Part shown: piece after piece, positions 1 to 50,341 of the stretch | How positions within the stretch are numbered: the stretch's first letter is position 1 | How the letters are laid out: the number at the start of each line of letters is the position of its first letter | Assembly (NCBI GenBank): GCA_035529315.1 | Contig: DATKWZ010000052.1 | Coordinates: 1 to 50,341, forward strand | Reading direction: 5' to 3' | Source of the DNA: Anaerolineae bacterium | GTDB taxonomy: Bacteria; Desulfobacterota; Desulfobacteria; Desulfobacterales; ETH-SRB1 | Length of the DNA: 50,341 nucleotides | Notes under the pieces: model-generated | The model's database searches: none | Told to the model about the DNA's origin: nothing | What the model saw: only the letters and a program-made list of their open reading frames with translations | Translations under genes and position numbers: made by a program

Positions 1-1403
1 GTTAATAGCTTTTCAAGATGCGGCAGCATATCGGTTTTTGCATTGGAATAGTTGACAGGAATATATTTGGTAACAAGTGGTCCAAGAGTTTTTCGCTCCT
101 CTCTGGCTTTTTGCGCCGTACTTATCTCAGCCTGCTTGAAATCCCCTTCTTTCTTGAGTGTTTCAAGGGTGGCAATCCTTATTATATTTCCTTCAGAAGT
201 TTGGCCGAGCTGGTTCATCTTCAGTATCAGGTCGAGCGCCTGGTCCCAGGGCACAGGTTTTGCGAGGGTCAGAGTAACCTTGCCGGTTACATCCTTGTCT
301 ATTGCAAAGTTTTTCCCGCTTACCTCCATTAAAATGAGAAACACATTTTTGATATCCGTATCATAGAAATCAAGCGCTATCTTTTCCCCTGTATATTCCC
401 CGGCAAGTTTCGGCGGCAATACTTTATCTTCGGCCTTTTTATCTTCAATTTCTTCCTCCCCGGCAGTTGCCTGCATTACAACCTTCTTCCAGGATGGGAG
501 ATCAGCCTCTTCAGCCGGTCTGGGAGGGATCGAAGATGCATCAAAATGGACCAACAAAAGATCATCTGCCTGTTCGACATAATAGGGAACCGATTCGCGC
601 ATCTCTATTACAATTATTGAACCGGTTTTTAAATCAGAAGTCTGCGTTGGCGTAATACGATCAACAGCGCTGTTAAAACGGGTGGTTATCAGCGGCCGTT
701 TGCGATAGTCCGGAAGATTGGTGTTGAAAAGTATCAGCTTAAGCCTTTTATCCGCGGCCTTATCCATTTTGTATTCAACAGGCCTTGTTGTTCCGATAAT
801 AATAGTTGATTTGCCGGCATCTTCGCTTGAAAAATCCACCCGGTTAACCCATGCAGGTTTTTTATCCTTATCCTCTTCCAGGGCGGTTTCTGCCGGCATA
901 TTTACTTCAGCCGTATTGATGTTTGATGTGTCTTGCGCGGAAGCGGTTATTTTACCTGTTTTTGCAAATGATATTTGAAGGCCGTTTCCTTCACGGGATA
1001 CTTCATAAGGAGCATCCTGTCTTAATGCGATCTCAACCTTGGAGGTATGCCCGTTTTCGGTCAGCGCGGAAGCTTTAATCGACGCAACAATATCGCTGTC
1101 CGGGGTCAGAGCGGTTTCAATTTCTCCAAGAGCTGTTCCGGGAAAGTACAGCGCCACACCTAAAGGCATAGGCTGCTTCACAGAAGTATAGGTCAGCAGC
1201 TGCTCTGCTTTAATTAATACGGCAAGCGATTCAGAACCTTCTGCCGTGCTGATATCCGTGATGAGATTAAGAGACTCTCCGGCTTCCTGATCTGCCTGCT
1301 TTACCGCCTTGCTCGAAGCACATCCTGCAAAAAGCATCAGCAGAATTATCATCAGAATTGACAAAGCCCTGTTTTTTGAAAATTTCATAATTTTGTAAAA
1401 CAT
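1..1403 (-). CDS. pilQ: Type IV pilus secretin PilQ, N-terminal part (runs off left edge)
   Basis: PilQ forms the outer-membrane channel through which the type IV pilus passes. Only about 467 N-terminal residues are inside the window; the secretin core lies beyond the left edge. The visible part starts with a lipoprotein-type signal (hydrophobic run ending LMLFAGC, Cys about residue 28), followed by two beta-rich segments that look like AMIN (peptidoglycan-binding) domains, then a short secretin N-terminal (STN) domain from about residue 335 with the typical pattern DFYDTDIKNVFLILMEVSG. I chose the ATG at 1403 because GGAG lies 8 nt upstream; an ATG at 1388 is the alternative. It follows pilP by 3 nt, so it is the last gene of pilMNOPQ. 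The assignment rests on both the domain order and the operon. Confidence 0.9.
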   Translation of the reverse strand, partial: MFYKIMKFSKNRALSILMIILLMLFAGCASSKAVKQADQEAGESLNLITDISTAEGSESLAVLIKAEQLLTYTSVKQPMPLGVALYFPGTALGEIETALTPDSDIVASIKASALTENGHTSKVEIALRQDAPYEVSREGNGLQISFAKTGKITASAQDTSNINTAEVNMPAETALEEDKDKKPAWVNRVDFSSEDAGKSTIIIGTTRPVEYKMDKAADKRLKLILFNTNLPDYRKRPLITTRFNSAVDRITPTQTSDLKTGSIIVIEMRESVPYYVEQADDLLLVHFDASSIPPRPAEEADLPSWKKVVMQATAGEEEIEDKKAEDKVLPPKLAGEYTGEKIALDFYDTDIKNVFLILMEVSGKNFAIDKDVTGKVTLTLAKPVPWDQALDLILKMNQLGQTSEGNIIRIATLETLKKEGDFKQAEISTAQKAREERKTLGPLVTKYIPVNYSNAKTDMLPHLEKLL

Positions 1404-1406
1404 TTT

Positions 1407-2135
1407 TTATTCTCCAGACGGTTTCTGAAGTTTCAGTTCCTGTGGATCAATATAATAAGCCCTGCCATTGATTTTGTTGATTTTGGCTTCAAACTGTTTG
1501 CCGTCAATATTAATAAAGCTTTTACCACTGATTTCGGTTATAAAAAAGTTTTTACCGTCAATATCGTATATGCGACCCTTATCCACATCCTCAACCGGCA
1601 GCAACGGTTCATCGACAATTACCATGTCTTTTAATATCCGGCTTACCCTGCCGCAATTTATCCCGATAAATGTGCCTTTTTCAATAACATATCCCCTGCC
1701 GGAAGCCTCTTCCACCATTGCCCTGTCTCCGCTTGAAGCTCGAATTATTCCCACAAGCTTCAACTGGCTTAAATCCGTCTTTTGCAGGGGAGTATGCGGA
1801 ATGCATATCCCTTCTTTCCCCATTCCCGTGGCCTCTTCATCCCCTGCAGCCGGCTTTTCTTCTTTGAATAAAGGAGCAAACGGGTCAATCTTTCCTTCAG
1901 GATTGTAAAGCCTGATTTCGACGGCAACCGGCTCAGGTTTTAAAGCAATTTCCCTGCCGGCATTATCCGTTTCCGGAGTTGATAAAGCTACGGGCTTCTT
2001 GATTGTCTTTTCAGTTTCAATAACGATCTTTTTACTGAATACCTTTGGTTGAAGTGGCGGCGAGGCCTTGTCCTCACAACCCAAAACCAGGAAAACGGAA
2101 AACAATAAACATGTAGACAAAAGATATTTAAACAT
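1407..2135 (-). CDS. pilP: Type IV pilus lipoprotein PilP
   Basis: PilP is the inner-membrane lipoprotein that links the PilN/PilO dimer to the PilQ secretin. The 242-residue product has a lipoprotein signal (lipobox LVLGC, Cys20), a flexible linker with charged and proline residues to about 110, then the PilP beta domain (from LSQLKLVGIIRASSGDRAMV to IVDEPL). After the usual end of the domain it carries about 60 extra residues with two related beta-like units (DIDGKNFFI and NIDGKQFEA), which I do not recognise from typical PilP. It lies 8 nt after pilO and 3 nt before pilQ. The family call is firm; the role of the C-terminal extension is unknown. Confidence 0.88.
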   Translation of the reverse strand: MFKYLLSTCLLFSVFLVLGCEDKASPPLQPKVFSKKIVIETEKTIKKPVALSTPETDNAGREIALKPEPVAVEIRLYNPEGKIDPFAPLFKEEKPAAGDEEATGMGKEGICIPHTPLQKTDLSQLKLVGIIRASSGDRAMVEEASGRGYVIEKGTFIGINCGRVSRILKDMVIVDEPLLPVEDVDKGRIYDIDGKNFFITEISGKSFINIDGKQFEAKINKINGRAYYIDPQELKLQKPSGE

Positions 2136-2143
2136 AAGTTTTT

Positions 2144-2767
2144 TTATTTTTTCTTTTCCGCTGACTTCTCAGGAGGAGCTTCATCGATGAACTTGTAAGT
2201 GATGGCGCTGCATGAAGTGATGAGCTCGTCGCTACCCTTCAGAGAAGTCATCTTTATTTCTTGTATATTAACAATTCTTGGTAAACTCGCGACCTTGTCA
2301 AAAAAAAGCCCGACATTGTGATAGTTGCCTGCCACCTGAATTGACACAGGAATTTCAGCATAAAAATCCTTTTTTATTTCCGTTCTTGGCTGAAACAGGA
2401 TAAACTCCAAGCCGACAACCTGGCCGGCTTGTGAAATGCCTGCCAGTAAAGCCGGTATCTCCTGTTTTTCCGGCAATGCTTTCATTACAAGCCTGTAATC
2501 CTTTTCCGCCTCTTTCATATTGTTTCGGAATTTTCCCAGTTGTATTGAATTTATTTTGGCCGAAGCAAACTGTTGCTCAAGCTTATCATAATTCTGGCTT
2601 AATTTATCGATTGTCTTGTATTTGGGGAGACAACAAAAATATACAAAAGCGCCTATCAAAAGCGTTATGCTGCCGTAATATATCAGCATCCTTTGTTTCT
2701 TTGAGATTTTTTCGATCTTTTCAAAAACAGGCGAAAACAATTCCAATGATATTTTAATCTTTTTCAT
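2144..2767 (-). CDS. pilO: Type IV pilus inner-membrane protein PilO
   Basis: PilO pairs with PilN in the inner membrane to form the pilus alignment subcomplex. The 207-residue protein has a short cytoplasmic start, one membrane segment (about residues 27-47), a coiled-coil stretch (about 50-100), then the ferredoxin-like periplasmic fold expected of PilO, with a lysine-rich tail. A Cys pair sits at the periplasmic end of the membrane helix. It is third in the minus-strand pilMNOPQ order, with a 36-nt gap after pilN. Sequence identity alone would be weak for PilO, so the operon position carries much of the call. Confidence 0.87.
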   Translation of the reverse strand: MKKIKISLELFSPVFEKIEKISKKQRMLIYYGSITLLIGAFVYFCCLPKYKTIDKLSQNYDKLEQQFASAKINSIQLGKFRNNMKEAEKDYRLVMKALPEKQEIPALLAGISQAGQVVGLEFILFQPRTEIKKDFYAEIPVSIQVAGNYHNVGLFFDKVASLPRIVNIQEIKMTSLKGSDELITSCSAITYKFIDEAPPEKSAEKKK

Positions 2768-2803
2768 TTATTTTTTTGCCCTGCCTGCAAAGTTGACACA
2801 CCT

Positions 2804-3343
2804 TTAGCTTTCGCATGTAATTTCAAAACTTTTGAGATTTATACTTTCTTTAAATTTTTGTTGTTTTGTGGTTTTCAATTCCACCTTCTTAAAAAGCTTT
2901 GAGTCCTCAAGACATGTCATAAAATCGGCTACTGTTTTATTGTCTAAAGCAACACCTTTAATGTTGACGGTCTTTTCTTTTGTCTCAAGCATGTTCAGCC
3001 ACATCCGTTTTTCAACAACCATCTCCGTCATGGCATCGAGCAGACGAACGGAATCTTCACGACTCAGCCCAAGATTTTTAATGACCTCTGTTTTCTTTGT
3101 CAGCAGTTCCAACTTCGTTTTGATAGATGTTATTTCATCGTTGATCTTATTATATTGTGTCAGCTCATTTGTGATTTTATTTGTCCTGGTATTCAAATCC
3201 TGTATCTTGCTGTTTAATCTAATATTATAATAGATCATAATCAGAGTGATCAATAAAAAAGACAGCAGAAAAATGGAGATCTGACGTCGTACATTCTCCT
3301 TTTTACGTGCAACACGAAATGGCAGAAGATTAATTCGTATCAT
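2804..3343 (-). CDS. pilN: Type IV pilus inner-membrane protein PilN
   Basis: PilN anchors the cytoplasmic actin-like PilM to the membrane and pairs with PilO. The N-terminus carries the diagnostic PilM-binding motif INLLPFR (residues 4-10), a basic stretch, one membrane segment (about 22-41), a coiled coil (about 45-95) and a small periplasmic fold. Length (179 residues) is normal. The start overlaps the pilM stop as ATGA, which indicates translational coupling. Confidence 0.92.
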   Translation of the reverse strand: MIRINLLPFRVARKKENVRRQISIFLLSFLLITLIMIYYNIRLNSKIQDLNTRTNKITNELTQYNKINDEITSIKTKLELLTKKTEVIKNLGLSREDSVRLLDAMTEMVVEKRMWLNMLETKEKTVNIKGVALDNKTVADFMTCLEDSKLFKKVELKTTKQQKFKESINLKSFEITCES

Positions 3344-4395
3344 TTGTCATCAATTTTTCTAATTGCCAGGCCCATGCTGATGGCGGCCTGAGGGGCTATT
3401 CGTTCAAGGTATGAAATATCAAGACTTTTTTTATTTATTTGAATATTTTTAAAGGGATTAATTATTTCCACTTCAGATAATGTTTCTACGGCCAGAAGTT
3501 CGCGAAATTCCTTAATATAAGATCCTCCACCGCTCAGCATAATCCTTTTTATCTTATTATCAGGGTATGCGGAATAAAAAAAGTCAAGCGCGTGCCTTAT
3601 TTCATCGCACCAGTCATCTACCACCGATAAAATAATTTCTTTTACATCATCAGGCGAAATTCTGTCCGGCTGTTCGCCGTATTTAAGCTGTTCGGCCTCC
3701 TCGTAGGAACAATCAATAAGTGAAACGATTTTCCTGTTTATCATACTACATCCAAGTGTCACGTCTCTAGTGAATAAGAAAGAATTACCCTTCAGTATAT
3801 TCAACGAGGTCTTACTTGCGCCGATATCAATAAGAGCTATGCCTTCATCTTCCAAAGCATAATTCAGTTCAAAGATATTTTGCAGTGCAAAAGCATCAAT
3901 ATCTATCACACAGGGATTAAGCCCGGCCATCTCTATAAGATTGACATAACTGTCGACAACCTCCTTTTTGACTGCAACAAGAAGCACGTCCATCTGATTC
4001 GGGTTGTTTTCAGCCTCTCCAAGTATCTGGTAATCAAGATTAACATCGCTTATAGCAAACGGAATATACTGCTCTGCCTCAGAATTAATAGATTTCTGAA
4101 GTTGATCTTCCGTCATTGTTTGAACGCTGATCTTTTTTACAATTACAGAAAGTCCCCCGATTGATATGGCGACATCCTGCGTCTTAAAATCATTTTCGTT
4201 AAAGAGTTTGCGAATTGAAGCTGCAACCTTGTCGGCATCCTTAATAACCCCTTCTTCGATAGCGCCGTAGGCCATATCCAGCATCCCGAAATGCTGCAGG
4301 CTGTGCCCGCTTTTTGTTTCTACAATTTCACTGGCTTTTAAAACCCTGGAACCTATGTCTAAGCCAACAAGATTTGATGTTTTTCTGAATAACAT
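3340..4395 (-). CDS. pilM: Type IV pilus actin-like ATPase PilM
   Basis: PilM is a cytoplasmic actin/FtsA-fold ATPase that binds the PilN tail and connects the pilus base to the cytoplasmic motor. The 351-residue sequence shows the actin-family phosphate-1 motif near the start (LVGLDIGSRVLKASE), the second phosphate motif (IALIDIGASKTSLNIL, about residues 185-200) and the adenosine motif (IMLSGGGSYIKEF, about 285-297). It is the first structural gene of the operon and starts 9 nt after the small XRE gene, so the two are probably cotranscribed. Confidence 0.93.
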   Translation of the reverse strand: MLFRKTSNLVGLDIGSRVLKASEIVETKSGHSLQHFGMLDMAYGAIEEGVIKDADKVAASIRKLFNENDFKTQDVAISIGGLSVIVKKISVQTMTEDQLQKSINSEAEQYIPFAISDVNLDYQILGEAENNPNQMDVLLVAVKKEVVDSYVNLIEMAGLNPCVIDIDAFALQNIFELNYALEDEGIALIDIGASKTSLNILKGNSFLFTRDVTLGCSMINRKIVSLIDCSYEEAEQLKYGEQPDRISPDDVKEIILSVVDDWCDEIRHALDFFYSAYPDNKIKRIMLSGGGSYIKEFRELLAVETLSEVEIINPFKNIQINKKSLDISYLERIAPQAAISMGLAIRKIDDK

Positions 4396-4404
4396 AATAT
4401 ACTC

Positions 4405-4602
4405 TTAACTACTAAATATCTTCTTTTTATCTGAAAGCCCAAAACCCAGCGCTAAAAGAATTTTTCGTTTAGTTTCCATTCTACACTTCATGCCTTTTTC
4501 TATGCGAGCAATAGTAATCGGCGAAATATTTGCTTCCCTGGCAAGTTCGGATTTGCTCATCATAAGAGATTCTCTAATTTCTTTTAATGAATTCTTACTC
4601 AT
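4405..4602 (-). CDS. Small XRE-family (Cro/C1-type) DNA-binding protein
   Basis: A 65-residue protein that is essentially one helix-turn-helix of the Cro/C1 type: the scanning helix SKSELAREA and recognition helix SPITIARIEKG are clear at residues 16-37. A GAGGG ribosome site lies just upstream of the ATG. It is the first gene of the pil transcript, only 9 nt before pilM. A transcription regulator at this position is not part of the standard pilMNOPQ set. I infer that it may autoregulate the operon, possibly through the AT-rich palindromes upstream (4685-4702). What it senses, if anything, is not visible. Confidence 0.8.
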   Translation of the reverse strand: MSKNSLKEIRESLMMSKSELAREANISPITIARIEKGMKCRMETKRKILLALGFGLSDKKKIFSS

Positions 4603-4918
4603 ATATGTAACCCTCTACAGCTTTATTATTTCTTAAATCAAACATAATATATGTTATTTACCAAAGAGTCATAATTAAGTCAAGATAATTATATATAATT
4701 ATACATCTTTTATCTATAATTAGGTATAATTATCTTATATTGTGTTGTTTTTAATTTAGTCACTATATATTGTGTTATTTAGCCCCTGACCATATTTCCA
4801 GGCAAAGCCGATGATCCCTGCCCTTGTCTAAAGGGCTGGGTTTCCCATGATATAATAAAGGTTTAGCCTTGACTTTAAGAGTCGATTCCATATATGGATA
4901 ATTGGATGCTGGGATGAT
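4603..4918. other. AT-rich divergent intergenic region, pil operon / mla operon
   Basis: No gene is visible in these 316 bases. The region separates the leftward pil transcript from the rightward mla transcript, so it should hold both promoters. It is strongly AT-rich and contains a perfect 18-bp palindrome (4685-4702), a near copy around 4715-4735, and a direct repeat of about 15 bp (4736-4750 and 4766-4780, TATATTGTGTTgTTT and TATATTGTGTTaTTT). I could not assign -35/-10 boxes with confidence. Confidence 0.5.
4685..4702. promoter_or_regulatory. Perfect 18-bp AT palindrome, candidate operator
   Basis: ATAATTATATATAATTAT reads the same on both strands. It sits 83 bp upstream of the XRE gene start in the pil/mla divergent region. 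Such symmetry suits a dimeric Cro/C1-type repressor, and the adjacent XRE gene is the obvious candidate. Because the tract is pure A/T, chance symmetry or simple promoter melting sequence cannot be excluded. Confidence 0.35.
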
Positions 4919-5743
4919 ATGGGGTTGAAGGATAAAGATGGGTTGCAAATCAACGAAGCAGATAGAGAGCCGATGATACGCTTACTTGAACGTGTGGGAA
5001 GACCCTTTCTAATTGCTGTTGAAGAATCCGGCAGGATTATACTGCTTTTAATTTCCGCAATCACCTGGATGTTGCGCCCGCCGTTTCGTTTCCGGCTTAT
5101 TTTTAAGCAGATGGAGTTTGTTGGAGTCAACTCGATCTTTGTTGTGTTGATAACAGGAATATTTACCGGCATGGTGTTTGCCCTTCAATCGTATTATGGT
5201 TTCAAAATGTTCGGGGGTGAAAGCCTGGTCGGCGCAACCGTTGCGTTGGGTCTGACGCGGGAATTAGGGCCTGTTTTTACCGCCTTAATGGTTACGGGAC
5301 GCGTAGGTTCGGCAATGACCGCCGAACTCGGAACCATGAAGGTTACAGAGCAGATTGATGCTTTGCATAGCATGTCTGTCAACCCGATTCACTATCTTGT
5401 GATGCCGCGCATAGTTGCCGCAATATTTATGCTGCCTGTTTTGACAATAGTATCCGATTTTGTCGGCATTCTCGGCGGCTATTTTGTCGGCGTAGAGATG
5501 CTGAAAATCAATTCCGGAATTTTTATAGCTAAAATTGTTGAATTTGTTGATCTTGAAGATATTTTTAACGGTCTTATCAAAGCTGCATGTTTTGGGCTGA
5601 TACTTTCCCTGATAGGATGTTATAAAGGAATTCGTACAACCGGCGGAGCCGAAGGGGTTGGTAAGGCAACCACCCAGTCGGTCGTCCTGTCATCGGTAAC
5701 AATCTTTATTAGCGATTATTTTCTTACGTCATTTATGTTCTAA
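4919..5743 (+). CDS. mlaE: MlaE-family lipid ABC transporter permease
   Basis: Inner-membrane permease of an MCE (Mla-type) lipid transporter, which moves phospholipid between the inner membrane and the periplasmic MCE ring. The 274-residue protein has a short hydrophilic start, then a membrane core with the MlaE hallmarks: LRPPFRFRLIFKQMEFVGVNS, the conserved LTRELGPVFTALMVTGRVGSA region with the invariant EQIDAL shortly after, and the glycine-rich GCYKG turn. The ATG at 4919 has a purine-rich GGGA upstream; an earlier ATG at 4914 stops at once. It is followed, after an inserted repeat, by mlaF and the MCE protein gene. Confidence 0.93.
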   Translation: MGLKDKDGLQINEADREPMIRLLERVGRPFLIAVEESGRIILLLISAITWMLRPPFRFRLIFKQMEFVGVNSIFVVLITGIFTGMVFALQSYYGFKMFGGESLVGATVALGLTRELGPVFTALMVTGRVGSAMTAELGTMKVTEQIDALHSMSVNPIHYLVMPRIVAAIFMLPVLTIVSDFVGILGGYFVGVEMLKINSGIFIAKIVEFVDLEDIFNGLIKAACFGLILSLIGCYKGIRTTGGAEGVGKATTQSVVLSSVTIFISDYFLTSFMF

Positions 5744-5750
5744 TCCTGAT

Positions 5751-5925
5751 GAATTCGCAAAAAGTCAAAAAACACGTCATTGCGAGCAAAGCGAAGCAAT
5801 CTTATGGATTACGACACCCTGTAATTACTTGATAGCGCTGACGGTTAGCACTGATGCTTCATTCGTGTTACTACGTATCCCGCTTTCGCAGAGACACACA
5901 GGGCGGGAATGACAGAATTTTGGAC
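5751..5925 (+). repeat. Dispersed MITE-like repeat between mlaE and mlaF (copy 1)
   Basis: The left end GCAAAAAGTC (5757-5766) and several internal blocks (cGTCATtg near 5775, GATAGCGCTgacGGTTAGC near 5831, TACTACGT near 5870, GGGCGGGAATGACaGAA near 5900) match, in order and orientation, the element at 39475-39678. The right terminal repeat is degenerate, so the end is approximate. The element fills nearly the whole mlaE-mlaF gap and would have displaced the normal ribosome-binding region of mlaF. Confidence 0.65.
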
Positions 5926-5937
5926 TGTATAGTTCTA

Positions 5938-6681
5938 ATGATCGAACTTATAAAAGTATGTAAATCATTTAAAGGCCAAAAGGTTTTAGACAATCTTGAT
6001 CTCAGGATTGAGCCTGAAATGATTACCGTTATTATCGGCGGGAGTGGCGGAGGCAAAAGTGTTCTTTTAAAACATATTATGGGCCTTATTAAACCTGATT
6101 CAGGCCAGGTGCTTGTTAATGGCATTGATACTGCAAAGCTAAACGATAAGGAGCTCAACGAAATGCGAAAAATGTTCGGGATGCTTTTCCAGGACGCAGC
6201 GCTTTTTGATTCAATGACGGTTGGAGAAAATGTTGCATTCCCGCTCAAAGAGCATACAAAATTATCTAAAAAGGAAATCAGTGAAATCGTAGAAGAAAAA
6301 TTATTACAGGTTGGTTTAAAAAATGTAACACACAAGATGCCTTCTGAGCTGTCAGGAGGAATGCGAAAGCGTGTCGGGCTTGCAAGGGCTATCGCGCTTA
6401 ATCCTAAAATTGTGTTGTTTGACGAACCCACAACCGGTCTTGATCCTATTATGTGCGAAAGCATTGACGACCTTATTATAAATACACAGCTTAACACAAA
6501 GGCAACCTTTGTCGTTATTAGTCACGATATCGGATCTACTTTCAAGATTGCGCATAAGGTGGCAATGTTGTATGAAGGAAAGATTATAAAAACAGGAACT
6601 CCCGAAGAAATACGATCGTCTAATAATCCTGTTATTAAACGGTTCATTAGCAGGGAAATCGAAAAAGCATGTCAAACTTAA
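5938..6681 (+). CDS. mlaF: MlaF-family lipid ABC transporter ATPase
   Basis: Cytoplasmic ATPase that powers the MlaE permease. From the ATG at 5938 it has 247 residues, with Walker A GGSGGGKS (34-41), Q-loop GMLFQDAALF (81-90), ABC signature LSGGM (138-142) and Walker B IVLFDEPTTGLDP (158-170). The open frame extends in frame back to 5854, but that part is repeat sequence with no family similarity, so I chose 5938, where MIELIKVCKSF begins the usual fold. No clear Shine-Dalgarno precedes this ATG, consistent with the upstream insertion. It overlaps the MCE gene by 13 nt. Confidence 0.92.
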   Translation: MIELIKVCKSFKGQKVLDNLDLRIEPEMITVIIGGSGGGKSVLLKHIMGLIKPDSGQVLVNGIDTAKLNDKELNEMRKMFGMLFQDAALFDSMTVGENVAFPLKEHTKLSKKEISEIVEEKLLQVGLKNVTHKMPSELSGGMRKRVGLARAIALNPKIVLFDEPTTGLDPIMCESIDDLIINTQLNTKATFVVISHDIGSTFKIAHKVAMLYEGKIIKTGTPEEIRSSNNPVIKRFISREIEKACQT

Positions 6682-8048
6682 CTGTTGAAGCAAAAGTAGG
6701 TGTTTTTGTAGTAGCCGGAATTCTCATCCTGACATATATGTCAATGCGGGTTGGAGGAGTGAGCTTTAAAAGAGCAAAGGGATATGATGTTAATGTATAT
6801 TTTGACTCTGCAACAGGTCTTGCAGAGGATGTTCAGGTAGAAATTGCCGGCGTGGAGGTCGGCAGGGTTCGCAAGATTTCTCTGGAAAACGGAAAAGCGC
6901 TGGTTGCTTTAAGAATTAATTCCAATGTAAGGCTGACAAGGGATGTAGAGGCTGTTATCAGGACCAAGGGTATTCTTGGCGATAAATATATTGAACTTGT
7001 CCAGGGATCTCCTTCCGCTCCCCAGCTAAAAGAGGGTGACAGGATCGTCAAAACAGTCCCAACAACGGACATGGATACCCTTATGATTACCCTGGGAGAT
7101 GTGGCAAAAAATATCAACAGGCTGACAAATTCCCTGGCAAATGTTGTCGGCGGCGAAAAGGGGGAGGCTTCACTTAACTCTATCGTTGAAAATATTAAAG
7201 AAATGGTTGAAACCTTAAATAAAACCGTTCAGGAAAACAATCATGATGTCACAAACATAATTGCCAATCTGTCCAAGTTTTCAGGAACATTAAACAAAAT
7301 AGGAGATACTAACAGGGAGGATATCCGCGGTATAATATCTAATGTGCGCAAGGCCTCCGAAAAAATGGAGGTGCTGTTCGCCGACATTAACGAGATTACG
7401 TCCAAGATTAATCAGGGCAAAGGAAGCATCGGAAAGCTGGTAAACGAGGATGAAACAGTAGAAAATATTAATACCTCTCTCGTCAGCATAAACGATTATC
7501 TCCAGAAACAGGACGAATATAAAACATATCTTGATTATAGAGGAGAATATCTTTTTGACAGTAATGAAGTTAAATCTTATCTTTCGCTTCGCATTCAACC
7601 CAGGGAGGATAAATATTATCTGCTTCAGGTATTGGACGATCCAAGCGGAAAGGAAGAGATAAAAGATACCACAACAAACGGAAATACTACACGTACAGTG
7701 GAAAACGACAAGGATGCACTCAAATTTTCAGCACAGATAGCAAAACGATATTATGACATCGGATTGCGCGGCGGTCTTTTCGAATCTACCGGTGGTGTCG
7801 GCCTTGATTACTATCTCTTCAGTGACTGCTTGACCCTTTCACTCGAAGCCTTTGATTTTGATCCGGACAGAAACGCACACCTGAAATTCAAAGCCGACTA
7901 TAAACCGTTTAAACACATCTATATAACCTCGGGATTTGACGATTTTATAAGTGACGAAGGAAAAGAATCCTTTTTTATCGGAGCTGGAATCAGCTTTGCG
8001 GATGATGATATTAAAAGTATTTTATCAGACATCCCGATTCCTAAGTAA
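6669..8048 (+). CDS. mlaD: MCE-domain lipid transport protein with C-terminal beta-rich domain
   Basis: Periplasmic lipid-shuttling protein of the Mla/MCE transporter. The 459 residues divide into an N-terminal membrane anchor (about 9-28), an MCE domain (about 38-120, with GLAEDVQVEIAGVEVGRV and TKGILGDKYIEL), a long coiled-coil or helical region (about 130-280), and a last section of about 180 residues with alternating aromatic and polar strands (for example VGLDYYLF, LTLSLEAFDFD, IYITSGFDDF, SFFIGAGISF). The last part looks like an outer-membrane beta-barrel-type domain; typical MlaD is under 200 residues and lacks it. The start overlaps the end of mlaF. The MCE call is firm; the barrel reading is inference. 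Confidence 0.88.
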   Translation: MSNLTVEAKVGVFVVAGILILTYMSMRVGGVSFKRAKGYDVNVYFDSATGLAEDVQVEIAGVEVGRVRKISLENGKALVALRINSNVRLTRDVEAVIRTKGILGDKYIELVQGSPSAPQLKEGDRIVKTVPTTDMDTLMITLGDVAKNINRLTNSLANVVGGEKGEASLNSIVENIKEMVETLNKTVQENNHDVTNIIANLSKFSGTLNKIGDTNREDIRGIISNVRKASEKMEVLFADINEITSKINQGKGSIGKLVNEDETVENINTSLVSINDYLQKQDEYKTYLDYRGEYLFDSNEVKSYLSLRIQPREDKYYLLQVLDDPSGKEEIKDTTTNGNTTRTVENDKDALKFSAQIAKRYYDIGLRGGLFESTGGVGLDYYLFSDCLTLSLEAFDFDPDRNAHLKFKADYKPFKHIYITSGFDDFISDEGKESFFIGAGISFADDDIKSILSDIPIPK

Positions 8049-8082
8049 AAGATAATATTGAACGCGCCGCATTTTAATAAAT

Positions 8083-9507
8083 ATGATTTCCAAACCTTCA
8101 GATGAAAAAGTCAAACCATTCAAACTGGTAAAGTATTTCACCTTTACAAGCCTGATATTAACCTTTTCAGGGATACTGATTTTAGCTGGTCTCAACAATC
8201 ACTGGTCAAGAATGATGCAGATCAAGAAGAGTGAAGACTATGCCAAGCTTCTTGTAGCAAATCTTAATCATCAGGTTTATATGAAATTTTACCTTCCTCT
8301 TTCCATAACACACCAGAAGGTAATCCGGCTCAGCGAAGAAAAATATTATAAAAGAATGGATATGATCGTCAAAAGCACTTTACATAGCTTCAATGTAGAA
8401 AAGGTAAATATTTATGATAAGAATAACACAATTATTTACAGTTATGATCAAAAACTGATAGGTTCCGAGAATGTCGGAGACAAAGGGTATATAAGCGCTC
8501 TTTCAGACGCATCAACATCAAAACTGATTCAAAGAGGCAACTTTTTTCAGATCCTGTTTGGATTTCCCCAAGATGTTAAATTGATTACATTTGCTCCATT
8601 ACGCACGGAAGAGCCTTTGCCGACGTTAAAAAGACAGGTTTTTGGTGTTTTTGAAATCGTTCAAGACATATCAGAAGATTTTAAAACAATTTTTCGATTT
8701 CAGATACTTGCTATTATCACGATTGCCCTGATTATGGGCGCTCTTTTTTTGGCCCTTTTCTTTGTAGTCAAGAGGGGAGAGGCAATTATTGAAAACAGAG
8801 CCCTGGAAAGGCTGCGGCTTAAGGAGCAATTAACTAAAGCGAGACATCTGTCTTCGCTGGGAGAGATGGTAGCGGGTGTATCCCATGAAATCCGGAATCC
8901 ATTAGGGATCATCAGGAGTTCAGCCGATCTTCTAAAGAAAAAAATGAACCATTTTGATCCTTCAAGCACTATTCCGGATATAATTTTAGAAGAATCGGAT
9001 CGACTGAATAATATAATAACAGATTTTTTAAATTTTGCGAAACCTAAAATGCCGAATCTTGTACCGTGCCATGTTGAAGAAGTGCTTGACAGAAATATTA
9101 CCTTTCTTGAGCCACAGATAAAAAAACAGGGCTATATAATTAAGAAGCATTATGATAATAATCTCCCGAAAATAATGGCCGATTCCGCCATGTTATATCA
9201 GGCATTCCTTAACATATTGATAAACTCCATGCAGGCCATGCCGGGTGGCGGGGAAATAGATATTCAGCTTACTTCAAAGGATGACTCAGTAACAATTACT
9301 TTTGAAGATCAAGGGGAAGGTATGCCGGAAGATGTTATGGAAAAGATATGGGAACCTTTTTTTACTACAAAGGAAAAGGGGACGGGCCTGGGCCTGGGCA
9401 TTGTAAAAAACATCATCGAAATGCATGAAGGAAGCATCCGGATTGACAACAAACCTGCTCATGGAGCCTGTGTTAGAATTGAATTGCCGGTTCACAGTGC
9501 AATATGA
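8083..9507 (+). CDS. Membrane sensor histidine kinase (NtrB/ZraS-like)
   Basis: Sensor of a two-component system whose partner is the next gene. The 474 residues show membrane helix 1 (about 20-37), a periplasmic sensor region of about 170 residues (38-205), membrane helix 2 (208-229), then HisKA with the phosphorylated His in SHEIRNP (His268) and an HATPase domain with N-box NILINSMQAM (about 377-386), G1 box DQGEGMP and the F/G2 region WEPFFTTKEKGTGLGLGI. No PAS or HAMP is obvious. It begins 34 nt after the MCE gene, so it probably reads the state of the envelope or of lipid transport; that link is inferred from position only. Confidence 0.9.
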   Translation: MISKPSDEKVKPFKLVKYFTFTSLILTFSGILILAGLNNHWSRMMQIKKSEDYAKLLVANLNHQVYMKFYLPLSITHQKVIRLSEEKYYKRMDMIVKSTLHSFNVEKVNIYDKNNTIIYSYDQKLIGSENVGDKGYISALSDASTSKLIQRGNFFQILFGFPQDVKLITFAPLRTEEPLPTLKRQVFGVFEIVQDISEDFKTIFRFQILAIITIALIMGALFLALFFVVKRGEAIIENRALERLRLKEQLTKARHLSSLGEMVAGVSHEIRNPLGIIRSSADLLKKKMNHFDPSSTIPDIILEESDRLNNIITDFLNFAKPKMPNLVPCHVEEVLDRNITFLEPQIKKQGYIIKKHYDNNLPKIMADSAMLYQAFLNILINSMQAMPGGGEIDIQLTSKDDSVTITFEDQGEGMPEDVMEKIWEPFFTTKEKGTGLGLGIVKNIIEMHEGSIRIDNKPAHGACVRIELPVHSAI

Positions 9508-9519
9508 AAATAATAACTC

Positions 9520-9595
9520 TGTGCTCTGAATTCTTAAACCGCGACCTTATAACCCTGAACCGTGAACCCTGAACTGTTGAACCTGTGAACAGATA
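9520..9595 (+). repeat. Heptamer-type simple repeat (GAACCGTGAAC units)
   Basis: Imperfect tandem units of the form aCCctGAACcgtGAACcctGAAC fill most of the gap between the kinase and the response regulator. The same unit makes the large hairpin at 24194-24239. The function is unknown; it does not contain a terminator or clear promoter. The downstream gene keeps its own AAAGG ribosome site at about 9634. Confidence 0.5.
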
Positions 9596-9645
9596 TAAAT
9601 AGTTTTTATGATGTCTGAAGTTATATACTAATAAAGGTATCATCA

Positions 9646-11016
9646 ATGGAAACCATTCTAATCGTAGATGATGAAAAAAATTATCCACCCATATTAAGCG
9701 CTGTGCTGGAAGAAGAAGGTTTTGCGACCTTAACCGCCAATAGCGGCCAAGAGGCGCTTGAAATTCTGAATAACTCCGATGTTGACCTTGTTTTAACCGA
9801 TATGAAAATGCCTTCAATGGACGGTATTGAATTGCTTGAAAAGATCAAGACCAAAAACACCGATCTTCCGGTCATAATGATGACTGCTTACGGCACAGTG
9901 GAAAAGGCGGTACAGGCAATGCAAAAAGGGGCTTACAACTACATTCTTAAGCCTTTTGATAATGAAACGCTGGTTGTTTATGTGAACAAAGCGGTTTCAA
10001 TGTACCGCGTAGTCAAAGAAAACATATACCTGCGTGATGTTGTAAGGTTAAAGTACAGTTTCAGCAACATAATCGGCAAAAGCAAGGCAATGCAGGATGT
10101 TTTTGAGATAATCCGTAAAGTTGCGCCAACCAATGCGACCGTCCTGATCGAGGGTGAAAGCGGCACAGGAAAAGAGCTGGCGGCAAAAGCCATTCACTTT
10201 AACAGCCCAAGGCGTGGCAAACCTTTTATTGCCGTAAACTGCAGCGCCCTTGCTGAAAATCTTCTTGAAAGCGAACTTTTCGGCCACGAAAAAGGGTCAT
10301 TTACCGGTGCCATAGCCATGAAAAAGGGGCGGTTTGAAATGGCTGATGAGGGGACACTGTTTCTGGATGAAATAGGCGAGCTTTCACAAGGTCTCCAGGT
10401 AAAACTATTACGGGTTCTTCAGGAAAAGGTTGTTGAAAGGGTCGGCGGAGTTAAGCCGCTTTCCGTCAATATCCGTATTATTGCCGCCACGAACAAACAG
10501 TTAAAGGAAGAGATGAATCATGGCCGCTTCAGGGAGGACCTGTTTTACAGATTGAATGTAGTAAATATTGTCCTGCCGCCCCTGAAACAACGTATAGATG
10601 ATCTCCGGCTTTTAATTGATCACTTTATAAAAAAATATGCTGATGAACGCGGTTCAGATACTCCTGTTAAGGGTCTTGACAATGAAGTTGAACGTCTTTT
10701 TAACAATTACAACTGGCCCGGAAATGTTCGGGAGCTGGAGAATGTTATTGAGAGGGCGATGATTATGTGTTCTGATGAAATCATCAGGGTGTCCGATCTT
10801 CCCAGGGATTTCAGGAACAATGTTGACAGTTCAATGTATCTTGACGGAATACCCAGCAATGCAAAATTATATGAGACTCTTGCTCTGGTTGAAAACAATA
10901 TGATCAAAAGGGCTTTGAAGCTCACAAATAATGTTCAGTCCAATGCTGCTGAACTTTTAGGCATCGGCAAAAGCGGCCTGAGCAAAAAAATAAGCAGACA
11001 CGAACTATTACCCTAA
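9646..11016 (+). CDS. Sigma-54-dependent response regulator (NtrC family)
   Basis: Receiver-AAA-Fis activator of 456 residues. The receiver has acidic residues D8/D9, phosphorylation site D52 (in LTDMKMPSMDG), T and K in usual places. The AAA domain has Walker A GESGTGKE, sigma-54-contact loop GSFTGA (the common S variant of GAFTGA), Walker [11 protein letters not shown] and an intact arginine-finger region (GRFREDLFYRL). A Fis-type helix-turn-helix ends the protein (about 415-455). It lies 138 nt after its kinase. Paired 16-bp palindromes and a sigma-54 promoter lie immediately downstream (11200-11360), so the likely target of this regulator is right beside it. Confidence 0.94.
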   Translation: METILIVDDEKNYPPILSAVLEEEGFATLTANSGQEALEILNNSDVDLVLTDMKMPSMDGIELLEKIKTKNTDLPVIMMTAYGTVEKAVQAMQKGAYNYILKPFDNETLVVYVNKAVSMYRVVKENIYLRDVVRLKYSFSNIIGKSKAMQDVFEIIRKVAPTNATVLIEGESGTGKELAAKAIHFNSPRRGKPFIAVNCSALAENLLESELFGHEKGSFTGAIAMKKGRFEMADEGTLFLDEIGELSQGLQVKLLRVLQEKVVERVGGVKPLSVNIRIIAATNKQLKEEMNHGRFREDLFYRLNVVNIVLPPLKQRIDDLRLLIDHFIKKYADERGSDTPVKGLDNEVERLFNNYNWPGNVRELENVIERAMIMCSDEIIRVSDLPRDFRNNVDSSMYLDGIPSNAKLYETLALVENNMIKRALKLTNNVQSNAAELLGIGKSGLSKKISRHELLP

Positions 11017-11199
11017 TTGAGACACTTTAGCCCTTTGTAAAAAATCAGCTTGTTTGCGTCCTCTGCGGTGAATATAAAACGGGTTGAAATCAAACGTAAA
11101 GTAATGGATTTTGATAAAGATTTACAGGATGAGTTTTGATGTTTTAATCCTGAATATCCTGTTAATCCTGTCCAAAAAGTCTCTTTAAAAACGCAATTA
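11017..11199. other. Gene-free stretch holding a dispersed repeat
   Basis: No gene is visible between the response regulator stop and the enhancer sites. Most of it is the repeat listed at 11078-11190. No rho-independent terminator was found after the regulator stop codon. Confidence 0.5.
11078..11190 (+). repeat. Dispersed repeat with ATCCTGTTAATCCTGTC blocks (copy 1)
   Basis: This block matches the reverse complement of 23765-23880 over its whole length with only scattered differences: shared words in order are GGTTGAAATCAAAC, GTAAAG, GGATTTTGAT, ACAGGATGAGTTtTGATG, TTTTAATCCTGAA and CATCCTGTTAATCCTGTC. The two copies lie in opposite orientation, both in intergenic DNA next to regulator genes. 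It has no coding frame. I read it as a non-autonomous dispersed element of unknown mobility. Confidence 0.75.
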
Positions 11200-11236
11200 G
11201 TTTCCAAATGGAAACCAGGCGTTTCTAAATGGAAAC
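11200..11236. promoter_or_regulatory. Tandem palindromic activator sites (enhancer) upstream of sigma-54 promoter
   Basis: Two nearly identical 16-bp dyads, GTTTCCAAATGGAAAC (11200-11215) and GTTTCTAAATGGAAAC (11221-11236), are spaced 21 bp centre to centre, that is two helical turns, so they present on one face of the helix. This is the standard form of an NtrC-type enhancer. Their centres lie about 162 and 141 bp upstream of the predicted start at 11370. The adjacent response regulator (9646-11016) is the natural candidate to bind them. Confidence 0.75.
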
Positions 11237-11290
11237 AAATTTTGGTAATAATAAATAGTTTATAAGGGCAAGAAATCTTGATAAGGAACA

Positions 11291-11303
11291 CAACCTATTG
11301 ATA
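11291..11303 (-). promoter_or_regulatory. Candidate IHF site between enhancer and sigma-54 promoter
   Basis: CAACCTATTGATA matches the reversed IHF consensus YAANNNNTTGATW at every defined position. It lies between the paired enhancer sites and the -24/-12 promoter, the usual place for the bend that brings an NtrC-type activator to RNA polymerase. The motif is short enough to occur by chance, but its position supports it. Confidence 0.5.
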
Positions 11304-11343
11304 ATTCAGCAATAAAGGAGTTGGGCGCATTAGCCATACAACC

Positions 11344-11360
11344 TGGCACGCAAGTTGCTT
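11344..11360 (+). promoter_or_regulatory. Sigma-54 (-24/-12) promoter, near-perfect
   Basis: TGGCAC (11344-11349), five bases, then TTGCTT (11355-11360): GG and GC are separated by exactly 10 bp and the flanking bases match the consensus TGGCAC-N5-TTGCW. The start is predicted near 11370. There is no coding gene in this direction before the strong terminator at 11408-11445. Confidence 0.85.
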
Positions 11361-11369
11361 AGCTAATAG

Positions 11370-11445
11370 ATAACCTGATAATTTTTTCCATCTGTTTTTC
11401 TCCTTAACGGCCAAGCATACCCCCCATGTTTGGCCGATTTTTTTT
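11370..11445 (+). ncRNA. Predicted sigma-54-dependent small RNA (about 76 nt)
   Basis: The predicted transcript runs from the sigma-54 start near 11370 to the U8 tract of a strong terminator. The first ~37 nt are A/U-rich and mostly unpaired, and contain UCUCCUUA (11399-11406), which includes CUCCUUA, identical to the anti-Shine-Dalgarno end of 16S rRNA. The 11-bp terminator stem closes on a loop of A plus six Cs, which could pair with G-rich ribosome sites. The only ATG (11426) has no ribosome site and lies in the terminator arm, so I read it as noncoding. The nearest known design is that of activator-driven sigma-54 sRNAs such as Qrr or GlmY. No homology to a named sRNA family is claimed. 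Confidence 0.65.
11408..11445 (+). terminator. Rho-independent terminator with C6 loop
   Basis: CGGCCAAGCAT (11408-11418) pairs with ATGTTTGGCCG (11426-11436) over 11 bp with a single G-U pair; the loop is ACCCCCC; T8 follows at 11438-11445. Only the plus strand has the T tract, so it ends rightward transcripts. The leftward ORP-like transcript ends at 11458, just beyond it. Confidence 0.88.
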
Positions 11446-11457
11446 GTTCCTAAAACC

Positions 11458-11596
11458 CTATATTTTTTCGCCCTTTATGCTCTTAACCTCGGCTTCCTCC
11501 TGCAATGCCTGTACCAAAGATTGAGGGCTTAGCTCTTCAGCCCATAGCCTTCAAATCCGCCCGCAAGTCAGCCCCCCAATCGTAATCGGTTTTCAT
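11458..11596 (-). pseudogene. Short frameshifted gene at the end of the ORP-like operon
   Basis: Starting at the ATG at 11596, 2 nt after the metallo-hydrolase stop, the frame reads MKTDYDWGADLRADLKAMG and then meets TGA. In the next frame the sequence continues at once as AEELSPQSLVQALQEEAEV and on to a stop at 11458. The two halves have the same acidic, helical character and would give a protein of about 45 residues if one base were restored near 11537. I do not recognise the family. It could be a decayed gene or a sequencing error. Confidence 0.45.
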
Positions 11597-11598
11597 AG

Positions 11599-12234
11599 CT
11601 ATAACGCAATTATTTTTCCCGCGCCGCCGAGCATATATTTTTCAGGATACCGTGTCGCGATTTCCTGTATATACTGAGTGCAATGGGTTGGGCAAATTTT
11701 TTTCAGATCATTTATCATGTCGAAATCATTGAATCCGTGCAGGCCGCCGACCAGTGTGGTAACGTTGCCGAATCTGGATGCCGCCCCGACAATTTCCCGC
11801 ACCCCCGGATGGGAACATCCCGCGATAACAACCACTTCATCCCCTATTCGGACGACAAGGGATTGCTCAATATGTTTAAGCTCGCCTGTGGAATAGATAT
11901 TCTCACAAATTTTAAGCGCATCATTGATCCTTACCGTGTTAACGGCTTTATCGGCTCCTTTGCAGGAATTCGGTAGATACACGCTACCCTGGTTTTTTTT
12001 CAAAACATCCAAAAGCCCGCCCGTGTGGTCCCAGTGATCATGTGATATAAAAACCATGTCTATTTCAGAAGGATCAATATCGAGTTTTTTCATGTTATTA
12101 AGCAGAATCCCGCCTTTTGCGCCTGTATCAAAAAGAATCTTCCGGTTGTATGCTTCAACAAGGCAGGAAAATCCCCGGTCCGGCGTAAGATTTTTTTCCC
12201 ATGCGGTATTGTCGTATATAATAGTGATTTTCAT
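11599..12234 (-). CDS. Metallo-beta-lactamase-fold hydrolase
   Basis: A cytoplasmic metallo-hydrolase of 211 residues. The metal-binding motif HDHWDH (about residues 65-70) is intact, followed by later ligands in AGCSHPG (about 140-146, His) and GGLHGF (about 164-169, His). The overall form resembles the group annotated as beta-ribofuranosylaminobenzene 5'-phosphate synthase-like MBL proteins. The substrate is not deducible. It is near the end of the minus-strand ORP-like cluster, after the IscU-like and small degenerate genes, and such MBL genes often accompany NifX/MinD clusters in anaerobes. Confidence 0.85.
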   Translation of the reverse strand: MKITIIYDNTAWEKNLTPDRGFSCLVEAYNRKILFDTGAKGGILLNNMKKLDIDPSEIDMVFISHDHWDHTGGLLDVLKKNQGSVYLPNSCKGADKAVNTVRINDALKICENIYSTGELKHIEQSLVVRIGDEVVVIAGCSHPGVREIVGAASRFGNVTTLVGGLHGFNDFDMINDLKKICPTHCTQYIQEIATRYPEKYMLGGAGKIIAL

Positions 12235-12243
12235 GAGACTGCT

Positions 12244-12366
12244 TTATCCAAAAATACCTATGGATTTAATTTCCGGAATTTCTTTTCCAAGCATGCATTT
12301 AAAACAGTTAGTCAATGGGCAGCTGTTCATATTCTTTTCACAGCGGAGACTTGCAGCTCTTGTCAT
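12244..12366 (-). CDS. Small Cys-rich protein, 40 residues (possibly a fragment)
   Basis: The short frame from the ATG at 12366 ends with a four-Cys segment: CEKNMNSCPLTNCFKCMLG, then KEIPEIKSIGIFG. The Cys spacing suggests a small metal site. The start overlaps the previous short frame as ATGA. Its codon use and the clustered cysteines make chance unlikely, but it may be the surviving C-terminal part of a larger gene. I do not recognise the family. Confidence 0.4.
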   Translation of the reverse strand: MTRAASLRCEKNMNSCPLTNCFKCMLGKEIPEIKSIGIFG

Positions 12367-12434
12367 TTTTGCTGATTTTTTTCATCCGTATGAGCAAAAC
12401 CGATCGGTTTTATTTCCACTTTCATATATCCCAT
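12363..12434 (-). pseudogene. Fragment resembling the TrmO/TsaA N-terminus
   Basis: This short frame reads MGYMKVEIKPIGFAHTDEKN and stops after three more residues. VEIKPIGFAHT is close to the usual start of TrmO (YaeB/TsaA) tRNA-methyltransferase family proteins, but the rest of the domain (about 130 residues) is absent. It overlaps the 40-residue Cys-rich frame by 4 nt. I read it as the stub of a deleted gene; a real small peptide is less likely. Confidence 0.35.
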
Positions 12435-12445
12435 AGGGGGCTATT

Positions 12446-12680
12446 TCAGTGATATTCATGCGTGCCCAGCACCACTGGCACACCGGTTGTCTCCTCAAGG
12501 ATTTTTGCCATTTCTTCCGGGGAAATATAGGGGCATGCCGGTATTCGATGCATTTGAAATCATTTTGCCCACCCAGTCCGCTGTGTCTACTCGATAAACA
12601 CCTTTTTCATCTCGACCTGCAATTTTTTTGGCGTTTTCAACATTTACATGTACAGTAATTAATTCTTTGGATGCCGTCAT
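12446..12680 (-). pseudogene. Frameshifted small conserved-looking gene in the ORP-like operon
   Basis: The frame from 12680 overlaps the IscU-like gene stop by 4 nt (ATGA) and reads MTASKELITVHVNVENAKKI and onward to ...SNTGMP near 12538, where it turns into low-complexity sequence and stops at 12495. Switching frame by one base at that point restores a sensible continuation, YISPEEMAKILEETTG then VPVVLGTHEYH and a stop at 12446. The intact protein would have about 77 residues. I do not recognise the family. Confidence 0.5.
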
Positions 12681-13123
12681 TTTTCGCCCGGTATATTGTC
12701 TTTAATTAAATAGCTGTGCAACGCTTCCTGGAGTGTCTCTGCGGCAAGCAAGGCGCAGTGCTCATCCTCTTTTGGAAATTTGCCGATTTTTTGTAATACA
12801 ATTTCACCGGTGATTTCAGAAAGTTCATCAGGATTTTTCCCGATTGCCATCTCTGCTGTAAAAGAACCGCATACCGTGCTTGAACCACAGCCATCAGTGA
12901 GATATGATGCTTCACTTACACGGTCATTTTTAAATTTCAGGTAAATTTCCATTGTGTCACCGCAGCTACCCGTAATACGCCCATGCGCATCAGGATTTTC
13001 CAGCTTTCCTTTGTAGAGAGGATTGCGCCAGCGCTGAAAACCTGCTTCCCCGAAGGCTTCTTTCGTTTCATCAAATATCTGCTCCTGCAGAGTTTCTACA
13101 AAAGCATCAAAATGGTCGCCCAT
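12677..13123 (-). CDS. IscU/NifU-type iron-sulfur scaffold protein
   Basis: A 148-residue scaffold for Fe-S cluster assembly. The three conserved cluster-ligand cysteines are in the expected contexts: GSCGDT, DGCGSSTVCGS (extra Cys present) and EHCALLA. It is a stand-alone IscU-like domain without the NifU ferredoxin or thioredoxin-like parts. It stands between NifX-like proteins and a metallo-hydrolase. I infer it serves cluster or Mo/Cu/Fe cofactor assembly for the proteins of this operon rather than general Isc function, since no cysteine desulfurase is adjacent. Confidence 0.87.
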   Translation of the reverse strand: MGDHFDAFVETLQEQIFDETKEAFGEAGFQRWRNPLYKGKLENPDAHGRITGSCGDTMEIYLKFKNDRVSEASYLTDGCGSSTVCGSFTAEMAIGKNPDELSEITGEIVLQKIGKFPKEDEHCALLAAETLQEALHSYLIKDNIPGEK

Positions 13124-13163
13124 ACGAATTCTTCCTTTTGTTAAAATTAAATGATATGAAAAT

Positions 13164-13814
13164 TTATTTTAGGTTTTTGATTCTGGATTCAATATTTTCC
13201 ATCTGTTTTTTCAATTCTCGAGCCTGTTCCTGCAGCAGCTTTAACTCTTTTTCCTTTGATAAATCACCTGAAGCCTCCCGATCAGCCGGCGGCATGCCGA
13301 TACCGCGGCCCATACCTTTTCCACCACCCATACCCATGCCTCTGCCGCCGCCCATACCTCTGCCTCCTCCCATACCCATGCCTCTGCCGCCACCCATGCC
13401 CATTTTTCGGCTAAATACCGGCTTTCCGGAATTCTGCATTGATCCTGATCCGCCAGCGCCGAATTTTTCAGAAACATTACCATCCGCAGCCGAGACCAAA
13501 AAACCTTTTTTATATTTTTCCACAGCATCCCGGACTGTTCCGGTCTGTCCGACATAAATTTCAATGTCTGCTGCAGAAAGCGCCTGTGCCGCTTTTGGCC
13601 CGCAATTGCCTGTCAGCACTGCTTTGACTCCCTGAGAAGCCACAAAACTGGCAGATTGAATACCTGCACTGCCTGAAAGGACGGCATTTTCATTTTCAAA
13701 TGCATCAAAGCGCATGTCATTTGTTTCGACAATTACGAAACACTTGCACCTGCCAAAACGCGGATCAATTTGAGATGTTAAATCATTTCCGGTGGAGCTT
13801 ACAGCGACTTTCAT
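13164..13814 (-). CDS. NifX/ORP-family metal-cluster protein with Gly-Met-Arg repeat linker
   Basis: The first ~110 residues form a dinitrogenase Fe-Mo cofactor (NifX/NafY) fold, as in orange protein ORP: MKVAVSSTGNDLTSQIDPRFG, GIQSASFVASQGVKAVLTGNCGPKA and GTVRDAVEKYKKG. A linker of GMGGGR-type repeats follows (about 140-180), encoded by short tandem DNA repeats (about 13313-13404). The end is a charged coiled coil of the type in DUF5320 proteins. Total length 216. The linker makes it unlike the other NifX proteins here. It probably binds a metal-sulfur cofactor; the linker could be a metal sink or a flexible tether. Confidence 0.8.
   Translation of the reverse strand: MKVAVSSTGNDLTSQIDPRFGRCKCFVIVETNDMRFDAFENENAVLSGSAGIQSASFVASQGVKAVLTGNCGPKAAQALSAADIEIYVGQTGTVRDAVEKYKKGFLVSAADGNVSEKFGAGGSGSMQNSGKPVFSRKMGMGGGRGMGMGGGRGMGGGRGMGMGGGKGMGRGIGMPPADREASGDLSKEKELKLLQEQARELKKQMENIESRIKNLK
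13313..13404 (-). repeat. Short in-frame tandem repeats coding Gly-Met-rich linker
   Basis: Units related to GGC ATG GGT ATG GGA GGA recur about six times inside the NifX-like gene, giving GMGMGGGRGM-type peptide repeats. Tandem units of this sort can change copy number by slippage without breaking the frame. Confidence 0.7.
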
Positions 13815-13923
13815 TTCTGAACCTCCTTATTCATAGCTACACCTTTCTTTCAAAAACGCCGCTAATATACACTGTGTATGTTTTGCGTTATATGCGCTTG
13901 CTGTCAGAAAAATTCAGATCTTT

Positions 13924-14280
13924 TTAGGATTGCCCTTCGACATTAGCGCCGTCAGCAAAGGACACTTTACCTTCATTAAAGGCTTTTACAGCATCTCTAA
14001 CCGTACCACTGACATTATTTGCCACCTTTACCCCTGCAGCCTCAAGCGTCTTAAACGCATTAGGGCCGCAGAAACCTGTAAGCAAAACCTCTGCTTTGTC
14101 GCTTACCATGGCGGCAGCCTGAATCCCGGCGCCTTTAAACGCGTTTACATTCTCTGAATTATTCAACACTTCAACCTCAAGACTGATTGTGTTTACTATA
14201 AGAATATACTCAGCGCGCCCGAATCTGGGGTCAATCTGTGAATCAATATCTGTTCCTTTTGATGTAACAGCTATTTTCAT
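13924..14280 (-). CDS. NifX/ORP-family protein (single domain)
   Basis: A 118-residue single-domain NifX-fold protein: MKIAVTSKGTDIDSQIDPRF, FGRAEYILIV, GAGIQAAAMVSDKAEVLLTG, GFCGPNAFKTLEAAG and GTVRDAVKAF. It matches the compact type found in methanogens, Thermotoga and Desulfovibrio ORP operons. The FCGPNAF Cys and the acidic tail could take part in metal binding. It lies between two further NifX-like genes, 109 nt upstream of the repeat-linker paralogue. Confidence 0.85.
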   Translation of the reverse strand: MKIAVTSKGTDIDSQIDPRFGRAEYILIVNTISLEVEVLNNSENVNAFKGAGIQAAAMVSDKAEVLLTGFCGPNAFKTLEAAGVKVANNVSGTVRDAVKAFNEGKVSFADGANVEGQS

Positions 14281-14294
14281 TTTCTATTTCTCCT

Positions 14295-14684
14295 TTAGGC
14301 CGGATTCGTTCCACCACCACCGCAAACCTGGTCGTTTGCAATAATTTGCAGTTCGTCTGCGATAAGATCTTCAACCACAGGCCTTATGTCAGCCCGTTCA
14401 CCATCATAATAGACATCAATACCCACCTGCCTGAACCCCATAAGCGGTCGCATGCCGATTCCTCCGACGACGAGAGCGTTAACTTTATGTTCTGCCAGCA
14501 GGTTGACAGGAACCATGCATCCGCCCTGGACATGTTCCTGGTTCTGCAGTGTTGAAACATTTTTTATTTCTCCGTTTTCCACATCAATAAAAGTAAACAC
14601 TTCACAATGACCGAAATGTCCTGCCCTGGTTCCGTCAAGACCCCCCTGTCCGTTGGATGGAACTGCAATTCTTCCGTTTTTCAT
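14295..14684 (-). CDS. NifX/ORP-family protein with C-terminal CGGGG motif
   Basis: A 129-residue NifX-fold protein: MKNGRIAVPSNGQGGLDGTR, AGHFGHCEVFTFI, VQGGCMVPVNLLAEH, GIGMRPLMGFRQVGIDVYYD, ending QVCGGGGTNPA. Extra His and Cys residues (HFGHC, GGC, CGGGG) make it the most metal-binding-looking of the set. It follows the second MinD ATPase by 37 nt. Confidence 0.85.
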   Translation of the reverse strand: MKNGRIAVPSNGQGGLDGTRAGHFGHCEVFTFIDVENGEIKNVSTLQNQEHVQGGCMVPVNLLAEHKVNALVVGGIGMRPLMGFRQVGIDVYYDGERADIRPVVEDLIADELQIIANDQVCGGGGTNPA

Positions 14685-14721
14685 AATAAAAGTTCTCCTT
14701 ATTTAATAATATTTTAATCCA

Positions 14722-15600
14722 TTATTCCTTTTTGTTCATGGCCGGTGATGTCATAATTTGGTTCCATATCTCTCTGACGATCAGACTGATCTTTGAGTCA
14801 TTTTTATATTCAATGATATTTTTACCCTGAATCATAGATTCTGTAAAAACAGGGTCAAACGGAATACGACCGAGAACCGACAGGTTTTTCTTTCGGGCCA
14901 GTTTTTCAATCGCCTCTGCCTGCTCAGGATTCAAATCAGCCTTGTTAACGCATACCATGCACGGCACTTTAAAATTGGCTGCAAGCTGCGTGACCCGTTC
15001 CATATCATGCAGCCCGGAAACCGTGGGCTCAGCTACAATAATCAGAGCGGTAGCACCGCCGAGTGAAGCGATAACAGGACACCCTATGCCTGGCGGGCCA
15101 TCGGTAAGGATCAGGTCGATATTTTTACTTTCAGCGAGCTTTTTTGCCTCCTGCCTGACAAGAACAACCAGCTTGCCGGAATTTTCTTCAGCAATGCCGA
15201 GTCTTGCATGAACCATCGGGCCAAACCGTGTTTCTGAAATGTACCATTCTCCGCATGTTTTGATCGGAAAATCGATTGCCCGTTCAGGGCAGAGATCCAC
15301 ACAGACCCCGCAGCCTTCGCATTCAATTTCATCAACCTTAAAACCTTCTTTAACAGCATCAAACCGGCAAACTTCCATACAGAGACCGCACCCGGTGCAT
15401 TGATCCGGATTAATGACCGCAATGCCGCCGCCCTTAAAATAGGTGCGTTGTTTGATATCAGGGGCCATCAGCAGATGGAGGTCTGAGGCATCTACATCCG
15501 CATCGCACAGAACACTGTTTTTTGACAGAGACGCAAAAGCAGCTGTCAAACTTGTTTTTCCGGTACCGCCTTTGCCGCTTAAAACCACCAGTTCTCTCAT
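14722..15600 (-). CDS. MinD/NBP35-like ATPase with inserted 2x[4Fe-4S] ferredoxin (second copy)
   Basis: Deviant Walker A SGKGGTGKTS at residues 8-17, followed by a ferredoxin insertion with two CxxCxxCxxxC motifs (CTGCGLCMEVC and CEGCGVCVDLC), then the ATPase fold resumes with switch II DGPPGIGCP and the nucleotide motif CVNKADLN. 292 residues. This domain form (MinD ATPase carrying two 4Fe-4S clusters) is typical of the orange-protein operons of Desulfovibrio. It is presumably an electron- or cluster-dependent metal-cofactor handling ATPase. It follows its paralogue by 6 nt. Confidence 0.9.
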   Translation of the reverse strand: MRELVVLSGKGGTGKTSLTAAFASLSKNSVLCDADVDASDLHLLMAPDIKQRTYFKGGGIAVINPDQCTGCGLCMEVCRFDAVKEGFKVDEIECEGCGVCVDLCPERAIDFPIKTCGEWYISETRFGPMVHARLGIAEENSGKLVVLVRQEAKKLAESKNIDLILTDGPPGIGCPVIASLGGATALIIVAEPTVSGLHDMERVTQLAANFKVPCMVCVNKADLNPEQAEAIEKLARKKNLSVLGRIPFDPVFTESMIQGKNIIEYKNDSKISLIVREIWNQIMTSPAMNKKE

Positions 15601-15606
15601 TGAATT

Positions 15607-16458
15607 TCATTTCCTTTGCCCAACCAGTTTTTCAACCTGACTGTATAATTTTAGAAATTTCTCTTTCCACTCAGGCATCTCTTCCACAATAGGCCTCCCC
15701 CTTGAATAGGCTTCAGCGATTCGCCGGTCAAAGGGAATCTCCATCAAAATCGGCAGGTTTTCCTGCCCGGCATACTCTTGTACCCGGCTGTCACCGATAT
15801 CTGAACGGTTAATGACCAGACCGTGGGGAATGCCCAAAATTTTAACCGCCTCAAGCGCCAGTTTCAGGTCATGGAGACCGAAAGGCGTGGGCTCGGTTAC
15901 CAATAAAACAAAATCAGTGTTTTTCATGGCGGCAATAACCGGGCATGACGTACCCGGAGGCGCATCAATAATATTGATTTTATCAGACCGGGCAAAGGAT
16001 CTGACTTTTTTGATCAGGGGAGGGGACATTGCTTCACCAATCCTGAGACGTCCATGCACAAAATCGATATTATTTAGACTGCCTTTTTCAATTACACCGA
16101 GTTCACGGCCGGTTTCGGTTATGGCATCTTCAGGACATACCACCATACAACCGCCGCAACTGTGACACAGTTCCGGAAACGTGAGAACGGTTTCTCCGAC
16201 TATGGCGATAACCTTGAACCGGCAAATATCAACGCATTTCCGGCAGAAAGTACATTTATCCTCATCGATTTCAGGCACAGGTGTAAAAACAGTTATGGTT
16301 TCTTCAATTAGTGGATTTAAAAAGAGATGGCAATTGGGTTCTTCCACATCACAATCCAGCAGTTGAACACCGGATTCAAGTGAAAGCGCCAGATTTGTGG
16401 CCACGGTTGTCTTGCCTGTTCCACCTTTTCCGCTTGCAATACTTATAATCATAAGCAA
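15607..16458 (-). CDS. MinD/NBP35-like ATPase with inserted 2x[4Fe-4S] ferredoxin (first copy)
   Basis: 283 residues. Deviant Walker A SGKGGTGKTT near residue 9, ferredoxin insertion with CTFCRKCVDIC and CHSCGGCMVVC, switch II DAPPGTSCP and VINRSDIG. It is clearly paralogous to the gene that follows (14722-15600) and the pair is kept together in ORP clusters, which suggests a heterodimer. Family-level knowledge supports an interaction with the NifX/ORP protein; the actual substrate is unknown. Confidence 0.9.
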   Translation of the reverse strand: MLMIISIASGKGGTGKTTVATNLALSLESGVQLLDCDVEEPNCHLFLNPLIEETITVFTPVPEIDEDKCTFCRKCVDICRFKVIAIVGETVLTFPELCHSCGGCMVVCPEDAITETGRELGVIEKGSLNNIDFVHGRLRIGEAMSPPLIKKVRSFARSDKINIIDAPPGTSCPVIAAMKNTDFVLLVTEPTPFGLHDLKLALEAVKILGIPHGLVINRSDIGDSRVQEYAGQENLPILMEIPFDRRIAEAYSRGRPIVEEMPEWKEKFLKLYSQVEKLVGQRK

Positions 16459-16475
16459 AAAGACTCCTTGTTTAA

Positions 16476-16862
16476 TCAGCCTGTTCTGTTTGTAATGCTT
16501 AAAATATTCTTAAGGTACTGCAACAGATTTTCTGCATGAATTTTATCCGGCCGGGGCGGCAGTTGCATAAGAATACCAAGCCCCTCGCTTGCTGCATGAA
16601 AATCCTCGGATGAAAGAGAACTGACTGCGGCACAATTGATCATCGGATTTGTTGAAACCAGTTTTTCCACGAATTTAAGACCGGTCATGTCGGAAAGTGA
16701 TTCATCAGTCACTACCAGTTCAAAGCTATTAACTGAAATCATGGAGAGGGCATTGACGCCGGACACTGCCCGTGAAATGCTCAAATTGACATTTTTTTCC
16801 ATGTTTGATGCTAAATCGGTAAAAAAATCTTTATCAGAACTTACCAGTAATATATGTATCAT
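16476..16862 (-). CDS. Stand-alone receiver-like protein
   Basis: A 128-residue CheY-fold protein with no output domain. The phospho-acceptor region is VVTDESLSDMTG (Asp about residue 53), but the acidic pair near the start is reduced to SSDKD and the switch Ser/Thr and Lys are hard to place (AVSSLSSED, QLPPRPDK). It may thus be a degenerate receiver. It sits 17 nt upstream of the first MinD ATPase. No kinase is near, and the cluster's activator has no receiver domain, so it may be a protein-interaction module. Confidence 0.7.
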   Translation of the reverse strand: MIHILLVSSDKDFFTDLASNMEKNVNLSISRAVSGVNALSMISVNSFELVVTDESLSDMTGLKFVEKLVSTNPMINCAAVSSLSSEDFHAASEGLGILMQLPPRPDKIHAENLLQYLKNILSITNRTG

Positions 16863-16958
16863 TTATCTCGCCTGCATTGAACTGTTTTGAACCATTTAAA
16901 TATATTGTGAAGCTGCAATCCAGTATCCTCCATATCCTTTCAACTAAAATTTCCCCGC

Positions 16959-16996
16959 ATCAGCCCTCAGTAAATTTGTTTTCACTGAAGGCTGAT
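16959..16996. repeat. Inverted repeat between NifX-like pseudogene and receiver gene
   Basis: ATCAGCCCTCAGT and ACTGAAGGCTGAT can pair over 13 positions around a 12-nt loop. No U tract follows on either strand, so it is not a classical terminator. It could be an RNA processing or attenuation hairpin within the leftward transcript. Confidence 0.4.
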
Positions 16997-17077
16997 TAAG
17001 GGAAAGGAAATATTGCATCCAAGCGGGTACAATTGCAAAACATACTGTTTTTAACAACTTTACTGATTGATATTCCT

Positions 17078-17481
17078 TTAAAAAAGTCTGGCGTTGCTCG
17101 GTTGTTGAGCAAAATAATTATTCTTTTTACCATGTCTGCGACACTGTTTCCCGCATCCCGGCATTGAAAATGCCGGGATAATCGGTTTGCCTTTTGCAAA
17201 AGAGTCAATCACCCTGTCCGCATTGCCGGAAATAAAAGGAATAAGTTCTATGCCGTTCACTGCAATGATATTTGCAGGCACTTCCGAAATAGCCCGCATA
17301 TCAGGACGGATATACCCATTTGTTTCAGCATCTCCGCAAGACGTGATGATATTACAGGATTAAAAGGCGCAAATTGTCTGTTTAATACTTCGCCGTTTGC
17401 TATCTCCGCTAAAAGAAGCGTGTTTGCAACATCAAACACCGGTGAAATCCGGTCTTCCCAGACAGTAAGCGCAATTTTCAT
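17078..17481 (-). pseudogene. NifX/ORP-family gene split by a single-base frameshift
   Basis: The frame from the ATG at 17481 reads MKIALTVWEDRISPVFDVAN and continues as a NifX domain to ...GISVLICG (near 17290), then goes off frame and stops at 17257. The overlapping frame continues the domain exactly (AISEVPANIIAVNGIELIPF, SGNADRVIDSFAKGK) to a Cys/Lys-rich tail (MPGCGKQCRRHGKK) and a stop at 17078. One base is missing in or next to the G run TGCGGGCT. A strong AGGAGG lies 9 nt before the ATG, and a sigma-54 promoter lies just upstream. Programmed frameshifting is possible, but a mutation or sequencing error is more likely. Confidence 0.75.
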
Positions 17482-17516
17482 AATCCTGAATGACCTCCTT
17501 ATTTATAAAAGAAGTA

Positions 17517-17531
17517 GCAAACAACATGCCA
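17517..17531 (-). promoter_or_regulatory. Sigma-54 promoter of the ORP-like operon
   Basis: Read on the minus strand: TGGCAT (17531-17526), five bases, TTGC (17520-17517), with GG and GC exactly 10 bp apart. The predicted start is near 17505, about 24 nt before the ATG of the first gene, leaving room for the AGGAGG ribosome site. The gene upstream encodes a sigma-54 activator. Desulfovibrio ORP operons are known to be sigma-54 dependent with a linked activator, which supports this site. Confidence 0.75.
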
Positions 17532-17639
17532 ATGTGTCATTGCGAATTGATTTAACGCTGATATTTAATAATTGCGAATACTTATGGTGCAGATGCGGCT
17601 ATTGCATGGTTTTGCGCAGGCAGAAAGACGTGCAAAAAG

Positions 17640-17656
17640 GCGACTCAAAAAGTCGC
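17640..17656 (-). terminator. Probable terminator of the PAS-AAA activator gene
   Basis: On the minus strand GCGACT-TTTTG-AGTCGC forms a 6-bp stem with a 5-nt loop, followed by CTTTTTGC. It begins 25 nt after the stop codon of the activator (17681), separating that gene from the sigma-54 operon downstream. Confidence 0.55.
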
Positions 17657-17680
17657 AATTATGCAACATTATGAATGGTT

Positions 17681-19060
17681 TTATTTTCGGTCGGAGCGCC
17701 CGTCAATTTTTGGAAGAACTATCCCCAGCTTATTGATCTTTCGGAAAAGCGTGCTTTTATGCATTCCGAGATCTTTGGCCGCAGCCTTGCGGTTATAGTT
17801 GTTCCGTTTCAGTACATCCGCTATGATCTTTATTTCCGCTGATTTTAAAGTATCATGTTCTGTTGCATGTTTATCCGCAGCCAGAGATTGCAAAGACAGG
17901 TTGATCGGCATATGTCGCAACTGAATTTTTCCCACCATGCACAGCACAAAGGCATGCTCGATAATATTTTCCAGCTCCCTGATATTACCGGGGAAATCAT
18001 AGTGCATAAGCGCTTCAAGCGCCTCCTGATCAATACCGGTTACGGCCTTTCCGCGAATTCTGTTTAACTTGCCGATAAATCGCTCGACAAGAAGCGGGAT
18101 GTCTCCCATCCGTTCCCGAAGCGGGGGGAGTTTCAGCAGTACCACATTGATGCGGTAAAAGAGATCCTGACGAAACGCACCCTTGTCCACCATCTCAGAA
18201 AGGTTTTGATTGGTTGCGGCGATAATTCTGACATTCGCCTTTACTTTTTTTACAGCACCTAAGGGTTGAAATTCTCTTTCTTCAATGACCCTCAGAAGCC
18301 TGATCTGAAATGCGGGGCTGGTGTCCCCGATTTCATCAAGAAAGATCGTGCCGCCTTCCGCCAGGGCAAAGTGTCCCGGTTTGTTTTTGACCGCATTGGT
18401 AAAGGCGCCGGCCTTGTAGCCGAAAAGCTCTGACTCAAGCAGCGTGTCCGGGAGGGCGCCACAGTTAATGGCAACGAAAGGCTCATTTTTACGGTGGCTT
18501 AAATTGTGGATTGCCCTTGCCGCCAGCTCTTTGCCGGTGCCTGTTTCTCCCTCAATAAGTACCGTGCTGTCACTTTCAGACACCTGCGGCAGGATATTAA
18601 AAATTTTTTTCATCGCCGTGCTGCTGCTTACCATATCCCCCATCTGAAAACGAGCGGAAAGCTCCTTCCGTAATTCTTCCACGAGACTATGGTCCCGGAA
18701 TGTCTCGACCCCGCCAAGGATTTCTCCTTTTTTATCTTTTAAAAGGGAGGTGGATGCCGTGATGGGGATGCGTTTTTTTTCACTGTTAATAATATGGGTA
18801 GACGTACTGACAAACGATTTGCCTTCTTTCATCGTTCTTTTTAAGGCGCAATCACCTTCACACATGTTTGAACGAAAAACTTCCCAGCAGTGCCTCCCGA
18901 TTGCTTCCTTTCGGGAAATCCCGGTTATCTCCTCAGCGGCGTGGTTGAACGAGGTGATTTGCCAGTTGTGGTCTATCGTAAAAACACCATCGGATATACT
19001 TTCAAGAATAATTTCCGTTGTGATTTCATCCAGTTTTACAGTTCTTTGTGGTTTTGTCAT
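17681..19060 (-). CDS. PAS-domain sigma-54 activator of the ORP-like cluster
   Basis: 459 residues: N-terminal PAS domain (about 15-125) with a Cys cluster [15 protein letters not shown] (Cys58, 67, 71), AAA domain with Walker A GETGTGKE (171-178), Walker [11 protein letters not shown] (237-246) and arginine-finger region [11 protein letters not shown], and a Fis-type helix-turn-helix (about 405-450). The sigma-54 contact loop reads GAFTNA (218-223) instead of GAFTGA. The clustered cysteines suggest redox or metal sensing by PAS. Its gene stands just upstream of the sigma-54 promoter at 17517-17531, as the regulator gene does in Desulfovibrio ORP loci. Confidence 0.92.
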
Positions 19061-19207
19061 TTTCCGTTATTTAAAAGGCGAATTTTCAATAATATTATGT
19101 TTAGAAGGGCTGTCTATAAGAGCTTTTTGAATTCGCTCGCATTCTCCGCAGTTAGCGCAATTTGTGATGGCAACTTGTTGGAAATAAGGGAGCGTTTTGC
19201 AAAGATC

Positions 19208-19894
19208 TCAACCGCTTACCCTTTCGCTTGCGATCTCAATATAGATTGAATCAGTATGGTCGGAAATAATCTTCTTAAAAGCAGCTATGCTTTTCTCGTT
19301 CTCACCCATTGCCGCATAAAGCCGGCCCAGATTGAAAAGAGCATCATCTTTCATTATAGTGCCTGATTGCGCAACAATCATTTCAAAACAGTTCACTGCG
19401 GCCTTGTAATCTTTTTTTTCTTCATGATTGTAACCTGTTCCGCTTAGAATAAATGTTTCAATCGATGGGTGATTTTTAAAGTCTTTTAAAGATTTATCAT
19501 ATAAGGCTGTTGCCTTTTCATAATCTCCCGCATTGTAACAAATATTGGCATATATAAGCCCTGCAAGTTTTGCGGCATCTCTTCTTGAATATTTTTTTAT
19601 AATAAAATCAAAATTCTGCCCAAAATCCTGGTAAGCCTTTTCAGGTCCATTATCCTTTAAAATAAAATTATATCCGGTTATAGCCTGGTCCAGCAAGGCG
19701 AATGCCCTGTTTTCGGCTTTATTTGAAAAATACCGAATCCCTGAAACAACAATTATAAGCAATGCAATTACACCAAGGACAAATGATATTTGAACCTTAT
19801 ATTTTATCGCGGATTCTAATAATCTGGATGAAAGGCTTATAAATTCATCCGGTCCTTTTATCAGTTGTTTTCTCGTTATCTTTTTCTTAGCCAT
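19208..19894 (-). CDS. TPR-repeat membrane protein (YfgM/BamD-like)
   Basis: 228 residues: basic N-terminus, one membrane helix (about 34-52), then TPR-type helical repeats (for example DAAKLAGLIYANICYNAGDY, YKAAVNCFEMIVAQSG, DALFNLGRLYAAMGENEKSI). It would be an inner-membrane protein with its TPR part in the periplasm, probably an adaptor for envelope protein handling. It stands alone, in the same direction as its neighbours but 147 nt from the activator gene. The exact partner is unknown. Confidence 0.75.
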   Translation of the reverse strand: MAKKKITRKQLIKGPDEFISLSSRLLESAIKYKVQISFVLGVIALLIIVVSGIRYFSNKAENRAFALLDQAITGYNFILKDNGPEKAYQDFGQNFDFIIKKYSRRDAAKLAGLIYANICYNAGDYEKATALYDKSLKDFKNHPSIETFILSGTGYNHEEKKDYKAAVNCFEMIVAQSGTIMKDDALFNLGRLYAAMGENEKSIAAFKKIISDHTDSIYIEIASERVSG

Positions 19895-20195
19895 TTTTCT
19901 CCTTTAATATTTGATTAATTCGTAAAAAGATAGATTATGCCGCCTGCGGTACTGTGACCGAAAATAACTGACATGTTCGACGAATTTGACTTTTTAAGAT
20001 GCTATCAGAAGTAGTTGGAGTAAAATTCACAATTCACAATTAGCAATTGATTATTGACAATTTGCAGTGATAAATTAAGTAGTTATCGGCACCGACCCAT
20101 TTTGTATAATAATTAATAATCAATTGTGAATTACTAATTGTTAACGATTCCCCACTTATTTAAGCGCTTATGCTCCTGATCCACGATGGTTTTAA
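19895..20195. other. Intergenic stretch with degenerate repeats
   Basis: No gene is visible. The part at 19919-19998 (TTCGTAAAAAGA ... TTTGACTTTTTAAGA) looks like a decayed member of the GTAAAAAGTC inverted-repeat family. The part at 20028-20142 is a large imperfect inverted repeat of AATTCACAATT-type heptamers (arms about 20030-20056 and 20114-20142) that could fold on itself. Confidence 0.45.
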
Positions 20196-20633
20196 TCACC
20201 AGACCAAAGACTGGTGGATCCACCCGCTGTCTCCATCAGCATGCTGAATATTAATCCACTTGCCTTTTTGTTTAATAACCTTAAACGAAATTCCTTTCTC
20301 AACATAAAATAATATCTTATAGTTTAAGCCCGGCCCTGACCGGATGTTGCACTTTACATTCTTTGTGATAACAGAGGGAGTTTTATTGACAAGTGATTTA
20401 TGCACCCACCCTTCATCCTCTTCAAAATCACGAAAAAAGTACCATGGCCCTGATTTTTTTATAATTACAATGGGATAATATTTTTCAACCTTCCATAAGA
20501 TATCATAATCACTGCCCGGCCCGGAACGTATGTTGGCGACTGACGATTCCACAGTTAAGCGTTCAGCCAGGGCAATGCCGCTAAATATTATAAAAAAAAT
20601 TATCGCTGCAACTATATATTTCAAGTTTTGCAT
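20196..20633 (-). CDS. Secreted protein with two bacterial SH3 domains
   Basis: 145 residues with a signal peptide (hydrophobic 7-23, cleavage after ALA) and two SH3b domains, recognisable by the paired motif NIRSGPGSDYDILWKVEKYY and NIRSGPGLNYKILFYVEKGI and by GWVHKSLV / GWIHQSLVW at each end. Such proteins bind peptidoglycan or other envelope partners. It starts 8 nt after the feoB stop and may be cotranscribed with it, but no functional link to iron uptake is evident. Confidence 0.8.
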   Translation of the reverse strand: MQNLKYIVAAIIFFIIFSGIALAERLTVESSVANIRSGPGSDYDILWKVEKYYPIVIIKKSGPWYFFRDFEEDEGWVHKSLVNKTPSVITKNVKCNIRSGPGLNYKILFYVEKGISFKVIKQKGKWINIQHADGDSGWIHQSLVW

Positions 20634-20641
20634 CGCCTTCT

Positions 20642-22819
20642 TTAGTTAATCCCTATAATCTTTCCTCCCTGATACACACAAAAACACACAATCCATGCAA
20701 GAGACGTGCTGTACAGAAGAGAGAAAAGCATCCACTTAAAGCCCCCTGTTTCCCGCCAGATGGTTCCCATTGTGGCAATACATGGAAGATACAAAAGAAC
20801 AAAAAGCATCATTGAAAAAGCGGAAAGAGGGGTCATGTTGGATTTGACAAGAGCGCTCTGAAGAGCATCAGGCTCTTTTTCAACAGCATAAAGTATGCCC
20901 ATTGAGCTGACAACGATTTCCTTGGCCACAACACCGGTAAGAAGCGCCACACTTCCGCGCCAGTCTATTCCAAGAGGCGCAAACAGAGGAGCAATGCTCT
21001 TGCCGATTTTCCCCATAAAAGATTTTTCCGTCTTTTCCGCTCTCCGGGCCATTATAAGCTTTGCTATGGCCGCATCCTTTTTTTTCTCAATCACATCTCT
21101 TTCAGATTTACCGGCAGCCGTAATTTCCGCCTCATATAAAGCTTCTACCCTGACAATTTCTGATGCATAATCTAAAGAATATCGTATGTTCCCGGGAAAT
21201 GCCGAAAGTGCCCAGATAATAATTGAACCAACAAGTATCACGCCTCCCATCTTCTTTAAAAACATCTTGCCGCGGTCCCACATGTGAATCAAAAGGCTGC
21301 TGATCATGGGAGCCCTGTATGGAGGCAGCTCCATTACAAACGGAGCATCAGCCCCTTTTAACAGAGTGGCCCTGAACAATCGTCCGGATACAAAGGAAAC
21401 TATTATTCCGACAAGATAAACTGCAAATATTACCGTGCCGGCCTTTGCGCTGAAAAAGGCGCCTGCAAGAACTATATAAATAGGTAGTTTAGCCGAGCAG
21501 GACATAAAGGGGGTAATAAGAATTGTAAGAATGCGGTCCTTTTCACTCTCAAGAGTCCGGGAGGCTATTACGGCAGGAACATTGCAGCCAAAGCCCATAA
21601 GCATCGGTATAAAAGACTTTCCGTGAAGACCGATAACATGCATTATTCTGTCCATCAGAAAAGCCGCTCTTGCCATATAGCCTGTATCTTCAAAGATGGC
21701 TATAAAGAAAAAAAGGATTAAAATATTCGGCAAAAAGATTATAACGCTCCCTACTCCGGGAATTATTCCATTTATAATGAGATCTTTCAAAACAGAGTCC
21801 GGGAGCAGGCTGTTCAGCCCTATGGCAAGAATAGTAACCCCCCTGTCAATCCACTCCATTGGATAGGCTCCCAGGGAAAAGGTAAGCTGAAACATGGCCC
21901 AGATAAATACAATAAAGATAGGAAACCCGAAATGCCGGTTCGTTAAAACAAGGTCGATATTTCTGGATATATCAACACGATTTTGCGATGAACTTGTAAG
22001 CGTCTCCTTTACTATTCCGGCAATAAAACCATACCGTTCATCGGTCATAACTATTTCAGGATCATCATTAAAACGATCCATGAGGTGCGCGCGAAGCGTT
22101 TTAACCTCCTGAAGCAAATCATCTCCTTTGCCCTCTGCCTTCCGGAAAATCCGTTCCATTACGATTTTATCATTTTCAAGCAGTTTTATTGCTGTCCATC
22201 TCAAATTATAGCCGGGCTTTACTTCAACTTTATTTTCAATAAAATCTTGAAGCTTAACAATCGCATTTTCAATATCCTTGCTGTATTTGACCTTCCGTTT
22301 TTGCTGGATTTCTGCTGTTGACCCGGCCAGCTCAATAGCCTTTTTTAACAGTGTATCAATCCCCTCATTTTTATTGCCCACAGTAAATACTACAGGCAGA
22401 TCAAGCAGTTCGGAAAGCTTTTCAGCATCGATTCTGGTCCCATGTGCCCGGACAACATCCGCCATATTAAGGGCAAATATAACCCTGCAATCGATTTCTC
22501 TTAACTGTGTTGCGAGATAAAGGCTTCGTTCCAGGTTGGATGCATCAATAATATCGATTACCACATCCGGACATTCTTCAAGGACAAAATCCCTTGCAAT
22601 TATCTCCTCAATGGAAAATGGCGTTAAACTGTAAGTTCCCGGAAGATCGACAATTTTAAGATCATAACCGTATTTGCTGACTATCCCCTCTTTTTTTTCA
22701 ACCGTTACCCCGGGCCAGTTTCCAACCTTCTGCCTGGTTCCGGTAATATTGTTAAATATTGTTGTCTTGCCTGAATTCGGGTTGCCTGCAAGAGCTATAG
22801 TTATACTCTTTTTATGCAT
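20642..22819 (-). CDS. feoB: Ferrous iron transporter FeoB
   Basis: 725-residue inner-membrane Fe(II) transporter. The N-terminal G domain has G1 GNPNSGKTT, G3 DLPGTYSL and G4 NMADV; it is followed by the helical GDI-like domain and then the membrane core with the two Gate motifs (GYMARAAFLMDR with GFGCNVPA, and later segments with MSCSAKLPIYIVLAGAFF). A charged insert (about 560-610, rich in Lys/Glu/Ala) lies between late membrane helices, as in many anaerobe FeoB proteins. Its start overlaps the feoA stop by one base. Confidence 0.96.
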   Translation of the reverse strand: MHKKSITIALAGNPNSGKTTIFNNITGTRQKVGNWPGVTVEKKEGIVSKYGYDLKIVDLPGTYSLTPFSIEEIIARDFVLEECPDVVIDIIDASNLERSLYLATQLREIDCRVIFALNMADVVRAHGTRIDAEKLSELLDLPVVFTVGNKNEGIDTLLKKAIELAGSTAEIQQKRKVKYSKDIENAIVKLQDFIENKVEVKPGYNLRWTAIKLLENDKIVMERIFRKAEGKGDDLLQEVKTLRAHLMDRFNDDPEIVMTDERYGFIAGIVKETLTSSSQNRVDISRNIDLVLTNRHFGFPIFIVFIWAMFQLTFSLGAYPMEWIDRGVTILAIGLNSLLPDSVLKDLIINGIIPGVGSVIIFLPNILILFFFIAIFEDTGYMARAAFLMDRIMHVIGLHGKSFIPMLMGFGCNVPAVIASRTLESEKDRILTILITPFMSCSAKLPIYIVLAGAFFSAKAGTVIFAVYLVGIIVSFVSGRLFRATLLKGADAPFVMELPPYRAPMISSLLIHMWDRGKMFLKKMGGVILVGSIIIWALSAFPGNIRYSLDYASEIVRVEALYEAEITAAGKSERDVIEKKKDAAIAKLIMARRAEKTEKSFMGKIGKSIAPLFAPLGIDWRGSVALLTGVVAKEIVVSSMGILYAVEKEPDALQSALVKSNMTPLSAFSMMLFVLLYLPCIATMGTIWRETGGFKWMLFSLLYSTSLAWIVCFCVYQGGKIIGIN

Positions 22820-23064
22820 TACAAAGAATCCTGTTTAACATCATCGACCGTTATTTGGGCAGCCTCTTCAACGCGAAGGGATATATGATAGCCTTTAACT
22901 ATCAATTCAAGCGGATCTTTAAGGGGCGCATATTTTTCAACATACACCCGGGTTCCCTTAAGAATGCCCATCTCTCTTATCCTTCTTTGCAAGATGCCAT
23001 TACCGCCCATGCCGGATATTATTCCGCTTTGCCCCTTCTTCATTTCACTCAGCAGCATATTCAA
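22819..23064 (-). CDS. feoA: FeoA protein
   Basis: 81-residue SH3-like cytoplasmic partner of FeoB: GQSGIISGMGGNGILQRRIR, EMGILKGTRV, PLELIVKGYHISLRVEEA. One-base overlap with feoB. A second FeoA domain is fused to the Fur-like protein encoded just upstream. Confidence 0.9.
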   Translation of the reverse strand: MNMLLSEMKKGQSGIISGMGGNGILQRRIREMGILKGTRVYVEKYAPLKDPLELIVKGYHISLRVEEAAQITVDDVKQDSL

Positions 23065-23099
23065 TTCTCCGTGTCAGTATTGATGGTTTTGCAAAAAGT

Positions 23100-23774
23100 C
23101 TAAACCAGGCAACAAAGTATTTTTTGCGACAGGCCGCGCCCCAACACGTAACGGTTGCAATCTATTGCAATAACCACCTGCCCCTTGCCGATATTGGTAA
23201 TCACATCTATTGTATCCCCGATCTTCAAACCCATTGACAATAAACGCATGCGTGCGCCTGTGCCGCCTGTAAAATCTTTGATAACAAGCTGTTCACCCTG
23301 TTTAGCCATAACAAGTGGTATTGTCTGTTTTCGCTCTTTAAGACACTGAGGGCATATACCGTAAATCTCCATCTTGTGCTGGAGTATGTGAAAATCGTAA
23401 TTTTCAGCTATCTGTATCTGTAAAAGCTCAAGCCGCTTGTCGTGAAATTCAATAATTCTTCCACATTTTGTGCAGATCATATGATCATGGTGCCGGCATA
23501 AATGTCTGTGCTCATACCTCACAAGCCCGCTGTCGAACCTGTTTGCCTGAGCAAAACCAAAGCGGCACATAAGCTTGATGGTGTCTCTTACAAAATCGGG
23601 CTCAAAATGAAATCCCTGGTCCTCAAGAATCTGAACCAGTTCGCCGATGGTAACATGCTGTTCTGTTTTCAAAAAAACTTCAAGAACCTTGAATCTGTCC
23701 TCAAAATTATCAATAAGCTCCTGCTTAAAAAGCTTTTTAAACTGCTGCTTTTCCTGACTGTGGATCTGTTTCAT
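23100..23774 (-). CDS. Fur-family regulator fused to a C-terminal FeoA domain
   Basis: 224 residues. Residues 1-147 are a Fur-type winged-helix and dimerisation domain with structural zinc cysteines (CTKCGRI and CPQC) and the metal-ligand segment RHLCRHHDHMIC. From about 150 the protein carries a FeoA domain (GTGARMRLLSMGLKIGDTID, ending VLGRGLSQKILCCLV). It lies 35 nt upstream of feoAB. I infer it senses iron and controls the feo genes, and that the FeoA part may let it respond to FeoB directly. No Fur box was recognised in the adjacent repeat-filled DNA. Confidence 0.88.
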   Translation of the reverse strand: MKQIHSQEKQQFKKLFKQELIDNFEDRFKVLEVFLKTEQHVTIGELVQILEDQGFHFEPDFVRDTIKLMCRFGFAQANRFDSGLVRYEHRHLCRHHDHMICTKCGRIIEFHDKRLELLQIQIAENYDFHILQHKMEIYGICPQCLKERKQTIPLVMAKQGEQLVIKDFTGGTGARMRLLSMGLKIGDTIDVITNIGKGQVVIAIDCNRYVLGRGLSQKILCCLV

Positions 23775-23880
23775 AGAGACTTTTTTGACAGGATTAACAG
23801 GATGTTCAGGATTAAAACATCACAACTCATCCTGTTAATCCTCATCAAAACCCTTTACTTTGTGTTTGATTTCAACTTTC
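23765..23880 (-). repeat. Dispersed repeat with ATCCTGTTAATCCTGTC blocks (copy 2)
   Basis: Inverted-orientation copy of the repeat at 11078-11190, matched through GGTTaaTCC, TTTTAATCCTGAA, ACAGGATGAG, GGGTTTTGAT and GAAATCAAAC blocks. It fills the gap upstream of the Fur-FeoA gene and reaches to its start codon, so it must contain or replace that promoter. Confidence 0.75.
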
Positions 23881-23916
23881 AAATAACTTAAACTTCAGAT
23901 AATTTTTCAAAGGGCT

Positions 23917-24162
23917 CTACCTGCTCAGCCCCGGTATATCATAGGTAGTGCAGGAGCCGGATGAACATTGCCTTGTCTTAACGCCCCCCTCTTGACCTTT
24001 GCCTGAACCACTGCTCATGGAATAGTTGGTTGTGCTGATAATTCGCTCAAATTCCTCGGACTTACATTTAGGACATCTAAGCTCGCTCTCTTCATCCTGA
24101 CCCATTACAAGCAGCTCAAAATATTCCTGGCATTTTAAACATTTAAATTCATATATCGGCAT
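23917..24162 (-). CDS. FmdB-type small zinc-ribbon protein
   Basis: 81 residues. The N-terminal ribbon has CLKCQ and CPKCK pairs (residues 8-11 and 30-33), the standard FmdB/regulatory zinc ribbon, then a Ser/Gly-rich tail with CSSGSC. Often described as a putative regulatory protein; no reaction is known. An AGGAGGG ribosome site precedes the ATG. Confidence 0.85.
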   Translation of the reverse strand: MPIYEFKCLKCQEYFELLVMGQDEESELRCPKCKSEEFERIISTTNYSMSSGSGKGQEGGVKTRQCSSGSCTTYDIPGLSR

Positions 24163-24193
24163 AGCTACCCTCCTTTAAAACATATCTGTAATA

Positions 24194-24239
24194 GTTCACG
24201 GTTTACGGTTCACAGTTTTTTTAACCGTGAACCGTGAAC
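24194..24239. repeat. Large hairpin of GTTCACGGTT heptamer-type units
   Basis: GTTCACGGTTTACGGTT (24194-24210) pairs with AACCGTGAACCGTGAAC (24223-24239) over 17 bp with one G-U, around a 12-nt loop. No U tract follows on either strand. Further units (gtTAACCGTGAACGGTT) continue to about 24257, and there they form the stop and the last codons of the kinase gene. The same units occur at 9520-9595. Confidence 0.6.
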
Positions 24240-24241
24240 TG

Positions 24242-24838
24242 TTAACCGTGAACGGTTATGTATTGTCTGATTGCCTCTTTAACTTTAAGGGCATTATCCA
24301 TAGCCGTGCCCGTGCCGTTATCGATAATGATTTCAGCCTCCGGGTTTTCTTCGTACAGGACATCCACTCCGATTACAGGCCCCAGATCTTTGAACTGAAC
24401 CCCTTTTTCTTTTCGTTCCAGCGCCCGACGATACATTTGTGCCGCCACCAGACCTTTCTCGCGTTTAGATTCCCTTTTAATGCAGATTGAAAGAGGGCAT
24501 CTGACCATCACCTCTATAAACCGTTTGATCTTTTTTCTCGCTGTTTCCCGGTACGATCGTTTATGGGCGGTCGCATCTATGACTACATTGATTCCGTTTT
24601 GCACACGTTCTGTTGCAAAATCAACCAGTTTTTCATAAACAAAATCACGTTCTTTGTCCGTATATTCAGGATTTTGAACATACTGCTTTCGTATGGCATC
24701 CATCTCAACCCGTTCGCATGTTATCCCATTATCGATCAACATCTCAAACACAAGTTGTGACAGCTTGCTTTTCCCGGACCCGGGAAGTCCTGTAAACCAG
24801 ACAGCCCATGCTCTATTCGAGGTATCGGTTGATTTCAT
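24242..24838 (-). CDS. APS-kinase-like (CysC-type) P-loop kinase
   Basis: 198 residues, P-loop FTGLPGSGKSKL (residues 15-26), then EMDAIRKQY, DATAHKRSYRETARKK (Walker B/lid region), MVRCPLSICIKR, RRALERKE and a C-terminal GVDVLYEENPEAEIIIDN segment as in adenylylsulfate kinases. The family phosphorylates APS to PAPS, but several orphan members act on other small molecules. It overlaps by 26 nt the preceding phosphotransferase gene, so the two are coupled and may act on one substrate. The last codons lie in a repeat. Confidence 0.75.
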   Translation of the reverse strand: MKSTDTSNRAWAVWFTGLPGSGKSKLSQLVFEMLIDNGITCERVEMDAIRKQYVQNPEYTDKERDFVYEKLVDFATERVQNGINVVIDATAHKRSYRETARKKIKRFIEVMVRCPLSICIKRESKREKGLVAAQMYRRALERKEKGVQFKDLGPVIGVDVLYEENPEAEIIIDNGTGTAMDNALKVKEAIRQYITVHG

Positions 24839-25895
24839 TTATATCCACTGTTTCTGTTGCCAAAATATTTCTTGTGAAGTTAAAAAGTTTTTTGCGTATA
24901 TCTGCAGGATGATTTGGATACCATTCAGGGGAGGCTATTACAAGACATCTGAAAGCATAAAAAGGTTGTATGATTTTAAAGATTTCCTGATCTTTTGTCT
25001 TTTCCAAATATGTAGTCATATAAATATCGTGCAGTTTTTTGTAGTGACCATCTAATTTGCCGTGCTTCAGGAGAGAATAGAGCAGATAATTGATACTCAA
25101 TGTGGAAACATCATCTGCTGCCTCTCCGTATTCTCCTCTGCTTCTGTCAAATGTAGAAAAATCCGTTCCTTTTCTAAATTTTATATTCCATGGGTGAAAA
25201 TCTCCGTGTTCACGGCAAAGGCGGTGGGTATACTGTTTTAGCTTCCAGCGCCATTCAACACAAAGTTTTTCAATATCACAAAAAGCAGTGCCTGGGGAAA
25301 AATCGTAATTTTCCGGATATCCATCGATAATACCCATTATGCATTCGCCATGCCCTATAAGCTCTCTAATTTTTCTTGTATAAAGGTCCGGTTCATCTTT
25401 TTTTTGGCTGTGAATATCTGCCAGATACTCGCCAAGCGCCCTTGCTCTTTCCATATCAAGATCTCTTAGAGGCTCATTTTTAAGGCGTTTTAAATCCAAA
25501 TAATAATCGGTTCCCTCGACCTTTTCCGTCAGCAGAAAATAGATATTTGCATCACGAACAGAACGAGCCAGCCCTTCGAGGTTAAAGTATCCGATATCAA
25601 GGGGATGAGCATGTTTAGGAAGGCGTTGGCCGGCATCATACTGAAACATCAAAACATTAGCCCGGTCCCACAGATACTGGTGGCCGTATTTATCCTTTCG
25701 CATTGTAGAAAACACCACCGATCTATCTCGACCTTCTTTGCTAAAGGTAACCAGAAATGTGTCGCCATATCCTAACTTTTTTATTGTATCAGTAAAGGTC
25801 CCAAGCTTTTTGACTCTAAGAATTTCAAGTTTTCCGCCAAAACGTTCTTCAAGGTATTCCTTTAGCGATTCGAGCTTGACAGGTATTGTTTCCAT
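24813..25895 (-). CDS. Aminoglycoside-phosphotransferase-fold kinase
   Basis: 360 residues in a protein-kinase-like phosphotransferase fold: catalytic loop HGDFHPWNIKF (about residue 243) followed by the metal-binding loop FSTFDRSRGEYGEAADDVS. The N-terminal half has the nucleotide-binding beta lobe. Substrate is unknown; the fold covers antibiotic, choline, homoserine and sugar kinases. It overlaps the CysC-type kinase gene, and this paired arrangement argues for a metabolic role rather than resistance. Confidence 0.75.
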   Translation of the reverse strand: METIPVKLESLKEYLEERFGGKLEILRVKKLGTFTDTIKKLGYGDTFLVTFSKEGRDRSVVFSTMRKDKYGHQYLWDRANVLMFQYDAGQRLPKHAHPLDIGYFNLEGLARSVRDANIYFLLTEKVEGTDYYLDLKRLKNEPLRDLDMERARALGEYLADIHSQKKDEPDLYTRKIRELIGHGECIMGIIDGYPENYDFSPGTAFCDIEKLCVEWRWKLKQYTHRLCREHGDFHPWNIKFRKGTDFSTFDRSRGEYGEAADDVSTLSINYLLYSLLKHGKLDGHYKKLHDIYMTTYLEKTKDQEIFKIIQPFYAFRCLVIASPEWYPNHPADIRKKLFNFTRNILATETVDINEINRYLE

Positions 25896-26432
25896 TGTTT
25901 TATTTCCTTACCATAGCATTAAAGCTGGCCAGAATATGCAATAGTTCAGCCACAAAAGCACCAACACACCAGAATTATAATATAATTCTCTTAAAATTCA
26001 TAACTTGGGTCCGCCTGAGGCGGATTAACCACGAGAATATATTGCACAACAATCGGAATATGTAAAGTTTCTTGCGCAGGTGTATTTGTGAGAATTGTTC
26101 ATGTGGGCGGTTTTATTTAAACATATACTGTAATGCTGGCGCCGAATGTTTTTTACAAAGTCTGCCGGGCAACAGCCCGTTAACATGTGATGCCAAGGTG
26201 CGGTTAGAAGGCTTAAACTCCTTGCAATAGCCTTGTATATATGTTAATTTATTAAAATAAAAGTTTGTTAAAAGTTACATCTCCAGGTCGCGCAGAATAA
26301 GCTATCTGATAGGGCCACAAAAATAGAGCTTGCAAGGCTTATAAACTATAAGGCGGCGTGGAACTTTGTGGCCGGCTTGTTTCATAAACCTGAAAACTTA
26401 TAAAAAGATAAATTACAAAAAAGGAGTATGCC
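25896..26432. other. Divergent intergenic region with a dead-gene fragment
   Basis: These 537 bases separate the leftward kinase pair from the rightward phasin/UbiB genes. I see a short hairpin TCCGCCTGAGGCGGA (26010-26024), another CGGGCAACAGCCCG near 26166, and the acyl-CoA dehydrogenase-like remnant at 26272-26403. No RNA gene was recognised and no promoter was assigned with confidence. The phasin-like gene has a good AAGGAG site at its end. Confidence 0.5.
26272..26403 (+). pseudogene. Acyl-CoA dehydrogenase-like fragment
   Basis: A frame open only from 26272 (stop at 26269) reads QVAQNKLSDRATKIELARLI then NYKAAWNFV and stops at 26401. This is close to the helix pattern of acyl-CoA dehydrogenases (typically Q-HKLADMAtEIEaARLLvYkAAW). 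Only about 43 residues survive and there is no start codon. It is a gene remnant, and it also explains the otherwise striking inverted repeat GGCCACAAA / TTTGTGGCC (26313-26373). Confidence 0.5.
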
Positions 26433-26750
26433 ATGCTTAATCTTATTAAAAAGGCTATTTTTACCGGCATTGGCCTTGCCCTTAAAACCAAGGACGAGGT
26501 TGAAGACCTGGCTGAAGAGCTTGTAAAAAAGGGAGAGCTGTCTGAAAAGGAAGGGGAAAAGTTTGTTGATGAGCTTCAGAAAAGGTATGAGGATGCCCAG
26601 AATAAAATGGAAGAAAGGGTGGAGGAAACAGTAAAAAGGTTGATGAAAAAGGCGGATTTGGTAACCGCAGATGAGTTAAAGGGTTTGAAAAAAGAGATAA
26701 GAGAGCTAAAAAAGGCTGTCAGCGAAAAGAGCATGGAGCGTGGAGAGTAG
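26433..26750 (+). CDS. Phasin-like coiled-coil protein
   Basis: 105 residues, almost all helical and highly charged (KKAIFTGIGLALKTKDEVED, then EELVKKGELSEKEGEKFVDE and KEIRELKKAV). This is the form of the small phasin-superfamily or polyhydroxyalkanoate regulator proteins. It starts with a good AAGGAG at 26420 and ends 20 nt before ubiB. Such small proteins often precede an ABC1/UbiB kinase in Desulfobacterota and Clostridia; function is not established here, and no PHA synthase is near. Confidence 0.75.
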   Translation: MLNLIKKAIFTGIGLALKTKDEVEDLAEELVKKGELSEKEGEKFVDELQKRYEDAQNKMEERVEETVKRLMKKADLVTADELKGLKKEIRELKKAVSEKSMERGE

Positions 26751-26770
26751 AGCATAGAGCATAAAATATT

Positions 26771-28468
26771 ATGTTTAGCATACGAAAAATCGGAGTAATA
26801 GGCCGTACCTATCGTCATCTGCAACGCTATCGCCGGATACTGACAGTCCTTTTTAAATATGGATTTGGCAATCTTATTGAAGTGTTGAAGATAGAGCAGT
26901 ATCTTGAAATCGGTTTAAATATGATTTCAAAAAAACGGCGCGATCGCCTTGAAAAGCTTTCAAAAGCGGAAAGGGTCAGGTTGGCTTTAGAAGAACTGGG
27001 CCCGACCTTTATTAAGCTCGGCCAGATACTTTCCACCCGTCCTGATCTGATTCCGGTTGATTTTATTAATGAACTTTCCAAACTTCAGGATATGGTGCCT
27101 CCATGCTCCTTTGATGAAGCAAGCAATATAATCGAAACGGAACTCGGTTTTCCGCCCGAAAAGATATTTGATTTTATAGACAAGACTCCTCTGGCTTCTG
27201 CATCGATCGGGCAGGTTTACAGGGCCAGATTAAAGGATGGCGAAGAGGTCGTTGTCAAGGTTCAACGCCCGGGTATCAGGAAAATCATAGAGGTTGATCT
27301 CGAGATCATGTTCCATCTGGCAACCCTTATGGAACGTCACATAGAGGAGATGGCCCTGCACCGTCCGGTTAAAGTAGTCGAAGAATTCGCCAGAACAATT
27401 GGAAGAGAAATAGACTATAACATAGAAGCCTCAAACATGGAACGGTTTGCCGTAGAATTTTTGGATGACCCTACCATTTATATCCCAAAGGTCTTTCGAG
27501 ATACAACAACATCACGTGTTCTTACAATGGAGTTTGTGGATGGTATCAAGGTGTCTGAAATTGACAAGCTGGACAAGGCCGGGCTTGACAGAAAGATTAT
27601 CATCTCACGCGGAGCAGATCTATATTTACGTCAGGTATTTGAGCATGGATTTTTTCACGCAGATCCGCATCCTGGAAATATTTATGTGCTGCCGAACAAT
27701 GTAATATGCCTGCTCGACTATGGAATGGTAGGCTCTGTGGACAGGCAGACACAGGAGGACTTTGTTGATCTTATCGATAATGTGGTACATAAAGATTCGG
27801 CACGAGCAACCCAGGCGCTGCTTAAACTTACCATATATGATGAAGATCCTGATGTTCGAATGCTTGAAAGAGGGGTGTCGGAATTCATGGGTCTGCACCT
27901 TTACAAGCCGCTAAAGGATATCGAAATCGACAAAATGCTTTATGGCCTGATTGAAATGGCTTCACGTCACAGCCTGAGAATTCCGGCCGATATATTTCTT
28001 ATGATGAAGGTCTTCAGTACCATAGAGGGTGTTGGTCTTCAGCTGAATCCTGATTTTGACATGATAGCACAGGCAGCGCCGTTTATTGAGAAGGTGAAAA
28101 GCGCAAGGTTTTATCCAAAAAGAATTGCCGGCGATATTATTAGCCTTATATCTGCCACGTTTCAATTTTTTCAGCAGTTTCCTAAGGATACTCTTGAAAT
28201 TACACGGCTGATAAAACAGCAGAAATTAAGCATCAGGTTTGAGCATAAGGGTTTTGAGCCTGTGCTTGAAACCTATAACCAGATAAGCAACAGGATATCC
28301 TTTTCGATTGTTATAGCATCACTTATTATCGGTTCCGCCCTGATAGTTTTTGCAAAAACCCCTCCGCTGTTTCACGGATTATCTATAATCGGCATTATAG
28401 GATTTATTTCTGCCGCGATGATGGGAATATGGCTTCTTGTGGCTATTTTAAGAAAAGGAAGGCTGTAA
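26771..28468 (+). CDS. UbiB/AarF/ABC1-family atypical kinase
   Basis: 565 residues. KxGQ motif in FIKLGQILSTRPDLIP (about 76-91), alanine-rich nucleotide loop ASASIGQVYRARL (about 142-154), catalytic EFVDGIKVSE and DPHPGNIYVLPNN (about 296-308), DYGMVG metal site, and two C-terminal membrane helices (about 510-530 and 537-560). The family supports isoprenoid-quinone synthesis or handling. In an anaerobe that uses menaquinone the partner is unknown. It follows the phasin-like gene closely and converges with the ETF-QO gene. Confidence 0.9.
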   Translation: MFSIRKIGVIGRTYRHLQRYRRILTVLFKYGFGNLIEVLKIEQYLEIGLNMISKKRRDRLEKLSKAERVRLALEELGPTFIKLGQILSTRPDLIPVDFINELSKLQDMVPPCSFDEASNIIETELGFPPEKIFDFIDKTPLASASIGQVYRARLKDGEEVVVKVQRPGIRKIIEVDLEIMFHLATLMERHIEEMALHRPVKVVEEFARTIGREIDYNIEASNMERFAVEFLDDPTIYIPKVFRDTTTSRVLTMEFVDGIKVSEIDKLDKAGLDRKIIISRGADLYLRQVFEHGFFHADPHPGNIYVLPNNVICLLDYGMVGSVDRQTQEDFVDLIDNVVHKDSARATQALLKLTIYDEDPDVRMLERGVSEFMGLHLYKPLKDIEIDKMLYGLIEMASRHSLRIPADIFLMMKVFSTIEGVGLQLNPDFDMIAQAAPFIEKVKSARFYPKRIAGDIISLISATFQFFQQFPKDTLEITRLIKQQKLSIRFEHKGFEPVLETYNQISNRISFSIVIASLIIGSALIVFAKTPPLFHGLSIIGIIGFISAAMMGIWLLVAILRKGRL

Positions 28469-28487
28469 ACCGTAAACAGTTATTAAA

Positions 28488-30164
28488 TTACAGTAGCGTA
28501 TAACCCGGGCCTTCTCCGCCCTCCGGGCATGTCCAGGTTATATTTTTATAAGGATCCTTTATTTCACACGTTTTACAGTGCAGGCAATTAGACGGGTTGA
28601 GTTTAAGCCGTCTTTGAGAGCTGTTCTCATCCGTCTCGATTTCGTAAACATTACCAGGGCAGAATCTTATACAGGGGCATTGATAGGTAATATAACATTC
28701 ATTCATGCACAGATTTTGATCGTGGATAAGAATATGGCACGGCTGATCCTCTTTGTGCATGGTTTTTGACAGATAAACTCCTGTAAGTTTGTCAACATAT
28801 AAAACACCATCAAAAAGCTTTTTATCAGGCTCTATCCCTTTAAAGTCTTTAGGGCCCGCTTTTGCAGGCCGCAGGGTTTTATAATCCTCTTCAACAGGCA
28901 TTTTGTCATGTATCCCGCATCCTCTTGTGAAATACTGGGCGCCAAGATGGATAAATTTTACCAGCCCCTTTTTTGACATGGCCTGGGAAAAGTTTCTTCC
29001 TTCATAAACTTCTTCTTTTAGCAGGCTTTTTTCAAACAACTCATGATAATTATTGAGCGTTTCCTGCGTAAAGCTGTTTTTTTCATGAGCTTTTATAATT
29101 GCCTCTGCTGCCAGCATACCTGATTTCATGGAAACATGTATGCCCTTTAGTCCCGGAGTATTCTGCATTGACGCACTGCCGCCAATGAATACTCCGCCAT
29201 TTACAGCGAGCCTGGGAATAGTATAATATCCTCCGGTGGAAACGGTCCTCGCTCCCTGTTCGACCACCTTGCCGTTTTGAATAATTTTTGATACCAAAGG
29301 ATGATGTTTGAATTTAATAAATTCCTCATACAGATCAAGCATAGGGTCCTGATATGAAAGACCTGTAATAAATCCCAGAGCTGCTTTGTTGCCTTCCATT
29401 TCATAGATAAAACCGCCGCCAGGTGCGCTGATGCCCAGAGGATAGCCGAACGTATGGATATCATTGCCTTTGCTGGTCTTAAAATAGTTGTTTTCAGGCA
29501 GTTGTATAACCTCTTTGATGCCTGTTTCAAATGCCTGCGGCATTTTTCCGGAAAAGATATCAAATTTTTCTGCAACATTCTGCATAAGACTTCCCTTTGA
29601 CCCTTCTCCGAACACAGTAACCTTGGCCAATATATCTATTCCCGGCTCAAAATTGCCTTTAGGCTTACCTTCTTTATCAAGCCCCTTGTCTCCCGTGCGT
29701 ATTCCTATGATTGACTTATTATCCAGAGAGTAAAGAACCTCTCTTCCGGCAAAACCTGGAAAGATGTTTATTCCAAGCTCTTCGGCAATTTCCGCAAGCC
29801 ATCTTGTAAACCGTGAAAGGCTTATAACGTAAAAGCCTTTGTTTCGCATATATAGCGGTGTATAAGGAAGGCTATAATAGCTTTTACGGGTCAGAAAGTA
29901 AAATTCGTCTTCTCTTACGGTTTGTTCAACAGGGCATCCTCTTTCAAGAAAATCAGGGATAAGTTCCTTTAGTGCAACAGGGTTTAAAACAGCTCCACTC
30001 AAAGCGTGCGATCCTATTTCAGCCCCTTTTTCAATAATAGCCACCTCCAGATTGATCCCCTTTTGTTTGGCTAACTGCATTAATCTAATAGCGCCTGCAA
30101 GGCTTGCAGGGCCGCCTCCAACAAAAAGCATATCAAAATCTATCTTCTCGTGTTCTATATTCAT
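28488..30164 (-). CDS. Electron-transfer flavoprotein:quinone oxidoreductase
   Basis: 558 residues, membrane-associated flavo/Fe-S enzyme that passes electrons from ETF to the quinone pool. N-terminal FAD motif GGGPASLAGAIRL (16-28), the characteristic GSHALSGAVLNPVAL and SGMLAAEAI regions, and a C-terminal ferredoxin-like site NPSNCLHCKTCEIKDPYKNI followed by WTCPEGGEGPGY. Four cysteines appear in the last block, as needed for the single 4Fe-4S cluster. The partner ETF subunits are not in the window. In this lineage it links beta-oxidation or related acyl-CoA oxidation to respiration. Confidence 0.93.
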   Translation of the reverse strand: MNIEHEKIDFDMLFVGGGPASLAGAIRLMQLAKQKGINLEVAIIEKGAEIGSHALSGAVLNPVALKELIPDFLERGCPVEQTVREDEFYFLTRKSYYSLPYTPLYMRNKGFYVISLSRFTRWLAEIAEELGINIFPGFAGREVLYSLDNKSIIGIRTGDKGLDKEGKPKGNFEPGIDILAKVTVFGEGSKGSLMQNVAEKFDIFSGKMPQAFETGIKEVIQLPENNYFKTSKGNDIHTFGYPLGISAPGGGFIYEMEGNKAALGFITGLSYQDPMLDLYEEFIKFKHHPLVSKIIQNGKVVEQGARTVSTGGYYTIPRLAVNGGVFIGGSASMQNTPGLKGIHVSMKSGMLAAEAIIKAHEKNSFTQETLNNYHELFEKSLLKEEVYEGRNFSQAMSKKGLVKFIHLGAQYFTRGCGIHDKMPVEEDYKTLRPAKAGPKDFKGIEPDKKLFDGVLYVDKLTGVYLSKTMHKEDQPCHILIHDQNLCMNECYITYQCPCIRFCPGNVYEIETDENSSQRRLKLNPSNCLHCKTCEIKDPYKNITWTCPEGGEGPGYTLL

Positions 30165-30193
30165 TTTATTTATAGCCTTTTATGATTGATAAA

Positions 30194-30297
30194 CTCGTAA
30201 AAAGTCAAAAAGTTCTCTTTTCCGTCATTCCTGCCCCGCATCAAGTGCGGGGCAGGCTTATCAAGTCCGGCATGACGATTTCAAGACCTTTTTACTA
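30194..30297 (-). repeat. MITE-like element, short version (copy 2)
   Basis: Flanked by GTAAAAAGTC (30197-30206) and GACCTTTTTAC (30285-30295). Its reverse complement matches the element at 39475-39678 at both ends but lacks the middle ~100 bp, so it is an internally deleted form. A long hairpin (GCCCCGCATCAAGTGCGGGGC) occupies the centre. The right end overlaps the stop codon of the nfo gene, so the element supplies that stop. Confidence 0.75.
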
Positions 30298-31176
30298 TAA
30301 CATCGCCCTTAGCTTATTTAAATTGATTTTATCATAATCGCAAGTCACATTTTCTTTCGGGGTTTCAATAATCTTTGGAATATTTTTAAGCCTTTTGTCG
30401 TTCATAAAATATTCAAACGCTTTTAAGCCGATAAATCCCCGCCCAATATGTTCGTGCCGATCAATCCTTGTGCCCAGAGCCTTTTTTGAGTCATTTAAAT
30501 GTATAAAATATAGACGGTTAATGCCTATTATATTGTCGAAAAGGTTTATTGTTTTACTGTATGACTCGATATTCCTGATATCATAGCCTGCGGCAAAGAT
30601 ATGGCATGTGTCAAGGCAGATGCCCATTTTTTCTTTATTTTCTACTAAATCTAATATAGATGCAAGCTGCTCAAAGGTATGCCCGATGCTTGAGCCCTGG
30701 CCCGCGGTGGTTTCAAGCAGGAGGCGTGAACTTATATCAGATGTTTGGGCAAATATCTCATTTATGCTTTCAGCTATCCTGATGATTCCCTCTTTTTCCC
30801 CTTTTTCCATATGAGAACCCGGGTGAAGCACGACAAAAGGGATGCCTAACATTGAAGATCTGATAAGTTCCTGTTTCAGCGCATGAAGGGACATGCCGTG
30901 CTTCTTGTTTTCATAACCTGCAAGATTTATAAGATATGAGGTGTGTGAGGCGATTGCTTTAATGCCGGTTGTTATTTTTGCCTGTTCAAAGAGTTCTACC
31001 TCCTCTTGCGTCAGTATGCGTTGCTTCCAGGCGTTTGAAGATTGCGTAAAAATCTGAATAGCATTGCATTTTAGCGCTTTTGCCTCATACAGAGCGTTGT
31101 GCATGCCCTTTGCAATTGAAAAATGCGCTCCAAGCAGGCAGGAGGCCATAGCATTTATCTCATTTTTTTGACGCAT
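30295..31176 (-). CDS. nfo: Deoxyribonuclease IV (AP endonuclease Nfo)
   Basis: 293 residues, zinc-dependent base-excision-repair endonuclease. Metal ligand motifs are present in order: GAHFSIAKGM (start), ASHTSYLINLAG, VVLHPGSH, LLETTAGQGSSIG, CLDTCHIFAAGYD, FIHLNDSKKALGTRIDRHEH. The first ~9 residues before MASCLLGAHF may not be translated. The stop codon is contributed by an adjacent repeat element. Confidence 0.94.
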   Translation of the reverse strand: MRQKNEINAMASCLLGAHFSIAKGMHNALYEAKALKCNAIQIFTQSSNAWKQRILTQEEVELFEQAKITTGIKAIASHTSYLINLAGYENKKHGMSLHALKQELIRSSMLGIPFVVLHPGSHMEKGEKEGIIRIAESINEIFAQTSDISSRLLLETTAGQGSSIGHTFEQLASILDLVENKEKMGICLDTCHIFAAGYDIRNIESYSKTINLFDNIIGINRLYFIHLNDSKKALGTRIDRHEHIGRGFIGLKAFEYFMNDKRLKNIPKIIETPKENVTCDYDKINLNKLRAML

Positions 31177-31544
31177 ATTTTATATCCGATTTCATCAAAT
31201 AAAACTATCAAAAAAATAAAAAACATCAATGAAAAAGATTATGTTTAGCTCAAACGCAGGCTTTGCTCGCTGCGAATACATGTGTGGCTGCTAATTCTGT
31301 TGACAATTTGCCGAATAATGCCCTATTAAAATGCCAAATGAGCTATTTGAAGATTCCCTGTAGTAAGCTACGGGGAATCTTAGACCATAAGGAAGTTAGC
31401 CGTTTTTAGATTCGCTCGCTATTGCGTTTCAGAATATGTATTTTGTTTGAAATAATTTATATAAAATATGCTGTTTCGCAACTTTAATCAAACAAACAAT
31501 TTTAGAATCGGATTTCCGGAGTCGAAATTGGGAGGATAGGCGTT
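31177..31544. other. Divergent intergenic region, nfo / phosphorelay cluster
   Basis: No gene is visible. It holds a perfect-looking 14-bp hairpin at 31350-31381 and AT-rich DNA near 31450-31500 that may contain the promoter of the sigma-54 regulator gene. I did not find a sigma-54 promoter here. Confidence 0.45.
31350..31381. repeat. REP-like hairpin (AAGATTCCC ... GGGAATCTT)
   Basis: AAGATTCCCTGTAG and CTACGGGGAATCTT pair over 14 bp with one G-T, around a TAAG loop. Neither side has a T tract. Hairpins of this sequence type are common interspersed palindromes in related bacteria, so it is probably a REP-like element rather than a terminator. Confidence 0.6.
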
Positions 31545-33431
31545 TTGAAGTTATTGCTTATAGATGACGAGGAAGGCATTAGAAAATTATTAAGCATATC
31601 TCTTAGAAACGAGGGATATGATGTTATAATGGCTGATAATGGACACAACGGTATTGAACTGTTTAAACAAAAAGCCCCTTCTATTGTTTTAACAGATATA
31701 AAAATGCCCGGGATAGATGGTATAGATGTTTTAAAAAGGATCAAAGAGATAAATCCGGATGCAGAGGTCATTATAATAACCGGGCACGGAGACATGGAAA
31801 AGGCTGTCAAGTCAATACAGCTTGGAGCTTCTGATTTTATAACAAAACCTATTAATGCGGACGCTCTTTCCAAGGCTCTTCAACGTGCTGAAGCAAAGTT
31901 GAAGGTCAAACAAACGCTTAAGCATTATACATTTAAGCTTAAAAAGGCGGTAAAGGAAAAGACAGTAGCGCTTGAAAAATCGCATAATGAAATAAAAACT
32001 CTTTGCGATATTACATGCAACCTCAGTGAAAAGGAATATCTTGCCGAAGCTTTTGATCTTATCATCGAGCGAATCAAAAATATATTTTCGTTTAAAGAGG
32101 CAATTCCCCTTGTTTTTAACGAAGTAAAAGACGAATTCATTAAGGTCAATGGTTATAGATGCTTGCAGGCAGAGGATAAAGAAGAAATTATATCTACCAT
32201 TAATTCGATGCATTATCCAATGGAGATTGCCGAACTGAGCGCTATGGGCTATGGATGGTTAAAAAACTTTGAAAATTATAAGTCTTTATCTGTTGTCCCG
32301 ATAGATAGAAATGGTGATATTGCCGGCGGAGTGATTCTGCTTGCATCTGAGGCTAATGTTTTTTCAGGAGATGATTTACGCTTTTTTTATCTTATGCTTT
32401 CGCAGGTTGCCTATGATATTAGAAGAATAGCGCTGAATGAGGAGAGGCTGAAGGGATTAGATGATAAGGTCGAAATGTTTTCAGGCTTTGGAGGCATCAT
32501 CGGGAAAGATCACAAGATGCGTCAGATTTATAATTTGATTTTAGATATAGCTCCTACCGATGCAACAGTATTGATTCAAGGTGAAAGCGGGTCAGGGAAA
32601 GAGCTTATTGCGAGGGCAGTTCATTTGCATAGCCATAGAAAAGACAAGCCTTTTGTTGTTGTGAATTGCTCTGCATACCCTCATACATTGCTCGAAAGCG
32701 AGTTGTTCGGCCACGAGAAGGGAGCCTTTACCGGCGCAACACATAAGAGGATCGGACGATTTGAACTGGCGAATGATGGGACCCTTTTTCTGGATGAAAT
32801 CGGAGAGATTCCTTTAATGTCACAGGTTAAGCTCCTAAGATTTCTCCAGTTTCAAAAGTTTGAGAGATTGGGAGGGCAGGAAACCATTGGAGTAAATGTC
32901 AGGATAATAGCAGCAACTAATAAAGATTTGCAAAAAGAGGTGGAGAAGGGAAGCTTTCGGGAGGATTTATATTACAGATTACATGTTATTCCAATAAATA
33001 TTCCCCCTCTCAGGGTTAGACGAAACGATATATCTCTTCTGGTTGAATATTTTATTGAAAAACTGAACTCGCAAGGGAATAAAAAAGTAAAAGGAATTTC
33101 TTCCGAGGCTATGAGGCTATTATTGGGCTATAATTGGCCTGGTAATATCAGAGAGCTGGAAAATATTATTGAACACTCTTTTATTCTTACCAAGGATGAA
33201 TATATTACCGAACAAAATTTTCCCCAGAATACGAGTTTTCCTATTGATAATATTGATAAAGATAAAAAAGAAAACATAAGCTCCTTTCAGCAAAACGAAA
33301 GACGATTTCTTGCAAGAGTCCTGGAAGAATACAGATGGAATAAATTGCGGGTAGCAAAAACACTAAACATCAGCCGCAGTACACTGTATGCAAAGTTGAA
33401 AAAGTATAATATTAATTCGGTTAATAAATAA
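31545..33431 (+). CDS. Sigma-54 response regulator with GAF domain
   Basis: 628 residues. Receiver (phospho-Asp about D51 in [11 protein letters not shown]), helical linker, GAF domain (about 140-295), AAA domain (from about 320) with Walker A GESGSGKE, intact GAFTGA loop, Walker [11 protein letters not shown] and arginine-finger segment [11 protein letters not shown], then a Fis-type helix-turn-helix ([13 protein letters not shown]). The start is TTG with GGGAGG upstream. It is close in the AAA and HTH parts to the dead activator at 41916. Receiver and GAF together would integrate the phosphorelay and a small ligand. Confidence 0.94.
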
Positions 33432-33448
33432 GTGTTAATGGATTTTTT

Positions 33449-33916
33449 ATGGAGCATCATATGGAGAGTAAAAATAAAGCTTATATGTCAAGAGGCTCTA
33501 TCCTGATTGTCTTCCTGCTGATTTTATTTTCGTTTTTTTTATTTAATGCCGTTATTGCCGGACAAGAAAAGCAAGCAAAATATGTTGGAATGGAAAAATG
33601 CAATGACTGCCATTCCGAACACGTGACGAGCTATTATTCTTGGAAATACTCAAAAAGTTTCCGGATCATAAAGATGAGAAAAAAAGACAATGACTCAGGC
33701 TGTATACCGTGCCATACCACGGGATACGGAAAACAGGGAGGATTTACCAGTGTCCGGGAGACTCCGGGCATGATCAATAAGCAATGTGAAAGCTGCCATG
33801 GTCCTGCCAGCTTGCACCTCAAAGCTCCTACCAAGCGCGAACATCAAGAGACACTGAGTATTCCAAAGAACATTTGTACTTCCTGTCACAGCGGACACAA
33901 GCATCCGGGGTATTGA
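33449..33916 (+). CDS. Tetrahaem c-type cytochrome (cytochrome c554-like)
   Basis: 155 residues with an N-terminal membrane segment or signal (about 16-37) and four CxxCH haem sites: CNDCH (51-55), CIPCH (85-89), CESCH (113-117) and CTSCH (143-147). It would be periplasmic, perhaps membrane-anchored. It starts 18 nt after the sigma-54 regulator and is followed by a haem-binding kinase. I infer it may deliver electrons or redox information to that kinase; no enzyme activity is evident. Confidence 0.88.
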   Translation: MEHHMESKNKAYMSRGSILIVFLLILFSFFLFNAVIAGQEKQAKYVGMEKCNDCHSEHVTSYYSWKYSKSFRIIKMRKKDNDSGCIPCHTTGYGKQGGFTSVRETPGMINKQCESCHGPASLHLKAPTKREHQETLSIPKNICTSCHSGHKHPGY

Positions 33917-33996
33917 AAAAGGCTAAAATCAGTTTCCTGGCAGGTTCAGGCATCTATGCCATAATTTATTTTTAGGTTTGAGCGGGAATTTTCTTT

Positions 33997-36081
33997 ATGT
34001 TCAGATGGGTAAATTTAAAGAGATTCATATCAGGAGGTTTAAGAACCAAGATAATATTAGGCGTGAGCATAATCCTGTTTACGGTGCTGGGCGCTTTTGG
34101 CTATTTTGATGTGATTTCCCAGGTTAATCGTTATACTGAAGAGAACAAAAAAATGGCCTTGGAAATAAGTGATACTGTTATGAAGAGCATAGAGTATCCC
34201 ATGCTGGATGGCGAAATGGAGCAAGTTCAGGCCATATTGGAGAGGCTGGGCACCCTGGAAGATATGGAAGTAGTTCATCTTTGCGATGACACTGGTATTA
34301 TCAAGCGTAATGGAACAAACCGTCATGATATCAACAGAAAAACCGTTTCTAAGATTACTCTTGAAGTGTTTAGCACAGGTAAATTAGCACAGGGTCTGGA
34401 AACGTTCCTTGAAAATGATGTAAATGTCAAGATATTGCGTTACGCCATTCCTGTCCATAATGAGAAGGCCTGTTATAAGTGTCACGGGGATGAAAAACCT
34501 CTCCTGGGGGTGTTGTCGGTTGGGTTTAGCTGGCGGCCGATTCAGAATGCGCTTGCCTCGGTGCGAAAGCAGAATATAATTTTAACTATTATATCCTTAG
34601 CAGTGGTCGCTTTTTCCCTGACCTTGTGGCTCAATAGATATACCGTTCGACCCATTGTTCAGCTAACTAAGGTCGCTGATGAGATTAGCCGTGTAAAATA
34701 TGTCCATGAACTTGAGAAATCCCATGGGCGATCTATACCTTGCTGGAGGCTGTTGAGCTGTGACAAAACGGATTGTCCAGCCTATGAAAACAATGCTATT
34801 CCGTGCTGGTATATGATGGATACATTATGTTTTCGCGAGCCGTCAGGAATATTTCCACAAAAATTAGATCAATGTATGAAATGCTCTGTTTATCAGGATT
34901 ATAAAGGAGATGAAACTGTTAGACTCCGGGATTCGTTTCAACACATGCTTTATAAGTTGAGATCTTATGAGAAAGAGCTCAGATTATCCGAGGAAAAATA
35001 TAGACTGTTGTTTAATACCAATCCTGATCCCATTTTTATAATAGACAGGGATAATTTCAAAATTCTGGATATCAATGAACGGGTTATTGATACCTACGGT
35101 TATTCGAGGGAAGAATTAATTAAAATGTCTTTCAGCGATTTGGGACATAAACAAACCGGAGAAGTTATAGATGGGTTCCAAAAACTTTCCTCCAGCCAAA
35201 GGGGATTCTTTACGAAAAAAAGGCATGTGCATAAGGATAAGAGTGTATTCTATGTAAACATTACGGCTTGCCCGTCAAAATATATGGGGAAAAATGTGTT
35301 AATTGTGGCAACTACTGATATTACAAAAAACATACAAAAGGAAGCCCAGTTAGTACAGGCCAGCAAAATGACTACTATAGGCACCATGGCTTCTGGTATA
35401 GCCCATGAATTAAATCAGCCTTTAAATGTTATCAAAATTGGAAGTAATTTTATTGAGAAAATAGTTAAACAAGGTAAAAAAATAAATATTGAAGACTTGA
35501 AAAGCGTGTCTGAAGAAATGAGCAGTTATGTGGACAGAGCATCTGCAATTATTAATCATTTAAGGGATTTTTCCCGAATATCTCCTTCTGCTCGGTCAAT
35601 GGTAGATATTAATAACCCCATCAGAGATGTATTTAAAGTATTGGGCCAGCAGATAAGATTGCATCAGATAGAAGTTGATCTTGAATTAGCCGAAGATTTG
35701 CCATCCATAATGGCTGATCACAACCGGCTTGAGCAGGTTTTTATCAATCTGGTAACCAATGCAGTGGATGCTATAGATGAAAAGGTCCACAAAATGGGGC
35801 CAGAGTTTGAAAAAACTATGACAATAAAATCATTTGTGCAGGAAAATCAGATTGTGGTTATTGTATCTGATACTGGTATAGGTATTCCCGGCAGCAATAT
35901 AGAAAGAATATTTGAGCCGTTTTTTACCACCAAGGATGTAGGTAAGGGTACAGGACTGGGCATGTCCATAAGTTATGGAATTGTTCGTGACTATGGAGGA
36001 ACAGTCGACGTAAGGAGCAAAGAAGGTGTTGGTACAACCTTTGAGTTGAGATTTCCTGTTTGTTTACACGCATCGGAGTAA
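33997..36081 (+). CDS. Haem-binding sensor histidine kinase with two-CW domain
   Basis: 694 residues. Membrane helix 1 (about 18-39), periplasmic sensor domain with one haem motif CYKCH (159-163) in the form seen in c-haem sensor kinases, membrane helix 2 (about 193-212), HAMP-like stretch, a Cys-rich two-CW domain (249-298: [24 protein letters not shown]), PAS domain (about 330-450), HisKA with IAHELNQP and an HATPase ending in [20 protein letters not shown]. It follows the tetrahaem cytochrome by 80 nt. It probably reads periplasmic redox state through its haem. Confidence 0.9.
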
Positions 36082-36086
36082 TTGAT

Positions 36087-37655
36087 ATGCCAAAAATATT
36101 ACTGATTGACGATGAAGAAGGTATTAGAAAACTTCTCAGCATGTCTCTTAAAAGCGATGGATATGAAGTGATAGCCGCTGAGAGCGGACAACAGGGTATT
36201 AATTTTTTTAAAAAAGAATTTTTTCCAATAGTGCTTACTGATATAAAAATGCCTGGCATGGACGGCATACAGGTTTTAAAGGAGATAAAAAAAATTAATC
36301 CAAGCACAGAGGTTATTGTTATTACCGGTCATGGTGATATGGAATCCGCAGTTCAGTCTCTTCATCTGGGTGCATCAGATTTTATTAACAAGCCGGTTAG
36401 CGATCAGGTCCTTTCAGTTGCCCTTGAAAGGGCTGAAGATCGGCTGAAAACGAAAAAGATGTTGAACAGGTATGCCAATGAATTGTGGAAAATGGTAAAG
36501 GATAAAACAGAAGAGATAAAGAGAAGATATGAATTTGAGAATAAACTTGTACAGCGGTCGATTGATGGAATTATTGCCACTGACAGAGAAGATAATATTA
36601 TAATATTTAACAAGGCTGCTGAAAAACTTTTTGGATATACCGAGAATGAAGTTAAAAGAGAAAAAAAAGCAGAAGATCTTTATCCCGTAGAGATAATGCA
36701 GAAGATCTCTGATGCTTTTTCAGATAAGACAAATTGTGCTAATGTTATTTTTACAGGACAGGATACGTTTTTAAGGGCAAAAAAAGGTGGATTAGTACCG
36801 GTCAGATTTTCAGGCGCGATACTTTATGAAGACGAAAGACCTATAGGCAGTGTTGGCTTTTTCCAGGATCTTAGAGAAATTAAACAACTGCAAAAAGAAT
36901 TAATTCAGTCGGAAAGACTGGTAGCTGTTGGCCAGACAGTAGCCGGTCTTGCACACGGCATAAAGAATATTTTAAATGGCTTAAAAGGTGGGGTCTATAT
37001 CGTTAACACCGCCTTGAAAAAGTCGCCTGATAGCTTTGCCGGTTCTGGTGCAGAAAAGGGGCATCCGGAAAGCAAACTAAGAACAGGTTGGGACATGGTG
37101 GAAAGAAATATTAATAGAGTTTCTGATCTGGTTTTGGGTCTTCTCAGTTATTCAAAGGAACGTGAACCGGAATATGAAAAATATGATCCAAATATTATTG
37201 TGGATGAAGTCTACAATCTTATGGAGTCAAAGGCTAAAAAAAATGATGTTACACTGATAAGGAGCTTGGACAAGGAAATAGGCGAAGTTTATCTTGATCC
37301 AAAAGGGATACACACCTGTCTTCTTAATCTGGTTTCAAATGCGATTGATGCCTGCATTTTTGACTCTGATACAGAAAAAAATTGGCAGGTAAAGCTTGGG
37401 GTGCATCATGACAAGGAAGGCGGTGTGATTTACGATGTGGTTGATAATGGTTGCGGTATGGATCAGGAAGTTAAAGATAGAATTTTTACCGAATTTTTCA
37501 GCACAAAGGGAAATCGTGGCACAGGCCTTGGGTTGCTTGTATCTCAAAAGATCATTCATGAGCATAAAGGAACCATGGAGGTGGAATCGGAACCAGGCAA
37601 GGGCACAAGGTTTTTAATCAGGCTCCCGAAACAAGAATTTACAGAGAAAGAATAA
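36087..37655 (+). CDS. Receiver-PAS-histidine kinase hybrid
   Basis: 522 residues from the ATG at 36087, which follows GGAG and matches the family start [12 protein letters not shown]; an in-frame ATG at 36060 lies inside the previous gene. Order: receiver (D in [11 protein letters not shown]), linker helix, PAS (about 160-275), HisKA-like helix AGLAHGIKNILNG (His in an HGIKN motif, unlike the usual HEIRN), and HATPase (ending EFFSTKGNRGTGLGLLVSQK). Its receiver is very similar to that of the sigma-54 regulator at 31545, so the two probably share phosphoryl donors. Confidence 0.88.
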   Translation: MPKILLIDDEEGIRKLLSMSLKSDGYEVIAAESGQQGINFFKKEFFPIVLTDIKMPGMDGIQVLKEIKKINPSTEVIVITGHGDMESAVQSLHLGASDFINKPVSDQVLSVALERAEDRLKTKKMLNRYANELWKMVKDKTEEIKRRYEFENKLVQRSIDGIIATDREDNIIIFNKAAEKLFGYTENEVKREKKAEDLYPVEIMQKISDAFSDKTNCANVIFTGQDTFLRAKKGGLVPVRFSGAILYEDERPIGSVGFFQDLREIKQLQKELIQSERLVAVGQTVAGLAHGIKNILNGLKGGVYIVNTALKKSPDSFAGSGAEKGHPESKLRTGWDMVERNINRVSDLVLGLLSYSKEREPEYEKYDPNIIVDEVYNLMESKAKKNDVTLIRSLDKEIGEVYLDPKGIHTCLLNLVSNAIDACIFDSDTEKNWQVKLGVHHDKEGGVIYDVVDNGCGMDQEVKDRIFTEFFSTKGNRGTGLGLLVSQKIIHEHKGTMEVESEPGKGTRFLIRLPKQEFTEKE

Positions 37656-37748
37656 TTTTACTTGTAATATTTTATAAATTTATTGTATTATTTTAAATAT
37701 AGTTACAAATATGCTTTTAAAGGTCTCATAGAACAAAGGAGGAGTATT

Positions 37749-38141
37749 ATGGGTAAAAAGGTTCTGATTGTTGATGATGATACTGATATAATAACATTTG
37801 CGTCAAGCGTTATAGAAAACAGCGGCTATACTCCGATAACCGCATTAAACGGCGAAGAAGGTATTAATAAAATTAGAGCGGAAAAACCGGACGCAATTAT
37901 ATTAGATGTATTAATGCCTAAAGAAAGCGGGATTAAGATGTACAGGGAAGTCAAAACAGACCCCGCGTTTAGTGCTATTCCGGTAATAATACTTTCCGGA
38001 ATAGCTCAAAGAACCTTTACCCGTTCTCAAAAGGCCCTTGCAGAGTTTGAGGGTCAAGACGTACCTGAACCGGATGCCTATCTGGAAAAACCGGTTGAAC
38101 CGGAAGAACTGGCGGCAACCCTAAAGAAGTTCTTGTCCTGA
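37749..38141 (+). CDS. Lone receiver-domain protein
   Basis: 130 residues from the ATG at 37749, where AAAGGAGGAG precedes the start. Receiver fold with acidic VDDD near the start, phospho-Asp in IILDVLMPKE and a conserved Lys in LEKPVEPEEL. No output domain. As the last gene of the phosphorelay cluster, it is likely to act by protein contact or as a phosphate sink. Confidence 0.85.
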   Translation: MGKKVLIVDDDTDIITFASSVIENSGYTPITALNGEEGINKIRAEKPDAIILDVLMPKESGIKMYREVKTDPAFSAIPVIILSGIAQRTFTRSQKALAEFEGQDVPEPDAYLEKPVEPEELAATLKKFLS

Positions 38142-38156
38142 TTCGAATGTAAATGT

Positions 38157-38188
38157 AGTCGAGTGGTTAATGACGCTGCCACTCGACT
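38157..38188. terminator. Hairpin between convergent receiver and USP genes
   Basis: AGTCGAGTGG (38157-38166) pairs perfectly with CCACTCGACT (38179-38188) around a 12-nt loop, between two genes that end toward each other. There is no long T tract, so termination efficiency is uncertain. Confidence 0.5.
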
Positions 38189-38201
38189 GTTTGACGAGGT
38201 T

Positions 38202-39098
38202 TTAAGGTATCAGCAGTGTTGGAAATTCAGAAGTTTCTGTTATTTTCTGAGATACACTGCCAAGCCAGCGTGCCCGCCAGGCTCCCTTTCCTGTTGTACC
38301 CATGACAATCATAGTGGCGCTGTGTTCACGCGCGGCGGTTTCAATCTGTGAGGCCACGTCACCCATGTAAAGATGAAAATCCGCTTCAACCCCTTCATCT
38401 TCAAAAGTTGTGCAGACATCTTTCAGTCTTTTTTTATTTTCCTTTTGAATCTTCATAAGGTCAGCTTTTGATTTGCCCTTTACAACATCATCACTGATAA
38501 CATGTATTACCACCACATTTTTTACAGCCTTTTTTATATCTATTAACTGTTCCAACGCCCTTTCGCATGGAGATGACCAGTCTGTTACCAGTAGAGGTCT
38601 ATCAAATGGCTTATCATTAACCCTGCCTGACGGCAGCATATATTTAAGAACCAGCACAGGAGTTTTTGACCGCCTGAGGAGTTCCATTGTGGTTGAACTT
38701 GCAAACAGTTTCTCTAATTTTGTTCTTTTATAAGCTTCTGTTACGATGAGATCTACACCTTCTGTTTCAGCCGTTGAAAGAATTTTTGGGAGGGGATCTC
38801 CAACAACCACATAGGCGCCGCATTCCATTCCTTTTTCAAATACGCTTTCCGCCCAATCAATAAAACGCACATCTGCCATTTGTTTTAATCTAACATCTTC
38901 ATCTTTAAGGTAACCTGTCCCACGATGCATGGCAACTGCTTCTCTGTTTATTACATGGAGAAAAACCACATGATTAAGCCCGGCCTTTCTTAGTTCCATC
39001 AATGATTCCAAGGCATCAAACCACAGTTCATCAAAGTTGGTTGCAAACAGCATCTTTTTAAATTTCATATAACTTCCTCCTAAACTTATGGATCCCAT
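38202..39098 (-). CDS. Tandem universal stress protein (UspA x2)
   Basis: 298 residues, two UspA domains. The second domain has the ATP-binding signature VMGTTGKGAWRARWLGSVSQ (G-2x-G-9x-G pattern). The first domain has a degenerate version. Cytoplasmic stress protein; the specific role is not deducible. It is divergent from the second USP gene and lies between a redox phosphorelay and an antiporter operon. Confidence 0.86.
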   Translation of the reverse strand: MGSISLGGSYMKFKKMLFATNFDELWFDALESLMELRKAGLNHVVFLHVINREAVAMHRGTGYLKDEDVRLKQMADVRFIDWAESVFEKGMECGAYVVVGDPLPKILSTAETEGVDLIVTEAYKRTKLEKLFASSTTMELLRRSKTPVLVLKYMLPSGRVNDKPFDRPLLVTDWSSPCERALEQLIDIKKAVKNVVVIHVISDDVVKGKSKADLMKIQKENKKRLKDVCTTFEDEGVEADFHLYMGDVASQIETAAREHSATMIVMGTTGKGAWRARWLGSVSQKITETSEFPTLLIP

Positions 39099-39321
39099 TT
39101 TTAAATTTTATAAAGATAATCAGAAAGTGTTTAGATTGTCAAGTTTTTATTGTGTGTCTGAGCATATGTATTGTATGGGCAAACAGGTAGTATAAAGACA
39201 ATAATGCAGCAGAAAAAAAATGCATAAAATTTTACTGTATGATATTGCGGCAAGAAGTGTTCGTTATTTGTACACAAAATTATGTAAAGATATAAATATG
39301 TTCCTAAACATAACTATTTTT

Positions 39322-39338
39322 TGTCCAGTTATTGGACA
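39322..39338. promoter_or_regulatory. Inverted repeat TGTCC-N7-GGACA, candidate operator
   Basis: TGTCC (39322-39326) and GGACA (39334-39338) flank seven bases in the divergent region between the two USP genes, about 224 bp from one start and 444 from the other. Size and symmetry suit a dimeric regulator, but it may be chance. Confidence 0.3.
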
Positions 39339-39474
39339 GATTGTGTTAGGATCATTGATTGCACTTTGTTTTTGAGCTCAAAAATATTAAACAAAACAGT
39401 TAGATATGAATTGCAACCGAAAAGGCATGAATGTTGCAATACTTTAATTTTTATATCATGTTTAATGATAATGA

Positions 39475-39678
39475 ACTCGTAAAAAGTCTCGAAATCGTCA
39501 TGCCGGACTTGATAAGCCTGCCCCGTACTTGATACGGGGGCATCCAGAATGCATTGAGTTTGCTGGATAGCGCTAATGGTTAGCGCTGACGCTTTACTAC
39601 GTGTCCGGCTGGAGTTTATCCCGCACTTGATGCGGGGCCGGAATGACGGAAAAGAGAACTTTTTGACTTTTTACGATT
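39475..39678 (+). repeat. MITE-like element, long version (copy 3)
   Basis: Perfect terminal inverted repeats GTAAAAAGTC (39479-39488) and GACTTTTTAC (39665-39674). Inside are two related hairpins (CCCCGTACTTGATACGGGG and CCCGCACTTGATGCGGG), and a GATAGCGCT ... TTAGCGCTGA block shared with copy 1. It has no open reading frame and no transposase nearby. Compared with copy 2 it has about 100 extra internal bases. Confidence 0.8.
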
Positions 39679-39781
39679 TTATCAATGATCGATAAGGTCG
39701 GTATAGATTCTTAGAGCAGGCATTATATGTATTTATGAGTTTTCATTATTGACTGCGTATAAACTATGACATAGGGAAGTT

Positions 39782-40555
39782 ATGGACGTAAAAAAAATTG
39801 TTTATGCTACAAATTTAAGCGAGCCCACCTTTCGTGTGCTGGATGGATTGTCGGGTCTCAAACGTCTTGGTTTGCAAGAGATTGTTCTTCTTTCAAACAA
39901 CGCAAGTCCTGATCTGTTTGAGGCATGGAAAAAGAGATTGAGTGATTTAGGGATACATGTAAGCATTAAAATTGATCCATGCAAACTCTCCGCAAGTGTT
40001 TTAAACATAATTCAAAAAAACAATATATCACTTATTATATTGCATTTTAATAAAAAAGAGAATCGAAGAATATTTGGCGGTTCAATTTTAAATGATATTA
40101 TCAAGTCCACTAATATTCCTCTTCTTATTGTCGATAAGGACGAAAAAGGATTAAATTTTAGTTCAAAAGGAATGTTTGAGCGTGTTTTGTTGACGGCAGA
40201 TTGGTCACCAGAATATGAAAAGGCATTGCAACAGGTACTCGATTTTAAAGAATTAATAAGTGAACTCGAACTTGTAAATGTAATATTCGAAAAATTGAGC
40301 ATGCGCGATGTGCAACAGCTAATGGAAGATATGATTAATACCCGTGAAATGTGTTTAAAGCTCGGTGTTTCAACAGAATACCACATGTATGCCGGAGAGA
40401 TTAGTGAAGAAATCCTGCGCGCTGCTCATGAATATGAATCTACTGTGATAGTTATGGGCGCAACACGCAGGCAGAAGTTTAAGGATATTTTTTTAGGCAG
40501 GCCGGTGTGTAGAGTAATAGAAAAAGCTCCGATACCTGTGTTGCTGGTTCCTTAA
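39782..40555 (+). CDS. Universal stress protein with degenerate ATP motif
   Basis: 257 residues, a tandem USP similar in layout to the neighbour at 38202. The C-terminal motif reads VMGATRRQKFKDIFLGRP, in which the glycines of G-2x-G-9x-G are partly replaced, so ATP binding is doubtful. It ends 75 nt before the antiporter operon and may be cotranscribed with it. Confidence 0.82.
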   Translation: MDVKKIVYATNLSEPTFRVLDGLSGLKRLGLQEIVLLSNNASPDLFEAWKKRLSDLGIHVSIKIDPCKLSASVLNIIQKNNISLIILHFNKKENRRIFGGSILNDIIKSTNIPLLIVDKDEKGLNFSSKGMFERVLLTADWSPEYEKALQQVLDFKELISELELVNVIFEKLSMRDVQQLMEDMINTREMCLKLGVSTEYHMYAGEISEEILRAAHEYESTVIVMGATRRQKFKDIFLGRPVCRVIEKAPIPVLLVP

Positions 40556-40630
40556 GCGTATTTGGATTTGTAATAGCATCTGTAAATCGAGCTATTTTTT
40601 TAAAATAAAGATGGAAAAAAGAGGAACAGA

Positions 40631-41344
40631 ATGGAAGTAACAGTACTGGTTCAAGCCACATATAAGTCATTTGAGATGCTAGGCGAAGCAAGAAATAAGG
40701 CCAGGCAGATATTGGATACCGCCGCCAGACTCACATCCGAGACCCAGGCTGTGCATCGAAAAAGGGTAGAGGCAATATTTACAGGCGCCAAACAAAGAAA
40801 AGCCGAAGCCACCAGGTTTATTGCAACATTTATTATTATGTTCGGTTTCTGGCTGCTTTTGTCAGGAAAATATGATTTATTTCATATCAGCATCGGAGTT
40901 CTTTGTTGCGGCCTGGTGTCACACGTATCGCATGGTCTGCTTTTTGCCAATCCAAGGGCCGGGGATATGCGTGTTATAGTTAAGAGATTTATTGTTTATA
41001 TCCCATGGCTAATGTATCAGATTGTCCTGTCCAACCTGCATGTTGCAAGGCTGGCCCTGTGGCCCAAAAGGCTTATTGATCCGAAGATAATTGAGTTTAA
41101 GTCAAAACTGGAAAGTGATATCTCGATGGTTACTCTTGCTAATTCGATAACCCTTACCCCTGGCACTATCACAGTAGATGTGAAAGACGGTGTATTTTAT
41201 GTGCACGCTGTCAGCAAGAAGGTGGCGGAAGATCTTATGACCGGCGAGATGGAGGACAGGATCGCTCATATATTCATGGAAGCCGACCATGTGTATGTTC
41301 AGGATGTTCTTGATATGGCGCCTATCTTTGTAGAATTAAAGTAG
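40631..41344 (+). CDS. mrpE: Mrp/Mnh antiporter subunit E with N-terminal extension
   Basis: MrpE-type (MnhE) membrane subunit of a multisubunit cation/proton antiporter. The conserved part begins near residue 65 (FIATFIIMFGFWLLLSGKYD) and shows the typical ITLTPGTITVDV motif near 176-187. The first ~63 residues are a soluble, helical, charged extension (for example ARNKARQILDTAARLTSETQ) not found in ordinary MrpE of about 160-170 residues. First gene of the operon running to 49.5 kb. Confidence 0.87.
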   Translation: MEVTVLVQATYKSFEMLGEARNKARQILDTAARLTSETQAVHRKRVEAIFTGAKQRKAEATRFIATFIIMFGFWLLLSGKYDLFHISIGVLCCGLVSHVSHGLLFANPRAGDMRVIVKRFIVYIPWLMYQIVLSNLHVARLALWPKRLIDPKIIEFKSKLESDISMVTLANSITLTPGTITVDVKDGVFYVHAVSKKVAEDLMTGEMEDRIAHIFMEADHVYVQDVLDMAPIFVELK

Positions 41345-41407
41345 ACGAGTTATGATTAAAGATAACTTTTCATATTATTATAATTTGGAGAATTGAGGCT
41401 TGGCAAT

Positions 41408-41899
41408 ATGGTAATTAAACATACAGTAGACATGACCAGACAATCGGACGATGTTATTGTTAAGACACTTTCCAGGTTATTAATACCCTTTATGCAGATT
41501 TATGCTCTCTATGTTATCGCGCACGGGCATTACAGCCCTGGAGGAGGATTCCAGGGAGGAGTAATTTTAGGGGCAGCATTAATTCTATTGGTAATAACTT
41601 ATGGGCTGGACAATGCTTTGCGCATGATGTCAGAAAGATTAAACACCGTTTTCTGCAGCCTTGGGGTCTTTATATATGCTGGAATTGGGTTGTTATGTGT
41701 AATACTTGGCGAAAACTTTCTGGATTATAAGGCGCTTGATCAGTTTCTGCATGTTGGGATACCCCAGGCAAGATCTCTCGGCATTCTTGGTGTTGAGACA
41801 GGTGTGGGAATCGCTGTCATGGCTGTTATGCTCTCAATCTTTTTAGATATATCTACCGGAGGGCTTCCTTCGACAAAAGATCAGAATCAATCTGATTAA
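41408..41899 (+). CDS. mrpB: Mrp/Mnh antiporter subunit B
   Basis: MnhB-domain membrane protein of 163 residues from the ATG at 41408 (an in-frame TTG lies at 41393, too close to the GGAG at 41387 to be preferred). The diagnostic segment HGHYSPGGGFQGGVILGAAL marks the MrpB family; four hydrophobic helices follow. It precedes the inactive sigma-54 activator, which interrupts the antiporter genes. Confidence 0.9.
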   Translation: MVIKHTVDMTRQSDDVIVKTLSRLLIPFMQIYALYVIAHGHYSPGGGFQGGVILGAALILLVITYGLDNALRMMSERLNTVFCSLGVFIYAGIGLLCVILGENFLDYKALDQFLHVGIPQARSLGILGVETGVGIAVMAVMLSIFLDISTGGLPSTKDQNQSD

Positions 41900-41915
41900 C
41901 ATTTAAGGGCTAAGC

Positions 41916-42854
41916 TTGAGAATACAGGACACTAATAAAGGATCTGCAAAGATGAAGCAGATCTATAATATGATATTGAATCTTGCTCCCACTGATGCCA
42001 CAGTTTTGGTTTGTGGTGAAGAAGGAACGGAAAAAGCATTGGTGGCAAGATCTATTCATTTAAACAGCGCGAGAAAAAACTTCCCCTTTGATGTGTATAA
42101 CTGCTCGGCTTATCCGCAGTTTATTGTAGAAAGCGGTCTTTTGGGCCATGAAATAGGCGCCTTTGAAGGGGCGGTATCTCAGAAAAAAGGATGTCTGGAA
42201 CTAAATAATGGCGGGACAGTGTTTTTGTGTGAGATTGACAAAATAGCTCCTTTGACCCAGATCAAACTTCAGGAATTCTTGCAGGATGGATCAATAAAAA
42301 GGCTTGGAGGAAAAAAAACTATAAAGACAGATGTCAGGATAATCGCCGCTGTTAATACTGATCTGGGAAGGGAGGTAGAAAGCGGAACTTTTAACGAAGA
42401 ATTTTCTTATATGTTGAATGTGATTAATATACATATACCTTCTTTGAGGCAGAGGAAAGATGATATCCCCCTTTTAGTAGAACACTTCTTAGAAAAGCTG
42501 AATGTAGAAATAGGAAAAAAGGTTAGAGGTGTTACATCCGATACCATGCAGATATTAATGGACTATTCCTGGCCGGGTAATATCAAGGAGTTGGAAAACT
42601 CAATACAACACGCTTTTCTTCTGACAGAGGATGAAAAAATCGAGCGTGAATTTCTGCCATCTCGAATCTTAACTGATGTTTTGATAGAAAAGGATGAAGG
42701 GATAAGCTCTTTTGAGGAAAATGAAAAAAGATTCCTTATGAAAATTTTGCAGGAGTGTAACTGGAATAAATTACAGGTTGCAAAACAGCTCAATGTGAGC
42801 CGCAGCACACTATATGCAAAGCTGAAAAAGTATAACTTAACAACAAAACAATAA
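41916..42854 (+). CDS. Catalytically dead sigma-54 activator-like protein inside antiporter operon
   Basis: 312 residues, a bEBP AAA domain plus Fis-type helix-turn-helix, without receiver. Key residues are lost: Walker A reads GEEGTEKA (34-41) instead of GESGSGKE, the sigma-54 loop reads GAFEGA (81-86), Walker B reads TVFLCE (101-106, Asp to Cys), and both arginine fingers are gone (GTFNEEFSYML, 157-167). The recognition helix ([13 protein letters not shown]) is the same as in the active regulator at 31545. The start is TTG at 41916, or ATG at 41952. ATP hydrolysis and sigma-54 contact are therefore unlikely, so it probably acts as a DNA-binding modulator or antagonist. Confidence 0.88.
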   Translation: MRIQDTNKGSAKMKQIYNMILNLAPTDATVLVCGEEGTEKALVARSIHLNSARKNFPFDVYNCSAYPQFIVESGLLGHEIGAFEGAVSQKKGCLELNNGGTVFLCEIDKIAPLTQIKLQEFLQDGSIKRLGGKKTIKTDVRIIAAVNTDLGREVESGTFNEEFSYMLNVINIHIPSLRQRKDDIPLLVEHFLEKLNVEIGKKVRGVTSDTMQILMDYSWPGNIKELENSIQHAFLLTEDEKIEREFLPSRILTDVLIEKDEGISSFEENEKRFLMKILQECNWNKLQVAKQLNVSRSTLYAKLKKYNLTTKQ

Positions 42855-42907
42855 GTTGGCTAACAAGCTGATTGTAAGCGAAGCGAACTAAGTTCAGGAG
42901 CAGCGAT

Positions 42908-43174
42908 ATGGAAGATTTTTATTTAGGCGTCAGCATTTTTCTTTGCTTGCTTGTTTTAGTCTGTTTGTATCGGGTAGTATTTGGACCGACTATTATTGAC
43001 AGGGTTGTAAGTGTTGGAGCAATCGGCACAAAAACGCTGGTGGTACTGGCACTTATGGGATTTATCTACGGCAGGATAGAGATGTTTTTGGATATCGTCA
43101 TGGTTTACGCTATTCTGAACTTTATCGGGACACTGGCGGCAGCAAAGTACTTTGAAGGGAGAGGTGAAATTTGA
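42908..43174 (+). CDS. mrpF: Mrp antiporter subunit F
   Basis: 88-residue membrane protein with three helices and the MrpF segment CLYRVVFGPTIIDRVVSVGA. A GGAG ribosome site precedes it. The stop overlaps the mrpG start. Confidence 0.88.
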   Translation: MEDFYLGVSIFLCLLVLVCLYRVVFGPTIIDRVVSVGAIGTKTLVVLALMGFIYGRIEMFLDIVMVYAILNFIGTLAAAKYFEGRGEI

Positions 43175-43497
43175 TGGAAGTTGTTAAAACAATATCCATT
43201 ATTTTGATTTTGATAGGATGTTTCTTTTTTACTACCGGCACTATCGGTCTGATACGTTTCCCGGATTTTTATTCAAGGATGCATGCCACCGGAAAAGGAG
43301 ACACCCTTGCAGTGCTCATATGTCTTGTTGGTCTTGCATTATATCATGCCTTTAACCACGGAGCTATTTTAGACTGTATTAAGCTGGTCGTTATTGCTGT
43401 TTTTATATTTTTAGCTAATCCTACGGCGACTCATGCCATTTCCAGGGCCGCTTTTCGGTGTGGTGTTAAACCTTGGATCAGGGGGGAAAACAAATGA
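43171..43497 (+). CDS. mrpG: Mrp antiporter subunit G
   Basis: 108-residue membrane protein with the MrpG motif GTIGLIRFPDFYSRMHATGKGDTLAV (seen within residues 22-47). ATGA-type overlaps with both neighbours show tight coupling. Confidence 0.9.
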   Translation: MMEVVKTISIILILIGCFFFTTGTIGLIRFPDFYSRMHATGKGDTLAVLICLVGLALYHAFNHGAILDCIKLVVIAVFIFLANPTATHAISRAAFRCGVKPWIRGENK

Positions 43498-43739
43498 TCT
43501 GGCAACTCGATCTTATTCTCTGTATCTTTGTCATTATCTGCGCGATTGCAGCTATCACTATTAAGGATCTTTTGGCTGCTGTTATTATTCTTGGCGCTTA
43601 CAGCTTTTTTATGTGTATCCTCTGGACTGAGATGGGGGCGGTGGATGTTGCTTTTACCGAAGCATCCGTAGGTGCCGGAGTTGGAACAGTATTGTTTATT
43701 GCGGCTGTCAGTAAAACAAAAAGGAGGTCAAAGGATTGA
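43494..43739 (+). CDS. DUF4040 / MbhD-like antiporter subunit
   Basis: 81 residues from the ATG at 43494, which overlaps the mrpG stop as ATGA. Motifs LLAAVIILGAYSFFMCILWTE and DVAFTEASVGAGVGTVLFIA are typical of the DUF4040 segment that in Bacillus MrpA is the C-terminal part and in Mbh/Mbs complexes is a separate subunit. So MrpA is split here. Confidence 0.82.
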   Translation: MIWQLDLILCIFVIICAIAAITIKDLLAAVIILGAYSFFMCILWTEMGAVDVAFTEASVGAGVGTVLFIAAVSKTKRRSKD

Positions 43740-44020
43740 AAACTATCGCGATACTCATAATAGTTTTAACAGGAGGATTGCTTATATACGGTGTTGAAGA
43801 TATGCCTGATTGGGGCGATCCAAATTCTCCCGCCAACGCCTATGTTTCACCGGAGTATATCAAGGATTCGCTGAAAAAAACAGCAACTCCCAATATGGTT
43901 ACTGCTGTTCTGGCTGATTACAGAGGATATGATACCATGGGTGAAACCACTGTTATTTTTACTGCCGGGATCGGCTGTATTCTGATGTTAAGAAAAAAAC
44001 GCAAGGGAGAAGGAGCCTGA
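43736..44020 (+). CDS. MbhE-like small antiporter subunit
   Basis: 94 residues with a start TTG at 43736 overlapping the previous stop (TTGA) and AGGAGG upstream. One hydrophobic helix at each end, with a soluble middle that contains the segment FTAGIGCILMLRK near the end. It matches the MbhE/MnhB-N type position and shape in Mbh-like complexes; family assignment is by context as much as sequence. Confidence 0.7.
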   Translation: MKTIAILIIVLTGGLLIYGVEDMPDWGDPNSPANAYVSPEYIKDSLKKTATPNMVTAVLADYRGYDTMGETTVIFTAGIGCILMLRKKRKGEGA

Positions 44021-44021
44021 T

Positions 44022-44423
44022 ATGCTTGAGTACATTGTCAGTAAATACAACTTCTGGGCGTATGTCATTTTGCTGCTCATCGGGCTTTATGCAATGGTGG
44101 GCAAGAAAAATCTGGTTAAGAAGCTGATCGGAATGAATATATTTCAGTCTGCTGTGATTCTCTTTTATGTTTCCATCGGCGTAAAGAAGGGGGGAGCGAC
44201 TGTTCCGATATTTCTGGGGGATGCACATGCGGCGCACGGACATGCTGTTATTGATGCCGCCAGTTATATTAATCCTCTTCCTCATGTACTGATGCTTACG
44301 GCTATAGTGGTTTCCATTGCTACAACAGGCGTTGCCCTTGCGGTGCTTATACTGATTTTCAGAAGATATAAGACCTTAGAGCTTGACGAAATTATGAAAA
44401 TAAGAAAAGACACTGGAGTTTAG
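44022..44423 (+). CDS. mrpC: Mrp antiporter subunit C (NuoK-like)
   Basis: 133-residue NuoK/MrpC-type membrane protein: GLYAMVGKKNLVKKLIGMNI, then a hydrophilic insert rich in Ala/His (DAHAAHGHAVIDAAS) and a final region with HVLMLTAIVVSIATTGVALA, as in MrpC. It starts 1 nt after the preceding stop and ends 2 nt before mrpD. Confidence 0.9.
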   Translation: MLEYIVSKYNFWAYVILLLIGLYAMVGKKNLVKKLIGMNIFQSAVILFYVSIGVKKGGATVPIFLGDAHAAHGHAVIDAASYINPLPHVLMLTAIVVSIATTGVALAVLILIFRRYKTLELDEIMKIRKDTGV

Positions 44424-44425
44424 AT

Positions 44426-45919
44426 ATGGCAACACATTTTCCTGCTCTTTTAATAGTTATTCCTTTAATATCCGCTCTTTTTGTGCCGGTTATTGGATGG
44501 TGGAAAAAAGGACTGTGCTACCCATTGGTCGTTGCCGTTCTCGTTGTTCCACTTATATCAGCTCTTGGCATTTTAAATAGAGTAATAGAGAGCGGGCCAT
44601 TTTCATATTATCTCGGAGGATGGGCTCCTCCGTGGGGTATCGAGTATGCATTAGATTATCTCAATGCATTTGTCTTGGTAATAATAACGGCTATTAGTCT
44701 AATAGTTTCCATATATTCCAAAAAGAGCGTTGAAAAGGAATTGCCCGAAAAAGTTGTTCCATTCTATACACTTTTCCTTCTCCTTGTTACAGGCCTTCTC
44801 GGAATAGTTGTAACAGGAGATCTTTTCAATGTGTTTGTATTTTTAGAAATCGCTTCTCTTTCATGTTATGCCCTAATGGCTATAGGCAGGGATGGAGCTC
44901 CTTTTGCAACGTATCGATATATTATGATGGGTACAGTCGGGGCCTCGTTTTATCTTCTTGGCGTTGGTTACTTATATATAGTAACAGGGTCGCTGAATAT
45001 GGCAGATGTGTCAAAACTGTTGCCACCTCTCTATGATTCTAAGGTTGTACTGACGGCAGGCATCTTTATGATCGTGGGCATAGGCCTTAAGATGGCGCTT
45101 TATCCTTTGCATGCATGGGCTCCCAATGCATATGCCGATGCTCCTTCAGCGGTCAGCGGCCTGGTTGCGCCCTTAATGACAAAGGTGGCGGCATACATGA
45201 TGATACGGGTTATGTTTACTGTTTTTAAGCCCGTTTTCTTCATAGAGATAATTCCTGTGGCAACCATACTCACCTGGCTGGCGGCTGTTGCCGTAATCCT
45301 TGGTTCAATATATGCCATCGCCCAAACTGATCTTAAAAAGATGCTGTCTTACTCAGTTGTGGCTCAGATCGGATACATTGCTTTGGGAATAGGGCTGGCA
45401 AACAAATCCGGTCTTACCGGTGCAGTGCTCCATATTCTAAATGAAGCTTTTACAAAAGGCTGTGTGTTTCTGGTAGCAGGGGCTATCGTCTATAAAATGG
45501 GCGCTTGCAATATTAATGAATTTAAAGATTTATATAGAAAAATGCCGTTTACTATGTCGGCCTTTCTGATCGGTGCGTTTTCTATGGTCGGCATACCGCC
45601 TACATGCGGTTTTTTCAGCAAGATATATTTAATCATGGGTGCAATTGCTGCCGATAAATGGATTTTTGTAGCTGTTCTGTTATTTAGCAGCATTCTCAAT
45701 GTAATCTATTTCTTTAGAGTAATACAGATCGCGACATTTGAAACACCAATGCCGGATTATGGCCGCGATAAGGCTTACGAGGCAGTTTACATGGATGAAG
45801 TTCCTTTAAGTATGCTTATCCCTATACAGATTATGGCTGCAGGGATACTGTTGTCCGGTATTTTCAGCTCAAAGATTATATCAACGGTAATTCAATTTGT
45901 AATACCTGTAGGTTTCTAA
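44426..45919 (+). CDS. mrpD: Mrp antiporter subunit D (proton-pumping)
   Basis: 497-residue proton-conducting transporter (NuoN/NuoM-like fold) with about 14 helices. Conserved residues include the FVFLEIASLSCYALMA Glu, the Lys-containing GLKMALYPLHAWAPNAYADA segment and the QTDLKKMLSYSVVAQIGYIA motif. First of three large antiporter-like subunits of the operon. Confidence 0.92.
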   Translation: MATHFPALLIVIPLISALFVPVIGWWKKGLCYPLVVAVLVVPLISALGILNRVIESGPFSYYLGGWAPPWGIEYALDYLNAFVLVIITAISLIVSIYSKKSVEKELPEKVVPFYTLFLLLVTGLLGIVVTGDLFNVFVFLEIASLSCYALMAIGRDGAPFATYRYIMMGTVGASFYLLGVGYLYIVTGSLNMADVSKLLPPLYDSKVVLTAGIFMIVGIGLKMALYPLHAWAPNAYADAPSAVSGLVAPLMTKVAAYMMIRVMFTVFKPVFFIEIIPVATILTWLAAVAVILGSIYAIAQTDLKKMLSYSVVAQIGYIALGIGLANKSGLTGAVLHILNEAFTKGCVFLVAGAIVYKMGACNINEFKDLYRKMPFTMSAFLIGAFSMVGIPPTCGFFSKIYLIMGAIAADKWIFVAVLLFSSILNVIYFFRVIQIATFETPMPDYGRDKAYEAVYMDEVPLSMLIPIQIMAAGILLSGIFSSKIISTVIQFVIPVGF

Positions 45920-45934
45920 GTAGGAGGACTTTAC

Positions 45935-47965
45935 GTGGATACGTTGCAAATAGCATGGTTATGTGTATTTTTCCCCTTTATGGGTGTGGTTTTCATCTTC
46001 CTGCTTGCCAAGGTACATCCTAAGCTAAGAAATGCCGCGGCTGTACTTTTCCCCTTTTTATCCGCCCTGGGCAGCCTGAAGCTCTTGACGCATCTGTTTC
46101 ATCCGGAAACATTGCCTCTAGAAAGTTCTGTGAAGTGGATTGAGATACCCTTTGTAGTGGAATTCGGGGTATTGGTGGATCCGCTCAGCATTATTCTGAC
46201 AACTGTCGTTGCCGTCATAAGCTTTATTATTATTGTGTACTGCCTTGGCTATATGAAGGGAGATCCGGGCATAACCAGGTTTTTAATGTTGGTAAACCTT
46301 TTTATCGGAAGTATGCTTCTGTTGGTACTTACGAATAATTTGCTGTTTCTTTTTGTTGGATGGAAACTTGTTGGTTTGTGCAGTTATGGTTTGATCGGTT
46401 TTTATTACAGGGATGAGAAAAAATACTGGATAGGTGGTCCCTCTCCAACCAAGTTTGTTACCCCAACCCACTGCGGATTAAAAGCATTGGTGGTAACAGG
46501 CGTGGGAGATCTTATCATGTTAGGCGGCATACTAATTATATTTTACTATGCCAAGACCTTGAATATCATGGAGATTTACACTACAGCGTCAATCTGGATG
46601 CCTGAAATGGCCAAGACGCCCGGTATAATCACATTAACTACCGTGCTTCTCCTTGCAGGCCCTATTGGTAAATCAGCTCAGTTTCCCTTTCATGAATGGC
46701 TTCCGGAAGCCATGGCAGGTCCGGGTCCGGTTTCAGCTTTGATTCATGCGGCGACCATGGTTAAGAGCGGGGTTTATTTGGTAGCCAGGTTTATTCCAAT
46801 CTTTTATTACGGCTACTGGGTGGCCGGCATCAGTGAAGCTTCTTTGTTTTTTACGATTGTAGCATGGGTGGGTGTTATTACGGCATTTGTTGCGGCAACT
46901 CAGGGCATGGTCGCCTTAGAGCTTAAAAAGGCCCTTGCATTTTCCACTGTAAGCCAGATCGGCTATATGTGGGTGGGTCTGGGCATGGCCGGCTTGAGCG
47001 GATCAGTGTTATTAGGCGGAACCACATCCGGAATATTTCACCTTGTAAGTCATGCTGTGTTCAAGGCATGTCTCTTCCTGTGCGCCGGTTCTGTAATACA
47101 TACTGCTCATTCAATTTACATGAACGATATGGGTTCAATGAGAAAGTATATGCCGCTAACCTGGATTTTTATGCTGATAGGCGCTTTATGTTTGATGGGG
47201 ATTCCGCCTCTGCCGGGTTTCTTCAGCAAGGATGCCATCTTACTTTCCGCTCTGGAAGCCCATCAAATACCGATATTTATTATTGCCGTCATTACCGTAG
47301 TTTTAACGGCATTTTACACAACACGCATGGTCGGTATGGTATTTTATGGACAGGAGAGCAAACAGATAAAACATATAAAGCAGGAAGGAGGACATCTTCA
47401 TGAGGCCTCCCCAACCATGTGGGTTGCGTGCGGTGTTCTGGCTGTAATCATTGTGGCACTTGGCCTGGTAGGGCCGCAAGTAGAGCATCTCCTAAAAGAA
47501 GGATTTAAGACCAACCTGGTTGGAACCCTTTCTTTACCGCTTATACCTGGAGGAGAACATGCGTTTAATTATCATACACTTGTTTTAGTGCTGTCTATAG
47601 GGTCTATACTGTTAGGTGCCATACCAGCCTATATGATGTATATTGCCAGAAAATGGGATCCAAAGGCTATTGTGGAGGGAAATCCAATTATACATTTCTT
47701 TCATCAGTTCTTCTGGAATAGATGGTTCATTGATGCTTTTTATTTAAAAGTTTTTATGGACGGGATTTTTAAACTGTCGGACATTGTGGCTTATACTGTT
47801 GAAGAAGGGTTTGACAATTTCGTCCACAGGAAAATTCCGACTTTTTTTACGCAGAGATGCCCTGCGGTGATGTTTAAACTGCGGACCGAGTCGGATGATC
47901 TTTTGTATAATATATCCTATGTTATTATTGTCTTTGTTTGCCTGTTGTTTGTGGTATTAAAATAA
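45935..47965 (+). CDS. NuoL/MrpA-like proton-conducting subunit
   Basis: 676-residue antiporter-like subunit starting at a GTG (AGGAGG upstream). Key segments: LLFLFVGWKLVGLCSYGLIG, QFPFHEWLPEAMAGPGPVSA, HAATMVKSGVYL and LKKALAFSTVSQIGYMWVGL, with a long C-terminal part as in NuoL. It lacks the C-terminal MrpA modules, which are separate genes here. Confidence 0.9.
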   Translation: MDTLQIAWLCVFFPFMGVVFIFLLAKVHPKLRNAAAVLFPFLSALGSLKLLTHLFHPETLPLESSVKWIEIPFVVEFGVLVDPLSIILTTVVAVISFIIIVYCLGYMKGDPGITRFLMLVNLFIGSMLLLVLTNNLLFLFVGWKLVGLCSYGLIGFYYRDEKKYWIGGPSPTKFVTPTHCGLKALVVTGVGDLIMLGGILIIFYYAKTLNIMEIYTTASIWMPEMAKTPGIITLTTVLLLAGPIGKSAQFPFHEWLPEAMAGPGPVSALIHAATMVKSGVYLVARFIPIFYYGYWVAGISEASLFFTIVAWVGVITAFVAATQGMVALELKKALAFSTVSQIGYMWVGLGMAGLSGSVLLGGTTSGIFHLVSHAVFKACLFLCAGSVIHTAHSIYMNDMGSMRKYMPLTWIFMLIGALCLMGIPPLPGFFSKDAILLSALEAHQIPIFIIAVITVVLTAFYTTRMVGMVFYGQESKQIKHIKQEGGHLHEASPTMWVACGVLAVIIVALGLVGPQVEHLLKEGFKTNLVGTLSLPLIPGGEHAFNYHTLVLVLSIGSILLGAIPAYMMYIARKWDPKAIVEGNPIIHFFHQFFWNRWFIDAFYLKVFMDGIFKLSDIVAYTVEEGFDNFVHRKIPTFFTQRCPAVMFKLRTESDDLLYNISYVIIVFVCLLFVVLK

Positions 47966-47994
47966 TTTCTTATGACATTACGGGGATAAAATAG

Positions 47995-49500
47995 ATGTCT
48001 CATATTCTTTTGCAAATAATAATTGTTCCGCCGATTGCTTCTTTATTTATACTCTTGACCAGGCACCTGATAGGAAGAAAAGCAGGATGGATAGCGGGTT
48101 TTAGTCTTTTATATTCAACAGCACTTTTAGCTATGGCATGTGTAAGAGTCTATCATGGTGAAGTAATTGTTGAAGAATATCCCTTTATTGATTCGGCGAT
48201 CACCTTTGGTCTTCTCGGCGACGGGTTGAGTTTGCCGGTCGCGTTGATAATTAACGGCCTTTGCGCTGCTCTTGCATTTTATGCAATACATTATGTAGAT
48301 CACAGAATAGAGGCAATATACGGTGATGTGGATGAGCGGACATATTTAAACCACTATACACGATTTTATTTCATGTTCCTTGGTTTTCCTATGGGTTTTA
48401 TGGGCGTATGCCTTGTAAAGAACTTGATAGCGATGTATTTTTTTCTGGAAGTGCTACCCATTCCGCTATATTTTATTATGGCTACTTTTGGGTATGTTGA
48501 CAGAGTAAGAGTGGCTATGATCTGTTTGATGTGGGCTGTTATCGGAGCGTCATTTTTTATCGCCGGATTTTTGATGACTTATAGTCAGATCGGAAGTTTT
48601 AATATCTCGGATATGAGTGCTCTTGCAGGGAATCCGATGACTTTCTGGATTATATTTGTGCTTCTTATTGCAATACTGATAAAAATGGCGGCTGTGCCTT
48701 TTCATGTTTGGATGCCATGGGTCCATGCAGAGCATCCCACGTGCATAGCTGGTCTTCTTGCTGTTTATGCAAATGTTGCGGCCTATGTATTGTTACGAGT
48801 AATAGTCTTCCCGCTACCTGCCGATTTTAAAGCATTTTCCATCCCTTTAATGGTAATGGCGCTTGTAACAATGGTATATGGTTCCCTTCTGACTATGGCG
48901 CAAACAGATGTAAAACGTTTTGCCGCCTGTTCAACAATAAGCCAGCTTGCATATTCGCTTCTTGGCATATCAGCTCTTACTATAGCAAGCATTGAAGGAG
49001 GTATGTTCTTTTTCCTGGGACACATTATGGGGAAAACATTACTCTTTTCAACGGCAGGAATACTGGTTTATACGACAGGGACAAGGGATATGCGGCAGAT
49101 GGGCGGACTTGCGCAGAAAATGCCCATTACAGCGGCGCTATGGATCATGGGAGCATTGATGCTTTCCGGTTTTCCGCCGATGAGCAGCTTCCCCGCGGAA
49201 TGGATTATGTTTACAGGCATATTTGAAACAGGAATTCAGACCATGCCCACCGGACTTATGGTGGCCATTTTCGGAGCCGGCGCAATTATACTGACGGTTG
49301 CCTATACGTTCCGGTCTGTGAAGATAATATTTTTCGGCCCGTTAAATCCGGATCTGGCGAACGATAAAATCAAGGATCCACCTTTAACAATGAGTATTCC
49401 GCTTCTTATGATAGCAGGCGTATCAATTACGCTGGGATTGTATCCTAAACTGGTTCTTAATCTTTTTGATTATGTGATAGGTGGGATAGCGATCCCATAG
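47995..49500 (+). CDS. NuoM/MrpD-like proton-conducting subunit (third)
   Basis: 501 residues, again an antiporter-like membrane protein: YFFLEVLPIPLYFIMATFGY, KMAAVPFHVWMPWVHAEHPT, QTDVKRFAACSTISQLAYSL. It is the last gene of the run. With the two preceding genes it gives three potential proton channels in one complex. Confidence 0.88.
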   Translation: MSHILLQIIIVPPIASLFILLTRHLIGRKAGWIAGFSLLYSTALLAMACVRVYHGEVIVEEYPFIDSAITFGLLGDGLSLPVALIINGLCAALAFYAIHYVDHRIEAIYGDVDERTYLNHYTRFYFMFLGFPMGFMGVCLVKNLIAMYFFLEVLPIPLYFIMATFGYVDRVRVAMICLMWAVIGASFFIAGFLMTYSQIGSFNISDMSALAGNPMTFWIIFVLLIAILIKMAAVPFHVWMPWVHAEHPTCIAGLLAVYANVAAYVLLRVIVFPLPADFKAFSIPLMVMALVTMVYGSLLTMAQTDVKRFAACSTISQLAYSLLGISALTIASIEGGMFFFLGHIMGKTLLFSTAGILVYTTGTRDMRQMGGLAQKMPITAALWIMGALMLSGFPPMSSFPAEWIMFTGIFETGIQTMPTGLMVAIFGAGAIILTVAYTFRSVKIIFFGPLNPDLANDKIKDPPLTMSIPLLMIAGVSITLGLYPKLVLNLFDYVIGGIAIP

Positions 49501-49546
49501 AAGTGTAATGTCGAACAAGGAATTTCGAAAAGCTAAAACGGCACTA

Positions 49547-49978
49547 TTATTTTAGGATTCTAATGATTTTGGGTTGATATGCATCTTTCTTGGATAGCTC
49601 CCTTCCTTTTGCTTTAACAAAGAAAAATGCAGCAACTAAAAATAAAAAACCGACAAGCATCGAACATATTGATTTGTCATAATTAATTATCAGCGCAATT
49701 TTATCGCCGATAATTACCCCCAGGATTAAAAATAAAACAGGAATCATATAAACAAGGAAAGATACTTTTAATAATGAAGATGTTTCAAAACTTATAGTAA
49801 CCCTGTCATTAACCTTTGCTCCCACAGCATTTATTGCTTCCACCTCTACATCATCAGACACTCCAGCCGTATTACAGAAACCTTTTGCCGAGCACGACTC
49901 ACACGCGGCGCATTTGGCGCATTTAACCCATGCTGTAGTAGAATAAACCTTCGTTATAATGCCTTCTTGAGTTGCCAA
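49547..49978 (-). CDS. RseC/MucC-like Cys-rich membrane protein
   Basis: 143 residues. The N-terminus has a dense Cys cluster (CAKCAACESCSAKGFC, about residues 20-35), followed by a beta segment and two membrane helices (about 72-90 and 105-125), the layout of RseC (SoxR-reducing system) proteins. Such proteins frequently accompany Rnf or other redox complexes. It faces the end of the antiporter operon and is not part of it. Confidence 0.83.
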   Translation of the reverse strand: MATQEGIITKVYSTTAWVKCAKCAACESCSAKGFCNTAGVSDDVEVEAINAVGAKVNDRVTISFETSSLLKVSFLVYMIPVLFLILGVIIGDKIALIINYDKSICSMLVGFLFLVAAFFFVKAKGRELSKKDAYQPKIIRILK

Positions 49979-49995
49979 AATATCAGCCTTTATCG

Positions 49996-50139
49996 TGAGA
50001 CCTTTGCAAAACGCCCCCTTTTGCCCAATTTCTGCGTCAGGCTCAAATTTTAATCCTCGAAATACCCAATGTATGTCTGCGGTTAAAATTTTCGCCTTCC
50101 TCGAACTTGATCAAAATTGAACATTTTTCAAAGGCCTCT
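49996..50139 (-). repeat. Dispersed element with GAGACCTTTGCAAAA terminal repeat
   Basis: GAGACCTTTGCAAAA (49997-50011) and the reverse arm TTTTTCAAAGGCCTC (about 50124-50138) are imperfect inverted terminal repeats. The interior includes the inverted pair AAATTTTAATCC / GGTTAAAATTTT. Elements of this exact style are common interspersed repeats in Desulfobacteraceae. No coding frame. Confidence 0.65.
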
Positions 50140-50196
50140 GGTTTTATGTTCAATATTCATAATAAAAAAACGGCACACTGAATAAGAAACACGATT

Positions 50197-50341
50197 TTAT
50201 ATTCCCACTGAATGCAACGAATCAACGATCCCTTCGAGTTCTGCAAATATCTGCTTCTCGTTGAAATGTTTAACCTGTGCCGCACCGCTCGGGCAGAATC
50301 CGGCACAACTTCCACATCCTTTGCATAGGGCTTCATTGACC
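50197..50341 (-). CDS. HdrA-like iron-sulfur protein, C-terminus only
   Basis: The gene runs off the right edge; 47 residues are visible: NEALCKGCGSCAGFCPSGAA then QVKHFNEKQIFAEL and a stop after LHSVGI. The CxxCxxCxxxCP ferredoxin site and this exact tail are typical of HdrA (heterodisulfide reductase subunit A) proteins, a main electron-transfer flavoprotein in sulfate reducers. Other HdrA-like proteins (for example QmoA/B relatives) cannot be excluded from such a short piece. Confidence 0.65.
   Translation of the reverse strand, partial: VNEALCKGCGSCAGFCPSGAAQVKHFNEKQIFAELEGIVDSLHSVGI

Follow-up and report, generated by a model that had tools for sequence, protein, structure and literature searches.

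The window (the whole stretch of DNA that was analysed, 50,341 nucleotides) is contig C52 of a 2.2-Mb genome of 57 contigs, a MAG with a completeness of 97.77%. It carries three genes in the order mlaE-mlaF-mlaD in one operon. The third gene encodes a protein of 459 residues whose closest named relatives, from Candidatus Desulfaltia and Desulfobacterales MAGs, are 75–85% identical to it across the protein. The features of the operon and of its elongated MlaD were as follows.

4919..5743, + strand: mlaE, permease, 274 aa (PF02405, 286 bits; TIGR00056, 280 bits against a cut-off of 212)
5854..6681, + strand: mlaF, ATPase (PF00005, 118 bits)
6669..8048, + strand: elongated mlaD, 459 aa, with N-terminal helix, MCE domain, long helix and beta-barrel in that order
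6684..6752, + strand: N-terminal helix, residues 6–28 (predicted by AlphaFold2)
6777..7007, + strand: MCE/MlaD domain, residues 37–113 (Pfam MlaD PF02470, 72 bits against a cut-off of 25.1)
7071..7508, + strand: helical needle region, residues 135–280 (AlphaFold2 helices, pLDDT <50)
7416..7439, + strand: glycine motif GKGSIGKL, residues 250–257, core of a 34-residue unit (found with a loose motif pattern)
7521..8000, + strand: C-terminal beta-barrel, residues 285–444 (ten main strands plus a hairpin at 328–347, predicted by AlphaFold2)
7596..7619, + strand: turn QPREDKYY, residues 310–317, joining strands 2 and 3 (QP(R/K)EDKYY in 81 of 81 rows)
8001..8027, + strand: short conserved helix past the last strand, residues 445–453 (AlphaFold2 and conservation)

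The top NCBIfam match of mlaF was MlaF PRK11831, at 195 bits (below its cut-off of 441). Judging from the translation, its true start is likely an internal Met codon near 5935. The 3' end of mlaF overlaps the 5' end of mlaD by 13 bases. For mlaD, both the model of the short MlaD of the six-part Mla system (TIGR04430, 111.6 bits, cut-off 135) and that of the actinobacterial MCE family (TIGR00996, 119.8 bits, cut-off 140.5) scored below their cut-offs. Rfam had no match anywhere in the window, and no match was obtained from the plasmids and phages searched. Downstream of mlaD, at 8083–11016, lie a histidine kinase and then an NtrC-type response regulator. Among 80 loci with a barrel-bearing mlaD, a kinase match was present in 18 and a regulator match in 16, some of them non-adjacent or on the opposite strand; in several Desulfobacterota loci they follow mlaD. 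Regulation of the operon by this pair and a chance neighbourhood are both possible.

Two alignments (A1 and A3) were made from 79 of the 80 loci plus the window; one locus, L027, was left out for an X in its protein. Counts over 81 rows include L027. Partial loci (e.g. L017 and L026) were kept in the alignments, and length counts were taken over 76 of the 81 rows. An 80-row alignment was the input for the full-length AlphaFold2 model.

The computed domain order of MlaD begins with the helix of residues 6–28, a probable inner-membrane anchor. The MCE domain that follows was modelled with a pLDDT of about 88–94 in most blocks. The first-pass annotation had described a long helical region after it, and helices were indeed predicted over the low-pLDDT span from 135 to 280. 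Across the family, the hydrophobicity of residues 135–248 had a period of 102.5 degrees, i.e. that of a heptad, with a power of 0.147 against a 99% null level of 0.082.

The remainder of the chain had been read as a domain of alternating strands rich in Tyr, Phe and Asp, and composition, shuffles and structure prediction agree on this. Residues 280–459 (180 aa) contain 13 Tyr, 13 Phe and 23 Asp, and Tyr plus Phe make up 14.4% of them, versus 3.6% of residues 1–279. In the full-length AlphaFold2 model the barrel strands are 285–295, 300–312, 315–323, 351–361, 364–371, 374–383, 388–395, 404–411, 417–424 and 434–444. The segment SFFIGAGISF, earlier taken for a terminal strand, falls inside the last of these and is succeeded by the helix of 445–453, in which D447 is invariant (alignment A1) and D445, D447 and K449 all have entropies below 0.3 bits. 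When residues 284–459 were modelled alone, the structure prediction that had been proposed as a check of this domain returned the same strands, with a pLDDT of 88.9 and a pTM of 0.78. DSSP divided the barrel-alone model into twelve strand segments, including 328–336 and 339–347. A twelve-strand barrel was rejected; these two segments sit in a very polar loop that is shortened in some loci (e.g. L031 and L042). They are better read as a hairpin atop strands 3 and 4, in what would be the second outer loop, which leaves a predicted ten membrane strands. A profile of the barrel had no match to PDB sequences up to an E-value of 10. When Pfam was run on 80 barrel members, the barrel of the window was unmatched, and the matches among the other members comprised three families at chance level, each in one or two members.

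Structural comparison placed the predicted domain nearest to transmembrane barrels. The single Foldseek match to the PDB at E ≤0.001 was 8uzl, a designed ten-strand transmembrane barrel (6.4e-4), and the rest of the top 50 were for the most part outer-membrane proteins. VIA-align also put 8uzl first (Z 14.8, rmsd 2.6 Å, 132 residues aligned), followed mainly by outer-membrane proteins. Soluble barrels were found by VIA-align too (2o62, Z 13.1; 5yvf, Z 12.8; 4tq2, Z 10.7), and because their Z-scores are also high, the fold alone does not decide for the outer-membrane type. These matches can be cited for another reading, that of a soluble, calycin-like barrel in the periplasm which binds the outer membrane or a partner without being integral; that the only Foldseek match below 0.001 is transmembrane, and that outer-membrane proteins dominate the top 50, speak against it. 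The pattern of polar and non-polar residues is also open to this reading. In the barrel strands the mean contrast of the alternation was 3.51 (null 1.51, sd 0.35), a value reached in 0 of 5000 within-strand shuffles. In the soluble MCE strands the observed alternation was reached in 11 of 5000. Because the soluble MCE strands alternate likewise, alternation was not accepted as proof that the barrel is of the outer-membrane type.

The alternation still counts as one of three points on the side of the outer membrane; the other two are the conservation of the faces and the lengths of the loops. Charged and polar residues of the polar face, R291, E293, R308, Q310, R367, D380, E393 and D424 among them, are conserved across phyla; on the hydrophobic face of the strands, L, V, I and F interchange. 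The polar residues therefore probably point inward, with the interchangeable face outside, an arrangement that argues against the soluble barrel. The same holds for the loops, which on the side opposite the termini have 4, 27–28, 2, 8 and 9 residues, compared with 2, 2, 4 and 5 in the turns on the termini side. In outer-membrane barrels the longer loops are on the far side and the short turns are on the periplasmic side, with the termini; because the lengths fit this pattern, both termini of the barrel would be periplasmic. The last strand was also compared with the beta-signal, in which a polar residue, any residue, Gly, two of any kind, a hydrophobic residue, one of any kind and an aromatic residue succeed each other. 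G438 is present in 81 of 81 rows, I441 is hydrophobic and F443 is found in 80 of 81; at 436 the residue is Phe, which is non-polar, and a tail of 16 residues runs on past F443. One Omp85 (BamA-type) gene and one LptD gene are encoded in the genome, so an outer membrane of the LPS type is likely. The predictions thus support a ten-strand beta-barrel of the outer-membrane type, and we regard a soluble barrel as improbable.

The first-pass annotation had envisaged a beta sheet able to form a barrel shared between chains. This part of its proposal did not hold up: each chain has ten strands of its own and, modelled singly, aligns to ten-strand barrels that are closed. Each chain would thus close its own barrel, with no need for sharing. 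Covariation between strands (mutual information with APC, effectively 39 sequences) averaged 0.66 for adjacent strands, 0.58 for non-adjacent ones (sd 0.26) and 0.53 for strands 1 and 10, and is uninformative on closure. A single large, TolC-like barrel, built from the strands of all the opened chains and able to pass lipid, is very improbable on these grounds; Grasekamp et al. (PMC10665443) raise such a larger, fused barrel as a possibility for Veillonella parvula, judging a single barrel not wide enough for lipid and six barrels in a ring unlikely.

The earlier observation that no mlaB, mlaC or mlaA follows mlaD was borne out and extended. No gene for a STAS (mlaB-like) protein, MlaC or MlaA adjoins mlaD, and neither MlaA nor MlaC had a match in the whole genome, for which, at a MAG completeness of 97.77%, absence of the genes is no proof. 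Two STAS_2 genes were found, both on other contigs, and an unlinked MlaB may be encoded elsewhere in the genome. Despite the presence of Omp85 and LptD, the Pfam families TamB (PF04357) and AsmA (PF05170) had no match in the genome. A second MCE system is located on contig C6 (L002) and comprises an MlaE-like permease, a weak match to an ABC ATPase and two further proteins. Its MCE protein, of 322 aa, is too short for a barrel of the mlaD type, and a 256-aa, lipoprotein-like protein in this system has no Pfam match. This second, barrel-less system could also carry lipid.

The distribution of these partners was surveyed in 58 related genomes, the window's genome among them. A genome counted as having a barrel MlaD when its match to the protein extended into the C-terminal part, which was so in 20. 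MlaA was found in 2 of these 20 versus 33 of the 38 others (Fisher p about 1e-8) and MlaC in 2 of the 20 versus 32 of the 38 (Fisher p about 4e-8), p-values that ignore kinship. One exception, G001, has a partial MlaA match (3–88 of 195). The other, G031, encodes a short MlaD in addition to the barrel one, and it is next to this short form, on a different contig, that its MlaC and MlaA genes lie. In a sample of 297 genomes of the phylum, which shares some genomes with the order sample and likewise carries no correction for relatedness, the barrel profile matched 53; MlaA was present in 12 of these versus 139 of the 244 others, and MlaC in 12 versus 156. Fourteen of the 53 have MlaA or MlaC (12 MlaA, 12 MlaC, 10 both). 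A single partner occurs beside a barrel MlaD in four genomes: MlaC alone in G068 and G141 (family f58), and MlaA alone in G210 and G297. A strict rule that a barrel MlaD excludes MlaA and MlaC was rejected because of the 14 exceptions, which also make replacement of MlaA/MlaC by the barrel MlaD less than strict; the two tend to exclude each other, as a trend. Among the 80 loci, mlaE was found near the barrel mlaD in 25 (flank up to 6 kb). In the majority of the Myxococcota loci (L028–L082), both mlaE and mlaF are missing from these flanks. That MlaD is an ordinary Mla component working with MlaA and MlaC, its beta domain a mere accessory, is most improbable: the 14 genomes that retain a partner and the co-occurrence in G031 can be cited for it, whereas the window's genome has no match to either protein, the two are nearly exclusive among the 58 relatives, and in G031 the MlaA and MlaC genes go with the short MlaD rather than with the barrel one.

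We consider it likely that this mlaD encodes an elongated, barrel-bearing MlaD of the V. parvula MlaEFD type, which bridges both membranes. MlaE and MlaF would form the inner-membrane ABC transporter. MlaD would be held by its N-terminal helix, with an MCE ring placed on the transporter by analogy with the family, whose solved members are hexameric. The heptad-patterned helices would bundle into a hollow needle; with a helix rise of 1.5 Å per residue, its 146 residues would measure about 22 nm if fully helical. The end of every chain would be its own ten-strand barrel in the outer membrane. It had been suggested that one polypeptide could span the inner membrane, the periplasm and the outer membrane, an idea with good, if inferential, support: the predicted chain would have the length to traverse the periplasm and would end in a barrel of the outer-membrane type. 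Lipid would travel along the needle, entering or exiting at the junction of needle and barrel, and the MlaC shuttle and MlaA would be dispensable. The narrowness of the barrel and the conserved charged residues on its polar face make a role in anchoring and docking likelier than one as the lipid pore. It is from the predictions and gene content given above that we infer the outer-membrane localisation, the oligomer and the lipid path. A protein that keeps its inner-membrane helix uncleaved and also ends in an outer-membrane barrel needs an unusual order of assembly; this counts against the bridge, as does the low pLDDT of the needle helices.

Two details of the protein bear on the place where needle and barrel would meet. 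The turn between strands 2 and 3, on the termini side of the barrel, has an entropy of 0.00 in the non-redundant set of 43 rows, the lowest of the turn and loop groups measured. Of the two ends of the barrel, the putative periplasmic one varies less, with a mean of 1.36 bits over 44 positions against 1.79 bits over 71 positions at the outer end. The glycine motif is located 60 residues ahead of QP(R/K)EDKYY in 81 of 81 rows when its pattern is slightly loosened, and where it is repeated its copies are 34 residues apart in 17 of 19 spacings. The 34-residue unit with the core GxGSxGKL occurs once in the window, at 7383–7493 (residues 239–275), and in at least two copies in most of the closest relatives. 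Among the window and L003–L016 (15 of the 81 rows), the helix spans 152 residues (one row, the window), 154 (three), 179 (one), 186 (eight) or 220 (two). Over the whole family a stepwise helix length was rejected; rows with a single motif are spread over several lengths, many of them of 172–183 residues. The single unit of the window resembles a fusion of the first half of the relatives' unit 1 with the second half of their unit 2. Because the units of the relatives compared share just 56–71% DNA identity, collapse by the assembler is no obvious cause of it.

A tentative interpretation, which we put forward as possible and think somewhat doubtful, is that in part of the Desulfobacterota the unit (about 5 nm) is a module whose gain or loss fits the needle to the width of the periplasm, with the last unit fixed 60 residues from QP(R/K)EDKYY. 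The turn and the helix after the last strand might then act as a docking collar, or might gate the lipid, at the contact of needle and outer membrane, and the window might have lost one unit in frame. PREDKYY was not found in the literature by text search, and the terms “motif” and “conserved residue” are absent from the main text of PMC10665443. The turn and, in some Desulfobacterota, the length-changing unit are possibly new details; the invariant residues of the one and the lengths of the other are concrete and open to testing.

The designed barrel TMB10_163 (8uzl) shares the ten-strand barrel with MlaD; it is artificial, and there is no common descent. PqiB and mycobacterial Mce1 likewise have an MCE ring and a helical tunnel across the envelope, but their chains carry no ten-strand barrel. 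According to the text of PMC10665443, there are three MCE rings in PqiB and, in Mce1, six different chains that give one strand each; PqiB has in addition an outer-membrane lipoprotein partner in the account of the Pqi paper (PMC10897342), which also mentions tunnel-like Mla systems. In E. coli and Acinetobacter, where the Mla system has six parts, the short MlaD has the anchor helix, the MCE domain and the partners MlaE and MlaF in common with the present protein; unlike it, the short form has neither needle nor barrel and requires MlaC and MlaA.

The architecture, and the argument from missing MlaA and MlaC, are already published for V. parvula (Grasekamp et al. 2023, PMC10665443), and the present protein is another example, not a new type. 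In that account the barrel was found in 103 MlaD sequences (about 10%), is widespread and is found preferentially in the absence of MlaA and MlaC; the V. parvula needle is also cited in the text of a paper on Brucella (PMC12436622). The locus described here adds a Desulfobacterota case to the one barrel MlaD that has been studied experimentally. Within the same order, some relatives have the barrel bridge and others the MlaA/MlaC shuttle, and they offer a natural comparison for the replacement of one lipid-transport design by the other. As described in PMC10665443, V. parvula MlaD differs from the present protein in length (419 versus 459 residues), and its locus continues with tolC and tamB, in contrast to the kinase and regulator found here and the lack of a TamB or AsmA Pfam match. 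Its predicted tunnel is about 23.5 nm, and on fractionation a TMD-MCE construct went with the inner membrane and the isolated barrel with outer-membrane fractions. The likeness of the two proteins is one of architecture: each has an N-terminal transmembrane helix, one MCE domain, a helix of about 150 residues and a predicted ten-strand barrel, and each is encoded with mlaE and mlaF in an operon, with MlaA and MlaC absent from V. parvula in that account and without a match in the present genome.

Follow-up and report, generated by a model that had tools for sequence, protein, structure and literature searches.

A catalytically altered duplicate of a sigma-54 activator conserved next to the Mrp antiporter genes of the ETH-SRB1 family and its relatives

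Gene content of the locus and features of the dead copy

The stretch of DNA analyzed in the current work (50,341 nucleotides of contig DATKWZ010000052.1, hereafter the window) contains an Mrp/Mbh-type antiporter operon, which extends from a universal stress protein gene (usp1) at 39782 to at least 49500 and which harbors, between mrpB and mrpF, a paralogue of a sigma-54 activator (bEBP), referred to as the dead copy. The corresponding genes are listed below, where the subunits from mrpE to mrpC were assigned by domain search and the three large subunits were named from their ORF sequences and context.

31545..33431, + strand: active sister bEBP with receiver, AAA+ and HTH domains, nearest relative of the dead copy
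33997..38141, + strand: signaling genes between the active sister and the operon, comprising the next three entries
33997-36081, + strand: PAS histidine kinase
36060-37655, + strand: receiver-PAS-kinase hybrid
37683-38141, + strand: single-domain receiver
38202..39098, - strand: universal stress protein gene, divergently oriented, beyond the promoter region
39782..40555, + strand: universal stress protein (usp1), first gene of the operon
40631..41344, + strand: mrpE
41393..41899, + strand: mrpB/MnhB
41916..42854, + strand: dead bEBP paralogue (dead copy), 312 aa, between mrpB and mrpF
42908..43174, + strand: mrpF
43171..43497, + strand: mrpG
43473..43739, + strand: MbhD-like subunit
43736..44020, + strand: MbhE-like subunit
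44022..44423, + strand: mrpC (Oxidored_q2)
44426..49500, + strand: three large antiporter-like subunits, mrpD/mrpA-like (44426-45919, 45935-47965 and 47995-49500)

The active sister has intact Walker A/B, GAFTGA and arginine finger motifs, is present on the contig of the dead copy wherever that contig extends far enough, and is encoded in a genome that also specifies RpoN. Between its gene and that of the PAS histidine kinase lies a small multihaem cytochrome c gene (33449-33916), and the kinase itself has a CxxCH haem-type motif, the two together hinting at redox or haem sensing.

The frame of the dead copy starts with TTG and is uninterrupted by stops over 312 codons, in agreement with the preliminary description of this locus. 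At the 16 loci inspected the start codon is TTG or GTG and never ATG, which may keep the level of the protein low. Pfam analysis revealed PF00158 (Sigma54_activat, 9e-49), AAA_lid_14 (3e-25) and HTH_8 (6e-13), corresponding to an AAA+ core (about residues 10-176), a lid (178-253) and a HTH (265-308), and returned neither a receiver nor any other N-terminal domain. The best solved structure is that of ZraR (PDB 1ojl, E 6e-73), while an AlphaFold model (15 rows) has a mean pLDDT of 64.6 with values below 50 in the P-loop region. Within the genome 18 matches other than the dead copy itself were obtained, one of which is a short HTH-only match, and the closest is the active sister (56% identity over 302 aa with its residues 324-625, E 1e-119). 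Matches in a plasmid collection were all below 60% identity, the best being annotated as ordinary activators. Another sigma-54 activator homologue of this genome (G000:C9:19438-20346) contains one internal TAA stop and is a candidate true pseudogene for comparison.

With the active sister as reference, Walker A is changed from GESGSGKE to GEEGTEKA (Gly39 to Glu), Walker B from LDE to LCE (Asp105 to Cys), the L1 loop from GAFTGA to GAFEGA (Thr84 to Glu), the arginine finger segment from FREDLYYR to FNEEFSYM (Arg160 to Asn and Arg166 to Met), and the Arg of the lid motif GNIRELEN is replaced by Lys224. The preliminary description had claimed a change in every catalytic residue class; this holds for the Walker A Gly, the Walker B Asp, the GAFTGA Thr and both arginine fingers, but not for Walker A Lys40, Walker B Glu106 and the switch Asn62, which are unchanged. 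A Glu next to the Lys of the P-loop would be expected to obstruct phosphate binding, although the dead copy might still bind nucleotide, given that it still has the Lys of Walker A and the Glu of Walker B. The HTH (residues 265-308), previously described as nearly identical to that of the active sister, is 70% identical overall, but its recognition stretch of 13 residues is indeed identical.

The dead copy thus resembles NtrC/ZraR-type bEBPs (PF00158 plus HTH_8) in descent and, along its entire length, in AAA+ core, lid and Fis-type HTH, and differs from them by the lack of a receiver and by replacement of the Walker A Gly, the Walker B Asp, the GAFTGA Thr, the fingers and the lid Arg. It shares with PspF/HrpR-type bEBPs, which lack a sensory domain, the AAA+ plus HTH composition; unlike those active proteins, it is not expected to be active.

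Distribution and selective constraint of the dead copy

Relatives were sought in 58 genomes and in one GTDB contig scan; in addition, 291 genomes of the order were searched with a motif pattern and 395 of the phylum with a profile. The dead copy was recovered from 18 genomes in four families, each time adjoining Mrp genes: 11 belong to the window's family, two to a second family of the order (G079 and G173), four to a third family (G307, G344, G407 and, with a partial copy cut by a contig end, G379), and one to a fourth (G362). The window's family bears the name ETH-SRB1 in PMC10553843, an assignment made by way of GTDB scan matches to contigs of Eth-SRB1 and of Seep-SRB1a strain CR9063A, and some of its members are syntrophic partners of methane- and ethane-oxidizing archaea (PMC10553843). 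In 17 of the 18 genomes it separates mrpB from mrpF or, where the contig runs out, is found after mrpB, and in G362 it is located after two stress-protein genes and before mrpE. The phylum profile scored above 500 bits for the carriers alone (the G379 copy being partial), with the active partners of these genomes at 433-463 bits and the next protein at 397 bits. The motif pattern gave 14 matches in the order, two of which (G141 and G206) look like chance matches by spacing and sequence.

All 17 full-length copies carry Glu in place of the Walker A Gly with the Lys kept, Cys, Ser, Thr or Asn in place of the Walker B Asp, Asn or Leu in place of the first arginine finger, and Glu, Asp, Lys or Tyr in place of the GAFTGA Thr unless the loop is deleted. 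The second finger is replaced by Met in 12 of the 17, the loss of both fingers claimed from the window's copy therefore being true of that copy but not of those from G006, G307, G344, G407 and G362, in which this Arg is present. In the same alignment 64 of 64 other activators have the Walker A Gly and Lys, the Walker B Asp and Glu and both arginine fingers intact; since none of these departs at the Walker A Gly, the Walker B Asp or either finger, the losses in the dead copy exceed what would be expected by chance. In the tree, the 17 full-length dead copies form one clade (100/99), which is sister to 13 active partners.

Values of dN/dS (Nei-Gojobori) were 0.06-0.17 for the dead copy, with G006 left out; the active partner gave 0.12-0.20, and the Mrp subunits reached about 0.23. 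Between matched species, the ratio of divergence of the dead copy to that of the active partner (p-distance) was 0.60 for the HTH, 1.04 for the lid and 1.37 for the AAA core. On these sequence comparisons the dead copy is under purifying selection, and the ratios together with the low dN/dS indicate that its DNA-binding part and its AAA+ body have both been kept without catalysis. A decaying pseudogene or an assembly error would account for the disappearance of several catalytic residues, yet it is incompatible with full-length frames in 17 genomes, dN/dS of 0.06-0.17 and an identical P-loop substitution across four families, and its probability is regarded as negligible; the same evidence discards a strain-specific error. 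The checks named in the preliminary description, namely a search for orthologues at the mrpB-mrpF site, an inspection of these for regained Walker residues and a dN/dS test, yielded orthologues that are present and intact, no copy that regains the Walker A Gly, the Walker B Asp, the L1 Thr or the first arginine finger, and a signal of purifying selection. Its suggestion of selection for a new job following catalytic loss is strongly supported by these outcomes.

Two types of Mrp operon occur in the window's family, one ordered E-B-[dead copy]-F-G... and accompanied by the signaling genes, and one ordered E-F-G-D-E-B-C... that lacks them. The reordered type is represented by G003, G008, G009 and G013 (L076-L079), where neither the dead copy nor the signaling cluster was found in the stretch read, the contig of G003 being short; in G005, mrpE and mrpB were both unmatched.

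Promoter region and a mosaic cluster

The region upstream of usp1 contains the following elements, the palindromes having been recognized by footprinting.

39258..39274, no strand: distal enhancer-like palindrome TGTTCGTTATTTGTACA
39322..39338, no strand: proximal enhancer-like palindrome TGTCCA-GTTAT-TGGACA
39423..39438, + strand: sigma-54 -24/-12 promoter AGGCATGAATGTTGCA, matching TGGCACG-N4-TTGCW at 10 of 12 positions

The -24 element opens with AGG rather than TGG, and the -24/-12 element is conserved, at an equivalent position in the alignment, at 11 loci from two families. The palindromes are positioned approximately 101 bp (39322) and 165 bp (39258) upstream of the -24 element, and their spacing of 64 bp in the window is 64-67 bp in most relatives. 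The palindrome at 39322 is the sole exact match to the consensus TGTMCA-N5-TGKACA (obtained by footprinting, to whose definition sites of the window's family contributed) in the 2.2 Mb genome. Four genomes, G000, G001, G002 and G362, have one exact match each, every time at the dead-copy locus, while the palindrome-bearing G007 and G010 have two exact matches each, all elsewhere, and the third-family genomes G307 and G344 have none, the sites at their loci being imperfect. G362, which was left out of the motif derivation and differs in gene order, displays a promoter (TGGCACATCTTTTGCT) preceded by two palindromes at a spacing of 64 bp, and its dead-copy gene has one perfect palindrome 29 bp upstream. 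This arrangement of promoter and palindromes was found upstream of none of nine Mrp operons without the activator pair. One of the genomes with such an operon (G293) has a 12/12 palindrome within the operon body, so single matches can be due to chance.

A sigma-54 promoter with palindromes was the only type found at the locus. The palindromes would appear to belong to both the active sister and the dead copy, and their unique consensus, in conjunction with the sigma-54 promoter, fits the dead copy as a putative competitor at the enhancers of its paralogue. A perfect -24/-12 sequence (TGGCACGCAAGTTGCT, 12/12, 11344-11359) was noted downstream of another activator gene (9646-11016). Furthermore, between the sigma-54 promoter and usp1 lies an element of 212 bp (39471-39682) whose 18-bp terminal inverted repeats contain CTCGTAAAAAGTC; as the genome has 48 matches to it, full or partial, it represents a dispersed repeat inserted in the leader.

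These features bear on a role of the dead copy at sigma-70 promoters, where it would act alone in the manner of TyrR, VpsR or the NtrC proteins of Rhodobacter and Caulobacter. A survey from 2011 lists about 110 GAFTGA-deviant homologues, some with Thr to Glu, a substitution of the L1 loop already recorded for homologues from Fusobacterium and Jannaschia (PMC3162934), and several of the characterized GAFTGA-defective bEBPs act at sigma-70 promoters (PMC10274813), so that such regulators are established. The dead copy shares with this group (TyrR, DhaR, HupR, VpsR, YplP and the Rhodobacter/Caulobacter NtrC) an altered or deleted sigma-54 contact loop, but it also has an altered P-loop and altered arginine fingers, where Caulobacter NtrC needs its Walker residues (PMC10274813), and it is the sister of an active activator encoded in an operon with a sigma-54 promoter. 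The proximity of a sigma-54 activator, the position of the palindromes at enhancer distance and the lack of a sensory domain further argue against a sigma-70 role, which is deemed improbable.

The cluster of G006 constitutes a natural swap. Its active sister and usp2 are 84% identical to the window's family and 57-64% to the third family, whereas its usp1, mrpE, mrpB and dead copy are 56% identical to the window's family and 78-79% to the third, and its promoter region is also third-family-like. The mosaic spans L051 (G006) 9560-16300, with a recombination breakpoint near the start of usp2. As the two halves differ in family affinity, the dead copy moves with the operon and its enhancers, and not with its partner activator.

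That the dead copy is located between mrpB and mrpF and travels with Mrp genes in G006 would also suit a non-transcriptional role, for instance as an antiporter assembly factor or chaperone whose HTH is kept for dimerization or other contacts. Against this stand the HTH being the most conserved domain, the position of the G362 gene upstream of mrpE and next to stress-protein genes rather than among the Mrp subunits, and the Mrp operons of relatives that manage without a dead copy; little probability is accordingly given to such a role.

A putative self-limiting brake on the operon

Sigma-54 activators are ATP-driven switches. It is proposed, with an intermediate degree of confidence and from sequence comparison, that the dead duplicate of the local activator may serve as a self-limiting brake on the operon that this activator is predicted to control. 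Both paralogues would bind the palindromes by means of near-identical recognition helices, and the signaled, active sister would switch on the usp1-mrp operon, upon which the dead copy would accumulate in proportion to operon expression. It would then occupy the enhancers, or be built into the ring of the activator as a non-functional member, and transcription of usp1-mrp would be damped. Since the dead copy has no receiver domain, how strongly it acts would depend on its own level and not on a signal. The single clade, the shared losses, the purifying selection, the slowly evolving HTH, the promoter with its palindromes and the G006 swap together suggest such a brake, while the AAA core, still constrained, would be less needed in a pure DNA competitor and counts against that form of it. 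The retained Walker A Lys and Walker B Glu, the AGG of the -24 element, and the genomes whose exact matches lie elsewhere (G007 and G010) or are missing (G307 and G344) also weigh against the brake. Co-assembly of the dead copy with its sister into non-productive rings, which would amount to a stoichiometric, ATPase-level negative feedback on sigma-54 transcription, is a more tentative proposition and on balance rather doubtful. We know of no described example of a natural dominant-negative AAA+ activator.

The main alternative to a brake, although an unlikely one, is that the dead copy is a structural co-activator, which would form mixed hexamers with the active sister, either as a required subunit or as a modulating one, and would aid activation by tuning ring assembly or enhancer occupancy. 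It comes first among the alternatives since the AAA core, like the lid, is still constrained and paralogous bEBPs are known to co-activate; the dead copy also co-occurs with the active paralogue. To our knowledge, the members of the known hetero-oligomeric pairs are all catalytically competent. Such pairs (HrpR/HrpS, VnfA1/VnfA3 and FleQ/FleT) hetero-oligomerize and co-activate (PMC9542535), and they resemble the present pair in being paralogues with matching recognition helices and, in our case, likely shared enhancers, but differ from it in that here one member lacks the catalytic residues and is encoded in the presumed target operon. Most GAFTGA mutants are unable to activate, and the arginine finger works in trans, its target being the neighboring ATP (reviewed in PMC7175178). 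With both catalytic faces of the dead copy altered, few if any active sites would be completed in trans, and in G006 a third-family-type dead copy is paired with an active sister of the window's family type, 57% identical to that of the third family, which argues against a tightly co-evolved interface.

As far as could be found in the open-access literature, a duplicate that is dead at multiple motifs, conserved as such and located inside the apparent target operon of its active sister is undescribed, and no paper was found there that links sigma-54 to Mrp antiporters. If the brake proposed above is true, a conserved, disabled duplicate encoded in the very operon being switched would illustrate how negative feedback evolves within an ATP-driven switch, and the pair of active sister and dead copy, together with the usp1 promoter, would be a defined system for testing such feedback. 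In the ETH-SRB1 family, where Mrp and Rnf are believed to conserve energy together, the current work names a likely regulator for the Mrp antiporter.
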